DNA of 43,322 nt, taken from positions 1 to 43,322 of the IMG/VR virus record IMGVR_UViG_3300025704_001651. The stretch is one strand, 5' to 3'. Below, piece by piece: positions 1 to 43,322 of the stretch (within the stretch, counting starts at the first letter, position 1; every line of letters begins with the position of its first letter). The notes beneath the pieces are model-generated. The model worked only from the letters and a program-made list of their open reading frames with translations. It did not search any database and had not been told where the DNA came from. Origin of the DNA: a virus. A program made the translations under genes and the position numbers.

Positions 1-1
1 C

Positions 2-156
<155 letters not shown>

Positions 157-157
<1 letters not shown>

Positions 158-1620
158 TGAAGATACTAGGTATAAACTGCATGAACCATGATGCATCTAT
201 GAGTGTCGTAGATTACAGTTCAGGTATAGGTGAAGTGCTATGGGCCGCACATGCAGAACGTTATTCAAAAGTAAAAAATGATCATTACTTAAACTGGCAC
301 ATAGTAAATGAAGCAATGACTTACGGTCCTTTTGACAAGGTCGTTTACTACGAGAAACCTTGGCTGAAGAAAACAAGACAACTGTACGCAGGACAATGGG
401 CAGACGCTTTCAGTTATACAGAGATGCCTCAATGGCACCTGGATCACTTTAAAATCAAGATAGATGAGTATGTGAAACACCATGACTCACATGCCGCGGC
501 AGGTTATTTCACATCACCTTTCAGAGAAGCAACGATTCTCACAGTGGACGCAATAGGAGAATGGGACACTGTGTCCATATCAACTGCTGATAAAGTTTGG
601 ATTGAGAGAAAAGAAACGATCAAGTATCCACACAGCATAGGAATACTCTACAGTGCGTTCACACATCGTTGTGGATTGAAACCCGCAGAAGAAGAATATA
701 TTTTGATGGGCATGGCCGCATACGGCGAACCCAAATACAAGGAAGACATATACAATGACTTCGTGCATCAGTCACCTTTCAAACTCAAGAAAAATTTACA
801 CAGGGGACTGAGTGAATGGCATCCGGAAGCAGATCCAATGGACCTTGCGGCCAGCATACAGGCAGTCACAGAAGAATGCCTTGCAGATCTGTGGCACAGG
901 GCCAGCAAGTATGGATCACGTAATTTGGTATATGCCGGCGGAGTGGCACTCAACTGTGCGGCCAACAAGGTACTTGCAAACCTAGGATTGTTTGACAACA
1001 TATGGATAATACCAAATCCGGGAGATGCAGGATCCAGTTTGGGTTGCATAGCGGCACACGAAAAATCATTCATCAACTGGAAGAGCCCGTTCCTGGGACA
1101 CAACATCGAAGGTGAGTATCCTGTGGACGCAATAATTAAAGAATTGAAAGAAAACAAAATGGTGGGAGTTGCAAATGGTAAAGCAGAGTTCGGACCGAGA
1201 GCACTTGGTAATAGATCATTACTAGCAGACCCGCGGGGTGAGGAGATCAAGGATCTAGTAAATGGAATCAAGAAGAGACAGAAGTTCAGACCGTTCGCTC
1301 CAGCCATACTGGAAGAGGATGTAAACGACTATTTTGCCCTCCCTACAGGCGTCAAAAACACCCCTTATATGCAATACACAGCGGCGTACACGCATGGTAA
1401 AGACTGTCCTGCCATATTGCATCACGATGGCACATCTAGGGTGCAAACCGTGTCAAAAAGCGACAATGAAGGGTTTTACGAACTACTCAAAGCATGGAAG
1501 AAAGAGACAGGTTGTCCCATACTTTTGAATACTAGTTTGAACATCAAGGGCATGCCCATGGTAAATGACACCAAAGATGGTAAAGACTGGACACACAAAT
1601 ACAAGGTAAAAGTACTGTAA
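157..1620 (+). CDS. NodU/CmcH/TobZ-type carbamoyltransferase
   Basis: The 487-residue protein begins MKILGINCMNHDAS, the usual start of this family. The ATG at 157 is preferred over an in-frame ATG at 106 because it gives a TAATG junction with trxB. It has an N-terminal Kae1/ASKHA-like domain with a histidine-rich metal motif HHDSH at residues 108-112, and a C-terminal domain with GKAEFGPRALGNRS near residue 341. Family members transfer a carbamoyl group from carbamoyl phosphate to a hydroxyl on a sugar or antibiotic. The genes that follow are sugar-modifying, so a carbamoylated surface or virion glycan is the likely product. The acceptor cannot be told from sequence. Confidence 0.9.
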
Positions 1621-2564
1621 TGAAAATTTTAGTAACAGGCGGAAAAGGTTTCATAGGTTCGAAGATTGTGGAGATGTTATCCAATGACGGGCACACGGTT
1701 ACAGTTGTTGATAATCATGACACATATGGCATAATGACCAAACAGGAACTAGATAAACTCTACGAATGGCGAACCAGGAATTGGAAATCAGAAAACGTGT
1801 CAATGATACCAGGTGATATACTGGATAGGCTTGTTTGCTTGAAAGCATTTTCACACAATCCAGAAATAGTGATTCATTTAGCAACTTATCCCAGAGCAAA
1901 AATAGTCGACGAAGATCCTATTCTTGGAATCCCAAAAGTAATCAACACAACCACTAATTTATTGTGGCACTCGTCAAAATGGAATATTAAAAAATTTGTT
2001 TATATTAGTAGCAGTATGGTTTATGGAGATTTTGTAGATGGCACCAAAGAAGATGCAAATACAAAGCCAAAGAACATTTACGGTGAAGCAAAATTAACAG
2101 GCGAACGTATGGTTAAACTGTTTGCAAAGAGAGATGAGTTAAACTACAACATCATAAGACCAAGCGGCGTGTATGGACCTGGCGATATGCCTGATAGGGT
2201 AGTATCTAAATTTTTCGAGAAAGCAATGAGCAACAAAACAATTACATTACACAATGGTGAAAACAAAGTTGATTTTACGTACAGGCAAGATGCGGCAAGA
2301 GGTATAATACTAGCGGCTCTGTCATCTGTGGCCAACGTCAGTTTCAATATAACGGCCGGCAACGCCATAAGCCTGAGGACATTGGCAGAAAAAATTATAG
2401 ATATCACAGGTAGTGATTCAGACATAGAGGACATCGGCAATCACAAACTGTATCCAATGCGTGGTACACTAGACATTAGTAGGGCAAAAGACTTGCTGGA
2501 GTATGAACCACAGTTTACACTAGATCAAGGACTAAAAAGTTATTATGACTGGCTACAAAATTAA
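1620..2564 (+). CDS. NAD-dependent sugar epimerase/dehydratase (extended SDR)
   Basis: This is a 314-residue extended short-chain dehydrogenase. The Rossmann motif GGKGFIGS is at residues 7-14. A serine cluster sits at about 131-132 (SSSMVYG), and the catalytic Tyr154 and Lys158 lie in NIYGEAK. The family acts on nucleotide-activated sugars (epimerases, 4,6-dehydratases, reductases); which reaction is used here cannot be decided by eye. It overlaps the carbamoyltransferase by one base (TAATG) and the aminotransferase by 20 bases, so it belongs to a sugar operon. A dehydratase-type reaction would supply the keto-sugar that the next gene could aminate. That link is inference. Confidence 0.88.
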   Translation: MKILVTGGKGFIGSKIVEMLSNDGHTVTVVDNHDTYGIMTKQELDKLYEWRTRNWKSENVSMIPGDILDRLVCLKAFSHNPEIVIHLATYPRAKIVDEDPILGIPKVINTTTNLLWHSSKWNIKKFVYISSSMVYGDFVDGTKEDANTKPKNIYGEAKLTGERMVKLFAKRDELNYNIIRPSGVYGPGDMPDRVVSKFFEKAMSNKTITLHNGENKVDFTYRQDAARGIILAALSSVANVSFNITAGNAISLRTLAEKIIDITGSDSDIEDIGNHKLYPMRGTLDISRAKDLLEYEPQFTLDQGLKSYYDWLQN

Positions 2565-3606
2565 ATTTAATGGTGTTGACAGGCTCTACAAGGATTACAG
2601 TTGGAGACTTTCAAGAAGAGCCAAAGCAGTATGGGAGTCTGGAGACGTCCTACAAGGCAAGTACCTCAACCAATTGGAAACAGAAATTGCAAAAAAATAC
2701 AAACGGAAATATGCCATAGGTGTGGGCAGTGCCACAGACGGACTGTACTTCGCCATGAAGGCAGTTGGTCTAAACAAAAGTAGTACGGTACTGTGTCCAG
2801 CATTTAGTTACGTGGCAACCGCGGGTGCGATAAAACGTCTGGGTGCAGACATACGATTTGTTGACACGGATGAAAATGGAAACATAGGTGACTGGGGCAT
2901 AATGGGCCTACCAAATGCAATTCTCTATGTCAACATGTTTGGGAATCCGGCCGACTACACCAGGATAAGAAAATACTGTGATAATCACAAGATACCATTG
3001 ATAGAAGACGCCGCACAATCACAGGGAGCGATGCACGGCAAGACTCCGTCAGGTGCTCTAGGAGATGTCAGCGTTTTCAGTTTTGATCCTATGAAGAACA
3101 TGCCTAGTTTTGGCGCAGGTGGTATGGTGCTGACCGACAGCAAGGATGTGTACGACACAGTGATATCGTTACGTAGGCACGGACAGAACAGCAATTTGCC
3201 ATATGGGTACAACAGTTTAATATCCGAAGATCATGCAAACCAATTACTGTTGTTGTTAAGCAAATTTAATAAACTGCAGAAGAAGAGGGAGAAGGTATTC
3301 AAACGATATAAAAAACTATTACCAGATAGTCTTATCATAGAATCGCAAGACAACGCAAAATCCAGTCATCACAAGTTAGTCATTCTATCCGATAGGCGAG
3401 ATGACTTGAAAACATTTCTTGCACAAAACGGTATAGAGACTAAAATACATTATCCTAAGACATTAGACAGTATGAATATCGGACAATACCCCAATGCTGA
3501 AAAGGTTTGTGCTATGGCGTTGAGTTTGCCTATATATCCACATTTGAAAATAAAGGAAGTTGATTACATTTGTGATAGAATAAAGGAATTTATACATGTT
3601 CGATAG
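2545..3606 (+). CDS. DegT/DnrJ/EryC1-type sugar aminotransferase (PLP)
   Basis: The 353-residue protein has the fold-type I layout of the DegT/DnrJ/EryC1 family. It has an early GSATDGLYFA segment for PLP phosphate contacts and IEDAAQSQGA for the aspartate that pairs with the pyridine nitrogen. FSFDPMKNMPSFGAGG follows, in which Lys184 is the expected Schiff-base lysine. The family transfers an amino group from glutamate or glutamine to a keto nucleotide-sugar. The gene overlaps the epimerase by 20 bases and the following gene by 11, fitting a coupled pathway to an amino sugar. Length is normal, with no sign of damage. The substrate is unknown. Confidence 0.9.
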   Translation: MTGYKIKFNGVDRLYKDYSWRLSRRAKAVWESGDVLQGKYLNQLETEIAKKYKRKYAIGVGSATDGLYFAMKAVGLNKSSTVLCPAFSYVATAGAIKRLGADIRFVDTDENGNIGDWGIMGLPNAILYVNMFGNPADYTRIRKYCDNHKIPLIEDAAQSQGAMHGKTPSGALGDVSVFSFDPMKNMPSFGAGGMVLTDSKDVYDTVISLRRHGQNSNLPYGYNSLISEDHANQLLLLLSKFNKLQKKREKVFKRYKKLLPDSLIIESQDNAKSSHHKLVILSDRRDDLKTFLAQNGIETKIHYPKTLDSMNIGQYPNAEKVCAMALSLPIYPHLKIKEVDYICDRIKEFIHVR

Positions 3607-4891
3607 TGTGCAAGTTAGATTCAAACAAACAAAGCACATACTATCGCCCTTTGCAAACACAAGGATAGTGCCGTTTGTTGAGAGTTATCTCACAGTTCTT
3701 AAATCTGTTATCAATGATATAAAAACAGAATATTTTTGGTTCTTTAGTAACTTTGTTGATATGCAAGATATCGACTTAGATTTCATTCCCGAACAGCACG
3801 AACGAGACCAGATACACGTTTGGTATACCACACATCCGCAGGGAGGACTCAACAAGGAGGGAAACGTGATGCTGATACCTACCATGGAATTCAAAAAACA
3901 GATGCACTCTATAAGATTCCTCAGAGATTTCAAAGATATCAATTACCATGAACACGAAACTTTGTTTCAAAGACCAATTACAAAAACTATTTTCAAATTG
4001 AAAGATCCTGTTGATGCCTACAAAAAACAAAAGACTTTGTACACATGGATGATCAATAAAGATCTAGAGGACGAACCTGTTCCTGATTTTTATCCTAGTT
4101 TTTGGGAGGATGAGAAGATTTACACATGGGGCGAAACCAAGGACATAATGTTGGTTCCTGGAGACAAGGATATAAACCAGTTCTATGACATAGATAGACA
4201 GGTACACTTCAATTTAGATTATGCACGTAGGCCGATGGATATAGTTTTCCTGTCCTATGACGAGCCCAGTGCGGACAAATATTGGAAGGCACTCAAGGAT
4301 GCATATCCAAGGGCAAAACGCATACAAGGGGTTAAGGGAAGAACACAGGCATACCACGCCGCGGCCGTTATGAGTGAGACGGCCTATTTCTTTGCAGTGT
4401 TCCCTACAATAGATTTGGATCCTACTTTTGACTTCACTTTCCAACCTGATAGGCTACGAGAAGCCTGTCATTACATCTTCCATGCTAAAAATCCTGTGAA
4501 TGGACTGTCGTATGGACACAGGGCAGTGATATTGTACAATAAACACCTATGCCTATCAACAATTCATCCTAGTTTAGATTTCACGCTGTCGCAACCACAC
4601 ACAGTAGTTCCACAGTTGTGTGGAACAAGTTATTTTAATCAAACACCAGAGATCAGTTGGCGTGTGGCATTTAGAGAAGTGCTCAAGTTGTGTGAAATGA
4701 AACCCACAGTAGAATCTCGGCACAGGCTGAAAAAATGGTGTGAGTTGGGTGTAGGCAAATATGCATCATATGTACATAAAGGTGCTCTCGACGCCGTACA
4801 ATATTTCGATGAAGTTAAAGGCGATAAAAACGCTTTACAGTTGTCTTATGAATTGGAATGGTTAAAAAATAAGTTCAATTCTATTTCTTAA
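3596..4891 (+). CDS. Glycosyltransferase-like protein of marine phages
   Basis: The 431-residue protein has no textbook catalytic motif that I can name with certainty. Its second half contains MDIVFLSYDEPSADKYW, KRIQGVKGRTQAYHAAA and DFDFTFQPDR, then SWRVAFREVLKLC near the C terminus. I recognise this pattern from proteins of T4-like marine phages often annotated as putative glycosyltransferases. In those proteins a GT-A-like segment normally carries an acidic DxD-like site; here the equivalent stretch reads FPTIDLDPT. It is the last gene of the plus-strand sugar operon. Its end overlaps the convergent minus-strand gene by 11 bases. Role inferred: moving the modified sugar onto an acceptor. 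Confidence 0.55.
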   Translation: MFDSVQVRFKQTKHILSPFANTRIVPFVESYLTVLKSVINDIKTEYFWFFSNFVDMQDIDLDFIPEQHERDQIHVWYTTHPQGGLNKEGNVMLIPTMEFKKQMHSIRFLRDFKDINYHEHETLFQRPITKTIFKLKDPVDAYKKQKTLYTWMINKDLEDEPVPDFYPSFWEDEKIYTWGETKDIMLVPGDKDINQFYDIDRQVHFNLDYARRPMDIVFLSYDEPSADKYWKALKDAYPRAKRIQGVKGRTQAYHAAAVMSETAYFFAVFPTIDLDPTFDFTFQPDRLREACHYIFHAKNPVNGLSYGHRAVILYNKHLCLSTIHPSLDFTLSQPHTVVPQLCGTSYFNQTPEISWRVAFREVLKLCEMKPTVESRHRLKKWCELGVGKYASYVHKGALDAVQYFDEVKGDKNALQLSYELEWLKNKFNSIS

Positions 4892-5225
4892 AAGTCTTAG
4901 CCATTATTAACGAAGTTCGAGATTCCATGTCACGCTTCAATGCCGGTATGTCAAACTTCATGTCCACGCTCTTTATCTTGACGTAGTTATCCTCTATCGT
5001 TTTCCTCAGATACCTAGCGATGGTTTCCTGTTTCTTGGATTTTAATTCCTTGGCTATGTCGTAGTGTATGGTGATGTTGTTCTTGAGTAAAAGGTCTATG
5101 TACATCAGGTACTTGACCGGCATGTTCCTGAGATGTAATCCCTCTAGAACCTCCGGCCATTCCTTGACGAAATCTTGCGTCAGTTGTACCCAAGTCTTAT
5201 TCTTTGGCGGTTGTCTTTTTGGCAT
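4881..5225 (-). CDS. Conserved small phage protein, function unknown
   Basis: The 114-residue, lysine-rich protein has mostly helical character and no motif I can name. It starts inside the end of the upstream gene (29-base overlap) and ends convergently, overlapping the plus-strand glycosyltransferase-like gene by 11 bases. It is the last of three small genes (5733-6050, 5197-5733, this one) that probably share the promoter at about 6091-6119. I considered T4 RegA, gp33 and gp62, which are of similar size, but could match none of their sequence features. Confidence 0.65.
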   Translation of the reverse strand: MPKRQPPKNKTWVQLTQDFVKEWPEVLEGLHLRNMPVKYLMYIDLLLKNNITIHYDIAKELKSKKQETIARYLRKTIEDNYVKIKSVDMKFDIPALKRDMESRTSLIMAKTFKK

Positions 5226-5733
5226 CCGCTTTCTTGGTTGTCTTTTTGGCTGGTGCCTCCGGATCGGTTGCCATGTCCTTGACAGTGGTTCCCTTCTCCT
5301 TGGCTATCATCTCGTTCAACTTGTTCAGTAGTATCCTACCGTCAGCGGTGTTGCCGAAAGTGACCATGATTTCCTTGGTCTTGAACTTCTTGATGTAGTT
5401 GTCGTTGTGCATCATGGCCAACATGTTAGTCCCATCTGGGAACGTCTGTCTGCTGGCGAAGTCCGCAAATTCCTCAGCGTCTTGTCCGCCCTCTGATTCA
5501 ACGGCCTTCATCAATGCGTTGTGATACATGTCAGGCAAGAACTTGGTTCCCACCACAAGACAGTTGTCGGCCTCACCAGGAACAGTCCTGTACATGATTA
5601 CTACCTTTGCTCCACCGTCCACGAGCTCTCCAATGTGTTTGAAGTGTCTCTTAGGACCGGTCGCTCCCTCACCTGCTCCTGAGTCTGCACCCATTGGCAT
5701 GGCTTGGTCATTAACGTTCATTAGTGTTGCCAT
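5197..5733 (-). CDS. Conserved phage protein with Ala/Lys-rich tail, function unknown
   Basis: The protein has 178 residues. The central part (about 25-150) looks globular, with segments such as VVIMYRTVPGEADNCLVVGT. The last 25 residues are a low-complexity Lys/Ala/Thr tail (KKTTKKADAKKTTAK) likely to bind nucleic acid or stay disordered. The ATG overlaps the upstream gene's stop as TAATG, indicating translational coupling. I know similar proteins only as conserved hypotheticals in marine T4-like phages. A virion or DNA-associated role is possible but unsupported. Confidence 0.68.
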   Translation of the reverse strand: MATLMNVNDQAMPMGADSGAGEGATGPKRHFKHIGELVDGGAKVVIMYRTVPGEADNCLVVGTKFLPDMYHNALMKAVESEGGQDAEEFADFASRQTFPDGTNMLAMMHNDNYIKKFKTKEIMVTFGNTADGRILLNKLNEMIAKEKGTTVKDMATDPEAPAKKTTKKADAKKTTAKE

Positions 5734-6050
5734 TATTGTCCTTCCGCAGTCGCTGGTGCTCCTGCTGTACCTTCAGGTGCTTGTTCTGGTGCCACTTTGG
5801 CCAAGAACGCCTGTAGTTTGTTGTATAGAATTCCTACACCTGCCATCTCGTTGGCCTTGAACGCACCCCTTGTGGATGCCACGTCAAGTATGGTTAATAG
5901 GTTCTTCAAGTCGCCGATTGATAAAGCAGTGGGATCCGGTTGTGGAGCCTGTGCCTGTGCCTGTGCCGCCTGAGGTTGAGCCGTCGCTGTCGCCTGAGGT
6001 GCAGTAGCAGTTGTGGCAGACTTTTTCAAGTTTTTCTTTTTTGTTGCCAT
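5733..6050 (-). CDS. Small phage protein with Ala/Gln-rich N-terminal linker
   Basis: The 105-residue protein starts at the ATG at 6050 (MATKKKNLKK), which has AGGAGA about 8 bases upstream; an in-frame ATG at 6071 lacks this. After a basic start there is a roughly 40-residue Ala/Gln/Pro/Thr low-complexity linker. A compact conserved helical domain (LSIGDLKNLLTILDVASTRG and EMAGVGILYNKL) follows, then an Ala/Gly/Pro-rich end. It is first in a three-gene unit under a clear sigma70-like promoter. Function is unknown; similar small domains occur in other marine T4-like phages. Confidence 0.72.
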   Translation of the reverse strand: MATKKKNLKKSATTATAPQATATAQPQAAQAQAQAPQPDPTALSIGDLKNLLTILDVASTRGAFKANEMAGVGILYNKLQAFLAKVAPEQAPEGTAGAPATAEGQ

Positions 6051-6078
6051 TGTTATTTCTCCTAATTGCAATTGGTAT

Positions 6079-6094
6079 TAATATACGTATATTA
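6079..6094. repeat. Perfect 16-bp palindrome at promoter
   Basis: The 16 bases TAATATACGTATATTA are their own reverse complement, centred between 6086 and 6087. The right edge overlaps the -10 box (6091-6096) of the promoter for the 5733-6050 gene, and the rest covers the predicted transcription start. That is the position of a classic operator. AT-rich palindromes also arise by chance, so the role is inferred. Confidence 0.6.
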
Positions 6095-6119
6095 TACTAA
6101 AATTAGTTATGGAGTGCAA
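6091..6119 (-). promoter_or_regulatory. Sigma70-like promoter for 6050-4881 unit
   Basis: On the minus strand: TTGCAC (6119-6114), 17-base spacer, TATAAT (6096-6091). The predicted start near 6084 leaves a leader of about 34 bases carrying AGGAGA before the ATG at 6050. A 16-bp palindrome overlaps the -10 box. Confidence 0.75.
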
Positions 6120-6122
6120 CGG

Positions 6123-6389
6123 TTAGTTTTGATTTATTTGGGCTTTACCACTCAATGCGAACAGGGTTAGATCTCCTGGATTCTCGAAACCAATCACTGT
6201 GCATGATCTAGACGTGTCGCCTTGGTAGATTACATCTTTGGTAATTGAGTACCTGCCATGGCAGTTCTCATAGATCCACTTACGCATCTTCTCTACATCT
6301 GCCTCGTGTGCCTTTACCACTGTGTTCACGAAGTGTGGTGGCAATGTGTCTAGTTCTCTTTTGAAAAAATTATTTGGATTGATTTTCAC
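6123..6389 (-). CDS. Small conserved phage protein, function unknown
   Basis: About 88 residues, read from a GTG at 6389 preceded by GGAGAAGAAGC; an in-frame ATG at 6410 is the alternative and gives 95 residues. Recognisable segments are ELDTLPPHFVNTVVKAHEAD, KWIYENCHGRYSITKD and FENPGDLTLFALSG. I know this pattern as a conserved hypothetical of marine T4-like phages. There are no membrane segments and no known catalytic motif. The start overlaps the upstream small membrane-protein gene, so the two are likely coupled. Confidence 0.7.
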   Translation of the reverse strand: MKINPNNFFKRELDTLPPHFVNTVVKAHEADVEKMRKWIYENCHGRYSITKDVIYQGDTSRSCTVIGFENPGDLTLFALSGKAQINQN

Positions 6390-6558
6390 GCTTCTTCTCC
6401 ATCCATTCATAGGCCGCGTCCCATCTTTCCTTTACCGACTTCTTTGGTCCTTCGTAAAGCACGTCTCGATTGGTGTTACTTGGACCAAGCACTTCCACAC
6501 CTTTCCAGAACATTGCGATTACCACAAGCATCATTATTCCTATTATCCACTTACTCAT
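6370..6558 (-). CDS. Small single-pass membrane protein
   Basis: The protein has 62 residues. One N-terminal hydrophobic helix (IIGIMMLVVIAMFW, residues 5-18) is followed by a charged cytoplasmic-type tail ending in EKKRENQSK. It lies directly after the 6559-6921 gene with no gap and overlaps the next gene. It is one of a run of three membrane proteins in the operon. Function unknown; superinfection exclusion, lysis control or membrane anchoring are all possible, and none is supported directly. Confidence 0.68.
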   Translation of the reverse strand: MSKWIIGIMMLVVIAMFWKGVEVLGPSNTNRDVLYEGPKKSVKERWDAAYEWMEKKRENQSK

Positions 6559-6921
6559 CTATGCTCCCCACACGTCATCGTACATTGGAGGCTCATCTCT
6601 GTCAGGAACTTTTTTGTAGGGTTGTTTGTGGAATTGTTTGAAAGTGAAGTACATAGCAAATACCACTGCCAAATGTCCTATCACTAGTCCTACCCAACCC
6701 CAAAGCATAGTGGCTATTGAAAAGAAATACACAGTGAATACGGTACTCCATACAAAACTCAACACTACTAGTAACTGTAATCTCACAGTCTTTGGCAATG
6801 CCCTCAAATCGTTGTGGTTATCGTCGAACAACACAGTTGCAGTATCAATCATCCAATTACGGAAACACTTTACTTTGTGCATTTTGCCAGAATAAGGATT
6901 GGTGTTTGGAAACAACATCAT
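6559..6921 (-). CDS. Membrane protein, two to three predicted segments
   Basis: About 120 residues, taking the ATG at 6921. That ATG overlaps the TGA of the preceding 28-residue gene as ATGA and has GAGG 8 bases upstream. An in-frame ATG at 6954 would overlap that gene more deeply. Hydrophobic stretches LQLLVVLSFVWSTVFTVYFF and WGWVGLVIGHLAVVFAMYF form two likely membrane helices. A soluble tail rich in Lys, Asp and Pro follows. Nothing suggests an enzyme. Function unknown. Confidence 0.65.
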   Translation of the reverse strand: MMLFPNTNPYSGKMHKVKCFRNWMIDTATVLFDDNHNDLRALPKTVRLQLLVVLSFVWSTVFTVYFFSIATMLWGWVGLVIGHLAVVFAMYFTFKQFHKQPYKKVPDRDEPPMYDDVWGA

Positions 6922-7004
6922 TGGTAGTACCTCACAGTCGCCCATATTATGCAAAGTACGAATATTGCGGTTGATATGTATAGTGCCTTTGTGTCGTTAG
7001 TCAT
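6918..7004 (-). CDS. Very small membrane peptide (28 aa)
   Basis: A 28-codon frame begins with the ATG at 7004, overlapping the stop of the VWA-protein gene. It encodes MTNDTKALYISTAIFVLC, continues to a TyrTyrGln end, and stops at TGA 6918-6920. That TGA overlaps the next gene's ATG. The peptide is almost entirely one membrane helix. Support comes from the tight stop/start overlaps on both sides, as in its neighbours. The Shine-Dalgarno is weak, so translation may depend on coupling. It could be a chance frame. Confidence 0.5.
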   Translation of the reverse strand: MTNDTKALYISTAIFVLCIIWATVRYYQ

Positions 7005-8229
7005 TGTACTGTACCGTCATTCCGAAAGGTGCTTCAATGTCTCTCTCGTATGGATTGTTTATCAAGAATATTGTGTCACAGTAGTGTTCGTCACCCCACG
7101 TCTCGAAAGGCCAACCATCTGTGAACATAACAAACTTCTTGGGCTCTATGCCTTCTTCCTTCATGTAGTCCCAATTACATTCAAACTCAGTACCGCCACC
7201 TGAACCCAGTTCGTAGTCTAGTAACTCATCTGCGTTGTCTGGTGTGAACACTTTAGGATTGAACACCGCGGTGTCAAAACTCCAAAGATGTATTCTGAAG
7301 TCCTTGTATTGATCCATTATGTTCTTTACTTCTGTCAAGAACTCTTTACACTGTTCGTTGCTGATACTACCACTGGCGTCAAGTGCCAAGCATATGTCAA
7401 TCATCTCGTCATTGTTCTGTCCTGGCAGTATGGCAGATGTGTGCCAACTTTTTCTGCTGGGTCTCATCCAAGTGTAGTCCGACTTCAATGTGCTCATTAT
7501 CTGTTGTTGTAGTATTTCTCTCCAGTCCATCTTAGGCTCTGTGAGATCCTTTACCAGTCTCTGTAAAGCACCCGGCAGATTACTAGCACCTGTGCTCTGT
7601 GCCGCACTTACCATTGCTTCTTTTACTTCATCTCTGATCTTCTTCAATTCTTCTTTTGTGTAAACAGGCTTACCGCTCTTGCCACTTTTTTTATCATTAC
7701 CTTTTCCCTCACCTTGACCATCGCCTTTGCCCCACTCCTGGTGATCGTCCATCAGTTCACCCAACTTCTCTAGGAACTTCTTACCGTTCTTCTTGGCAGT
7801 CTTCATCAAGTCATCGTAAATTCTTTCTGATGCCCAGTCCTTGTACTTGTCATCCTGGAAGCCTTTGTTCTCACCTTTCTTGCCTTTGGGCATGTCACCT
7901 ATGTTGCTATCTTTCAATATCTGGTTCACGGCATAGTCCGCCGCTATGTTCCAAAGTTGTGGATCTCTGTCACCAATCCTCACCAGCATGTGTTCGAATA
8001 CATTGTGTAGAACCTCATGTCCAAACAGGAATTCTGTTTCTTTGGGTGTGAGTGAATCTATGAACTTGGTGTTGTAATAGAAGTGTCTACCATCTGTACC
8101 TGCTGTTGGACACCAATCATCTGCATTCACAAGTTTCAGTCTTGTTGCAAGGTTGCCAAAGAACGGATGCTTCAGTAGTAAGGCAATCCTTCCTGTGACC
8201 AGTTTGTCTATGATTCTTTGATCTTGCAT
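6997..8229 (-). CDS. VWA-domain protein with metallopeptidase-like N-terminal domain
   Basis: The protein has 410 residues from the ATG at 8229 (TAATG junction); an in-frame ATG at 8244 is also possible. The N-terminal half has HEVLHNVFEH (residues 71-80), a zincin-type HExxH variant as in DUF2201 'putative metallopeptidase' proteins. Residues about 165-190 are a Gly/Lys-rich linker. The C-terminal half is a von Willebrand A domain with the MIDAS motif DASGS (D284, S286, S288). In cells such proteins pair with MoxR AAA+ ATPases to remodel or insert cofactors into targets. The MoxR-like gene lies just upstream in the same operon. The phage target is unknown. Confidence 0.85.
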   Translation of the reverse strand: MQDQRIIDKLVTGRIALLLKHPFFGNLATRLKLVNADDWCPTAGTDGRHFYYNTKFIDSLTPKETEFLFGHEVLHNVFEHMLVRIGDRDPQLWNIAADYAVNQILKDSNIGDMPKGKKGENKGFQDDKYKDWASERIYDDLMKTAKKNGKKFLEKLGELMDDHQEWGKGDGQGEGKGNDKKSGKSGKPVYTKEELKKIRDEVKEAMVSAAQSTGASNLPGALQRLVKDLTEPKMDWREILQQQIMSTLKSDYTWMRPSRKSWHTSAILPGQNNDEMIDICLALDASGSISNEQCKEFLTEVKNIMDQYKDFRIHLWSFDTAVFNPKVFTPDNADELLDYELGSGGGTEFECNWDYMKEEGIEPKKFVMFTDGWPFETWGDEHYCDTIFLINNPYERDIEAPFGMTVQYND

Positions 8230-8444
8230 TATGCTATACCCCACTCAATTGATCTTGCTTCTGTCTCAGCACTTTCCTTTGAATCAAAGTATCCATCACC
8301 GTATTGTTCATCAATTTCATATTGTCCATTTACCTTTTTGTATCTGTCTACTCTCCATGTGTCTCCTATCTGGAAAACTCTCGAAGCAAACAATCCAGTT
8401 GGTTTGTGTTCTTTACGTCTATTGATGTGTTTGTACAGATACAT
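8229..8444 (-). CDS. Small hypothetical protein between MoxR and VWA genes
   Basis: This 71-residue, charged, probably soluble protein contains RVFQIGDTWRVDRYKKVNG and ends ETEARSIEWGIA. Both junctions are TAATG one-base overlaps, with the MoxR-like gene before it and the VWA gene after it. It is therefore almost certainly translated as part of the ATPase/VWA unit. No family is recognised. It may be an accessory of the MoxR-VWA pair, by position only. Confidence 0.68.
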   Translation of the reverse strand: MYLYKHINRRKEHKPTGLFASRVFQIGDTWRVDRYKKVNGQYEIDEQYGDGYFDSKESAETEARSIEWGIA

Positions 8445-9550
8445 TATTTAGACTCCATAGCAGTAATGACATACTTGCCAAACTTCTTATGGAACCTATC
8501 AAATGATTTCAACTTGCTAGGATCGAACGGAAGTTTGTAGTTTGTCAAGGCAATCTTGGCACCCATCACAACCAACTCTGTTTCGAAATTGTCCATCATG
8601 TAATTGAAGAACCTGTCCGCTTGTTCATTCCAAGTCTTGTCTTTCTTCTCGTGTGCCTGTTGTAGTTCATAACACAAAGAAACTGTTAGGGAGTACATTG
8701 CTGATATCTCCTTGCTCTTAAGGTCTCGGACCTTGCCGCTCAATATATCAGATGGGTTAGGTAACTGACCGCTAATTTTACGATGATTCATAAACTTAAC
8801 GGCCAGGCCTTCTCCTACGCAACCTGCTACGAGGTCAGTGAGCGTACTTTCTGGCAGGTCATCTGATAGAAGTTGGGATACGAAACTCCATGATCTAGGA
8901 GTTGCGAATGATCTAGAGCTACCTCTAGGGTCAAAGTCGTATAAATCTTGTTTGGCAAATGTGCAGTACCCTACGACATCTGCGTGTACGTGTTGGTTGG
9001 TTGCCCATTCCATCCAGTCTTCGAAGTCCACTCTTAATTCTACGTGGACAAATCTGTTTGCCAATGGAGCCGGCATTCTGTAAGTGACACCCTTGTCACT
9101 GTCCCTGTTACCTGCCGCCACGATCGAAACGCCTTCTGGTAGGTGATACTGTCCTACTCTTCTGTTTAAAATTAATTGATATGCCGCCGCCTGTACAGCC
9201 GGTGCCGCCGAGTTCAACTCGTCCAAGAACACTATTGCCTTAGACTTAGGATCAGTTGGCAGTTCTGCCGGACTCGCCCATACCATGTTGTTCTCTTTTG
9301 CATTGTAATAAGGAATACCCTTGATGTCTGTTGGCTCCCATAGTGGAAGTCTGATGTCAATGACTTCTCTGCCTTCTGCATCTGCTATCTGTTTTACAAT
9401 ATCGGACTTACCAATACCTGGTGCTCCCCACATCATTATGGGTCTCTGTAATTTGATACAATGTGTTAGTGCTGATTTCGCCTCGTTGGGTGAAACTGTT
9501 CTGTTTTGACTGCCTATTGCGGCCTCTTTGTTTTTGTTTGTTCTCGCCAT
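8444..9550 (-). CDS. MoxR-type AAA+ ATPase
   Basis: The protein has 368 residues. The ATG at 9550 is chosen because AGGAG lies 8 bases upstream; a GTG at 9559 is in frame but poorly placed. Walker A GAPGIGKS is at residues 42-49 and Walker B IVFLDELN at about 106-113. A sensor-1-like asparagine sits in IVAAGNRDSD, and an arginine-finger region in PLANRFVH. MoxR ATPases work as chaperones with VWA-domain partners, and such a partner is encoded two genes downstream. Pairs like this recur in marine T4-like phages; their function in infection is not known. A sigma70-like promoter lies just upstream. Confidence 0.88.
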   Translation of the reverse strand: MARTNKNKEAAIGSQNRTVSPNEAKSALTHCIKLQRPIMMWGAPGIGKSDIVKQIADAEGREVIDIRLPLWEPTDIKGIPYYNAKENNMVWASPAELPTDPKSKAIVFLDELNSAAPAVQAAAYQLILNRRVGQYHLPEGVSIVAAGNRDSDKGVTYRMPAPLANRFVHVELRVDFEDWMEWATNQHVHADVVGYCTFAKQDLYDFDPRGSSRSFATPRSWSFVSQLLSDDLPESTLTDLVAGCVGEGLAVKFMNHRKISGQLPNPSDILSGKVRDLKSKEISAMYSLTVSLCYELQQAHEKKDKTWNEQADRFFNYMMDNFETELVVMGAKIALTNYKLPFDPSKLKSFDRFHKKFGKYVITAMESK

Positions 9551-9584
9551 TTTGTACACTCCTGTTTAAAATGTTTATAGTATC

Positions 9585-9612
9585 ATTATAGCAGGAATGT
9601 GTTGTGCGTCAA
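9585..9612 (-). promoter_or_regulatory. Sigma70-like promoter for MoxR/VWA operon
   Basis: On the minus strand: TTGACG (9612-9607), 16-base spacer, TATAAT (9590-9585). The predicted start near 9578 gives a leader of about 28 bases carrying AGGAG before the ATG at 9550. It is a normal leadered promoter and contrasts with the leaderless-type promoters elsewhere in the window. Confidence 0.75.
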
Positions 9613-9642
9613 CCTGGTAAATTTGGCTAGAAAGTCGCTATT

Positions 9643-10038
9643 TTATTGGGTATTTTGATCGTCCATCTTGCTCATTGCACGGGCAAGTCCGTATTTTGTG
9701 ATATCTCCTGCGAAAAGCATCAGTTGTAGGGCCATTTTCTCCAGGGTCACTTTGATGTGCTTTTTGTCAACATAGTATGGACAGTCAACGAACTCATCCA
9801 ACCAGAGATATGTCTGGGGTGTGAATATCACCTTTGCAGGAAACTTGATGTCATAGGTCTTGATGTCCAAATTTTCCAACATCTCTAGTCCTGGTTTGGT
9901 CAAACGCAGTGATCTGGCCTGATAGCTCTCACGTACATTCTGCCACCATGCGTAGTAGTTGTTCTTTATAGTCTCGTCATGCACTGGTTGTTCCAGCAGT
10001 TCCATGAAGGTACGGGTGTATGCAGTCTTGCGATCCAT
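9643..10038 (-). CDS. Conserved marine phage protein, function unknown
   Basis: The 131-residue protein contains LRLTKPGLEMLENLDIKTYD, FTPQTYLWLDEFVDCPYY and LMLFAGDITKYGLARAM. This combination is familiar from conserved hypotheticals of marine podo- and myoviruses and is not tied to any known activity. It has no membrane segments. It sits just after the 10047-10352 gene with an 8-base gap, and just before the MoxR promoter. It looks intact. Confidence 0.7.
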   Translation of the reverse strand: MDRKTAYTRTFMELLEQPVHDETIKNNYYAWWQNVRESYQARSLRLTKPGLEMLENLDIKTYDIKFPAKVIFTPQTYLWLDEFVDCPYYVDKKHIKVTLEKMALQLMLFAGDITKYGLARAMSKMDDQNTQ

Positions 10039-10046
10039 ACAGTTAA

Positions 10047-10352
10047 TTATCTTGAGAATTTGTCGCCGGTTTTTAAAAGGTAAACACCAAACTTGTCCGT
10101 GTTGTGTTGTGTGTTCAGTTTCTTTGCTAGATTCTCTGCGTGACCCGGGTTGGAGAATGAAACCTTCTTGTATTTTGGTCCTGGATAGTTTGCAACCAAA
10201 CTGGATGACTTGAGGTTGATAGGTTTATCATCGTAGAACACCGCCCAGATGCCCTCGGCCGCTAAGACCTCGTCCATTTTGAAGGTACTTTTATTGCTGT
10301 GTTGCAACAGCACTATTGGTTTTGGTCTACTCATAAATGTAACTCTATACAT
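10047..10352 (-). CDS. Small hypothetical protein
   Basis: Up to 101 residues. Two starts are possible: ATG 10352 or ATG 10334 (MSRPKPIVLLQ). The second looks more natural for the protein but has only a weak Shine-Dalgarno (TAGAG). The sequence includes GIWAVFYDDKPINL and a basic C terminus. No family is recognised. A TATAAT-like sequence lies upstream, without a convincing -35 partner. Confidence 0.6.
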   Translation of the reverse strand: MYRVTFMSRPKPIVLLQHSNKSTFKMDEVLAAEGIWAVFYDDKPINLKSSSLVANYPGPKYKKVSFSNPGHAENLAKKLNTQHNTDKFGVYLLKTGDKFSR

Positions 10353-10370
10353 CTATATTTACCAAAAAAA

Positions 10371-11168
10371 TTATAGTATTATTTTGTTAAAACGAAGGTG
10401 CCTAATGTCAATATTTGTATCAGTGTATGCCAACAACGGCGCACAACATTCATCTCTTTCTGTCCAATCGTCCATATTGTACCTTTTCAACCATTGAGAT
10501 TTGAATTGGTTGAAATATTGGTTGAATTGGTTAGGGAAAGGTATAGGCTTCTCGATATCAGAAAATGCTACAAAAAATTTGGCTCTAAATGTAATGTGTG
10601 GTTTACACAATTCATTAAATCGCTTTTGATCACTGGGTTCTTTGTTGAGCCAATAGGTGTAAGGTGTTTTGGCCAGTTCTGCCCATGGGAGATATAGATT
10701 ATTTTTTTTTATGAAGTTTTCATAAAACGGGTGGCAATTCATGTCTTGGGTCAACAGTCCTTCTTTGACCCCCCATCCTACATTCAGTTTGCTCCTGGGT
10801 TTCCCGTTACCTCTTTCCGCGTCGTGTATGGCATGGTGGAATCTGTACATGATACCATTATCTTGTTTGCCCGCTAGCCTATCGTGATTGTCTTCGAAAA
10901 TTTTGTGTAACATATTGTATGTGAGCTGATCGAGATTTTGCAAAGGCATCTTAATTAATCCAGCAAAATCACAAAATTCCTCGTAGATCAGTTCGAGGTT
11001 AGAAACATCTTCTAAATCTGATTCTATTGGATCTATCTGTATTTTACTAAGGTGTTTGATTTTTGAAAACCATTTTACTGCCAATTCGGTGTCGTGCAGT
11101 GTATAATCGATGTCTACGGCCCTATTACTTTTATCAGTGAAGATAATTTTGAATGCTTTATGTGCCAT
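10371..11168 (-). CDS. Conserved phage protein, function unknown
   Basis: The 265-residue protein has an N-terminal stretch FKIIFTDKSNRAVDIDYTLH that looks like paired beta strands. A helical middle follows, then a conserved-looking segment KLNVGWGVKEGLLTQDMNCH and KTPYTYWLNKEP. I know it only as a marine T4-like hypothetical. It starts the minus-strand block and faces the divergent SGNH-like gene across a 136-base gap. No catalytic motif is visible. Confidence 0.65.
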   Translation of the reverse strand: MAHKAFKIIFTDKSNRAVDIDYTLHDTELAVKWFSKIKHLSKIQIDPIESDLEDVSNLELIYEEFCDFAGLIKMPLQNLDQLTYNMLHKIFEDNHDRLAGKQDNGIMYRFHHAIHDAERGNGKPRSKLNVGWGVKEGLLTQDMNCHPFYENFIKKNNLYLPWAELAKTPYTYWLNKEPSDQKRFNELCKPHITFRAKFFVAFSDIEKPIPFPNQFNQYFNQFKSQWLKRYNMDDWTERDECCAPLLAYTDTNIDIRHLRFNKIIL

Positions 11169-11304
11169 CCTTGAATTTAACTCCGTGCATCTATATGTTA
11201 ATGGCTTCTATTATATTTTTTTGTACTGCGGCCATGCTTCTATTTAAGGAGTGTTTTACGCACTGTAATTTTTTATCAGGTGGCATCTAACTGTAAATAG
11301 GCTT
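11169..11304. other. Divergent intergenic region
   Basis: This 136-base, AT-rich gap between two divergently read genes (minus-strand gene starting at 11168, plus-strand gene starting at 11305) should hold promoters for both. On the minus strand there is a TATAAT, but no good -35 at 16-18 bases. On the plus strand, GTAAATAGGCTT precedes the ATG without a recognisable -35. No coding frame or strong hairpin is seen. Confidence 0.4.
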
Positions 11305-12087
11305 ATGTTTTCAAAACGTTACGATTTAATCATTGTTACCGGTTGCAGTCTGTCATCGGGCATGGAGATGATTGATCATCTATTGCCCAAATTTAACACT
11401 GCCAAAGAGCGAGGACACAGTATTACTAGATGGTACAAAAACAATTTTGACACCACAGGCAAAGACAACTTGCATGTGTTGAACGCAAGTCGTAAAGAAT
11501 GGCAACATAAAGAGAAGCAGGAAGGCAGTTGGCCAGCACAACTACGACAGCAAACTGGTATTCCAGTGGTCAATTTAGCAGAAATAGGTTCATCGTTGCC
11601 AAGGATCTTATTAGATTATTCACAACACTTGAAAAACAACAGTTACAAATTAGCAAAGAAGATCTTAGTGATACATCAACTGCCTGAGTCGGGCAGGCAG
11701 TACATGAGGTTTAGTAAATTGCATGGCCGAGTCAACGTGTTGCCGCAAGAACTTGATGATAATTTTGGTTTTGATATCCAAGAGTCACGTGCAGAAATTG
11801 AGCGAGTTAAAAAAAAATTCAAACATTTTATTACTCGAGATGGATTTATAAAAAATCAATATTCTAGGATATTAAAAAGGATACAAAGTGTTTCCTATGG
11901 GCACAACATAGATGACCTGTACATCTTTCAAACAGGTAATGATGTACCCGAAGAGTTCAATGGCAAAATTGTGATGAATGATTTCAGTGTATTTTGGTCT
12001 GGCCACAAACGAGGCATATGCGGACACCCTGTGGATCCCGCTTACAACAGAAAAATGTGTGAGTTTATTATTCCTTATCTGTCTTAG
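11305..12087 (+). CDS. SGNH/GDSL-like hydrolase-fold protein
   Basis: The 260-residue protein is the only plus-strand gene between 4.9 kb and the right end. It has a block I-like VTGCSLSSG at residues 11-19 with the candidate nucleophile serine, and SWPAQLRQQTG and VNLAEIGSSL typical of the SGNH first half. Near the C terminus, GICGHPVDPAYNRKM carries a candidate catalytic histidine. The SGNH family includes esterases and carbohydrate deacetylases. A second, distant SGNH-like gene occurs at 38946-39614. Its 3' end overlaps the convergent 12068-12331 gene by 20 bases. The substrate is unknown; modification of host or virion glycans is plausible. Confidence 0.6.
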   Translation: MFSKRYDLIIVTGCSLSSGMEMIDHLLPKFNTAKERGHSITRWYKNNFDTTGKDNLHVLNASRKEWQHKEKQEGSWPAQLRQQTGIPVVNLAEIGSSLPRILLDYSQHLKNNSYKLAKKILVIHQLPESGRQYMRFSKLHGRVNVLPQELDDNFGFDIQESRAEIERVKKKFKHFITRDGFIKNQYSRILKRIQSVSYGHNIDDLYIFQTGNDVPEEFNGKIVMNDFSVFWSGHKRGICGHPVDPAYNRKMCEFIIPYLS

Positions 12088-12331
12088 AAAAGTTGCCACC
12101 ATCCATTTCTATATCTACAGTCTGGGCCTCCCTGGCCGTTTTCAAGGCCTCGATTATCTCTTCCTGTATGGTAACCATTCTAGTCATTACTTGTGTGAGA
12201 CTGTCTGCCAGTTGGTCTGCTTCTTTGGCAGGAATAATAATTTGTCTTTCACCTTTTTGTCTCAGTGTCCTTATTCTTCCTATAAGATCCTCTATGGGTC
12301 TGGTCTGTATTTTAGAACTCTTTGATTGCAT
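12068..12331 (-). CDS. Small helical protein, function unknown
   Basis: The protein has 87 residues, is charged, and is probably helical throughout (RQIIIPAKEADQLADSLTQV, then EEIIEALKTAREAQ). This suggests a short coiled coil or helical bundle. It starts within the end of the 12312-12803 gene and ends convergently inside the SGNH-like gene. No known domain is recognised. Confidence 0.62.
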   Translation of the reverse strand: MQSKSSKIQTRPIEDLIGRIRTLRQKGERQIIIPAKEADQLADSLTQVMTRMVTIQEEIIEALKTAREAQTVDIEMDGGNFSKTDKE

Positions 12332-12803
12332 TGTTTAACCTCTGTTGCATTTCTAGTTTTGTTTTCATCGGTCCTTTGTATTGGTACCTCGAAAGCGTTA
12401 TCATTTTAGGACAATATGCCTTTCTCCAACCTTTCTCAAAACATATTATATAATATCCTGCACAAAATTGGCTCTTGCTTTTTGGAGTCTTGGTGTACAC
12501 AGGCAGTTGATTCTGCACATCAAACATTGGATTGTAAGGGTGTTGTGAACATGGATAACCATGTACATCAAAGTTGTCCTTCTGTATTTCTTCTTCCGGT
12601 TTAGTAATATTTGATTCATCAAATATGCCAAACCCAAACTTGGTGAACAGACTTTCCTGCGTGTGAAACACCTGCCTCTTGTCCTGTTTACTTAGGAAGA
12701 TCCATCCATTATGCTCTTGTTTCTGTAGTGTGCCCAACTTCTGGCCGTTTTCTTCAACGATCCAGAATTTGTCTTTGACTAAGGTCTTTGCTCTAACTGG
12801 CAT
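12312..12803 (-). CDS. Conserved marine T4-like phage protein
   Basis: The 163-residue protein begins MPVRAKTLVKDKFWIVEENG and later has KSKSQFCAGYYIICFEKGWR, then CPKMITLSRYQYKGP. This highly recognisable pattern recurs in marine T4-like phages as an uncharacterised protein. The first 60 residues look like a small beta barrel. Four cysteines (in YPCSQ, QFCAG, IICFE and AYCPK) could form a metal site, but I cannot assign one. It overlaps its neighbours by 11 and 20 bases. Confidence 0.72.
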   Translation of the reverse strand: MPVRAKTLVKDKFWIVEENGQKLGTLQKQEHNGWIFLSKQDKRQVFHTQESLFTKFGFGIFDESNITKPEEEIQKDNFDVHGYPCSQHPYNPMFDVQNQLPVYTKTPKSKSQFCAGYYIICFEKGWRKAYCPKMITLSRYQYKGPMKTKLEMQQRLNNAIKEF

Positions 12804-13944
12804 TTTTTATCTCCTCTTGCGATTCATAGTTATTTTTGTATTTGCCTATGTTATTCATCATCAGTTTGCTGTTGTGAAAAAATTTCTCAGTAGAATCCTT
12901 TACATGTGTTACTAGTTCATCTAATGTTTTCTCATTAATTTTCTTGACTGTGTTGAATAATTGTTTCATTCTTTGGTTTGGGTCCTTAATGTTATCATAT
13001 GATTCATCTATGAAGTTGTTAAATGTTTTAAAACCTTTTTCTTTTAATGTCCTGAGACTTCCGTAGGCCCCGATTATAACGAATGGCCTGTTGGAAAGCA
13101 GGGCACTCACTGTCTTTTCGCTGAAATTTGGGTGTGGGTGATTGAAAACGGTTTCACTTACCACATACACGGCTCCTAGTCTACAGAAACTGTGATTGGC
13201 TCGGCCATAATTTTGATCTATCGCAGGATGTCCGTGATCAGTGACAGGAATCTCTGCCCATAGGTCCAGCAAATCTTTACTGTAATGCCAATCATCCCTT
13301 TGATTCACAGGTACACAAGCCTTGGATCCAAATAGGATTTCATGGCTTTCGTTGTGAATGGTATCCCCTGCTTCGGTTGATCCAGTGTTTATTGCCACAC
13401 AGTTGCCAGCAGTCAGATCTTCTTTGATCAGGAACTTGGAAAAAAGTTGTCGATGCATCCGGTGTGTGAAATTCATGTGTATAAACTTGTACTGGATGTC
13501 ACCTAAGTTGCTGTTCCCAAAGTCATCTTTGTTTTGTAGTTCCAAGATATCATCGTTGGCAAAAGGTAGGTCAACATTGTATTTTATAAAATTCCAACCA
13601 TAGTAATTTTGATTCAGCACATTCAATTCATTCTGGTACTCGTTGCCAAAGCATGGCACGAAGAAATCTGTATCAAAAATTTGTGTTTGTTTCAATAATT
13701 CTGCTAGTTTATTCCATTGAGTGCTTATAGAGGATCCTTCATCATACCACTGTGGTTCGCTCATTGACAGGAATATGCATTTCTTTTTTTGTGCGTTATG
13801 CTTCTGCTTAATTGACTCTAACTCGTCCATGGACATCACTTCCAAACTCAGTAGAAATATTTGATCGTAGTATTTGGCATGGTTAGATTTAATGAAATCA
13901 CTGAATACCAATTTATCATAAATGTTGTGTTTGTACTCGTACAT
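12793..13944 (-). CDS. Glycosyltransferase-like protein, tandem paralogue B
   Basis: The 383-residue protein is clearly related along its whole length to the adjacent 13951-15084 gene. Shared blocks are EPQWYDEGSS, YYGWNFIKYNV, HMNFTHRMHRQLFSKFLI, VSETVFNHPHPNFSEKTVSALLSNRPF and GSLRTLKEKGFKTF. The last two resemble the nucleotide-sugar-binding end of fucosyltransferase-like and other GT-B families, in which FsEKt and GsPG-like loops bind the donor. I infer a glycosyltransferase-like fold, but no catalytic residue can be named. AGGA precedes the ATG and the gap from the paralogue is 6 bases. Confidence 0.55.
   Translation of the reverse strand: MYEYKHNIYDKLVFSDFIKSNHAKYYDQIFLLSLEVMSMDELESIKQKHNAQKKKCIFLSMSEPQWYDEGSSISTQWNKLAELLKQTQIFDTDFFVPCFGNEYQNELNVLNQNYYGWNFIKYNVDLPFANDDILELQNKDDFGNSNLGDIQYKFIHMNFTHRMHRQLFSKFLIKEDLTAGNCVAINTGSTEAGDTIHNESHEILFGSKACVPVNQRDDWHYSKDLLDLWAEIPVTDHGHPAIDQNYGRANHSFCRLGAVYVVSETVFNHPHPNFSEKTVSALLSNRPFVIIGAYGSLRTLKEKGFKTFNNFIDESYDNIKDPNQRMKQLFNTVKKINEKTLDELVTHVKDSTEKFFHNSKLMMNNIGKYKNNYESQEEIKNAS
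13425..13481. repeat. 57-nt exact direct repeat, copy 1
   Basis: This block is base-for-base identical to 14574-14630, in the same reading frame and the same orientation. It encodes the HMNFTHRMHRQLFSKFLI region of paralogue B. Flanking nucleotides diverge sharply, so the identity stands out. Confidence 0.9.
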
Positions 13945-13950
13945 GCTGTC

Positions 13951-15084
13951 CTATATCTGTTTACGGTTTGACGAAACATCTGATGTTGCATTGACTTTTT
14001 TTGTGTACCTACTGATAGATGCCATCATCAAATTTCTGTTGTGGGATAGTTTATCTTGGCATTTTAAAACATTTTCCTTGATTTCGTCTAACGATCTGGC
14101 GTTTATGTCTTTGACCAATTCAAATATTGATTCCATCCTGGAAGAGGGATCTATGATGTTATCGTATGATTCGTCAAACATGTCATTGAACGTCTTGTAA
14201 CCCTTCTGCTTGAGAGCTCGGAGACTGCCATGTTCTCCTATGATGATGAACGGCCTGTTCGACAACAGGGCACTCACAGTCTTCTCACTGAAGTATGGGC
14301 TGGGATGGTTGAACATTGTCTCGCTCACAATGTAAACACCGGCTTTTTTTAAAAAGCCATAGTGACACAAGTAAAAATGGTTATCAATTGATGTATTACT
14401 GACCTTTTTTAAAGGCGTGTCTCGCCATAAATTTTTTAAGTTCTTGTTAAGGTGCCAATCATCGTTCTGATCTACAGATATGCATCTAGGTCTAGAGGAA
14501 TTAGTCGTTTTGCTAGTTCGTGCCCTATCTTCTAAGTTGATCGCCACGCAGTTGGTGTCGATTAGATTTTCTCTGATCAGGAACTTGGAAAAAAGTTGTC
14601 GATGCATCCGGTGTGTGAAATTCATGTGTAGAAACTTGTATTGCACTTTATCTACATGTATATCTTGCTCAACATTTGAGTTTGTAATTGATGTAAAATC
14701 ATTGTGGCACCATGGAAAGGCAACATTGTACGGCATGAAGTTCCAACCAAAATAGTTTTTGTTCATTATTTTGAAATCCTGTTGGTGATCACTTCCAAAA
14801 AATGGAACATAGAAGTCGGCGTTGTATATGCCAATTTTCCTGCATAGGCCCATGAACACTTTAAACTGTTGGCTGACTGAGTCACCCTCGTCGTACCAAT
14901 GGGGTTCGTCGATGTGTATTAATATACACTTGAGTTTATCACCAGATTTCTTTTTTATTTCCTCTAAGTCCTGTTCTGAAAAATCTTCGAATAGTATTTG
15001 ATGCACCATGTCATAGCAATTAGCCTGAGGTGACCGCAGGAAGTCTTTGTAAATTAAATCAAAATAAATTCCAAGGTCATGCAT
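13951..15084 (-). CDS. Glycosyltransferase-like protein, tandem paralogue A
   Basis: This 377-residue protein is transcribed immediately before its paralogue. Block order is the same: EPHWYDEGDS, YFGWNFMPYNV, HMNFTHRMHRQLFSKFLI, VSETMFNHPSPYFSEKTV, LLSNRPFIIIGEHGSLR and YKTFNDMFDESYDNI. The middle section (about 180-230) has diverged most and could set acceptor specificity. It overlaps the exonuclease gene by 8 bases. Two adjacent copies suggest gene duplication followed by specialisation, perhaps on different glycans. Assignment to a glycosyltransferase-like fold is from the C-terminal half only. Confidence 0.55.
   Translation of the reverse strand: MHDLGIYFDLIYKDFLRSPQANCYDMVHQILFEDFSEQDLEEIKKKSGDKLKCILIHIDEPHWYDEGDSVSQQFKVFMGLCRKIGIYNADFYVPFFGSDHQQDFKIMNKNYFGWNFMPYNVAFPWCHNDFTSITNSNVEQDIHVDKVQYKFLHMNFTHRMHRQLFSKFLIRENLIDTNCVAINLEDRARTSKTTNSSRPRCISVDQNDDWHLNKNLKNLWRDTPLKKVSNTSIDNHFYLCHYGFLKKAGVYIVSETMFNHPSPYFSEKTVSALLSNRPFIIIGEHGSLRALKQKGYKTFNDMFDESYDNIIDPSSRMESIFELVKDINARSLDEIKENVLKCQDKLSHNRNLMMASISRYTKKVNATSDVSSNRKQI
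14574..14630. repeat. 57-nt exact direct repeat, copy 2
   Basis: Second copy of the identical block at 13425-13481, lying in paralogue A at the equivalent position. Nineteen codons carry no synonymous difference. Confidence 0.9.
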
Positions 15085-16066
15085 TTTCTAGTCTCGCATT
15101 GAAAGGCTCAACGTAAAGTTGTGCCTGCTCACTGATCCTATTCAAATCGTACTTGCCACAGAACCTCATGAATCTGATTCCAACTTGATCAATGCTTTTG
15201 TTCTCTGTCTTGGCCTGTGCGATTGTTTGATCAAGTTCTTCCACTATGGCCTCTGGCTGTGCGTGTAGATCTACCAGTGATCTGTTTCTCTCATAGTCTT
15301 CCATTACTCTGTGCTCGTTGCCATCATGGTCCACCCATTTGCTCAACATCAGGTTGTTCCATGTGTATCCTTTCTCTTTACGATCTGCGAATGCTTCTTG
15401 TAGTCCTATCTTGTTCTTTGTGCCCTTTGTACGCACACCAGGGTAAGCACTGAATATGTTATCGCTTGGGTCACCTCTCATGGCCTTCTCAAACACAAGC
15501 CATTCCGTGTCAGGTGCAGGCTTGGGTGCTTTTAATTTTTTATCTATAACAGGATTGCCCTTGCTATCAAACCAACCCTCGTGTGTCATTGTTGTTTCAT
15601 TGACCCCATTGTATTGCTTTACTTTAGGTGTAATCAATTGATTCAGATCCTTGTCCGTGCTGATGATAACATGGTTTTGTTCAGGATGTTTGTCTATCCA
15701 ACGTGCGATGAGATCATCTGCTTCTGTTCTGCCATTTCTTAGAACTGTTGCATTTGTTTTCGTCTTTACAAAGTCAACAAAGTCATCATACACTTCCCAG
15801 AACACTTCATTCTCTTCCTTTTCTTTCTCGGTCATGGCATCTGCCATCTCTTTACGATTACGTTTGTATGGAGCATACATATCTTTCCTGAATGATCTAC
15901 CCTCTAGGCAAAATACAACATGTGTGCCGCCAAAGTCTTGCCAGGCTTTTTTAATTGAATTCATCATGATGTGAATGGCCATGCCCACCTTCTCGGAGGT
16001 GTCGCCTCTGATTACGTGTCTAGCTCTAAAGAATGTGTTTGCTGTGTCTACTAGGATGTGTGTCAT
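15077..16066 (-). CDS. rnh: T4 RNase H-type 5'-3' exonuclease (FEN family)
   Basis: The protein has 329 residues. The PIN/FEN-type start HILVDTANTFFRARH supplies the first metal-binding aspartate. EADDLI (about 115-120) and STDKDLNQL (136-144) carry the acidic cluster, and RGDPSDNIFSAYPGVRTKG (196-214) is the helix-3-turn-helix DNA-binding segment. In T4, RNase H removes RNA primers from Okazaki fragments behind gp43. Length matches T4 RNase H and related phage exonucleases. It starts with a TAATG overlap to the 16066-16392 gene, so both are expressed from the promoter at 16399-16427. Confidence 0.88.
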   Translation of the reverse strand: MTHILVDTANTFFRARHVIRGDTSEKVGMAIHIMMNSIKKAWQDFGGTHVVFCLEGRSFRKDMYAPYKRNRKEMADAMTEKEKEENEVFWEVYDDFVDFVKTKTNATVLRNGRTEADDLIARWIDKHPEQNHVIISTDKDLNQLITPKVKQYNGVNETTMTHEGWFDSKGNPVIDKKLKAPKPAPDTEWLVFEKAMRGDPSDNIFSAYPGVRTKGTKNKIGLQEAFADRKEKGYTWNNLMLSKWVDHDGNEHRVMEDYERNRSLVDLHAQPEAIVEELDQTIAQAKTENKSIDQVGIRFMRFCGKYDLNRISEQAQLYVEPFNARLENA

Positions 16067-16392
16067 TACGACACCTCAGTTTTTCCGTCATCTCTTCTAG
16101 TCATCTTTACATAGCCCGAAGCATTAACGTCTAAGCCTTGCTCGTTGCCAATAGTCTGACATAGTGTTTGGAACCACTTGTCGACAATCTCTTCTTCGCT
16201 CTCGCCTTGATATCCAGATTGTTTCAACATATTTACAAACTCAGGATTCCAGTCTAGCTCAAAGAAACCATTCCTAGGATTCTCAGGATTAACATTTAGA
16301 TTAAGAACTTTTACAATTGGCTCTTCACTTTTCTTAGAACCTTTTTTTAGTTTTTTCTTAATAGTTGTCTTTGCTGTTTTCTTTACCTTCAT
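16066..16392 (-). CDS. Small conserved phage protein with basic N terminus
   Basis: The 108-residue protein starts with a Lys/Thr-rich basic region (residues 1-24), followed by an acidic-to-neutral globular part. That part includes FFELDWNPEFVNMLKQSGY and EEEIVDKWFQTLC. I know the pattern as a marine T4-like hypothetical. The ATG lies exactly 6 bases after a -10 box, with no Shine-Dalgarno between them, so its mRNA is predicted to be leaderless. Its stop overlaps the exonuclease start (TAATG); a replication-linked role is possible by position only. Confidence 0.72.
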   Translation of the reverse strand: MKVKKTAKTTIKKKLKKGSKKSEEPIVKVLNLNVNPENPRNGFFELDWNPEFVNMLKQSGYQGESEEEIVDKWFQTLCQTIGNEQGLDVNASGYVKMTRRDDGKTEVS

Positions 16393-16398
16393 ATGTAT

Positions 16399-16427
16399 AT
16401 TTTACTTTATTTTTCCAGATTAGTCAA
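16399..16427 (-). promoter_or_regulatory. Sigma70-like promoter, leaderless type
   Basis: On the minus strand: TTGACT (16427-16422), 17-base spacer, TAAAAT (16404-16399), then 6 bases and the ATG at 16392. The predicted +1 is the A of the start codon. The promoter overlaps the last codons of the upstream methyltransferase gene. Confidence 0.7.
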
Positions 16428-17081
16428 CTTCTTTCTAAATATAAAGTATTTCCTTTGGTTAGTGTCGTCTCTAATATCCAATATATCCAAATTAAACATA
16501 TTGGAAAGTTCTATGATAAAAGGAACATTCCATCCAAAGAACTCTATCCAGTATGCTTCTGGCTTGTCGTGTTGCACACCTGGGTTTACCCTGAAGAACA
16601 TGATACCACTGTCTGCCAGCAGATGCACACATCTCGATACCTCTGCAATGATCTTGTCTCTGTTACCAAAGTTCACCGAACCAAGACACAATATCGCATC
16701 AAACTTCTGATTTGTCTTGTATTCCAGTGTGCTAACTTTAAGGTCTGCTTCATCGTTGTATGGATCTATTCCTATCAAATTATCTATTTTGCCCTTAAAC
16801 TCATTGTACCCACACCCAACATCAAGCACTGCCCTAGGCTTAAGATTGTTGACTTCGTCTATCAGTGCAAGTCCAGAGTACTTCCATTTCTTCATGTCGT
16901 TCTGCCAGTATTTGGAGAAGTATTTGTTTAGGCAGGCGTCGTCTATTACTTGTACGTATTGTTCTATGGTGTCACATCTCTTAACTTCCACCCCAAATGT
17001 TTCTTTGATGTAGGGTTGTGTTATCTTGTTTAGGTCGTTTTGGCTGTGTACTAGCAGTTTTGCGAATATCTTTTTATTCAT
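16407..17081 (-). CDS. Class I SAM-dependent methyltransferase-like protein
   Basis: The 224-residue protein has motif I VLDVGCGYNEF (about 86-96) and an acidic motif II in LIGIDPYN. FDAILCLGSVNFG corresponds to motif IV, followed by a GIMFFRVNPG strand. This is the Rossmann-like SAM-binding core. N-terminal to it are about 80 helical residues. The substrate is unknown; small molecules, sugars or proteins are all possible, and there is no DPPY motif for adenine DNA methylation. AT-rich -10-like sequences (TAATAT 6 bases, TATAAT 8 bases before the ATG, with TAGACT upstream) hint at another short or absent leader. Confidence 0.78.
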   Translation of the reverse strand: MNKKIFAKLLVHSQNDLNKITQPYIKETFGVEVKRCDTIEQYVQVIDDACLNKYFSKYWQNDMKKWKYSGLALIDEVNNLKPRAVLDVGCGYNEFKGKIDNLIGIDPYNDEADLKVSTLEYKTNQKFDAILCLGSVNFGNRDKIIAEVSRCVHLLADSGIMFFRVNPGVQHDKPEAYWIEFFGWNVPFIIELSNMFNLDILDIRDDTNQRKYFIFRKKLTNLEK

Positions 17082-17113
17082 ACTGTTATATTATATAATA
17101 GTAGCAAGAAAGT

Positions 17114-17770
17114 CTATATATTTTTTTTTATCGGCTTTGACAATATCTGTCTAGTCTCATCAGTCATGACACCTGTAATTACCAACATGGGCCTAGGCTT
17201 GTTGCTGGCGTTTGCTGTTGAGTGTGGTAGGTTCTGCCAATCAAATTTGTGTATGTCTCCTGTCCGCCATCTGTCGAACTGTTCGTTACCGTACATTATG
17301 AATTGTCCTGGTTCCCAATCCTGCAACATTACCATTATACGAACAACATTATTAGGGTTGGCATCTAGATCATACAATTTGTCTATGTGCGTGTTCAATA
17401 CTTCTCCAGTGAACTGTATGTGTAGTTTAGATTTTGTAGAAGTCATTGCAAAGTAGTCTGTCATTCTTTGCAGTGTTGGACATTTAGTGAAGTCTGCTAG
17501 TCCTCTGTATATTGTCATCTTGGGATCTGCACCTGCTGTCTTTAGATCATTCTCTTCTGCTTCGACATTGATGTTGGTGTTTTCTCTGCCTGTACCTTCT
17601 CTACGGTTGCCCCAGTTCAGAGGTTTGCCATCTTCTATCACTGCTTGTAGTTCTGTCTGCCATCCACCTGTAAACTTGCCCAGGTGTTCAACACATTCTG
17701 TGTCCTTGTGCCATTTGTTGAAGTGGTAGTTGCTTCTTAATTTTGCGTCTTCCCAATTACTTGTAGACAT
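17114..17770 (-). CDS. 2-oxoglutarate/Fe(II)-dependent oxygenase
   Basis: The 218-residue protein has the iron facial triad: His128 and Asp130 in LNTHID, and His183 in LPHSTAN. Arg193 (KPRPMLVITG) is well placed to bind 2-oxoglutarate. The strand IQFTGEVLN and the segment QFIMYGNEQFDRWRTGD complete the double-stranded beta-helix. Such enzymes hydroxylate proteins, sugars, lipids or nucleic acid bases; the short C-terminal core resembles aspartyl-hydroxylase-type enzymes. It overlaps the sulfotransferase-like gene by 14 bases, suggesting a shared substrate or pathway. T4-like marine phages often carry several such enzymes without known targets. Confidence 0.8.
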   Translation of the reverse strand: MSTSNWEDAKLRSNYHFNKWHKDTECVEHLGKFTGGWQTELQAVIEDGKPLNWGNRREGTGRENTNINVEAEENDLKTAGADPKMTIYRGLADFTKCPTLQRMTDYFAMTSTKSKLHIQFTGEVLNTHIDKLYDLDANPNNVVRIMVMLQDWEPGQFIMYGNEQFDRWRTGDIHKFDWQNLPHSTANASNKPRPMLVITGVMTDETRQILSKPIKKNI

Positions 17771-18353
17771 ATACCTTGATATCCTTGTTCGTGTAGTTGT
17801 GTGTATGTATGCTGTCTCTGGGACCTGGTTCTTTTATTCCTAGGACCCGGCACAGGTCAAAATTGTCCACGGGACAGGTTATCCTGTTTAGGTTTTGCTG
17901 TATGAACCGTGTGATGTCTGTGTTTTCATCCTGTATGTGCGTCCACATCTTGTCCAAGTTCTCGAAGTGTTGGTAGTTGGGATATGTTATGCTGAACTCC
18001 CCACACAGTTTCCACCAGTCATAACATTCCATGTTGCTCCTGCGGACCAGCACGATGGGGTGTCCCAGCGTCTTCAGTTCGTCCAGTTGGTGTGCGAACG
18101 TGTGTGACTTGATGATCCTCCGGCCCGTGCCCGAGAATGGCTTGTCCCATTCGTCTCGACCGTTGTCGTACTCCATGCCTGGATCCCAATAGGCTCCTGT
18201 ATGCATAAGATGTTTGCGTCCAGGGGTATCGGCATCGTGGTAGTAGGTCCTTGCCTCGGAGTAGTCTGTGTGATCTATGTCATCACTCCAGTAGATGTTC
18301 TTGACAACACTACTCCACTTTGATCCTGGTGCCCCTGTAAACAAAATATACAT
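17757..18353 (-). CDS. Sulfotransferase-like P-loop protein
   Basis: The 198-residue protein begins MYILFTGAPGSKWSSVVKNI. The TGAPGSKWS loop matches the 5'-phosphosulfate-binding loop position of sulfotransferases. GRRIIKSHTFAHQL, then IVLVRRSNMECYDWW, resembles the 3'-phosphate-binding strand and helix. Family function would be transfer of sulfate from PAPS to an alcohol or amine. I recognise similar proteins in marine phages. Its start directly follows the tctC stop (TAGATG) and its end overlaps the 2OG oxygenase. A tailoring pair that hydroxylates then sulfates is possible, but inferred. Confidence 0.6.
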   Translation of the reverse strand: MYILFTGAPGSKWSSVVKNIYWSDDIDHTDYSEARTYYHDADTPGRKHLMHTGAYWDPGMEYDNGRDEWDKPFSGTGRRIIKSHTFAHQLDELKTLGHPIVLVRRSNMECYDWWKLCGEFSITYPNYQHFENLDKMWTHIQDENTDITRFIQQNLNRITCPVDNFDLCRVLGIKEPGPRDSIHTHNYTNKDIKVYVYK

Positions 18354-19400
18354 CTACTTGGTCAACTCTTCCTTGTAGATGGCATTGTAGCCCAATTGAT
18401 TCTTTCCAAAATCAGATAGTGTTTTCAATGCACCAGGTGTGATGAATGACTTCAGTGTTCTCACTGCGGCATCACCTTCCTCACCTGTTCTCCACTCGTA
18501 CTTGCCCACTTTCTTTTCGATGGCGGCCACCGACTCAGGATCCTTGATCATCTTGTCTAAAGCGTCGACAAGTTTTTGTTTGTTTGGATTGCCTGCGTTC
18601 ACCCAGAATGCTTTCTGTAATGCATCTCTCCAACTCTTTACAAGTTTGTATGCATCATAGAAGTCACCACTTGGTGCAACGCCATATGTAGATTCATACA
18701 GTGCTTCAAACGTTGGTTCTGTGAAGTTAGGATCTTCATCATGATCACCTGTGTTAACATTTAGTAGTCCATGATGGAACCAAGTGTATGCGTCACCTTT
18801 GCCTATTACTGGCATAACGTGTTTCTTGTATGCGGCAGGGTTCTCCCTGGTTGCGTTCAAGTCACCTCTGATGAATGCAAGTCTTCTCTCTGAGCCTTTC
18901 ATTCCTTTTACCCAAATGATCTTGTCTTCAAATGTTTTGATTGGATCACCGTTGGGACCTGTAAGCAACATAACGATTGCCATAATCTCTGGGGTCATTC
19001 CAGATCCTGACGGAAACTGTATTGGGCCATTTGTGGTGTCTGCTTTATTCCTCGCACCAACAATGATGTTGAGATTCATGTGTCCCACTGATTCCCAGTC
19101 AAAGTAGTTGTAATCAACTGGCTCAGTAAGATATGATATACCGTTACCGCCATGTGATACAAGTATAGTCTTGTTGTTGAATCTAAGTTCATTTTGGAAC
19201 TCGTTTGGCCCCAGTTGATCTCTTGCACCTGGCTTGTATATCAAGTTAATCTTCTCACCTAGGTGTTTCTCCCATTCTGCTACAACTATCTGTGCCCACA
19301 CAGAAGTTCCACCAGATGGTTTTTGTGGCACGATTAAATTGTAATCTGCCAATGCTGTTGTTGTTATTAAGAACAAGGCCATTATTGTTTTCTTAAGCAT
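18354..19400 (-). CDS. tctC: TctC-like periplasmic solute-binding protein
   Basis: The 348-residue protein has a clear signal peptide (MLKKTIMALFLITTTALA, cut after residue 18). The mature start YNLIVPQKPSGGTSVWAQIV resembles the Bug/TctC binding-protein opening, including the P.GG.T loop. Length is near the family norm. TctC proteins bind carboxylates such as citrate in the periplasm and deliver them to the TctA/TctB membrane complex. The ATG overlaps the tctA stop by 8 bases, so they are one operon. Phage expression would change uptake by the infected Gram-negative cell. The natural ligand cannot be read from the sequence. Confidence 0.8.
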   Translation of the reverse strand: MLKKTIMALFLITTTALADYNLIVPQKPSGGTSVWAQIVVAEWEKHLGEKINLIYKPGARDQLGPNEFQNELRFNNKTILVSHGGNGISYLTEPVDYNYFDWESVGHMNLNIIVGARNKADTTNGPIQFPSGSGMTPEIMAIVMLLTGPNGDPIKTFEDKIIWVKGMKGSERRLAFIRGDLNATRENPAAYKKHVMPVIGKGDAYTWFHHGLLNVNTGDHDEDPNFTEPTFEALYESTYGVAPSGDFYDAYKLVKSWRDALQKAFWVNAGNPNKQKLVDALDKMIKDPESVAAIEKKVGKYEWRTGEEGDAAVRTLKSFITPGALKTLSDFGKNQLGYNAIYKEELTK

Positions 19401-20829
19401 AGTCTAGTTTACTCCGTTTTGTTAATCCCCAATACAGTAAAAGTATAACACAGATCATTATGCAAATAAAGATCGGTCTCGTGACTAAATCATTTACCGT
19501 GTGGAGTGTTGTTAGTTGATAAGTGAGGCTATATATTCGATCACTTAATAGATATCCAATAAGCAGTGCTGGCCTGCTCACTTGGAATTTTTTACATAGT
19601 AGTCCCATGATTGAGAACACTAATAGCACTGCAAGGTCTTCCCACCCGCCTGTGTATTGCAAGGTCGCCCAAACTATCACAGCAAGTATGAAAGGAAAGT
19701 AATACACATATGGTACTCTTGTAACCCACCCCGCGAAATATGCCAGTCCATAACAGATGACAGCAGTTATGATTGTTCCTATTAAAAAAGCAAATGTCAT
19801 GCTGTCAAATAATCTGTCGTCGTAAAATGTATCAGGTGAACCTAGGTCAATGCCCAGGTATAAAAATAGTCCCATCAGTATCGCGGCGAAACTTGCACCT
19901 GGGATTCCAAACAGCACAGTTGGAATAAACGATGCGGCCTTCTGTGCGTTGTTGGCACCTTCGGCACCTATCACGCCTTTGACGTTGCCCACACCAAACT
20001 TCTCTTTGGGATTGGCCGCCACCGTGGCACCGTATGCTAACCAGTCTGCCATTGCACCACCCAGTCCAGGTAGCAGTCCTATGAAAGAACCTATGGCTCC
20101 TCCCCTGATGCTATCCTTCCAACATCTAATAGTATCTTTTACACCTTGTTTTAGATCTTGCCAACTGCCGTGTTCTGCTTTGATTGTTGTAGTCTTCTTT
20201 CTGTTGAACCATCCATTCCAAAGTTCTGGTATTGCGAACAGTCCTGCAACATAAGGCAGTATTTGTATACCATCTTCTAAATATCTCCAACCCATTGTGA
20301 AACGTGGAACGTTGTTTACATCAACTCCTACCAGACCTATGGTGACTCCTAATGCTATCGCCAACGCACTCCTGAAATATTTCCTAGTGGATACAAAGCC
20401 CACAGTCACAAATGCTAGTAGTACCAATGCCCATAACTCTGGTATGCCCATGTACATGACAACCTTGGTGTACCATGGCAAGAATAAAAATGTAAGTGAT
20501 CCAAAGAACAAACCATTCGCTGTGCTTGATGTTATCGCGGCACTCAATGCCCGTGTCGCCTCACCGTTCTTGGCCATTGGGAATCCGTCAACCATTGTTG
20601 CCGCCGCAGAGTTGGCCCCGGGTATGCCTAATAGCACACCACTGAAAGAATCACCGGTTGTTGAGGATGCCACGACTGCCACACAAAAGATCACACCCAG
20701 GTAGGGGTCGCCCACAAAGTAGGGCATGAATCCAAATAGTGTGATTAGTCCTGTCGTTGCTCCCGCGGCTGGTATTAGGCCAATGATCAAGCCGTACACA
20801 ATACCTGCCAATAATATAACAAGTTCCAT
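19393..20829 (-). CDS. tctA: TctA-family large transporter subunit
   Basis: The 478-residue, highly hydrophobic protein has about 11-12 membrane segments. It has the duplicated TctA signatures: LLGIPGANSAAATMVDGFPMAKNG in the first half, and LLPGLGGAMADWLAYG plus VLFGIPGASFAAILMG in the second. These are hallmarks of the tripartite tricarboxylate transporter large subunit, which moves carboxylates using a cation gradient. It is full length. The small partner subunit TctB (about 150 residues, four segments) is not found anywhere in the window. No good Shine-Dalgarno precedes the ATG. The gene is unusual for a phage; a host-derived metabolic gene is inferred. Confidence 0.88.
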   Translation of the reverse strand: MELVILLAGIVYGLIIGLIPAAGATTGLITLFGFMPYFVGDPYLGVIFCVAVVASSTTGDSFSGVLLGIPGANSAAATMVDGFPMAKNGEATRALSAAITSSTANGLFFGSLTFLFLPWYTKVVMYMGIPELWALVLLAFVTVGFVSTRKYFRSALAIALGVTIGLVGVDVNNVPRFTMGWRYLEDGIQILPYVAGLFAIPELWNGWFNRKKTTTIKAEHGSWQDLKQGVKDTIRCWKDSIRGGAIGSFIGLLPGLGGAMADWLAYGATVAANPKEKFGVGNVKGVIGAEGANNAQKAASFIPTVLFGIPGASFAAILMGLFLYLGIDLGSPDTFYDDRLFDSMTFAFLIGTIITAVICYGLAYFAGWVTRVPYVYYFPFILAVIVWATLQYTGGWEDLAVLLVFSIMGLLCKKFQVSRPALLIGYLLSDRIYSLTYQLTTLHTVNDLVTRPIFICIMICVILLLYWGLTKRSKLDYA

Positions 20830-20907
20830 ATCAATAATTTTTGGGGGTTAATGCTGTGAACTTCTCTGGGAGCGTTACAACAAAATATAATGTACTTATG
20901 TGCAATC

Positions 20908-21813
20908 CTATGTGCCTATTGCATTACCGAACAGGTATACGTGTACTCTGGCCGCCACGTTGTACCCTCTTTTGAATGCCTCTTCTGCCACTTTACCAGC
21001 ACCTGCTGTTTGTTCTTCTTCTCTTGCTCCTACAGGCATTATCCATACTGGCCAATCTACACCAGCCTCTCTGAATTTTCTCACTGTGTTTTCTAGTTCT
21101 TCCCATTGTCGTCTTTCATCTCCCACAACAAATTTCAGTTGTCCTCTGTCCGAACACTCCTTATATTCTGCTACGTTCTCAGGTTTGATTGCCTTCTCTG
21201 TCTTCTCCCCTGACACTGTGAATAGTTTGGGACTCACACTAAAGAATATCTCTTCCGGAATATTTTTTACCCACTGTTTGAATGGTTCAGTAAGTTTTTG
21301 TGTGCCGTTTGTTTCATATGTCATTGAACTTGGCAAGTTTGCTCTCTTTTCCAATGCCTTGTATATGCCCATGCTGGCGGCCTGCCCTGTAATCATCAGT
21401 GGTTCTCCGCCTGTGAAACACAGGTGTTGGTGTTGTCGTGAGTTTGGATGTAGGAACAATCCATTTGCGTTTGTGTCAGTCTTGAGTATGTCTACGATCT
21501 TGTCCGCCATCACAGTAGGAGTCTCGTGTCCCATCAATTTCTTGAACTTCTTTGCCCATGTGTAACTGGAATCACAACCTTTCTCCCACACGGGTAAATC
21601 TTCAACCCTCTTTACACTGTCGACGTCAAAGTCTTCAAACGGTAGATCATACGTGTCCGGATTGGTTGGATCCACTTGTCCGAATCCGCTACACTGTAAA
21701 TTGCACAAGAAGAATCTTATCCATGCAGTGGGCACACCCGTGTAGTGTCCTTCACCTTGTATGCTGTGAAATATCTCTGAATAGTAATATTTTTTTTCTA
21801 TTTCTTTTTCCAT
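20908..21813 (-). CDS. queE: QueE-like 7-carboxy-7-deazaguanine synthase (radical SAM)
   Basis: The 301-residue protein has the QueE start SEIFHSIQGEGHYTGVPTAWIRF, seen from residue 12. The radical SAM cysteines are C37 and C41 (FFLCNLQC), but the third is C80 in WEKGCDSSYTW, with 38 residues between C41 and C80 instead of the usual two. GGEP (135-138) contacts SAM, as in the family. QueE converts 6-carboxytetrahydropterin to 7-carboxy-7-deazaguanine. With FolE, a QueD-like protein and DpdA in the window, it most likely serves DNA 7-deazaguanine modification. The protein is longer than bacterial QueE (about 220), partly from that insertion. Confidence 0.85.
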   Translation of the reverse strand: MEKEIEKKYYYSEIFHSIQGEGHYTGVPTAWIRFFLCNLQCSGFGQVDPTNPDTYDLPFEDFDVDSVKRVEDLPVWEKGCDSSYTWAKKFKKLMGHETPTVMADKIVDILKTDTNANGLFLHPNSRQHQHLCFTGGEPLMITGQAASMGIYKALEKRANLPSSMTYETNGTQKLTEPFKQWVKNIPEEIFFSVSPKLFTVSGEKTEKAIKPENVAEYKECSDRGQLKFVVGDERRQWEELENTVRKFREAGVDWPVWIMPVGAREEEQTAGAGKVAEEAFKRGYNVAARVHVYLFGNAIGT

Positions 21814-22226
21814 AGGTCCGGATCTATATCTTTTGTTGCCTTGACTATATCATCCATTGTAAACTGTTCTTGCTTTTCTGTCAACTTTGGTTTATTTAGG
21901 TCGTCTGGGAAATCTCGGTAAAGGAAATGTTGTATAGTTTCAACATCCACATATTGGTTGAAACCTACGTGTACTTTGTCAACATCCTTGTCTGCTATGG
22001 TTATTGTCATGGCGTCGTCGAGTGCCTGCATGTTTACAAACTCCATGTCTATCCTGAACTCAGGCATGTCCATTGATCTAAAACCTAGTTTCATTCTCGT
22101 GATTCTGTACGTAATCATCTTGTTGTGTTCAACAAGTTTATCAAGGAACAGACTCATTTTGGCAACAAAATCATGTGCTGTAATATTTTTTTTGTGGTCT
22201 GCGTATATAGTATATATGTTAGCCAA
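21798..22226 (-). CDS. Small protein of dimeric alpha/beta-barrel type, TTG start
   Basis: 142 residues, read from a TTG at 22226. AGGAGG lies 5 bases upstream, and the TTG overlaps the stop of the amidinotransferase-like gene (22219). A downstream ATG at 22157 would lose conserved-looking sequence. The core YRITRMKLGF, EFRIDMEFVNMQALDDAM and VHVGFNQYVDVE suggests a ferredoxin-like alpha/beta fold; a final FLYRDFPDD motif follows. I think it resembles DUF6614-type proteins of marine bacteria, with low certainty. It lies between QueE and the amidinotransferase-like gene, overlapping both, so it is probably part of the same pathway. Confidence 0.65.
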   Translation of the reverse strand: MANIYTIYADHKKNITAHDFVAKMSLFLDKLVEHNKMITYRITRMKLGFRSMDMPEFRIDMEFVNMQALDDAMTITIADKDVDKVHVGFNQYVDVETIQHFLYRDFPDDLNKPKLTEKQEQFTMDDIVKATKDIDPDLWKKK

Positions 22227-23232
22227 AATAATCCTCCTGTGTGCCTTCCCTATACAAATCTTGTGTGATACAGTGTATGCCGCCATCCCAGAAGTACCTG
22301 TGTCGAAAGTTGAAAACAATAGGCTCGACTTTGTGTTTTTTAAAATGGTCAAAAACTGTTTTGTTGTAATTGTTGCATATAATCGTGTTTTGATCAATAG
22401 AAAGCATGTTCACATCAAACACTGTCTCTTCTACATACCCAACCCAGTCCTTCAACCAGGTGTTTACAAATTGTATTAATTGGTCATTGTGTTCTTCACC
22501 GTTGAGCCACCACTGTCCACCCACTTTGTCCTTCATCTTCAAAAAAGGACTTACCTTGTCCCATGATTGATCGGGTAGGTAGAGGACGTCCCATCCTGGA
22601 AAGTTTTCCTCGTATTTCTGTATTTCTTTCAAAGATACGATGCAACCTGGTTTAACCACACAAAATACTCCGTCGCTGTGATATCCCCTATCCGAAATGT
22701 GTACTCTGAATCCTTCATCTCTCCATTTTTGGGCATACTTGTTCATTATTTGTTTTGGTACTTCAGAATGTATGTCCCACCATAAATCTTTACCAACACG
22801 ACAGATAGAAGCCGTAGAAATGACAGGAGGAGTATTATCTATCCTTAAATTTTTTCTAGGAACTCTTTTTAATACATCAGTATAGCCGTCGATAGGTCCA
22901 CACACAGCATAAAGTGTTTCTCCGATTACTGCGAAATGATCTCTTGGATTTACTGGAGGCCTAAATATATTTTTAAGTGATCCTACTTTGTTAATATCTA
23001 AAAAACTTCTATATGTTTTTACACCTGCGTCTTTTAATATTTTTTCAAGTGTTTGATAATCCTCTTCTGTTTCATCTGCAATACGTTTGAGAGGATCCAT
23101 GATCTTGTTGTTCTTGTATATAGGTAGGTCATGAAACCATTCTGCTTGAAATCCGGATCCAATCCAACAGTGTTTTAATGGATCGAAAGTTGCGTAACCT
23201 TTGATAGGTATTTTATTTTCTTGATTTGTCAT
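22219..23232 (-). CDS. Amidinotransferase-superfamily protein
   Basis: The 337-residue protein starts at the ATG at 23232 (MTNQENKIP); a TTG at 23244 is also in frame. It has the glycine/inosamine amidinotransferase layout: FRPPVNPRDHFAVIGETLY in the first third, a central SDRGYHSDGVFCVVKPG, and RYFWDGGIHCITQDLYREG at the C terminus. In that last segment the cysteine is the expected nucleophile and the preceding histidine its partner. The family moves an amidino group from arginine to an amine, or hydrolyses related bonds. The neighbours on either side are a cupin gene and the 21798-22226 gene followed by QueE. The acceptor is unknown. Confidence 0.78.
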   Translation of the reverse strand: MTNQENKIPIKGYATFDPLKHCWIGSGFQAEWFHDLPIYKNNKIMDPLKRIADETEEDYQTLEKILKDAGVKTYRSFLDINKVGSLKNIFRPPVNPRDHFAVIGETLYAVCGPIDGYTDVLKRVPRKNLRIDNTPPVISTASICRVGKDLWWDIHSEVPKQIMNKYAQKWRDEGFRVHISDRGYHSDGVFCVVKPGCIVSLKEIQKYEENFPGWDVLYLPDQSWDKVSPFLKMKDKVGGQWWLNGEEHNDQLIQFVNTWLKDWVGYVEETVFDVNMLSIDQNTIICNNYNKTVFDHFKKHKVEPIVFNFRHRYFWDGGIHCITQDLYREGTQEDYFG

Positions 23233-23611
23233 TTTTTTTATCAAGCCTTACTACGTTGCCTGTCTGTAAATGACCCACAGATTCTCTTTGTATATCGTTG
23301 TGTCTGAATTCCGCCCAATACAACTCAAACGCAACACCATCTTCTAATCCCTCGAAAGAGTGATATAGTCCTGGCTTCACTGCTGTGTAGTCACCGGCTT
23401 TAAGTATGGTCTCGTCTACTAGGTCGTAGTCCTTCTGCCACACACGGATCTTCATCTCGCCTGACATCACGTAGAAACCATTCCATTTGTATTCGTGTTT
23501 GTGTTTTGAACACGTGCCACCTTTCACAAAATCTATCCTGTGAAATTCACAAGAACCGTTCGCTTCGATTAGTTCTGTTGATCCCCAAATTTTTCCTGCT
23601 TTGTTTCCCAT
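23213..23611 (-). CDS. Cupin-domain protein
   Basis: This 132-residue single-domain cupin has motif 1 GGTCSKHKHEYKWNGFYVMSG with His37, His39 and Glu40, and motif 2 GDYTAVKPGLYHSF with His84. These are the four usual metal ligands. Single cupins include isomerases, dioxygenases and sensor proteins. It ends overlapping the amidinotransferase-like gene by 20 bases. The ATG lies only 9 bases after a perfect -10 box and has no Shine-Dalgarno, so translation may be leaderless or nearly so. Function within the cluster is not determined. Confidence 0.78.
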   Translation of the reverse strand: MGNKAGKIWGSTELIEANGSCEFHRIDFVKGGTCSKHKHEYKWNGFYVMSGEMKIRVWQKDYDLVDETILKAGDYTAVKPGLYHSFEGLEDGVAFELYWAEFRHNDIQRESVGHLQTGNVVRLDKKNDKSRK

Positions 23612-23620
23612 GATGTTTTT

Positions 23621-23649
23621 ATTATAAATGTATTTAGATGTTTTGTCAA
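23621..23649 (-). promoter_or_regulatory. Perfect-consensus sigma70 promoter
   Basis: On the minus strand: TTGACA (23649-23644), 17-base spacer, TATAAT (23626-23621), then 9 bases to the cupin ATG. The -35 box overlaps one arm of the hairpin at 23646-23673. It should drive the cupin, the amidinotransferase-like gene, the 21798-22226 gene and queE. Confidence 0.85.
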
Positions 23650-23673
23650 TGGGGGAAATAAATCCCCCATTGA
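23646..23673. terminator. Perfect 11-bp hairpin, possible terminator
   Basis: The arms TCAATGGGGGA (23646-23656) and TCCCCCATTGA (23663-23673) pair perfectly around a 6-base loop. It follows the 27-residue membrane gene on the minus strand, at the end of the upstream transcription unit. Neither strand shows a proper U-tract after it, so factor-independent termination is uncertain. It may instead be an RNA-stability or insulating element. Confidence 0.55.
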
Positions 23674-23675
23674 TT

Positions 23676-23759
23676 CTAAAGTAGTGTGAATGCCACGACA
23701 GCCGTAACCGCTAGTACTACTGCTAGTATACCGGCGCCTGTGTAGACTTTGTTCATCAT
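23676..23759 (-). CDS. Very small membrane peptide (27 aa)
   Basis: A short frame starts at ATG 23759 (or 23756), one base after the TAG stop of the transporter gene. It ends at TAG 23676-23678, just before the hairpin. It encodes MMNKVYTGAGILAVVLAV, then a hydrophobic Ala/Val/Leu run: one complete membrane helix with a basic N-terminal side. Position, length and composition fit a real small membrane protein, possibly an accessory of the transporter. Function unknown; chance cannot be excluded. Confidence 0.5.
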   Translation of the reverse strand: MMNKVYTGAGILAVVLAVTAVVAFTLL

Positions 23760-23760
23760 A

Positions 23761-24363
23761 CTATTTCAGTTTGTAACTTTTTTGTAGTCTGTTCAGTAAA
23801 ATACCATATGCTGGTAGGAATACTAACAAGCCGACTGCAATTTTAATTACAACTTGAGATCCTGCGATCTCCATCCAGTTTGCCGCCATGTACTCGTCTG
23901 CACTGTTGTTGAATGCAACAGCAAAGAAAGTGTAAGTGTCAATGATGTTAGCCGCGATAGTTGATACCGCTGGTGCCAACCACCAATTGTTCTTGAACCC
24001 TTCTCTGATGTATTGGAATACATACACGTCAAGCATTGTACCAATTGCATAAGCAGTGGCACTTGCGAAACCAATTCTTACTGCGACCGATCCCGGTGCT
24101 CCTTCTGCCAAGACAACTGCAATGGATCCAATTATTGCTAATGGATAAGCCGCCGCGATTGTTTGTCTTGCTATTGTTTTACCCAGTAGCCTGACAGTCA
24201 AGTCAGTTGCTATTACTACTAATGGGAATGTGAATGCCGCCCACGTCAATTTCACACCGAATATCTCTACCGGTATAGCCACTAACGCATTTGAAACAGT
24301 GATCACTATCACGTGAAGTGCCACTAATTTCAACAGCATTGATTTGTCTACGTTTTTGAACAT
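23761..24363 (-). CDS. Queuosine-precursor transporter (VUT/YhhQ family)
   Basis: The 200-residue membrane protein has about six segments. It has the family blocks LTWAAFTFPLVVIATDLTVR, then LLGKTIARQT, and later NNWWLAPAVSTIAANIIDTY. These match the VUT (PF02592) pattern FPLtyl.tDl...GK..AR and W.R...St...qliDt. YhhQ-type proteins import 7-deazaguanine precursors such as preQ0 and preQ1. In a phage with QueE and DpdA, it would let the cell take up the base from outside. It has its own sigma70-like promoter and an AGGAG Shine-Dalgarno, separate from the queE unit. Confidence 0.8.
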   Translation of the reverse strand: MFKNVDKSMLLKLVALHVIVITVSNALVAIPVEIFGVKLTWAAFTFPLVVIATDLTVRLLGKTIARQTIAAAYPLAIIGSIAVVLAEGAPGSVAVRIGFASATAYAIGTMLDVYVFQYIREGFKNNWWLAPAVSTIAANIIDTYTFFAVAFNNSADEYMAANWMEIAGSQVVIKIAVGLLVFLPAYGILLNRLQKSYKLK

Positions 24364-24396
24364 TTAATCTCCTATAGGTTTTTTAATGTTACCTTA

Positions 24397-24426
24397 ATTG
24401 TACAGGATTTACCATGGATGTGTCAA
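24397..24426 (-). promoter_or_regulatory. Sigma70-like promoter for the transporter
   Basis: On the minus strand: TTGACA (24426-24421), 18-base spacer, TACAAT (24402-24397). A leader of about 27 bases with AGGAG precedes the ATG at 24363. A weak CACTG/CAGTG inverted repeat lies just upstream, at the end of the previous gene. Confidence 0.7.
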
Positions 24427-24444
24427 ACACTGAAACAAGATTTT

Positions 24445-25200
24445 TTACAGTGATACAACTTTTACGTTACTTGAATACTGTGGCGGCCGTGTTTTAACGT
24501 TTTGTAGGATATTGAAGGTTTCATCGTACTCAAAGATACTTGGATCAAAATTCCATTTGATTGGTCTTCCATCTCGCATGTTCTTTTTGCAAGGGTGCAA
24601 AAAATAAGTGTTGAATTTTTTGATTAAGGGCACATCTAATTGTTTGACCCCGCCGTGCCATGTTGCACTGGTCAAATTACCATTTTCAAGCACAGCATCA
24701 GTGCCTGGCCATTCTACGGCGTTGTCGTTGTCTCTGTCGATTGGATCCGCTCCTGCTTCTGTGTGCTGTATGAACTTTGGATTTCTCCATAGCATGTCTC
24801 CCAACTTCCGCAGTTTGTCATGTGACTCAAATAAGAATTTTGGAAAAAGGAATAACTTATCGATCATGAACATGTTAGACTTGGTCATGAAACCGTTTGT
24901 GCTGTTAGATCCATCGTCTGCTATTTTTATCTTTATGTAATTGCCTAGGACGGACTCGTCCACTTCATACACGAAAATTTTTTCTGGTAATTCTTGGGCC
25001 TTGTCTCTGAGTTTAGAATACCACCAGTTGAATTGTTTGATTCCCTTGTACTTTTTTGATTGGGTGTTGTCTACTGTGCGATAATTTATATCGTGGGTCA
25101 GCGATATGTCGTCCAACATAGTGTCATCGCTGTACAGTTTTATATCGAAACTTTTTGTATAGTGTTTGTAGATAAATGAGAAAACTAGGATGTATTTCAC
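24445..25200 (-). CDS. Conserved phage protein, function unknown
   Basis: About 251 residues if it starts at the GTG at 25200, whose GTGA overlap with the upstream stop fits neighbouring junctions and gives a natural MKYILVFSFIYK opening. In-frame ATGs at 25209, 25218 and 25233 are alternatives. The first 130 residues look beta-rich (a KIFVYEVDESVLGNYIKIKI segment, then NSTNGFMTKSNMFMIDKLFL), like a carbohydrate-binding or jelly-roll domain. The C-terminal half has NAVEWPGTDAVLENG and SATWHGGVKQLDVP. I know it only as a marine phage hypothetical. Confidence 0.65.
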   Translation of the reverse strand: MKYILVFSFIYKHYTKSFDIKLYSDDTMLDDISLTHDINYRTVDNTQSKKYKGIKQFNWWYSKLRDKAQELPEKIFVYEVDESVLGNYIKIKIADDGSNSTNGFMTKSNMFMIDKLFLFPKFLFESHDKLRKLGDMLWRNPKFIQHTEAGADPIDRDNDNAVEWPGTDAVLENGNLTSATWHGGVKQLDVPLIKKFNTYFLHPCKKNMRDGRPIKWNFDPSIFEYDETFNILQNVKTRPPQYSSNVKVVSL

Positions 25201-25661
25201 TTGTCCCATTCTTCCCATGGGAATACTATCCAACTGGGCACTTCGTCCTTGTTGATCTCGTATCCATGGTAATCTACTTTTACTTTTGAAGGTTTGTTGT
25301 TTATCAAGGCCGCGAATTTGATCCTGTCCTCACGCTTTCCGAAGTGGTCAAGTATGTACTGGAATGTTGCCCCGGAATCATTTATGTCGTCTATGATCAG
25401 TATCTTCTTTTGGAATGCGAATGCTTTCTCCAACACGGTTAGGTTAGGCTTGGCAGTGTGATCTCTCAATCTCACATCTAGCACTTCGTGTGCTGTTTTT
25501 AACCTGTGCGAAAGGTACACACCGGGTATGCAACCACCTCTGTTTATTCCCAGTATGATGTTTGGCATCCAGTTGCTATGGACCATCTTGTCCTCGATCT
25601 GTATTAATGCGTTACGCATCTGTCCTGTTGTGAAATAGTTCTTCTTTACATCATCAGCCAT
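25197..25661 (-). CDS. Type I phosphoribosyltransferase
   Basis: The 154-residue protein has the PRPP-binding motif ILIIDDINDSGATF, with the acidic pair and the glycine/threonine loop. An upstream ILGINRGGCIPG is the usual PPi loop of xanthine/guanine-type enzymes. Length matches bacterial Gpt (about 152). The family joins a purine base to PRPP to make a nucleotide. It lies between GMP reductase and the 24445 gene, near FolE, QueE and DpdA, so a role in salvaging purine or a deazapurine base is plausible. Specificity is not readable. Confidence 0.82.
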   Translation of the reverse strand: MADDVKKNYFTTGQMRNALIQIEDKMVHSNWMPNIILGINRGGCIPGVYLSHRLKTAHEVLDVRLRDHTAKPNLTVLEKAFAFQKKILIIDDINDSGATFQYILDHFGKREDRIKFAALINNKPSKVKVDYHGYEINKDEVPSWIVFPWEEWDK

Positions 25662-25981
25662 TGTACAATATACCTCGCTCCTCCTGATACCAACATCGCC
25701 AGTAGTATCGTATTTAAAACTATAAGTGCCCGGTCATGCCATTTGAATCCCACCCAAAGCCAGCCTGCTGTTCCAATTATTGAAAAGAACACATCATATA
25801 TCTTTGGTACTTCTTCAATTGATCTGCAAAGCACCGCACAACACACAAAGAACACAGATACCCATTTAACATACCAAGTGATATCGTGCAATGGTGTGAC
25901 CTTGCGAACACTGGTCAATTGATCTTCGAGTGTCTCAATTTTTTGTTCTAGATCTTCTATTCTATTTTGTGTATCGCTCAT
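25646..25981 (-). CDS. Membrane protein with N-terminal coiled coil
   Basis: The protein has 111 residues. Residues 5-27 form a heptad-like coiled coil (IEDLEQKIETLEDQLTSV). About three membrane segments follow: WYVKWVSVFFVCCAVLC, VFFSIIGTAGWLWVGF and ALIVLNTILLAMLVSG. The membrane part resembles small phage and bacterial proteins labelled DUF6552, in my judgement. It overlaps guaC by 20 bases and the phosphoribosyltransferase by 16, so it is co-expressed. No function is known. Confidence 0.68.
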   Translation of the reverse strand: MSDTQNRIEDLEQKIETLEDQLTSVRKVTPLHDITWYVKWVSVFFVCCAVLCRSIEEVPKIYDVFFSIIGTAGWLWVGFKWHDRALIVLNTILLAMLVSGGARYIVQWLMM

Positions 25982-27011
25982 AGACCCTGTTGATCACGTT
26001 GTTGGTTGTCACGAAACTAGCACACTTGGCCATGTCTTTGAGTCTTCTTGCACCTATGTATGTGCAGGCACTTCTTACTCCGCCTAGTATGTCTTCCAAG
26101 GTTCCTTCAACAGGTCCTCTGTGGGGCAAGGATATCAGTCGACCTTCGTTGCCTCGGTATCCGTCCTTGCGTTTGCCGTGTTTCTCACGAGCCCTGTCCG
26201 AGCTCATTCCATAAAATTCTACTTTGCCATCTACTACTGGCTGTTCTGATTCATCATGTCCTGCCAACATGCCACCAATCATGACCATGTGGGCTCCTCC
26301 ACCAAATGCTTTTGCTATATCTCCTGGATACACACAACCACCGTCAGCCATTATGTGTCCACCAACACCGTTTGCCGCATCTGAACAATCCACTATTGCC
26401 GAAAATTGTGGTACACCAACACCGGTCATCGTTCTTGTAGTGCAAACCGATCCAGGCCCTATCCCTATTTTGACCACGTCGGCACCATTTATTATTAACT
26501 CTTCTGTCATCTCTGGTGTCACTACGTTGCCTGCTATGATAACCTTGTCTGGATATTCATCTCTAACCTTTTTTATGAAATCTACCATGTTCTGGTGATA
26601 TGCGTTCGCTACATCAACAGTGATCATCTTTACATCTGGAAACATTTCTAAAACTCTATTCATGGTCGCCCAATCAGGTGCTTCCGGATCCCACATCACG
26701 TTGGTTCCTGTACACACTGACACCGATTGCATTCTCAATCCTGTGCCTGCGGCCTCTTTCCATTGCTCTGGTGTGGTAGTTTTTGTGATAACGGTCATCA
26801 TCTTGTGCTTCTGCATTTCCCTTGCCATAGAGAATGTACCAACACCGTCCATGTTACTTGCAAATATAGGAAGGAAATCCATCACCTTGCCTGAGTTACG
26901 GAACGTGAACTTACGAGTCATGTCTACATCTCTCCTGCTAGACAGTGTAGAACGTTTTGGCTGAAGCAGTACGTCCTCAAAATTAAGTTTTGGTTCTGTG
27001 TTAATCCGCAT
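25962..27011 (-). CDS. guaC: GMP reductase (IMPDH/GMPR family)
   Basis: The 349-residue protein starts at ATG 27011 (MRINTEPKLNFEDVLLQPKR), which has a Shine-Dalgarno-like AAGGA upstream. The catalytic loop is GIGPGSVCTTR with Cys190. GMP reductase rather than IMP dehydrogenase is indicated by MIGGMLAGHDES, EFYGMSSDRA and the C-terminal ILGGVRSACTYIGARRLKD. There is no CBS domain. The enzyme converts GMP to IMP with NADPH. Placed among FolE, a phosphoribosyltransferase and deazaguanine genes, it probably lowers or redirects the guanine nucleotide pool during infection; that is inference. Confidence 0.9.
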   Translation of the reverse strand: MRINTEPKLNFEDVLLQPKRSTLSSRRDVDMTRKFTFRNSGKVMDFLPIFASNMDGVGTFSMAREMQKHKMMTVITKTTTPEQWKEAAGTGLRMQSVSVCTGTNVMWDPEAPDWATMNRVLEMFPDVKMITVDVANAYHQNMVDFIKKVRDEYPDKVIIAGNVVTPEMTEELIINGADVVKIGIGPGSVCTTRTMTGVGVPQFSAIVDCSDAANGVGGHIMADGGCVYPGDIAKAFGGGAHMVMIGGMLAGHDESEQPVVDGKVEFYGMSSDRAREKHGKRKDGYRGNEGRLISLPHRGPVEGTLEDILGGVRSACTYIGARRLKDMAKCASFVTTNNVINRVYERYTK

Positions 27012-27288
27012 CTTCTTTTTCCTTAGTTTTACAGACTTGTAGCACACTCTGGTAGTGTTCCCATGCTTGATTCAGTGCTGGGTACTTGTCCCTCATGTCC
27101 ATCTCGTCAAAAAGATCCAACTGTCCCATGTCACCTAGGTCTCTAAAACTGTAAGAGAAGTCTCCAGTGTTCTGTATTCCATCTGAACCCATTTCTATGT
27201 TGTCCGATTTCATGTTGGCCTGTTTTGTATATTCCCACAGGTCGTCTACAATTTTTTTCTCTTTTTTTGTAATGTTTTTCTTAGGCAT
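27001..27288 (-). CDS. Small acidic protein, function unknown
   Basis: The protein has 95 residues. A basic helical start (KKNITKKEKKIVDDLWEYTK) is followed by an acidic, methionine-rich part (DLGDMGQLDLFDEMDMRDKY) and a helical end ALNQAWEHYQSVLQ. It overlaps guaC by 11 bases and follows folE with a 3-base gap. No family is recognised. It is likely expressed with the nucleotide genes. Confidence 0.65.
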   Translation of the reverse strand: MPKKNITKKEKKIVDDLWEYTKQANMKSDNIEMGSDGIQNTGDFSYSFRDLGDMGQLDLFDEMDMRDKYPALNQAWEHYQSVLQVCKTKEKEDAD

Positions 27289-27291
27289 CCG

Positions 27292-28011
27292 TTAACACGC
27301 AAACTGTTGTTGTAGTTTAACGTTGTCCATGAACTCTTTCTTAGTGGCATTATCATTCTTGAATGCTCCACGCAACACAGTCGTCTGTGTCAAACTGCTG
27401 TGAGCCTTGATACCTCTGTTCTCACAACATCCGTGTGTGGCCTGAACATACACACCGACATCTTTACTGCCAGTTGTTTGTTCTATCTGATTGGCAATCA
27501 TCACATTTAGATCTTCCTGTAGTGTACCACGTCTTGCACACCATTGAGCGATCCTTGTGTACTTGCTCAGTCCTAGTAGTTTAGGTCCTGCGATGATACC
27601 AATGTATGCCACGCCCTTGACCGTTTGGTGATGATGTGAACACAAACTCGTAAGTTCACTCCTCACGACCAACATGCCCTCATATCCACCTTCAATGTAG
27701 TTAGGAAATGCACTAGGGTTAGGCATTTCGTCATAACGACCAGACATGATCTCGTTGATGTACATCTTGGCCATTCGTCTTGCAGTGTCCATGCTGTTTG
27801 GATCAGTCTTCGTGTCAATCACGAGGCTTTGTAACACATTTTCAAATGCCGGTATGGCCTCGTCTATAAGTTTTTGTTTCTCACCTTCTTCAATGAATTC
27901 ACTGATATTGTCGTTGGCCCATGCTCGTGCACCAGCCTCCTCTACACGTTTCCTAATCTCTTGGCTTGTTGAAGCCTTGGGTTCCCAACTATCTTTTAAT
28001 GTATCTTCCAC
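27292..28011 (-). CDS. folE: GTP cyclohydrolase I
   Basis: The 239-residue protein has a GTG start at 28011, overlapping the previous stop as TAGTG and preceded by AGAGGAG. Zinc ligands are visible: Cys124 and the His pair in SLCSHHH (122-128), and Cys195/196 in ATHGCCENRG. KLLGLSKYTRI and RRGTLQEDL are the usual active-site and core helices. FolE opens the guanine ring of GTP to make dihydroneopterin triphosphate, the first step of both folate and 7-deazaguanine synthesis. In a phage with QueE and DpdA, the second route is more likely. Confidence 0.92.
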   Translation of the reverse strand: MEDTLKDSWEPKASTSQEIRKRVEEAGARAWANDNISEFIEEGEKQKLIDEAIPAFENVLQSLVIDTKTDPNSMDTARRMAKMYINEIMSGRYDEMPNPSAFPNYIEGGYEGMLVVRSELTSLCSHHHQTVKGVAYIGIIAGPKLLGLSKYTRIAQWCARRGTLQEDLNVMIANQIEQTTGSKDVGVYVQATHGCCENRGIKAHSSLTQTTVLRGAFKNDNATKKEFMDNVKLQQQFAC

Positions 28012-28241
28012 TATTCAAAATCTCCTCTGACTATGTGTTTCCTTAATGCCCTTACAAGTTCTTCTATCTTGTCAATGCAACCGATCAGATCCCTGTCGGT
28101 GATGTATTTAGATCTCTCCTTCAACTTGTCATATTCCTTCAAAGATATCTGCACCATTGGGCTATAACCTGATTGTGATTCCTGGCTCTCGTTTTCCATT
28201 GAGGCGTCTAGTGCTCTTTGTTTTTCATCTGAGTCTGTCAT
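28011..28241 (-). CDS. Small charged protein, function unknown
   Basis: The protein has 76 residues. The first 25 are disordered and acidic. A helical region SLKEYDKLKERSKYITDRDL and IDKIEELVRALRKHIV follows, suggesting a short coiled coil. It overlaps galE by 4 bases and folE by one (TAGTG). No known domain is recognised. Confidence 0.65.
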   Translation of the reverse strand: MTDSDEKQRALDASMENESQESQSGYSPMVQISLKEYDKLKERSKYITDRDLIGCIDKIEELVRALRKHIVRGDFE

Positions 28242-29269
28242 TGTATCTCCTTCTTGTGTGTCTTGTTATACCATTGTACAGCAGTTGCCACCACGTTGTC
28301 AAGACTGCTCTGTGTGGGCTCCCACTCTAAAATTTCCTTTACCTTGCTGGTGTCTGCCACAAGGTATGCAGGATCTCCGGGTCTGTTGTCATGCATCTCT
28401 ATGTTCATCTCCCCTGCATGTTTCTGTACCGCTTCTATCAACTGCTTGTTTGAAGCAGGTTCCCCTGATCCTAGGTTGAACACTTCCGCCACTGGATTCT
28501 CCGAAGCGTGATTCAATGCTTTTATGTGTGCGTCTGCTAGGTCCATCACATGCACGTAATCTCTCACACAGGTCCCGTCATCGGTAGGATACTTGTCACC
28601 AAAGATTTTAAATGTTTTTCCCTGCTTCGCGGCCTCGATGGCCAGTGGTATGATGTGTGTTTCTTTTTCCCTTAACTCTCCTACCTCTGCTTCTGGGTCT
28701 GCTCCTGCGGCATTGAAGTATCTCAATCCAACACTTGATAATCCGTATGCTCTCAGATAATCTTTACACACCATCTCTATCATTAACTTACTACCTCCAT
28801 ATGCACTGATCGGGTCAGCAACATCAGACTCCATGGCCAACTGCATTCCTGGATCACCGTACGTGGCCGCACTTGAACTGTAAACGAATGTCTTGACTCC
28901 ACACTCGATAAGTTTGTCCAGTAATGATATGGTCATGATCAAATTGTTTTTGTAATACAATGAAGGATTTGCAACACTCTCAGGTACACTGGTGCTACCC
29001 GCGAAGTGTATGCAACTGCTTATGTTGTATCTGTTGACTATCTCGTCAACCCTGTCCATCTCCTGTGGGAGATTCAAATTGTAGTTCGGGCCAAACGACT
29101 TCAGACCCTCTCTGTAATGCCTGTCTATCGTGACTGGAGTGAATCCATTCTTGGCCAACAGTTTGCAGGTGTGTGAACCCACATAACCCGCTCCGCCCGT
29201 GACCAGCACGGCCTTGCTCAGTGTGTTAATATTTTGCTTCGGAAACTGGTGTCCTGTAGTGTCTTCCAT
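28238..29269 (-). CDS. galE: UDP-glucose 4-epimerase (GalE-like)
   Basis: The protein has up to 343 residues from ATG 29269 (GGAG 5 bases upstream). A GTG at 29209, just before the NAD motif, is a possible later start. The Rossmann motif VLVTGGAGYVGSH is followed by HFAGSTSVPESV, YSSSAATYGDP with the catalytic Ser/Thr region, and SAYGGSKLMIE with Tyr and Lys. RDYVHVMDLADAHI and FNLGSGEP are GalE-specific. It interconverts UDP-glucose and UDP-galactose, supplying donors for the glycosyltransferase gene it overlaps by 44 bases. Full length, no damage. Confidence 0.9.
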   Translation of the reverse strand: MEDTTGHQFPKQNINTLSKAVLVTGGAGYVGSHTCKLLAKNGFTPVTIDRHYREGLKSFGPNYNLNLPQEMDRVDEIVNRYNISSCIHFAGSTSVPESVANPSLYYKNNLIMTISLLDKLIECGVKTFVYSSSAATYGDPGMQLAMESDVADPISAYGGSKLMIEMVCKDYLRAYGLSSVGLRYFNAAGADPEAEVGELREKETHIIPLAIEAAKQGKTFKIFGDKYPTDDGTCVRDYVHVMDLADAHIKALNHASENPVAEVFNLGSGEPASNKQLIEAVQKHAGEMNIEMHDNRPGDPAYLVADTSKVKEILEWEPTQSSLDNVVATAVQWYNKTHKKEIQ

Positions 29270-30395
29270 CTCTTCTCCATTGTTCTCCCTTGCCTGTCAT
29301 GATGTCAATCATCCTGTCTATGGTACCGTCGGTCCAATCAGATAATTTACCTATACTAGGGGATGGTTTGCTTAATAATACTTCTAGTTTTTCCATTGCG
29401 TCTTGCTCTGACCATGGAACATACATTCTTGTGTGGTCATTTGCGAATGTCTCTGGGAATGATCTGTATGCCGGAAACAGTGTGTTACACCCCATTGCAT
29501 CCGCTTCACTCACTGTGTTGGATACCCAGTCCTGTAAAGCACAGTTGAACATCACCCTCGAGTCTGCGAGTAGTTCGTAGTACTCGTTCTTCTTCAGGTT
29601 CTCATGTATGGTTATTGTGCCTTGTTTTGCAAGATACTTTGCCTCGTCCACGAAGATTTGGTTGTTTGATCTCAAAGGACCACCTTGGCATATTGCAAAT
29701 TCCACATCTGGGTGTTTATCTTTGTATTTCATTGCCAGCGTCATGTAGAACTGTGGCTGTTTCTCCTGATCCCATCTCGCTCCAAATATGACTCTCTGTT
29801 TTCTTTCATTGAAAGGTTTCCTGTCTGGAACCCTGCTTTGCACTTCTTCCTTGCCAAAACTCAAGCCCGATATGTTGTATATGGGTGCTGACCAATTTGC
29901 TATTTTCATGTGTGCCACCATCTCTTCGTTGGTTGCGAGTATTTTTACATTAGGAATTTCATTACACATCTGTTCATACATGCTCATCCATTTGCTCATG
30001 CCCCATACATGTACAAAGTCATCTGGATCTATGGCCTGTGCCAAGCATCTAAGATATATCGTTGGTCTGTGTTTGTCTTCAACTTGATGTAGTATGTAGG
30101 GCAATGATTCCATGCCTGGCTGGAACATGTCTTCGAAGAATACTATGTCCTTACTTGTTACTTCTCCATTACGCATCATCTGTACAAGATTCATCATCTG
30201 ACTCATGCCAAAGTATGATCTTCCGTGTGCGTCAAGCACCTGTCCAACACTGATCGCTTTTGTGTCATCTATGGTAGTACCCGGAACAACAACGTATTCT
30301 ATACCTCTTTTCTTGTATGCACGTTCTGTCCAGTCTTGTAATTGCAGTGTGTATCTGCCTTCGTAGGGTTCTAGTCCCATGTAAAATATTTTCAT
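29226..30395 (-). CDS. GT-B fold glycosyltransferase
   Basis: The 389-residue protein has an N-terminal half with Rossmann-like strands. The C-terminal half reads RVIFGARWDQEKQPQFYMTL, FAICQGGPLRS, LKKNEYYELLADSRVMFNCA and VSNTVSEADAMGCNTLFP. This is the GT4/GT1-type donor-binding pattern, with the E..A.G motif. It likely transfers a hexose from a UDP-sugar, perhaps one made by the overlapping galE. The start codon lies exactly 6 bases after a strong sigma70-like -10 box, so the mRNA should be leaderless. Targets could be modified DNA bases, virion proteins or host surface glycans; the sequence does not decide. Confidence 0.8.
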   Translation of the reverse strand: MKIFYMGLEPYEGRYTLQLQDWTERAYKKRGIEYVVVPGTTIDDTKAISVGQVLDAHGRSYFGMSQMMNLVQMMRNGEVTSKDIVFFEDMFQPGMESLPYILHQVEDKHRPTIYLRCLAQAIDPDDFVHVWGMSKWMSMYEQMCNEIPNVKILATNEEMVAHMKIANWSAPIYNISGLSFGKEEVQSRVPDRKPFNERKQRVIFGARWDQEKQPQFYMTLAMKYKDKHPDVEFAICQGGPLRSNNQIFVDEAKYLAKQGTITIHENLKKNEYYELLADSRVMFNCALQDWVSNTVSEADAMGCNTLFPAYRSFPETFANDHTRMYVPWSEQDAMEKLEVLLSKPSPSIGKLSDWTDGTIDRMIDIMTGKGEQWRRDGRHYRTPVSEAKY

Positions 30396-30401
30396 ATGCT
30401 T

Positions 30402-30430
30402 ATTATAACTCCTTTATTCCCACTTGTCAC
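30402..30430 (-). promoter_or_regulatory. Sigma70-like promoter, leaderless type
   Basis: On the minus strand: GTGACA (30430-30425), 17-base spacer, TATAAT (30407-30402), then 6 bases and the ATG at 30395. An AGGAG in the spacer would be upstream of the transcription start and so absent from the mRNA. The promoter overlaps the end of the SET-domain gene. Confidence 0.75.
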
Positions 30431-30734
30431 TGAAATCTTTGTACAAAGTGTATTTTGCTGTTAGTTCTTCGCCTGCCTTAACTGGTCTCACTGTCATCAA
30501 ATAACAGACAGGCAGTTGATGCCAGAAACCTTTTAGGTTTTTGCAGTTAGGATCATCATGATGATTATAAAATGCTCCCAAGGCAGTACGAATACTACCA
30601 TGTGGAAAGTTTTTATTCATGATATGCACAATACCCAGGATCGTGTCTGCTTCAAAGTCTTTTGTTGCAAACAATCCAAGGCCTTGCACTTCCGATTGTT
30701 TTATCGTTACACCGTCCGGTAGTGGTCTATACAT
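30414..30734 (-). CDS. Small SET-domain protein
   Basis: The 106-residue protein has the minimal SET pattern: VQGLGLFATKDFEADTILG near the N terminus, the middle segment LGAFYNHHDDPNCKN, and YLMTVRPVKAGEELTAKYTLY at the end. The middle segment corresponds to the NHxxxPN.. motif and the last to the EEL...Y motif. SET domains use S-adenosylmethionine to methylate lysines in proteins. Pre- and post-SET regions are absent, as in other bacterial and viral minimal SETs. It starts with a TAATG overlap. The target is unknown; a phage or host protein is possible. Confidence 0.75.
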   Translation of the reverse strand: MYRPLPDGVTIKQSEVQGLGLFATKDFEADTILGIVHIMNKNFPHGSIRTALGAFYNHHDDPNCKNLKGFWHQLPVCYLMTVRPVKAGEELTAKYTLYKDFSDKWE

Positions 30735-30964
30735 TATTTGTGCCTCTTTGTTCTTGTGAATAGATATTCGGCAATCCTGTTGATCCTATGCAACAATGTG
30801 ACACTTTGCCCACTACCTATCCAGTGTTTGTCGGTCAATGGCTGAGCGATTCTCCTTATCGCTTTGCCTCTTTTTGATTCCTCCACTCCCAGCCCATAGA
30901 CTGCTCCCGTTGACTGTTTTGCCTCTAGCCACCCGTGTGGTTTTTCCTTTGAAGATGTCGTCAT
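30734..30964 (-). CDS. Small basic reading frame, possibly frameshifted 3' part
   Basis: 76 residues if read from ATG 30964. Its stop forms a TAATG with the SET gene, as at other junctions here, which supports that its end is real. The region AIRRIAQPLTDKHWIGSGQS and the basic end look protein-like. However, its first half overlaps another minus-strand frame (30813-31022) by about 150 bases. The two may be one gene joined by a frameshift at the T5 (A5 in the coding strand) run 30871-30875. Confidence 0.5.
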   Translation of the reverse strand: MTTSSKEKPHGWLEAKQSTGAVYGLGVEESKRGKAIRRIAQPLTDKHWIGSGQSVTLLHRINRIAEYLFTRTKRHK

Positions 30965-31022
30965 AGTTCTCCCGATACTTGTTGTTAACTGGTCTGGATT
31001 TTCCGTCCCAGTTACCCGGCAT
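30813..31022 (-). CDS. Small basic phage protein, possibly frameshifted 5' part
   Basis: 69 residues. The start MPGNWDGKSRPVNNKYRENY, then DDIFKGK, is familiar from small uncharacterised proteins of marine T4-like phages, so the beginning is probably genuine. It overlaps the peroxiredoxin gene by 11 bases. The C-terminal third (after SSLWAGSGGIKK) turns into a less convincing sequence, while the neighbouring frame continues well. A one-base deletion in the A5 run would fuse them into a 95-residue protein. Confidence 0.6.
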   Translation of the reverse strand: MPGNWDGKSRPVNNKYRENYDDIFKGKTTRVARGKTVNGSSLWAGSGGIKKRQSDKENRSAIDRQTLDR

Positions 31023-31548
31023 TTGACTTGATAAAATCTAACATTGTTTTTGCGTCAGACACTTCAAATGGGTCGTCATCATCACTTGCATTATTCTGTC
31101 CTTCTTCGACAAACTGCTTCATAATCTCTCCATTGTCGACTAGCATCGAATATCTCCAAGATCTCATGCCAAAACCTTGTAAAGGTTTGTTGACCAACAT
31201 TCCCATGCCTTGTGTGAATACACCTTCGCCGTCACCAATTGGTTTGACTTTCTTGATCTCTTGGTTGTTGAACCAAGCATTCATTACAAATGCATCGTTC
31301 ACTGACAAGCAGTATACTTCGTCTATGCCCTGTGCTTTGAACTCATCGTACATTTCTTCGTATCCTGGGACCTGTTGTGAACTACAAGTGGGCGTGAATG
31401 CTCCAGGAAGTGCAAATACTACAATTTTCTTATTATCAAAAATTTCTGCTGTGTCTACATCTTTCCATTCACCGCCTATGAATGCACAACCGCCTACTGC
31501 GTTGTCATCACCTGTTCTTGTCTTAAAGTTCGTGTATGGTACTCTCAT
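31012..31548 (-). CDS. Peroxiredoxin (Prx5 type)
   Basis: The 178-residue protein has the peroxidatic motif FALPGAFTPTCSSQQVPGYE, with the cysteine in TPTCS. VYCLSVNDAFVMNAWFNN follows, then GMRSWRYSMLVDNGEI, all typical of Prx5/AhpE-like peroxiredoxins. These reduce hydrogen peroxide and organic peroxides using thioredoxin or glutaredoxin. A thioredoxin reductase fragment lies at the left end of the window. In marine phages such a gene may protect infected cells or oxygen-sensitive enzymes, for example radical SAM QueE. That last point is inference. Confidence 0.88.
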   Translation of the reverse strand: MRVPYTNFKTRTGDDNAVGGCAFIGGEWKDVDTAEIFDNKKIVVFALPGAFTPTCSSQQVPGYEEMYDEFKAQGIDEVYCLSVNDAFVMNAWFNNQEIKKVKPIGDGEGVFTQGMGMLVNKPLQGFGMRSWRYSMLVDNGEIMKQFVEEGQNNASDDDDPFEVSDAKTMLDFIKSNAG

Positions 31549-31549
31549 A

Positions 31550-31879
31550 TTATCTTCTCTCCTTGATTAGTTTGACTGTTCCGTCGTTAGTGTGTTTTAT
31601 TTTGTGATTGTTTTGGATAGCAAGTTGTAGGAATGATTCGTATTTTTCTTCCTTGACCATCAGTGTGATACACTCATCAAGGTCTTCTCCCACATCTTCA
31701 TATCCTGCGTATGCCCAGATAAAGTCCTTGCCATACTCCATGCCGAGGTTACCTGCTGTTGTGCAGATGTTAGCCACTGCGTCAACTGTATCATATCCAG
31801 CATTCAAGCCACCACCCTCTACAGGCAGGTGTCCCATTCTAGTTGTTGCTCTCTTCTGTTGTATATGAATCTCTTTCAT
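31550..31879 (-). CDS. Small protein, function unknown
   Basis: The protein has 109 residues. It has a glycine-rich stretch HLPVEGGGLNAGYDTVDAVA, then an acidic middle (YEDVGEDLDECITLMV), and a basic end. No motif is recognised. It overlaps the QueD-like gene by one base (TAATG) and precedes the peroxiredoxin by one base. It is probably expressed with the deazaguanine genes, but nothing in the sequence ties it to that pathway. Confidence 0.62.
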   Translation of the reverse strand: MKEIHIQQKRATTRMGHLPVEGGGLNAGYDTVDAVANICTTAGNLGMEYGKDFIWAYAGYEDVGEDLDECITLMVKEEKYESFLQLAIQNNHKIKHTNDGTVKLIKERR

Positions 31880-32319
31880 TATATTCCACCCATCACTGGT
31901 ACTTCGTAAACTGCATGGCTTCCATTCTCGCCATCTTCACTCACGTCTATTTCAATTTTTCTACCTGGATACTTCTTTGTTATGGCCATGTACAAGTCAT
32001 CACTCATCATCTCACACGATTTGTAATCCAGTTTCATTGTGCCGTCTGCATACATGTTCTCAATCCATCTCTTGAACTGTATGAATTCTATATCTCTGTC
32101 GTCATGCGTCACTTCTATTGCTACCTTGAAATGGAATATGTGTCTGTGTACATATCCTAAGAAACTCACATCATACTCATCACCTGTTGCTAGTTTAGGA
32201 TCATCCAATGCCGCTGGGTATTTGTGCAATCCTTCTTTTCTAAAAGTAATCCAAATCATTTTATGGCCTCTGTTGGCTTGTTCTGTTAGTGCTTGATCTC
32301 TCATTTCCTCAGTACTCAT
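31879..32319 (-). CDS. Divergent QueD/6-pyruvoyl-tetrahydropterin synthase-like protein
   Basis: The 146-residue protein follows the order of the PTPS/QueD fold. There is an N-terminal strand with EGLHKYPAA, then GYVHRHIFHFKVAIEV for the HxH zinc strand. DIEFIQFKRWIENMY matches the family's DF..LK helix, SCEMMSDDLYMAI matches PT.EN.A..I, and IEIDVSEDGENGSHAVYE is the last strand. The catalytic cysteine expected between the zinc histidines is absent, and the LDH motif is LDY. QueD makes 6-carboxytetrahydropterin. The fold is inferred; activity may differ or be lost. Confidence 0.45.
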   Translation of the reverse strand: MSTEEMRDQALTEQANRGHKMIWITFRKEGLHKYPAALDDPKLATGDEYDVSFLGYVHRHIFHFKVAIEVTHDDRDIEFIQFKRWIENMYADGTMKLDYKSCEMMSDDLYMAITKKYPGRKIEIDVSEDGENGSHAVYEVPVMGGI

Positions 32320-32510
32320 TTTTTCCCCTTTGTTTTTAGTCTTGCTTCTAATCTTTTTACTTTTGCTTCTAGTTCTTCGACCCTTCTCACGTAGTAGTCT
32401 GTGCCATACAATCCCATCTTCTCGAGTTTTTTATTATCTTTCATCCAAGCATTGAAACTTCTTACACCTTCTCTATATGCTAGAGCCTCTTTAGACAACT
32501 TTCTTGGCAT
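32316..32510 (-). CDS. Small coiled-coil protein
   Basis: The 64-residue, basic protein has a C-terminal half RRVEELEAKVKRLEARLKTK with clear heptads for a coiled coil. The N-terminal part LSKEALAYREGVRSFNAWMK is helical. It overlaps neighbours by 4 and 20 bases. It may oligomerise or bind nucleic acid; no family is recognised. Confidence 0.65.
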   Translation of the reverse strand: MPRKLSKEALAYREGVRSFNAWMKDNKKLEKMGLYGTDYYVRRVEELEAKVKRLEARLKTKGKK

Positions 32511-33027
32511 CTTTCTCCTCTAATGGTTCGTCTTGTTTGTATTCGTTCCAAGATGTGAATCCTGCACTCTGTTTGAAATGGTTCATGCTCATTGTCCATA
32601 CTCCAGGCCCTGTTGCATCGAAGTCTACGTCATCCACTTTGATACATAGATTATCGTCATCCTCCGAATTAGGGAATATCACAGAACAGAATGGTATAAA
32701 CTTTTCTTCCTTCCAAATATCCTTGAATCTCTCCTTGACTTCTGCGTGTACACTGTGTTGGTAGTCTATTGTGCACCAATAACCGCTGTCCATTAATCTT
32801 TTGATTAATTGTGATGTGTTGGCTATATTGTGCATGAAACTTCTGTTTGCTCCAAAATAGATTGCCTTGGCATTCACTTGTTCTGCTAGTTCTATTATCC
32901 GATCAAACAGTAGATCATTCCTCGCAAGGAACAACGTCTGTAATCCATATGCTGGTGTATGCTCTATCTCTAATCCTGAAAATATGCCTACACTGTCGCT
33001 CTTGCCTGTTTTGTAATCTCTGTCCAT
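32491..33027 (-). CDS. Conserved phage protein beside the QueD-like gene (HTPAYG family)
   Basis: The 178-residue protein has VGIFSGLEIEHTPAYGLQTL, LFLARNDLLFDRIIELAEQ, AIYFGANRSFMHNI and FDATGPGVWTMSMNHF. I know this set from marine T4-like phages, usually next to a QueD-like gene, with no known activity. The alternating strands and helices suggest a TIM-barrel-like or Rossmann-like fold. It starts 6 bases after a perfect promoter and is the first gene of the unit that includes the QueD-like and peroxiredoxin genes. A role in deazaguanine metabolism is inferred from position only. Confidence 0.68.
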   Translation of the reverse strand: MDRDYKTGKSDSVGIFSGLEIEHTPAYGLQTLFLARNDLLFDRIIELAEQVNAKAIYFGANRSFMHNIANTSQLIKRLMDSGYWCTIDYQHSVHAEVKERFKDIWKEEKFIPFCSVIFPNSEDDDNLCIKVDDVDFDATGPGVWTMSMNHFKQSAGFTSWNEYKQDEPLEEKDAKKVV

Positions 33028-33033
33028 GTTATT

Positions 33034-33062
33034 ATTATATTACGGTTTGATCAACTTGTCAA
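33034..33062 (-). promoter_or_regulatory. Perfect-consensus sigma70 promoter, leaderless type
   Basis: On the minus strand: TTGACA (33062-33057), 17-base spacer, TATAAT (33039-33034), then AATAAC and the ATG at 33027. The predicted +1 is the A of ATG, and there is no Shine-Dalgarno. It overlaps the 3' end of the DUF465-like gene. It should drive the HTPAYG-family and QueD-like unit. Confidence 0.88.
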
Positions 33063-33254
33063 CGTGGCTTTTGCCTTTGCAATGGCATCTTTGACCATTA
33101 ATTTAGTCCTCTTCAATCTTGACAAAATATCCTTACTCTCGGTACTTCTGTCTTTGAGCCTGTCTTTGGTAAGTTGTTTTACTTTCTTATCGAGGTATGT
33201 GTGTTCTTCCTCAAGTTTCTTAAGTTTTTTGCTTCTTCTCTTTGCTATCTTCAT
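33051..33254 (-). CDS. DUF465/YdcH-like small coiled-coil protein
   Basis: The protein has 67 residues. LKKLEEEHTYLDKKVKQLTK, then LSRLKRTKLMVKDAIAKAK, matches the DUF465 (YdcH) pattern of L..EH..LD..I and LKk.KL.lKD.I. That family is common in alphaproteobacteria and has unknown function. AGGAGG lies 5 bases before the ATG, a strong Shine-Dalgarno. It lies directly after the DpdA-like gene. Host origin is possible. The basic N terminus could contact nucleic acid. Confidence 0.68.
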   Translation of the reverse strand: MKIAKRRSKKLKKLEEEHTYLDKKVKQLTKDRLKDRSTESKDILSRLKRTKLMVKDAIAKAKATLTS

Positions 33255-33263
33255 TGTGTCCTC

Positions 33264-34712
33264 CTATTCAAATAAAGAACTGAAATTGTTTGTGCCTTTA
33301 CCACCGCCTGTGGCCCTGGCCCATCTGTTGCCTCTGATGTCTGCTAGATAACTTGATGCGTTTGAGATCACATCCATAGGCTTCTCGCTGGTGAACACTT
33401 CTTCCACCAAAGTATTGAAGTACAGTATGTTCCTGGGAACATAAATGCTTGGCTCATCAGTCTTGTCACTTGCTTTGGTCTTACGCCAGTGTTTTACTTC
33501 TGGTCTGTATTTTCTAGATTCTATGTCATTGAGATCGTTTGCGATCTGTATCGCTCTGATTTGGTTGTATACATTGTGGGCCATCATCAAAGTATAACTG
33601 AAACTGTCCCAACTGGTAGCACCAATCTTGCCATTCTTGTTGACGTCCTGCTCACCATACCAACAAACATCCTTCATCTTCAATCTACGTCCTATTCCGC
33701 TATCAAATGGAAACTGTATGTCAGATCCTTTCAGTGTTTTATCATCTGGAGCCTTGTCCATCACAAATGACCATCTGTCTGGGGTGAATGAGTTATGTGT
33801 GTAAACTAGGCCATTAGCAGTTGATAAAAATGCAGATGCACTGTCAAAACTTATCGTGAAGTTGGAATTAATATGTTTCCTTACCTGTCTCTGTACCTGT
33901 GTAAGATAACAACCCCAGTCCATCTGTGATGTTCCTAGTACGTGCATCCAATCCTTGCCATCCAGTTTCTTCTCATCTCTCATTATGATCAAACGTTTGA
34001 GCATGACTTCCATATCACACATGTTGATACCACCCATCGCCCATCCTTCGAATTCGAAGTCTTTGACAGCGTCATACCATATCTGTGCCGTGTTCCAGTC
34101 ATCGCCTTGTAGTACATTTAAAAGTTTTGTTTGCCCTAGCCTATTCTTTTGAAAGAATTTGTTGTTGTATATTGTTCCATCCAGTGTGTCCTGGAAACTT
34201 GTAAGTCCTGTCTTTGGACTGTTTAGATCATCCGCCGCCCATGTGGGTACGTCTAGTGTCATGGCCCAATCGCTAGTAAGTTCTAGCCAATTTAAAATAT
34301 TGCTTCTTACAGTGTTTGCCTTGTTACCCTCGAAGTCTTTCCAATCAAACTTGATCACACCTTTTCCTATCTGGTATCCGCCCGAGTCACCTACTATTGT
34401 GCTGAACTTCCTATCTCTGTTGACGAACATGTGATCCCTGTCACCGACCTTGTCCATGTCAAGGCAGGCGTGTCCCGCCGAGTACAGTGCTGTTGGATAG
34501 GTGAACATGCCCTTCTCAGGATTTATGAAGTTCAACCCTTCAACACCATTTTCAAAACCTTGTGGTATTCTCTCTGCTGATATGTGTTTGCCTTCTGAAA
34601 CTCTCTGTTTGCTTATGAATGTGTTGTAGAAGTTTGATATAGCAGGCAAGAACACAGCGAAGTCTCTGCTCAACTCCCCTAAGTGTTCTTGCTTACTATT
34701 ATCTGTCGTCAT
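33264..34712 (-). CDS. dpdA: DpdA-like (deaza)guanine transglycosylase
   Basis: The 482-residue protein has a tRNA-guanine transglycosylase-type core. GDSGGYQIGKG (Asp109 onward) is the substrate-binding loop and MTLDVP is at 151-156. LLNVLQGDD (197-205) matches the VQGG-type strand and GWAMGGIN the GG loop. HVLGTSQMDWG follows, then ISFDSASAF with Asp290 as candidate nucleophile. Its phage setting and divergence from TGT fit DpdA, which swaps guanine in DNA for 7-deazaguanine bases such as preQ0. It is longer than bacterial TGT (about 375). It overlaps the sliding clamp gene by one base (TAATG), consistent with action on replicating DNA. Confidence 0.78.
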   Translation of the reverse strand: MTTDNSKQEHLGELSRDFAVFLPAISNFYNTFISKQRVSEGKHISAERIPQGFENGVEGLNFINPEKGMFTYPTALYSAGHACLDMDKVGDRDHMFVNRDRKFSTIVGDSGGYQIGKGVIKFDWKDFEGNKANTVRSNILNWLELTSDWAMTLDVPTWAADDLNSPKTGLTSFQDTLDGTIYNNKFFQKNRLGQTKLLNVLQGDDWNTAQIWYDAVKDFEFEGWAMGGINMCDMEVMLKRLIIMRDEKKLDGKDWMHVLGTSQMDWGCYLTQVQRQVRKHINSNFTISFDSASAFLSTANGLVYTHNSFTPDRWSFVMDKAPDDKTLKGSDIQFPFDSGIGRRLKMKDVCWYGEQDVNKNGKIGATSWDSFSYTLMMAHNVYNQIRAIQIANDLNDIESRKYRPEVKHWRKTKASDKTDEPSIYVPRNILYFNTLVEEVFTSEKPMDVISNASSYLADIRGNRWARATGGGKGTNNFSSLFE

Positions 34713-35449
34713 TATTGCGCCTGTGCTGGTATGATGTATTGATACTTGCCCAGTCCTGAATCAACCGAAACCTGCATAGCACCCTCGTTAGAGAAGTGTA
34801 ATGTAACTTTCGCTGAATCAGACAGTTTAAGTATTTGTAGCACCTGTCCTACCGGCCAACTCCAACCTTTGTTGAGTGTTCCCTCAACGTCAGTCGCGAA
34901 CACGAATTCACCACCATGCGATGCTTGATCACCAAAAGTGAAAATCAAGTTTCCATCCTCGGTTCTCACAACGAATGAGTTGTGTTCTGTGTTTGCTGTT
35001 GCCTGGAAGTTGAATCTTTGCACACTTGCCACACTTGGTTCGATCTCAACGTCCCACTTAACACCTTTGAACTTCACGGTCTTAAGTTTCTCATTGATGA
35101 TCTCGGCATTCATGAATCTGTAGTCATTCTTGAAGTCACCCTTTTCGTTCTCGAAATGGATTCCTGTTGGAATGGTTGCACCGTTTCTCTCACCGGACAA
35201 CACAGTTATGTTTGCCTTCTCCTTGTATTCCGGACACTTCAAGTGTATGTCCAGTTTGCCCATCTGTGGCATACCGAACGTACCCGTCATCTCCGTTTGT
35301 GGTTTGTGGAAAGACCCTTGCAGGATCACAGATCTGTCTTCTGCCATACTGTCGATCGCAGTCTCTTTGTCGTCGCCAGTAATTTTAACAAGATCCAAGA
35401 ATCCCAGTCCATGCGTATGTTTAACGATGTCTTTTAAGATGTCTATCAT
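34712..35449 (-). CDS. 45: Sliding clamp, T4 gp45-like
   Basis: The protein has 245 residues, near T4 gp45 (228). It has alternating beta strands with a final MQVSVDSGLGKYQYIIPAQ, the same type of ending as phage clamps, and a GTLNKGWSWPVGQVLQILKL segment in the last domain. Gp45 is a trimeric ring that holds gp43 polymerase on DNA and, in T4, also activates late transcription. The polymerase gene lies two genes upstream. The ATG is preceded at 9 bases by a weaker -10 box. No clamp-loader genes (44/62) are seen here. Confidence 0.85.
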   Translation of the reverse strand: MIDILKDIVKHTHGLGFLDLVKITGDDKETAIDSMAEDRSVILQGSFHKPQTEMTGTFGMPQMGKLDIHLKCPEYKEKANITVLSGERNGATIPTGIHFENEKGDFKNDYRFMNAEIINEKLKTVKFKGVKWDVEIEPSVASVQRFNFQATANTEHNSFVVRTEDGNLIFTFGDQASHGGEFVFATDVEGTLNKGWSWPVGQVLQILKLSDSAKVTLHFSNEGAMQVSVDSGLGKYQYIIPAQAQ

Positions 35450-35458
35450 AATGTTCTT

Positions 35459-35487
35459 ATTGTATAGGATATTTAGGTCTTAGTCTA
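35459..35487 (-). promoter_or_regulatory. Possible weak sigma70-like promoter for clamp gene
   Basis: On the minus strand: TAGACT (35487-35482), 17-base spacer, TACAAT (35464-35459), then 9 bases to the ATG. It also contains CTAAATA (35476-35470), a candidate T4-like late element. Matches are imperfect, so this is tentative. Confidence 0.4.
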
Positions 35488-36277
35488 GTGTTATTTCAGA
35501 AACTCTGTACACAGCCGGATTTTGTTTACCAGGATTTTTGAATATGGCGTAACTGGCACCGGGCCTGAATTGATTCATCTCTACCAATTCGTATCCCTCG
35601 TCTTTGATGATCTGCGTCATCGCAGTTTTTGTGTTGTAGTTCCAGTAACCTCTTTGGGCAAGGTCAAGTTCCTGATCGAAGTGGCAGTCAGCGTACTGTA
35701 TGAAACAATAACCGCCTGGGATCAAAACCCTCTTGATGTCATGTAGGTACTGTTGTATGTGTTTCTGTGTGAAGAAAACAAATGTGTCCCAACTGAACAC
35801 AAGGTTGCAACTGTTCTCCGGCACACTTGAACAATCTGTTTGTTTTGTGGTAATAAATTTTAGGTATTTGTGGTGTTGTGTATTGAACAGTGCCCTAATC
35901 ACTTTCTCCCTGCAAAGAAGCACGTCCACGAAGTAATTCAATCTCCATGCCCTGAAATCCATGGAGAACATGCCGTCCCCTGGTCCTATCTCGAGGCTGT
36001 TGTAGATATTGGTCTTTGCGAACTGGAATATCTTGCTCTGCACGAATCTCTGTAGAGTGGGATCGATCATGGGCGTGAGTTTTTTCTGGTCAAGATCACG
36101 TCTGAACCATTCGGGTGTCTTGTCAAGCCTATCTATTACTTCCTTGTTGTTTGCGTCAACGGCCAACTCTATGTCCTTGAGAATCTTGAGGTTTGAGTCT
36201 ATCAACTGTTGTAGGTCCTCTTTCTTGACCCGTTCCAGTTTTTCTATCAGTAACTTTATTTCTTCAATGCTCAACAT
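35480..36277 (-). CDS. SAM-dependent methyltransferase with N-terminal coiled coil
   Basis: The protein has 265 residues. Residues 1-50 are helical with heptads (IEEIKLLIEKLERVKKEDLQ). SLEIGPGDGMFSMDF (about 93-107) is SAM motif I, NLVFSWDTFVFF is motif IV, and RVLIPGGYCFIQYAD is the usual strand after it. The layout fits class I small-molecule or sugar methyltransferases. It lies between the polymerase and clamp genes, with CTAAATA 7 bases before the ATG. The substrate is unknown. There is no DNA-methylase catalytic motif. Confidence 0.78.
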   Translation of the reverse strand: MLSIEEIKLLIEKLERVKKEDLQQLIDSNLKILKDIELAVDANNKEVIDRLDKTPEWFRRDLDQKKLTPMIDPTLQRFVQSKIFQFAKTNIYNSLEIGPGDGMFSMDFRAWRLNYFVDVLLCREKVIRALFNTQHHKYLKFITTKQTDCSSVPENSCNLVFSWDTFVFFTQKHIQQYLHDIKRVLIPGGYCFIQYADCHFDQELDLAQRGYWNYNTKTAMTQIIKDEGYELVEMNQFRPGASYAIFKNPGKQNPAVYRVSEITLD

Positions 36278-36285
36278 AATTGTAT

Positions 36286-38949
36286 TTAGAAAGTAAACAG
36301 TTTATTGAATGTGTTTGTGGTCTCTGTGCTTTGCACGTCCCAATCCAACACTCCTATGAGGTTGTCTATCTTCTGGTCCAGTATTGTGGCCTCCATGGCA
36401 TCACCGTCAAACGGCAGTTCCTTGAACCACTCTGGTATACGCATCTCATCCACAGGATATGCGATACTGGTATAGCCCATGGGATTATTTTTAAGTTTGC
36501 ACACAATCACTTTTGCACCATCTGTTATTGGCATGGAATATTTGTCACCATACATCTCCCTACACCTGTTCCAGTTCATGCTGGCCCTGACGTGCCCTGG
36601 CATGTTTGCCCTACCGGCCTTTTCTTCTGCCGCTGTGTACTTGGTCATGTTGTTCGCTCTTTTTGGAGAACCTTTCTCCCATCCTGGCCTTGCTTTGAAT
36701 TCTGACCTGAACTCGCTTATTTTTTTTAACACTTCTTTTTCTTCCTTGCCCTGTAGCACCATGTAAAGAAGATCACTCAAGAAATCCTGCACGAACACAG
36801 GTGTGTCAGAACGTTTAAGATCCAGTCCCATCGCTTTCATCTTGCCATCCTTGCCTTCTACGTCTGCACGTTTGCCTTCCTTGTCATAGTACAGCACCGC
36901 ATATCTCTTCTTTGTGATGAACAGTCCCTTCGACGCAACAAGTTCTCTACCCGCCGCAATGACCTCTCCACGTGTACTTGGTGTGTGGAATGCCCGAGTC
37001 ATGAATGACTTGAATGACCCGTTGACCTCTTCCGCTATCTTGTCATATAGTCCTAGCACAGAATCTTTGGTCCATGGTATGAGGCCTTCGTTGATCTCTT
37101 TTTGTAATGTTTTGTATGCTGAGAAATACACAGAGTCTGTGTCTCCATACACAACACTCTCACCTTTGTGGTCATACTTGCCTGCGACTATTTCATTGAC
37201 CTTGCTGGCCATGTGTTTGGTTATACATCTACCAGTGAGTGTGACCGATTGTCCTATCCTCATGTCAAAGAACCTACAACCCGGATTAAGTATTGCACCA
37301 TACAGACTGTTCAAGTTAATCTTTTTAACAAGTTGCCTCTTGTCCCAATACTCCCGTTCAATCTCGTTGTCTCCACAGTCACGCATTTTTCTCTGCATCT
37401 CTTGTCTTTCCTCATACCAACGTTTCAGCAGTCCTGGTATGATCGCTTCATACTCGTATGTGAATATTGTGCCATTGGCACTCAGCATCCATTTGTTGTT
37501 GCCGTCAAACACTATGTCATAAAGTTGAGCGGCACTCATACGCACACTGGTCTTGTCTTCCCAGTCTACTATGATCTCTGTGCCTTTCTCTTGATTCATG
37601 ACTGCTTGGTATTCCCAACTACCGAACTGGCTGTCCCATGCGGCCGCGAATGATTTCTTGGCGTGTTTGGCCCTGTTGATCTCTGCTGATGTTATCACTG
37701 GCCTTATCTGTCCTACTATAGTCTCAGGCCCCATGTTCAAGGCACGGATCACACTCGGATAGAGCGAGTTGATGTCAACAGAACCGATCCAGTCGTGTAT
37801 CCCTTTTTGTGGGGTTGCCACGTGGGCTCCTGCGGCCGGTTGGTTCTCCTCACCGTCCTTCTTGTATTTCCTACCTGGTACCTGCATACCACGTCTGTGT
37901 GTCTCGTTCACTATGGCCTGTTCAGTCACCGCCACTGCACCCATTGTGGTCTGTAGCAACACAGTGTTCTGGTGTGCTATCTCGTTGGCAAGTTCTATGA
38001 ACTTCAGTTTCTTCTCGAGCTTGGCCAACAGTGCAGTATCCTGTCTGTTGTATTCTATGAAAAGTCCAAAGTCATTTTTATACAAGTTGTCCAGTGACCC
38101 CTCGTATACTGTTTTTCTCTCGTCCAATTCATGCTCGCCTATTGCGTCCAGTCTGAAACTGTGTCTTTCTTCGTATGTGTATTTCCTGTATAGTTCCAGC
38201 AAGTCTAAGTGTACACGACCTACCAGATCAAAACTTAACTGTTCTCGACCATATTTTTCAAATACTCTCTTTCTAGGTTTTTCACCCCAAAAACACAAAC
38301 GCCTTGTGTCATCTGAACTTAATACTTTTTGTATCCTACCAACTGTGTATGGAATATCATATCCCTCTGAGTTCCAACCTGACAGTATGTCTGCGTCCTG
38401 CACTAGTTCCAGGAATGCGTCCAGCATGTCCTTCTCCTTCTCGAACAACATGGTGTTCTCGAATCTCTTTGTAAGTTCTTTCGCGTCTGTCATGCTGATG
38501 GTCTTGGGAGGTACTGCAAATGTGACCAGTTGGTCCGTCCAGCTCATGTAACAACTTATGGCAGTTATGGGCATGAACGGATCATCTGTTGTTGAATAAC
38601 CTCGATCTGGATCGAAGTCAACTTCAATATCGAAAAACATCACGTTGAGTTTTGGGGTTTCCTTGCCCAAGTAGTTCTCTTCCAAACACCTGAACACAGG
38701 ATTGATGTCATTCTCGTATAATTGCTTGTTGGATCTTATCCTCTGTTCTTTTATGAATTCCTTGTTGGTGGCACACTGCACTCTCTGTAATGGTGCACCC
38801 GTCATTGATCTGTGTTTGCCCCTTGCGTCCTCGTAGTAGAACACGTACCTGGCATCGTACTCTGTGAATATTCGACCCTTCTTGGGATCACGTTCTACGA
38901 CGTATATCTTGTCCTCATCTTTTTTGAATAGTGCATCTATGTAACTCAT
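36286..38949 (-). CDS. 43: DNA polymerase, family B (T4 gp43-like)
   Basis: The 887-residue protein has Exo I FFDIEVDFD at about 105-113, with the 3'-5' exonuclease Asp and Glu. Polymerase motif A is DINSLYPSVI at about 390-399, motif B KKINLNSLYGAI near 536-547, and motif C YGDTDSVYF at about 600-608. Length matches T4 gp43 (898). It replicates the phage genome, using the gp45 clamp encoded nearby. The C terminus ends NTFNKLFTF, which looks like a clamp-binding peptide. It is intact as a single frame, with no intein or split as found in some T4-like relatives. It overlaps the SGNH-like gene by 4 bases. Confidence 0.95.
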   Translation of the reverse strand: MSYIDALFKKDEDKIYVVERDPKKGRIFTEYDARYVFYYEDARGKHRSMTGAPLQRVQCATNKEFIKEQRIRSNKQLYENDINPVFRCLEENYLGKETPKLNVMFFDIEVDFDPDRGYSTTDDPFMPITAISCYMSWTDQLVTFAVPPKTISMTDAKELTKRFENTMLFEKEKDMLDAFLELVQDADILSGWNSEGYDIPYTVGRIQKVLSSDDTRRLCFWGEKPRKRVFEKYGREQLSFDLVGRVHLDLLELYRKYTYEERHSFRLDAIGEHELDERKTVYEGSLDNLYKNDFGLFIEYNRQDTALLAKLEKKLKFIELANEIAHQNTVLLQTTMGAVAVTEQAIVNETHRRGMQVPGRKYKKDGEENQPAAGAHVATPQKGIHDWIGSVDINSLYPSVIRALNMGPETIVGQIRPVITSAEINRAKHAKKSFAAAWDSQFGSWEYQAVMNQEKGTEIIVDWEDKTSVRMSAAQLYDIVFDGNNKWMLSANGTIFTYEYEAIIPGLLKRWYEERQEMQRKMRDCGDNEIEREYWDKRQLVKKINLNSLYGAILNPGCRFFDMRIGQSVTLTGRCITKHMASKVNEIVAGKYDHKGESVVYGDTDSVYFSAYKTLQKEINEGLIPWTKDSVLGLYDKIAEEVNGSFKSFMTRAFHTPSTRGEVIAAGRELVASKGLFITKKRYAVLYYDKEGKRADVEGKDGKMKAMGLDLKRSDTPVFVQDFLSDLLYMVLQGKEEKEVLKKISEFRSEFKARPGWEKGSPKRANNMTKYTAAEEKAGRANMPGHVRASMNWNRCREMYGDKYSMPITDGAKVIVCKLKNNPMGYTSIAYPVDEMRIPEWFKELPFDGDAMEATILDQKIDNLIGVLDWDVQSTETTNTFNKLFTF

Positions 38950-39614
38950 AAATTAAATTTGTCCTTATTTCTTAAAATAAATTGTTCACCAGTGTTATTG
39001 GTATAATGCACCCCGTCATCGGGAATGTCTCCTAACTCATAAGCAACGTTTAATGGAGATTCTCCAATATGACCAGACATGTCTATGTAATCTGGTAGTT
39101 TGAACACCGACCCATCAATAGTTGTCATTTTGTTTGGGGGATTGGTATAGTCATAATAACTGCTCCAGTTGTAAGGTATTTTCAGGGTCTTGCATAATTC
39201 TATACCTCGAAAGATTTCATGTAAACTTAAATCGTAAGGACCCTTTTCTGATGTGATATCATACATGTATGCAAACAGTTTTTTCAGCATATCACAGGCA
39301 AGCCAAGATCCATTGCGACCGCCACTGGCAACCCAATTTCTTCTGTTGGTTTTACTCTGGCCTCCATAATCGGGTATAGTCACTTTGGGGTCAAACGGTA
39401 GGTCAATTCTTGATAATCCGGAATATTGTAGATACACGTAATCTGGTATTCCACTTTCGTCCACATATTCAAATAAACGTGAGGTGATATACCTATTGCC
39501 AAATCCGCTGGCGGATAGATTTATCCATTCAACGTCTTCGGAACCAAAAAATTTGGAGAACTGCTTATGCAATGGAATACCATTACTACAACCTATTAAA
39601 AGACATTTTTTCAT
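38946..39614 (-). CDS. SGNH-like hydrolase-fold protein
   Basis: The 222-residue protein starts KKCLLIGCSNGIPLHKQF, where GCSNG corresponds to SGNH block I with Ser as candidate nucleophile. WINLSASGFGNRYITSRL matches block II with Gly, and YVYLQYSGLSRIDL block III. DDGVHYTNNTGEQFI gives the final Asp/His pair (DxxH). The fold is that of esterases and deacetylases. It is only distantly related to the 11305-12087 gene. It could modify glycans on the virion or host. The substrate is unknown. Confidence 0.6.
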   Translation of the reverse strand: MKKCLLIGCSNGIPLHKQFSKFFGSEDVEWINLSASGFGNRYITSRLFEYVDESGIPDYVYLQYSGLSRIDLPFDPKVTIPDYGGQSKTNRRNWVASGGRNGSWLACDMLKKLFAYMYDITSEKGPYDLSLHEIFRGIELCKTLKIPYNWSSYYDYTNPPNKMTTIDGSVFKLPDYIDMSGHIGESPLNVAYELGDIPDDGVHYTNNTGEQFILRNKDKFNL

Positions 39615-39620
39615 TTTATA

Positions 39621-39905
39621 CTACCACCAATAACTTGCCACGCCGTAACCGTAGACATTTATGATTGCGAAGTAGCCAGTGATCATCATCACGAATGCCG
39701 CTTCTCTTCTGTATGAAGCATAACATTGTGTGAGTGCTCCTACCAAGAATCCCGGATACACGATAGTCATGTCCGGATCTGAGGCTGTGATCGCTAGTGT
39801 AAGGCTGGCTCCAACTGTGAATATGAAACTGACAAGTTCAAAATAGAACGCTGTCCGGTCACTTTCAAAACTACGAAGCCAGAATGATCTGACTTTGTCT
39901 AACAT
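39621..39905 (-). CDS. Small membrane protein, about three segments
   Basis: The protein has 94 residues. After a short basic start (KVRSFWLRSFESDR), hydrophobic segments AFYFELVSFIFTVGASLTLA, VYPGFLVGALTQCYAS and AAFVMMITGYFAIINVYGYG form about three helices. The layout is like small phage relatives of PnuC or SWEET-type half transporters, but no functional motif is visible. It starts with a TAATG overlap to the DsbA-like gene. Confidence 0.65.
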   Translation of the reverse strand: MLDKVRSFWLRSFESDRTAFYFELVSFIFTVGASLTLAITASDPDMTIVYPGFLVGALTQCYASYRREAAFVMMITGYFAIINVYGYGVASYWW

Positions 39906-40162
39906 TAAAGTTTGCCGGCTGTGTTTAGTATGCTCTCCAGGGTGTCCATCTCATCTGCGATGTTCTGGTAGTTGCCCTTGTGTGCAACTGATATTGCCTT
40001 GTTGATCAGGGCTGGTTTCAATTCTAGTTCCTCTGCGATTGCTTTCACTGTGTCTTTCAATCCACCTTTCAAGTCCTCGACCTCACCTAGTACCTGTGAG
40101 CCCTGTGAAATGATCTGGATCAATTTCTGCTTTTCAGCGTCATTAAAGTTTCTTACTGCCAT
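39905..40162 (-). CDS. dsbA: T4 DsbA-like double-stranded DNA-binding protein
   Basis: The protein has 85 residues, similar in size to T4 DsbA (about 89). The core LKGGLKDTVKAIAEELELKP, then ALINKAISVAHKGNY, closely follows the LNxGLNDTVKAVAEELDIKP-type helix of T4 DsbA, as far as I recall. The ending TLESILNTAG also fits. In T4 this small helical protein binds double-stranded DNA near late promoters. It has its own leadered sigma70-like promoter and an AGGAG Shine-Dalgarno. Confidence 0.7.
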   Translation of the reverse strand: MAVRNFNDAEKQKLIQIISQGSQVLGEVEDLKGGLKDTVKAIAEELELKPALINKAISVAHKGNYQNIADEMDTLESILNTAGKL

Positions 40163-40187
40163 TTGTTTCTCCTGTTGTTATCCAACA

Positions 40188-40216
40188 AGTATATAACAAA
40201 TCTACAATGAATGCAA
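40188..40216 (-). promoter_or_regulatory. Sigma70-like promoter for dsbA
   Basis: On the minus strand: TTGCAT (40216-40211), 17-base spacer, TATACT (40193-40188). A small inverted repeat TGTTG/CAACA (40173-40187) sits at the start of the leader, followed by AGGAG before the ATG at 40162. Confidence 0.7.
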
Positions 40217-40217
40217 A

Positions 40218-41135
40218 TTATTTTTTCTTTTTGGTTTTGACGTTGATCGCTTTACCACGTCTGTTGGGATTGGGATCTTTTCTTCTCTTCCTCGCCGCCG
40301 CACTTGCCCGGCCTTTTTTACCTAGTGCGTATGCTTTCTTGGCAGGTAAGCATTTGGGTTTCCCCTCACCTTTGCTCTTACCACCACATGATCCTCTGAT
40401 CTTTCCTTTTGGGCCCATTCGCACCCATTTGTCCTTGAACCATTTTTTTAAATTTTCATTTAGACCTTCTGCAAAAATTAAGTTGCCGTCTGATCCTATT
40501 TGAACATCTTCTGCTTTTACGCAGTTGGGTACACGTTTGCCGAACATGGTCTTCATGCCCTTCTTTGTGTAACCTTTCCAACATCTTGTGCCTTCCAAAG
40601 TGATGTAACCTTCTTTGTAGTATTCATTTCCTGGATCTGCATCGCCCGACTCATCCGGCCACCAATCCAATTCGTATTTCTCGCCATTGTCGAACATGGC
40701 TTTCATGCCTAGTATTCTTTTTTCGTATTCGTCTTTTACTGCTTCTGTACGTCCAGCAACCACATCCATTACAAAATTAAGTGTAGTGGCATTGGCTGTC
40801 AGTGAACCACATCTGGCACCAACCTCATTTTTAAGGTGATCGATCAGTATGCTTCCAGAACATTTTGCCAGTTCGTCACTCATGTCTTCAGGCACTTCTA
40901 GGTCAACGTAACAATAGACGAAGTCGTAGTGTGGTGCTGGAGACCCGTGTAGTATGTATTCATCCCTGCACACAACCCTTTTGAACCCATCGATGTTGTG
41001 CCAAACTGTCTGTTCGTTTGTGAATTCGTCTGGCGATCCGAAATGTTTTTCAAGATATTTGGAATAGTCGGCCGATTCCTGGTGATCCCAGTTGTCGTAG
41101 TTGGCCTGTTCTTCTAGTAATTCATTTATTCTCAT
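40218..41135 (-). CDS. Multi-module phage protein with basic C-terminal tail
   Basis: The protein has 305 residues. The N-terminal 150 form an unrecognised globular part (SADYSKYLEKHFGSPDEF, HYDFVYCYVDLEVPEDMS). Next comes a small module KKGMKTMFGKRVPNCVK that I know from several marine phage proteins. A strongly basic tail follows: WVRMGPKGKIRGSCGGKSKG, CLPAKKAYALGKKGRASAAA and a PNRRGKAINV end, matching DUF5872 in my judgement. The tails may bind DNA, RNA or metal. The neighbouring genes end in other such modules. A late-type TATAAATA lies 45 bases before the ATG. Confidence 0.7.
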   Translation of the reverse strand: MRINELLEEQANYDNWDHQESADYSKYLEKHFGSPDEFTNEQTVWHNIDGFKRVVCRDEYILHGSPAPHYDFVYCYVDLEVPEDMSDELAKCSGSILIDHLKNEVGARCGSLTANATTLNFVMDVVAGRTEAVKDEYEKRILGMKAMFDNGEKYELDWWPDESGDADPGNEYYKEGYITLEGTRCWKGYTKKGMKTMFGKRVPNCVKAEDVQIGSDGNLIFAEGLNENLKKWFKDKWVRMGPKGKIRGSCGGKSKGEGKPKCLPAKKAYALGKKGRASAAARKRRKDPNPNRRGKAINVKTKKKK

Positions 41136-41749
41136 CTTACAAATGCCCCTATTCTTCCGTGTACGTCTGGATACTCTCGGTATTTATACCCATTTGGGGG
41201 AGAGGTGTCATCACCTTCCCACACCGGAACGAACTCCATTATGCCACCTTCGAAGTCTGGATTGTGTCGCAGGTGCACTTCTATCAGTTTGTCACCGATA
41301 AATTCACAGTTCACAACATCATGTCCTGATACTGCATCTTGTATCTGCTCTGGCATTGGCATCACATCCATTGTCCTCGCCCATCGATCCCATTTCAAGA
41401 AAGTGTTTTCCTTTTTGAATCCTTCCACACAGAGCGATTGTTCACCATCTTTGTAATCCACTGACAGGTGTCTGCCTTCGAACCATTCACACCAGAAAAA
41501 TCCTGGCGGTATGTGTGTGGTTGTTTGTTCGATGAACATCTTCTCTGCACCTATGCCTAGACCGTATGCATTGACCACAGGACGCACAATGTAATCGCCT
41601 GATTCTGGTACGTCTATGCCTGCAGGTCCGCACTTGTAACCCATTTTACTTGCCAGTATCAATTTGTCCGTCAGCCACATGGTGTCAGGATCTGGATTCT
41701 GCCAGTACTGTTCTTCGGGATCTAGATGTGCTACTTCGAATACCCTCAT
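41132..41749 (-). CDS. ATP-grasp-like phage protein
   Basis: The 205-residue protein has DYIVRPVVNAYGLGIGAEKM, which resembles the ATP-grasp lysine/glycine-loop region. PPGFFWCEWFEGRHLSVDYK follows, then VNCEFIGDKLIEVHLRHNPDF, where E...GDKLIEVHLRxNPDF looks like the metal-binding C-terminal lobe (ExN-like). ATP-grasp enzymes ligate a carboxylate to an amine or thiol. I know this as a marine phage hypothetical, and no activity is known. It overlaps neighbours by 4 bases at each end. Confidence 0.5.
   Translation of the reverse strand: MRVFEVAHLDPEEQYWQNPDPDTMWLTDKLILASKMGYKCGPAGIDVPESGDYIVRPVVNAYGLGIGAEKMFIEQTTTHIPPGFFWCEWFEGRHLSVDYKDGEQSLCVEGFKKENTFLKWDRWARTMDVMPMPEQIQDAVSGHDVVNCEFIGDKLIEVHLRHNPDFEGGIMEFVPVWEGDDTSPPNGYKYREYPDVHGRIGAFVR
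41181..41188 (-). promoter_or_regulatory. T4-type late promoter element TATAAATA
   Basis: The exact T4 late consensus TATAAATA reads on the minus strand, 45 bases before the ATG at 41135. It lies inside the preceding gene. It could give a separate late transcript for the 40218-41135 gene. One match is also likely by chance at this base composition. Confidence 0.4.
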
Positions 41750-41931
41750 TTTTTGCTCTTGTTACCCCAGTTGGCCGCACCTTTTTTACGACACTGAACT
41801 AGAGCACCAGAGGCATAGGCCGATGGCCATACTTTATATCTTGATTTCACTTTATGATAGCAGGCGTCTTTCTTCTCTGCTAGTTGTTCGAATTCTTCTT
41901 CTGTGATTCCTACTACTTCACGGATCTGCAT
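41746..41931 (-). CDS. Small basic protein consisting mainly of a Cys-containing module
   Basis: The protein has 61 residues from the ATG at 41931, one base after the previous stop; an in-frame ATG at 41988 would overlap more. It begins MQIREVVGITEEEFEQLAEK, then a module DACYHKVKSRYKVWPSAYAS and GALVQCRKKGAANWGNKSK. That module, with its two cysteines, recurs at the ends of many viral and phage proteins and is uncharacterised. Here it stands almost alone. It could bind nucleic acid or metal. It is flanked by genes carrying two other such modules. Confidence 0.68.
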   Translation of the reverse strand: MQIREVVGITEEEFEQLAEKKDACYHKVKSRYKVWPSAYASGALVQCRKKGAANWGNKSKK

Positions 41932-41932
41932 G

Positions 41933-43322
41933 TTACCACTTCCTGCAAGACCAATATCTCGCTTTGGTCTTTGGTCCTGGGTTGGCACAGTTGTGTCTCG
42001 CCCTGAATGATTTTCTCGCTTTTGGATTTGATTTCCTGATCCTCATGGTTGGTCTCTTCGCACTTGTACCACCGTGTCCGAAGTTGACTTTTTTAACATT
42101 GCCTGTTTTAGGATCTTTCACGTACACTTTGAATTTCTTGACATCACCACGCATTGGTTTGTTCAGTGGAACTTTCCTGCCTTGGTACTCTGCGTCAAAA
42201 AGTTCTGTCTCGTCTTCTGGGAAACCCAGTGGACCAAGCACTTCTTCGAAGTCCTCGTCCTCTTCTATGTCAAATTCATCACCCTCTGGCATTGGTTGGT
42301 ATAATTTATCTGAGTCATCTAGATATTCTTTAGCACTGAATTGTAGTTTTTCATCGTTCATGAAATTTGGTCCTAGAACTTTTATAAGGTCATCGATCAT
42401 AAATGCTGTTACGCCACCTGTAGTTTCGCTTTGATCTAAAAAATCTTCTGTCTGCTGACCGTCCCATTCTCTCCAGTCTACGCCTATCTTTTTCGAGTAG
42501 GCTTCCATTTCTTCTTTGTCGTAACCGTCTGTTGGAATTCCAGTGTCGGATACGTCAAGATATCCGTATGCCAACATGTCACTATTTCCGCCCTCACGGT
42601 CTTTGTATTTCTCTGCTATCGCATCAAGGCCTTTCTTCTGTTCGTCGGTCAGTCCTGCGTCTTCTTCAATGCCTGACAGTTCCTTGAGTCTGACCAGTTC
42701 GTTCTCGTCTTCCTGCACCGCTGATTCGCCAGCGAAAGCATTGTCTTTTTTGATGATGTCTATTATTTCTTTTTCAGTGACATCAGGTATTAGGTCTGAT
42801 ATGGCCTTGACCGCATCTTTGGGATCAAGCACACTTTGTACGCCACCAGCGTACAGTTGTTGGATGATCTTGTCTTTGTTTGCCATTATGTATCCCGCAC
42901 CTGCTTTGTCTGTGGTGTATGGTGATTGTTTTTCCTGCACGTGTGCACCGCCCTGCATCTTTTCGTAGTGTTCCGCGGCCTCTTCTGGAGTTAAACCTAA
43001 CTCATCAGCATGACTCATGAACTGGTCTTTGGTCATGTTCTGTGCCATGTTGGCGATCTTCTCGCCTGCGTCTTCCTGCACTGGTGCGTTCACACCGTCG
43101 ATCCTGTTCAGTATGTTTCTTATTTCTACCATTGATTCCGCTATCGGTGAGTTGCCCATCTGCATCTGTGTCCTGTCGTTTGTGAATTGTGTTGTCTTGG
43201 CCAGACCCCTGCTACCTGCACTGGCTGGTGACTGGATCTGTTTGCCTGCGGACACGTGTCCCGTGTCAGTCATTGCCACCTTGGCGTCTATGTATGATCC
43301 GTAGTTGTAAGGTATACTGCTC
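41933..43322 (-). CDS. Large acidic phage protein with basic Cys-containing tail (5' end cut)
   Basis: The frame is open to the right edge: residues SSIPYNYGSYIDAKVAMTD run in from outside, so the start lies beyond the window. The GTG at 43279 is probably internal. At least 462 residues are visible. The middle is acidic and low in complexity (EGDEFDIEEDEDFEEVLGPL), with helices around VEIRNILNRIDGV. The end is basic, RKSFRARHNCANPGPKTKAR then YWSCRKW, a module with two cysteines seen at the ends of other marine phage proteins. A structural or prohead role is possible but not shown. Confidence 0.68.
   Translation of the reverse strand, partial: SSIPYNYGSYIDAKVAMTDTGHVSAGKQIQSPASAGSRGLAKTTQFTNDRTQMQMGNSPIAESMVEIRNILNRIDGVNAPVQEDAGEKIANMAQNMTKDQFMSHADELGLTPEEAAEHYEKMQGGAHVQEKQSPYTTDKAGAGYIMANKDKIIQQLYAGGVQSVLDPKDAVKAISDLIPDVTEKEIIDIIKKDNAFAGESAVQEDENELVRLKELSGIEEDAGLTDEQKKGLDAIAEKYKDREGGNSDMLAYGYLDVSDTGIPTDGYDKEEMEAYSKKIGVDWREWDGQQTEDFLDQSETTGGVTAFMIDDLIKVLGPNFMNDEKLQFSAKEYLDDSDKLYQPMPEGDEFDIEEDEDFEEVLGPLGFPEDETELFDAEYQGRKVPLNKPMRGDVKKFKVYVKDPKTGNVKKVNFGHGGTSAKRPTMRIRKSNPKARKSFRARHNCANPGPKTKARYWSCRKW

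Follow-up and report, generated by a model that had tools for sequence, protein, structure and literature searches.

Tripartite tricarboxylate transporters (TTT family) are characterised by paired GxxxGxxxGxxPGxG motifs, one in each half of the TctA permease. In the TctCBA system of Salmonella (TC 2.A.80), TctA is accompanied by a periplasmic binding protein, TctC, and by a third subunit, TctB, with the genes in the order C-B-A. TctB is poorly conserved and of unknown role, and Archaea possess TctA homologues without it, yet the small subunit proved essential in TRAP transporters, a related family (PMC5812351). In SAR11 and other Alphaproteobacteria, TctA also occurs fused to a C-terminal TctB-like domain. 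Among phages, cyanophages encode PstS, a periplasmic binding protein expected to promote nutrient uptake, in that case within a phosphate ABC system (PMC3429862). For phage tctA, a literature search returned no description beyond the mention of a SUP05 viral contig (PMC4164917), on which a TctA domain was proposed as a metabolic gene; in the passage concerned, that paper reports a domain match only, calls the role unknown and presents no analysis of a binding protein, lineage, TctB or substrate.

The locus described here lies in a window (the whole stretch of DNA that was analysed) of 43,322 bases, an IMG/VR record that is itself a fragment, probably of a jumbo phage genome. The following features of the window were considered:

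19393..20829, minus strand: tctA, TTT-family permease of 478 aa (PF01970, E=1.5e-94)
19393..19400, minus strand: overlap of the tctA end and the tctC start, 8 nt, coupled genes
18354..19400, minus strand: tctC, intact ORF for a 348-aa divergent TctC-type periplasmic binding protein
19347..19400, minus strand: TctC signal peptide, 18 residues ending in TTTALA and followed by DYN, from sequence inspection
17757..18353, minus strand: P-loop-like gene, 198 aa, GAPGSKWSS motif, sulfotransferase-like by inspection
17114..17770, minus strand: probable 2OG-Fe(II) oxygenase, 218 aa, HxD...H...R pattern
16407..17081, minus strand: probable SAM-dependent methyltransferase, 224 aa, VLDVGCG motif, weak NCBIfam matches

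The phage pair resembles Salmonella TctCBA in combining a TctA permease with a periplasmic binding protein, but its proteins are remote from those of Salmonella, which has three subunits including TctB. Archaeal stand-alone TctA homologues likewise occur without TctB (PMC5812351) but, unlike the phage pair, they are also without TctC. Compared with cyanophage PstS, the difference is that binding protein and permease are both phage-encoded. The cellular TctAB-fusion systems of SAR11 and other Alphaproteobacteria (loci L218, L219 and L227) share with the phage pair a TctA about 35% identical, a matching binding protein and adjacent genes; their TctAs measure 651-678 aa, a TctB-like domain at the C-terminus included, and are encoded after the binding-protein gene, whereas the phage TctA has 478 aa, lacks a TctB part and is encoded ahead of its binding protein. 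The TctA/TctC family is known; what is new is a conserved branch specific to phages that lacks TctB and brings its own binding protein, together with the finding, from sequence comparison, that the nearest cellular relatives of the phage TctA are TctA-TctB fusions. The pair is predicted to form a phage tricarboxylate importer during infection, working without TctB or with that of the host, and we consider this reading rather probable.

The tctA-tctC pair and its carriers

In the window, tctA is an intact ORF that spans positions 1-422 of the 423 of Pfam TctA, in agreement with the full-length permease of the original prediction, and its C-terminus holds no TctB domain. Hydropathy analysis gives at least 9 segments, for a family expectation of 12 TM helices; the AlphaFold model was unusable (pLDDT 35) and PDB sequence searches returned nothing convincing for TctA. 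The second-half motif is intact (GLLPGLGG). The first-half motif reads GLIPAAGA (GLVPAAGA in one) across all 15 phage sequences, that is, PAAG in phages and PGxG in cells; of 53 cellular TctAs with a recognisable motif, 52 have P-G. With PAAG replacing PGxG, mechanism or substrate may have shifted in the phage permease.

The phage TctC is recognised by no Pfam or NCBIfam model, and PDB sequence searches with it gave nothing convincing. A profile built from 23 phage TctC sequences matches the binding proteins adjoining the closest cellular TctAs (E down to 2e-27), with full-length alignment to the cellular binding proteins encoded beside TctAB fusions, and two cellular binding proteins of TctAB operons match PF03401 at E ~2e-5, just under the cut-off. 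In a fold search with a modest, low-confidence AlphaFold model (pLDDT 61, pTM 0.65), the best 10 PDB matches were all TctC/Bug proteins, with weak E-values (best 6e-3). On the basis of these intermediates and of the modelled fold, the product of the second gene is assigned to the TctC family of binding proteins, the identity originally proposed. The proposed signal peptide is likewise recovered by inspection: the N-terminus is typical (MLKKTIMALFLITTTALA followed by DYN), and its charge-hydrophobic-AxA layout is retained in 23 relatives.

An IMG/VR scan yielded 80 viral contigs with tctA (77-100% identity), and a second scan, which used a divergent member, contributed 16 more contigs, one of them at 61%; the pair is present on at least 96 IMG/VR contigs, with tctA 61-100% identical. 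In 77 of the 78 related loci of the first scan, tctA is followed by tctC with an exact 8-nt overlap, and both ORFs are intact in the window, as expected of the two-gene unit first described. Relative to the window's tctA, 15 representatives show 78-93% identity; in L135 the tctA-tctC order is kept at 61% and 53% identity, respectively. An interrupted tctA would have spoken against that description, and the gene is uninterrupted in nearly all relatives. No isolate phage in the phage collection searched carries the tctA-tctC pair, and the seven TctA matches retrieved there (25-32% identical, for the most part faecal or enteric records without annotation) fall outside this clade.

Both genes are under strong purifying selection (median dN/dS of 0.06 for tctA and 0.056 for tctC, computed at dS 0.8-0.9). 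The presence on at least 96 contigs, the dN/dS of 0.06, the monophyly of the phage clade (support 100) and a codon GC that resembles that of the rest of the window argue that the pair is maintained by selection and is neither a transient pickup nor contamination. Bacterial contamination was rejected because the pair is surrounded by phage genes on many contigs.

The window is viral by content (T4-type exonuclease, DNA polymerase B and other phage families), and Gp23 capsid genes are found on records related to it. The closest relatives of its DNA polymerase are those of the jumbo phages Phosso and Atu_ph07 (46-50%). On a related 108-kb record (L055), the capsid protein is 65-70% identical to capsids of phages of 350-490 kb, whereas that of another carrier (L102) is 69-75% identical to those of the pelagimyophages HTVC008M and Mosig and of Methylophilales phage Melnitz. 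The tctA-tctC unit is therefore present in two distant T4-superfamily lineages: its carriers, all of them recovered as fragments, include pelagimyophage-like phages and jumbo T4-superfamily phages, the latter probably with the window among them.

SAR11 genomes have a GC content near 30%. With a GC of 42% and jumbo-phage-like genes, the window does not indicate a SAR11 host. The same module, together with phage genes, was also found on a 7.9-kb contig (L082, GC 43%) of a Candidatus Pelagibacter MAG among GTDB genomes, probably a misbinned phage contig; it was not accepted as evidence for a SAR11 host because the contig is itself phage-like and differs from SAR11 in GC.

Cellular relatives and the search for TctB

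The closest cellular TctAs, about 35% identical to the phage TctA, are nearly all 650-715 aa long and possess a C-terminal extension, which is TctB-like by Pfam in two SAR11 examples (E 0.002-0.004). In the tree, the phage TctAs form a single clade (100/100) that joins one TctA-TctB fusion clade (96/95) by a branch as long as 2.6 changes per site. The phage TctC profile matches binding proteins in 16 of the 17 operons of the fusion clade at 2e-15 or better, whereas in other clades 14 of 15 operons have no binding protein matching phage TctC and the remaining one is weak (8e-9). Since the nearest cellular relatives are fusions, the phage lineage probably lost a fused TctB, and with the tree and the independent binding-protein matches taken together, loss of the TctB part is the simplest history. 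Given the long phage branch and an AU test that did not reject all fusions as one clade apart from the phages (p-AU 0.148), TctB may also never have been present. Under the loss history, the ancestor of the pair would be a cellular operon in which a binding-protein gene stood beside a TctA-TctB fusion; the TctB part would then have been lost and the gene order inverted, and the pair would have passed between two or more phage lineages of the T4 superfamily.

The phylogeny against SAR11 and other marine Alphaproteobacteria that was originally suggested does place the phage TctA with an alphaproteobacterial fusion clade, but at only about 35% identity and with no indication of a SAR11 host. Recent pickup from SAR11 was rejected: the best identity among 147 genomes was 35%, and, phage contig excepted, no closer TctA was found among 398 genomes at the phylum level or, by profile search, among 289 at the class level.

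Phage TctA and TctC could dock onto a host TctB and thereby redirect or boost an existing host system. Phages often provide some subunits of a host complex, e.g. cyanophage PstS (PMC3429862); conservation among the subunits is lowest for TctB, and Alphaproteobacteria commonly possess TctA/TctB systems of the host type. The closest cellular relatives, however, have TctB covalently fused to their own TctA, which would leave no free matching TctB for a hybrid, and we regard such docking as rather unlikely.

The absence of TctB from the window, part of the original prediction, says little by itself, because the window covers just 43 kb of a probable jumbo genome. The search was therefore extended: PF07331 revealed no TctB in 20 records, and a profile built on the C-terminal portions of the cellular fusion proteins revealed none in 43 records, i.e. 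the window and 42 others (up to 172 kb). The same profile detects separate TctBs beside unfused cellular TctAs (L200, 6e-19; L204, 4e-7). A scan of small multi-TM ORFs gave no conserved candidate near tctA; the sole 4-TM ORF in gene orientation within the window (23761-24363) was rejected as a TctB stand-in and encodes a Vut_1/YhhQ-type transporter. A TctB diverged beyond recognition, or encoded in an unsequenced part of the genome, would complete a normal tripartite system, and the search is limited in this respect by incomplete records, by jumbo relatives of 350-490 kb and by the poor conservation of the subunit (PMC5812351); set against a profile that performs on cells and against the ORF scan, this less likely alternative appears improbable.

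Neighbouring genes

The minus-strand order in the window is QueE-like gene, tctA, tctC, P-loop protein, probable 2OG-Fe(II) oxygenase and probable methyltransferase. The P-loop-like gene directly follows tctC in 79 of 81 loci, and its product has no Pfam, PHROG or PDB match. The 2OG-oxygenase-like gene is present in 49 of the 81 loci (~60%), with HID/H/R invariant in the alignment; its product has a weak match (E=4e-6) to a cyanophage protein annotated as a 2OG-Fe(II) oxygenase, and a PDB sequence search with it gave nothing convincing. The methyltransferase gene is tied to the module in both lineages, a 31-36% homologue standing directly before tctA in the second. These three genes (16407-18353, minus strand) accompany tctA-tctC in two distant lineages and have almost no homologues in isolate phages. 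With them, the pair might serve a non-nutritional role at the envelope (change of the host surface, metabolite export or superinfection block), as the linkage of modification-type genes in both lineages, the long phage branch and the changed first PGxG motif would allow, but co-retention of both transporter partners, strong purifying selection and a gene order that stays fixed even with different neighbours make this a very unlikely alternative to import.

On the other side of tctA, the region 20908-27047 (minus strand) contains the QueE-like gene, the Vut_1/YhhQ-type transporter gene (23761-24363) and an IMPDH/GMP-reductase-like gene (25962-27047), which suggests a 7-deazaguanine or queuosine module. 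At 22219-23244 (minus strand), a 341-aa protein (phrog_25854) is amidinotransferase-like by inspection and has a remote homologue near tctA in L135. Elsewhere in the window, a possible sugar-modification cluster on the plus strand (106-4891) includes a Nod-type carbamoyltransferase (106-1620) and a DegT/StrS aminotransferase (2545-3606), and a DUF2201 metallopeptidase/VWA protein adjoins a MoxR-like AAA ATPase at 6997-9559 (minus strand).

Predicted substrate and mode of action

A PrpF/aconitate-isomerase-type gene was found within 8 kb in 12 of the 17 fusion-clade operons and in 0 of 15 controls (p=3e-5, a descriptive value, because L218, L227 and L229 first drew attention to the PrpF/TcuA link and were themselves included in the count, and because related genomes contribute loci that lack independence). 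In L218 and L219, from SAR11-order genomes, a single operon combines the TctAB fusion, the binding protein, the tricarballylate dehydrogenase TcuA (E=3e-170 in L218), a PrpF-type isomerase and two aconitases, and looks like a tricarballylate/aconitate utilisation cluster. TcuA forms cis-aconitate from tricarballylate (Lewis and Escalante-Semerena 2006, listed as reference 40 in PMC10468695). From these PrpF, TcuA and aconitase genes, the cellular ancestor probably imported a C6 tricarboxylate, which is also the likely cargo of the predicted phage importer, by extension from relatives about 35% identical; that the PrpF family covers 4-oxalomesaconate tautomerase as well counts against this assignment. 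The organic-acid importer of the original prediction is retained as probable from sequence comparison, but its relatives are tricarballylate/aconitate-type TctAB fusions and not generic carboxylate systems.

In the predicted importer, TctC would be exported to the host periplasm, where it would capture a C6 tricarboxylate, with aconitate, tricarballylate and citrate as the most likely candidates, and hand it to TctA, an ion-gradient-driven permease of the inner membrane. The imported acid would join the host TCA cycle via aconitase and provide carbon and reducing power. Import could proceed through the two phage proteins or in cooperation with a host TctB or TctAB, and neither option is dismissible, given that Archaea have TctA without TctB and that the role of TctB is unknown, yet the TRAP small subunit was found to be essential (PMC5812351). 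That the pair is a functional two-part importer, from which the fused TctB domain was removed and which feeds infected cells aconitate- or tricarballylate-type acids, is put forward tentatively.

Phage genes that aid uptake have so far been known mainly for phosphate, whereas the present pair combines a binding protein and a permease for a probable carbon source. A widespread and strongly selected pair in uncultured viruses from two large phage lineages suggests that some marine phages change the carbon uptake of the infected heterotroph, and the aconitate/tricarballylate gene linkage in the cellular relatives provides a concrete candidate substrate. The absence of TctB makes the question of its role testable and, if the two-part importer is true, the phage pair would offer a natural setting in which to study the function of TctB.
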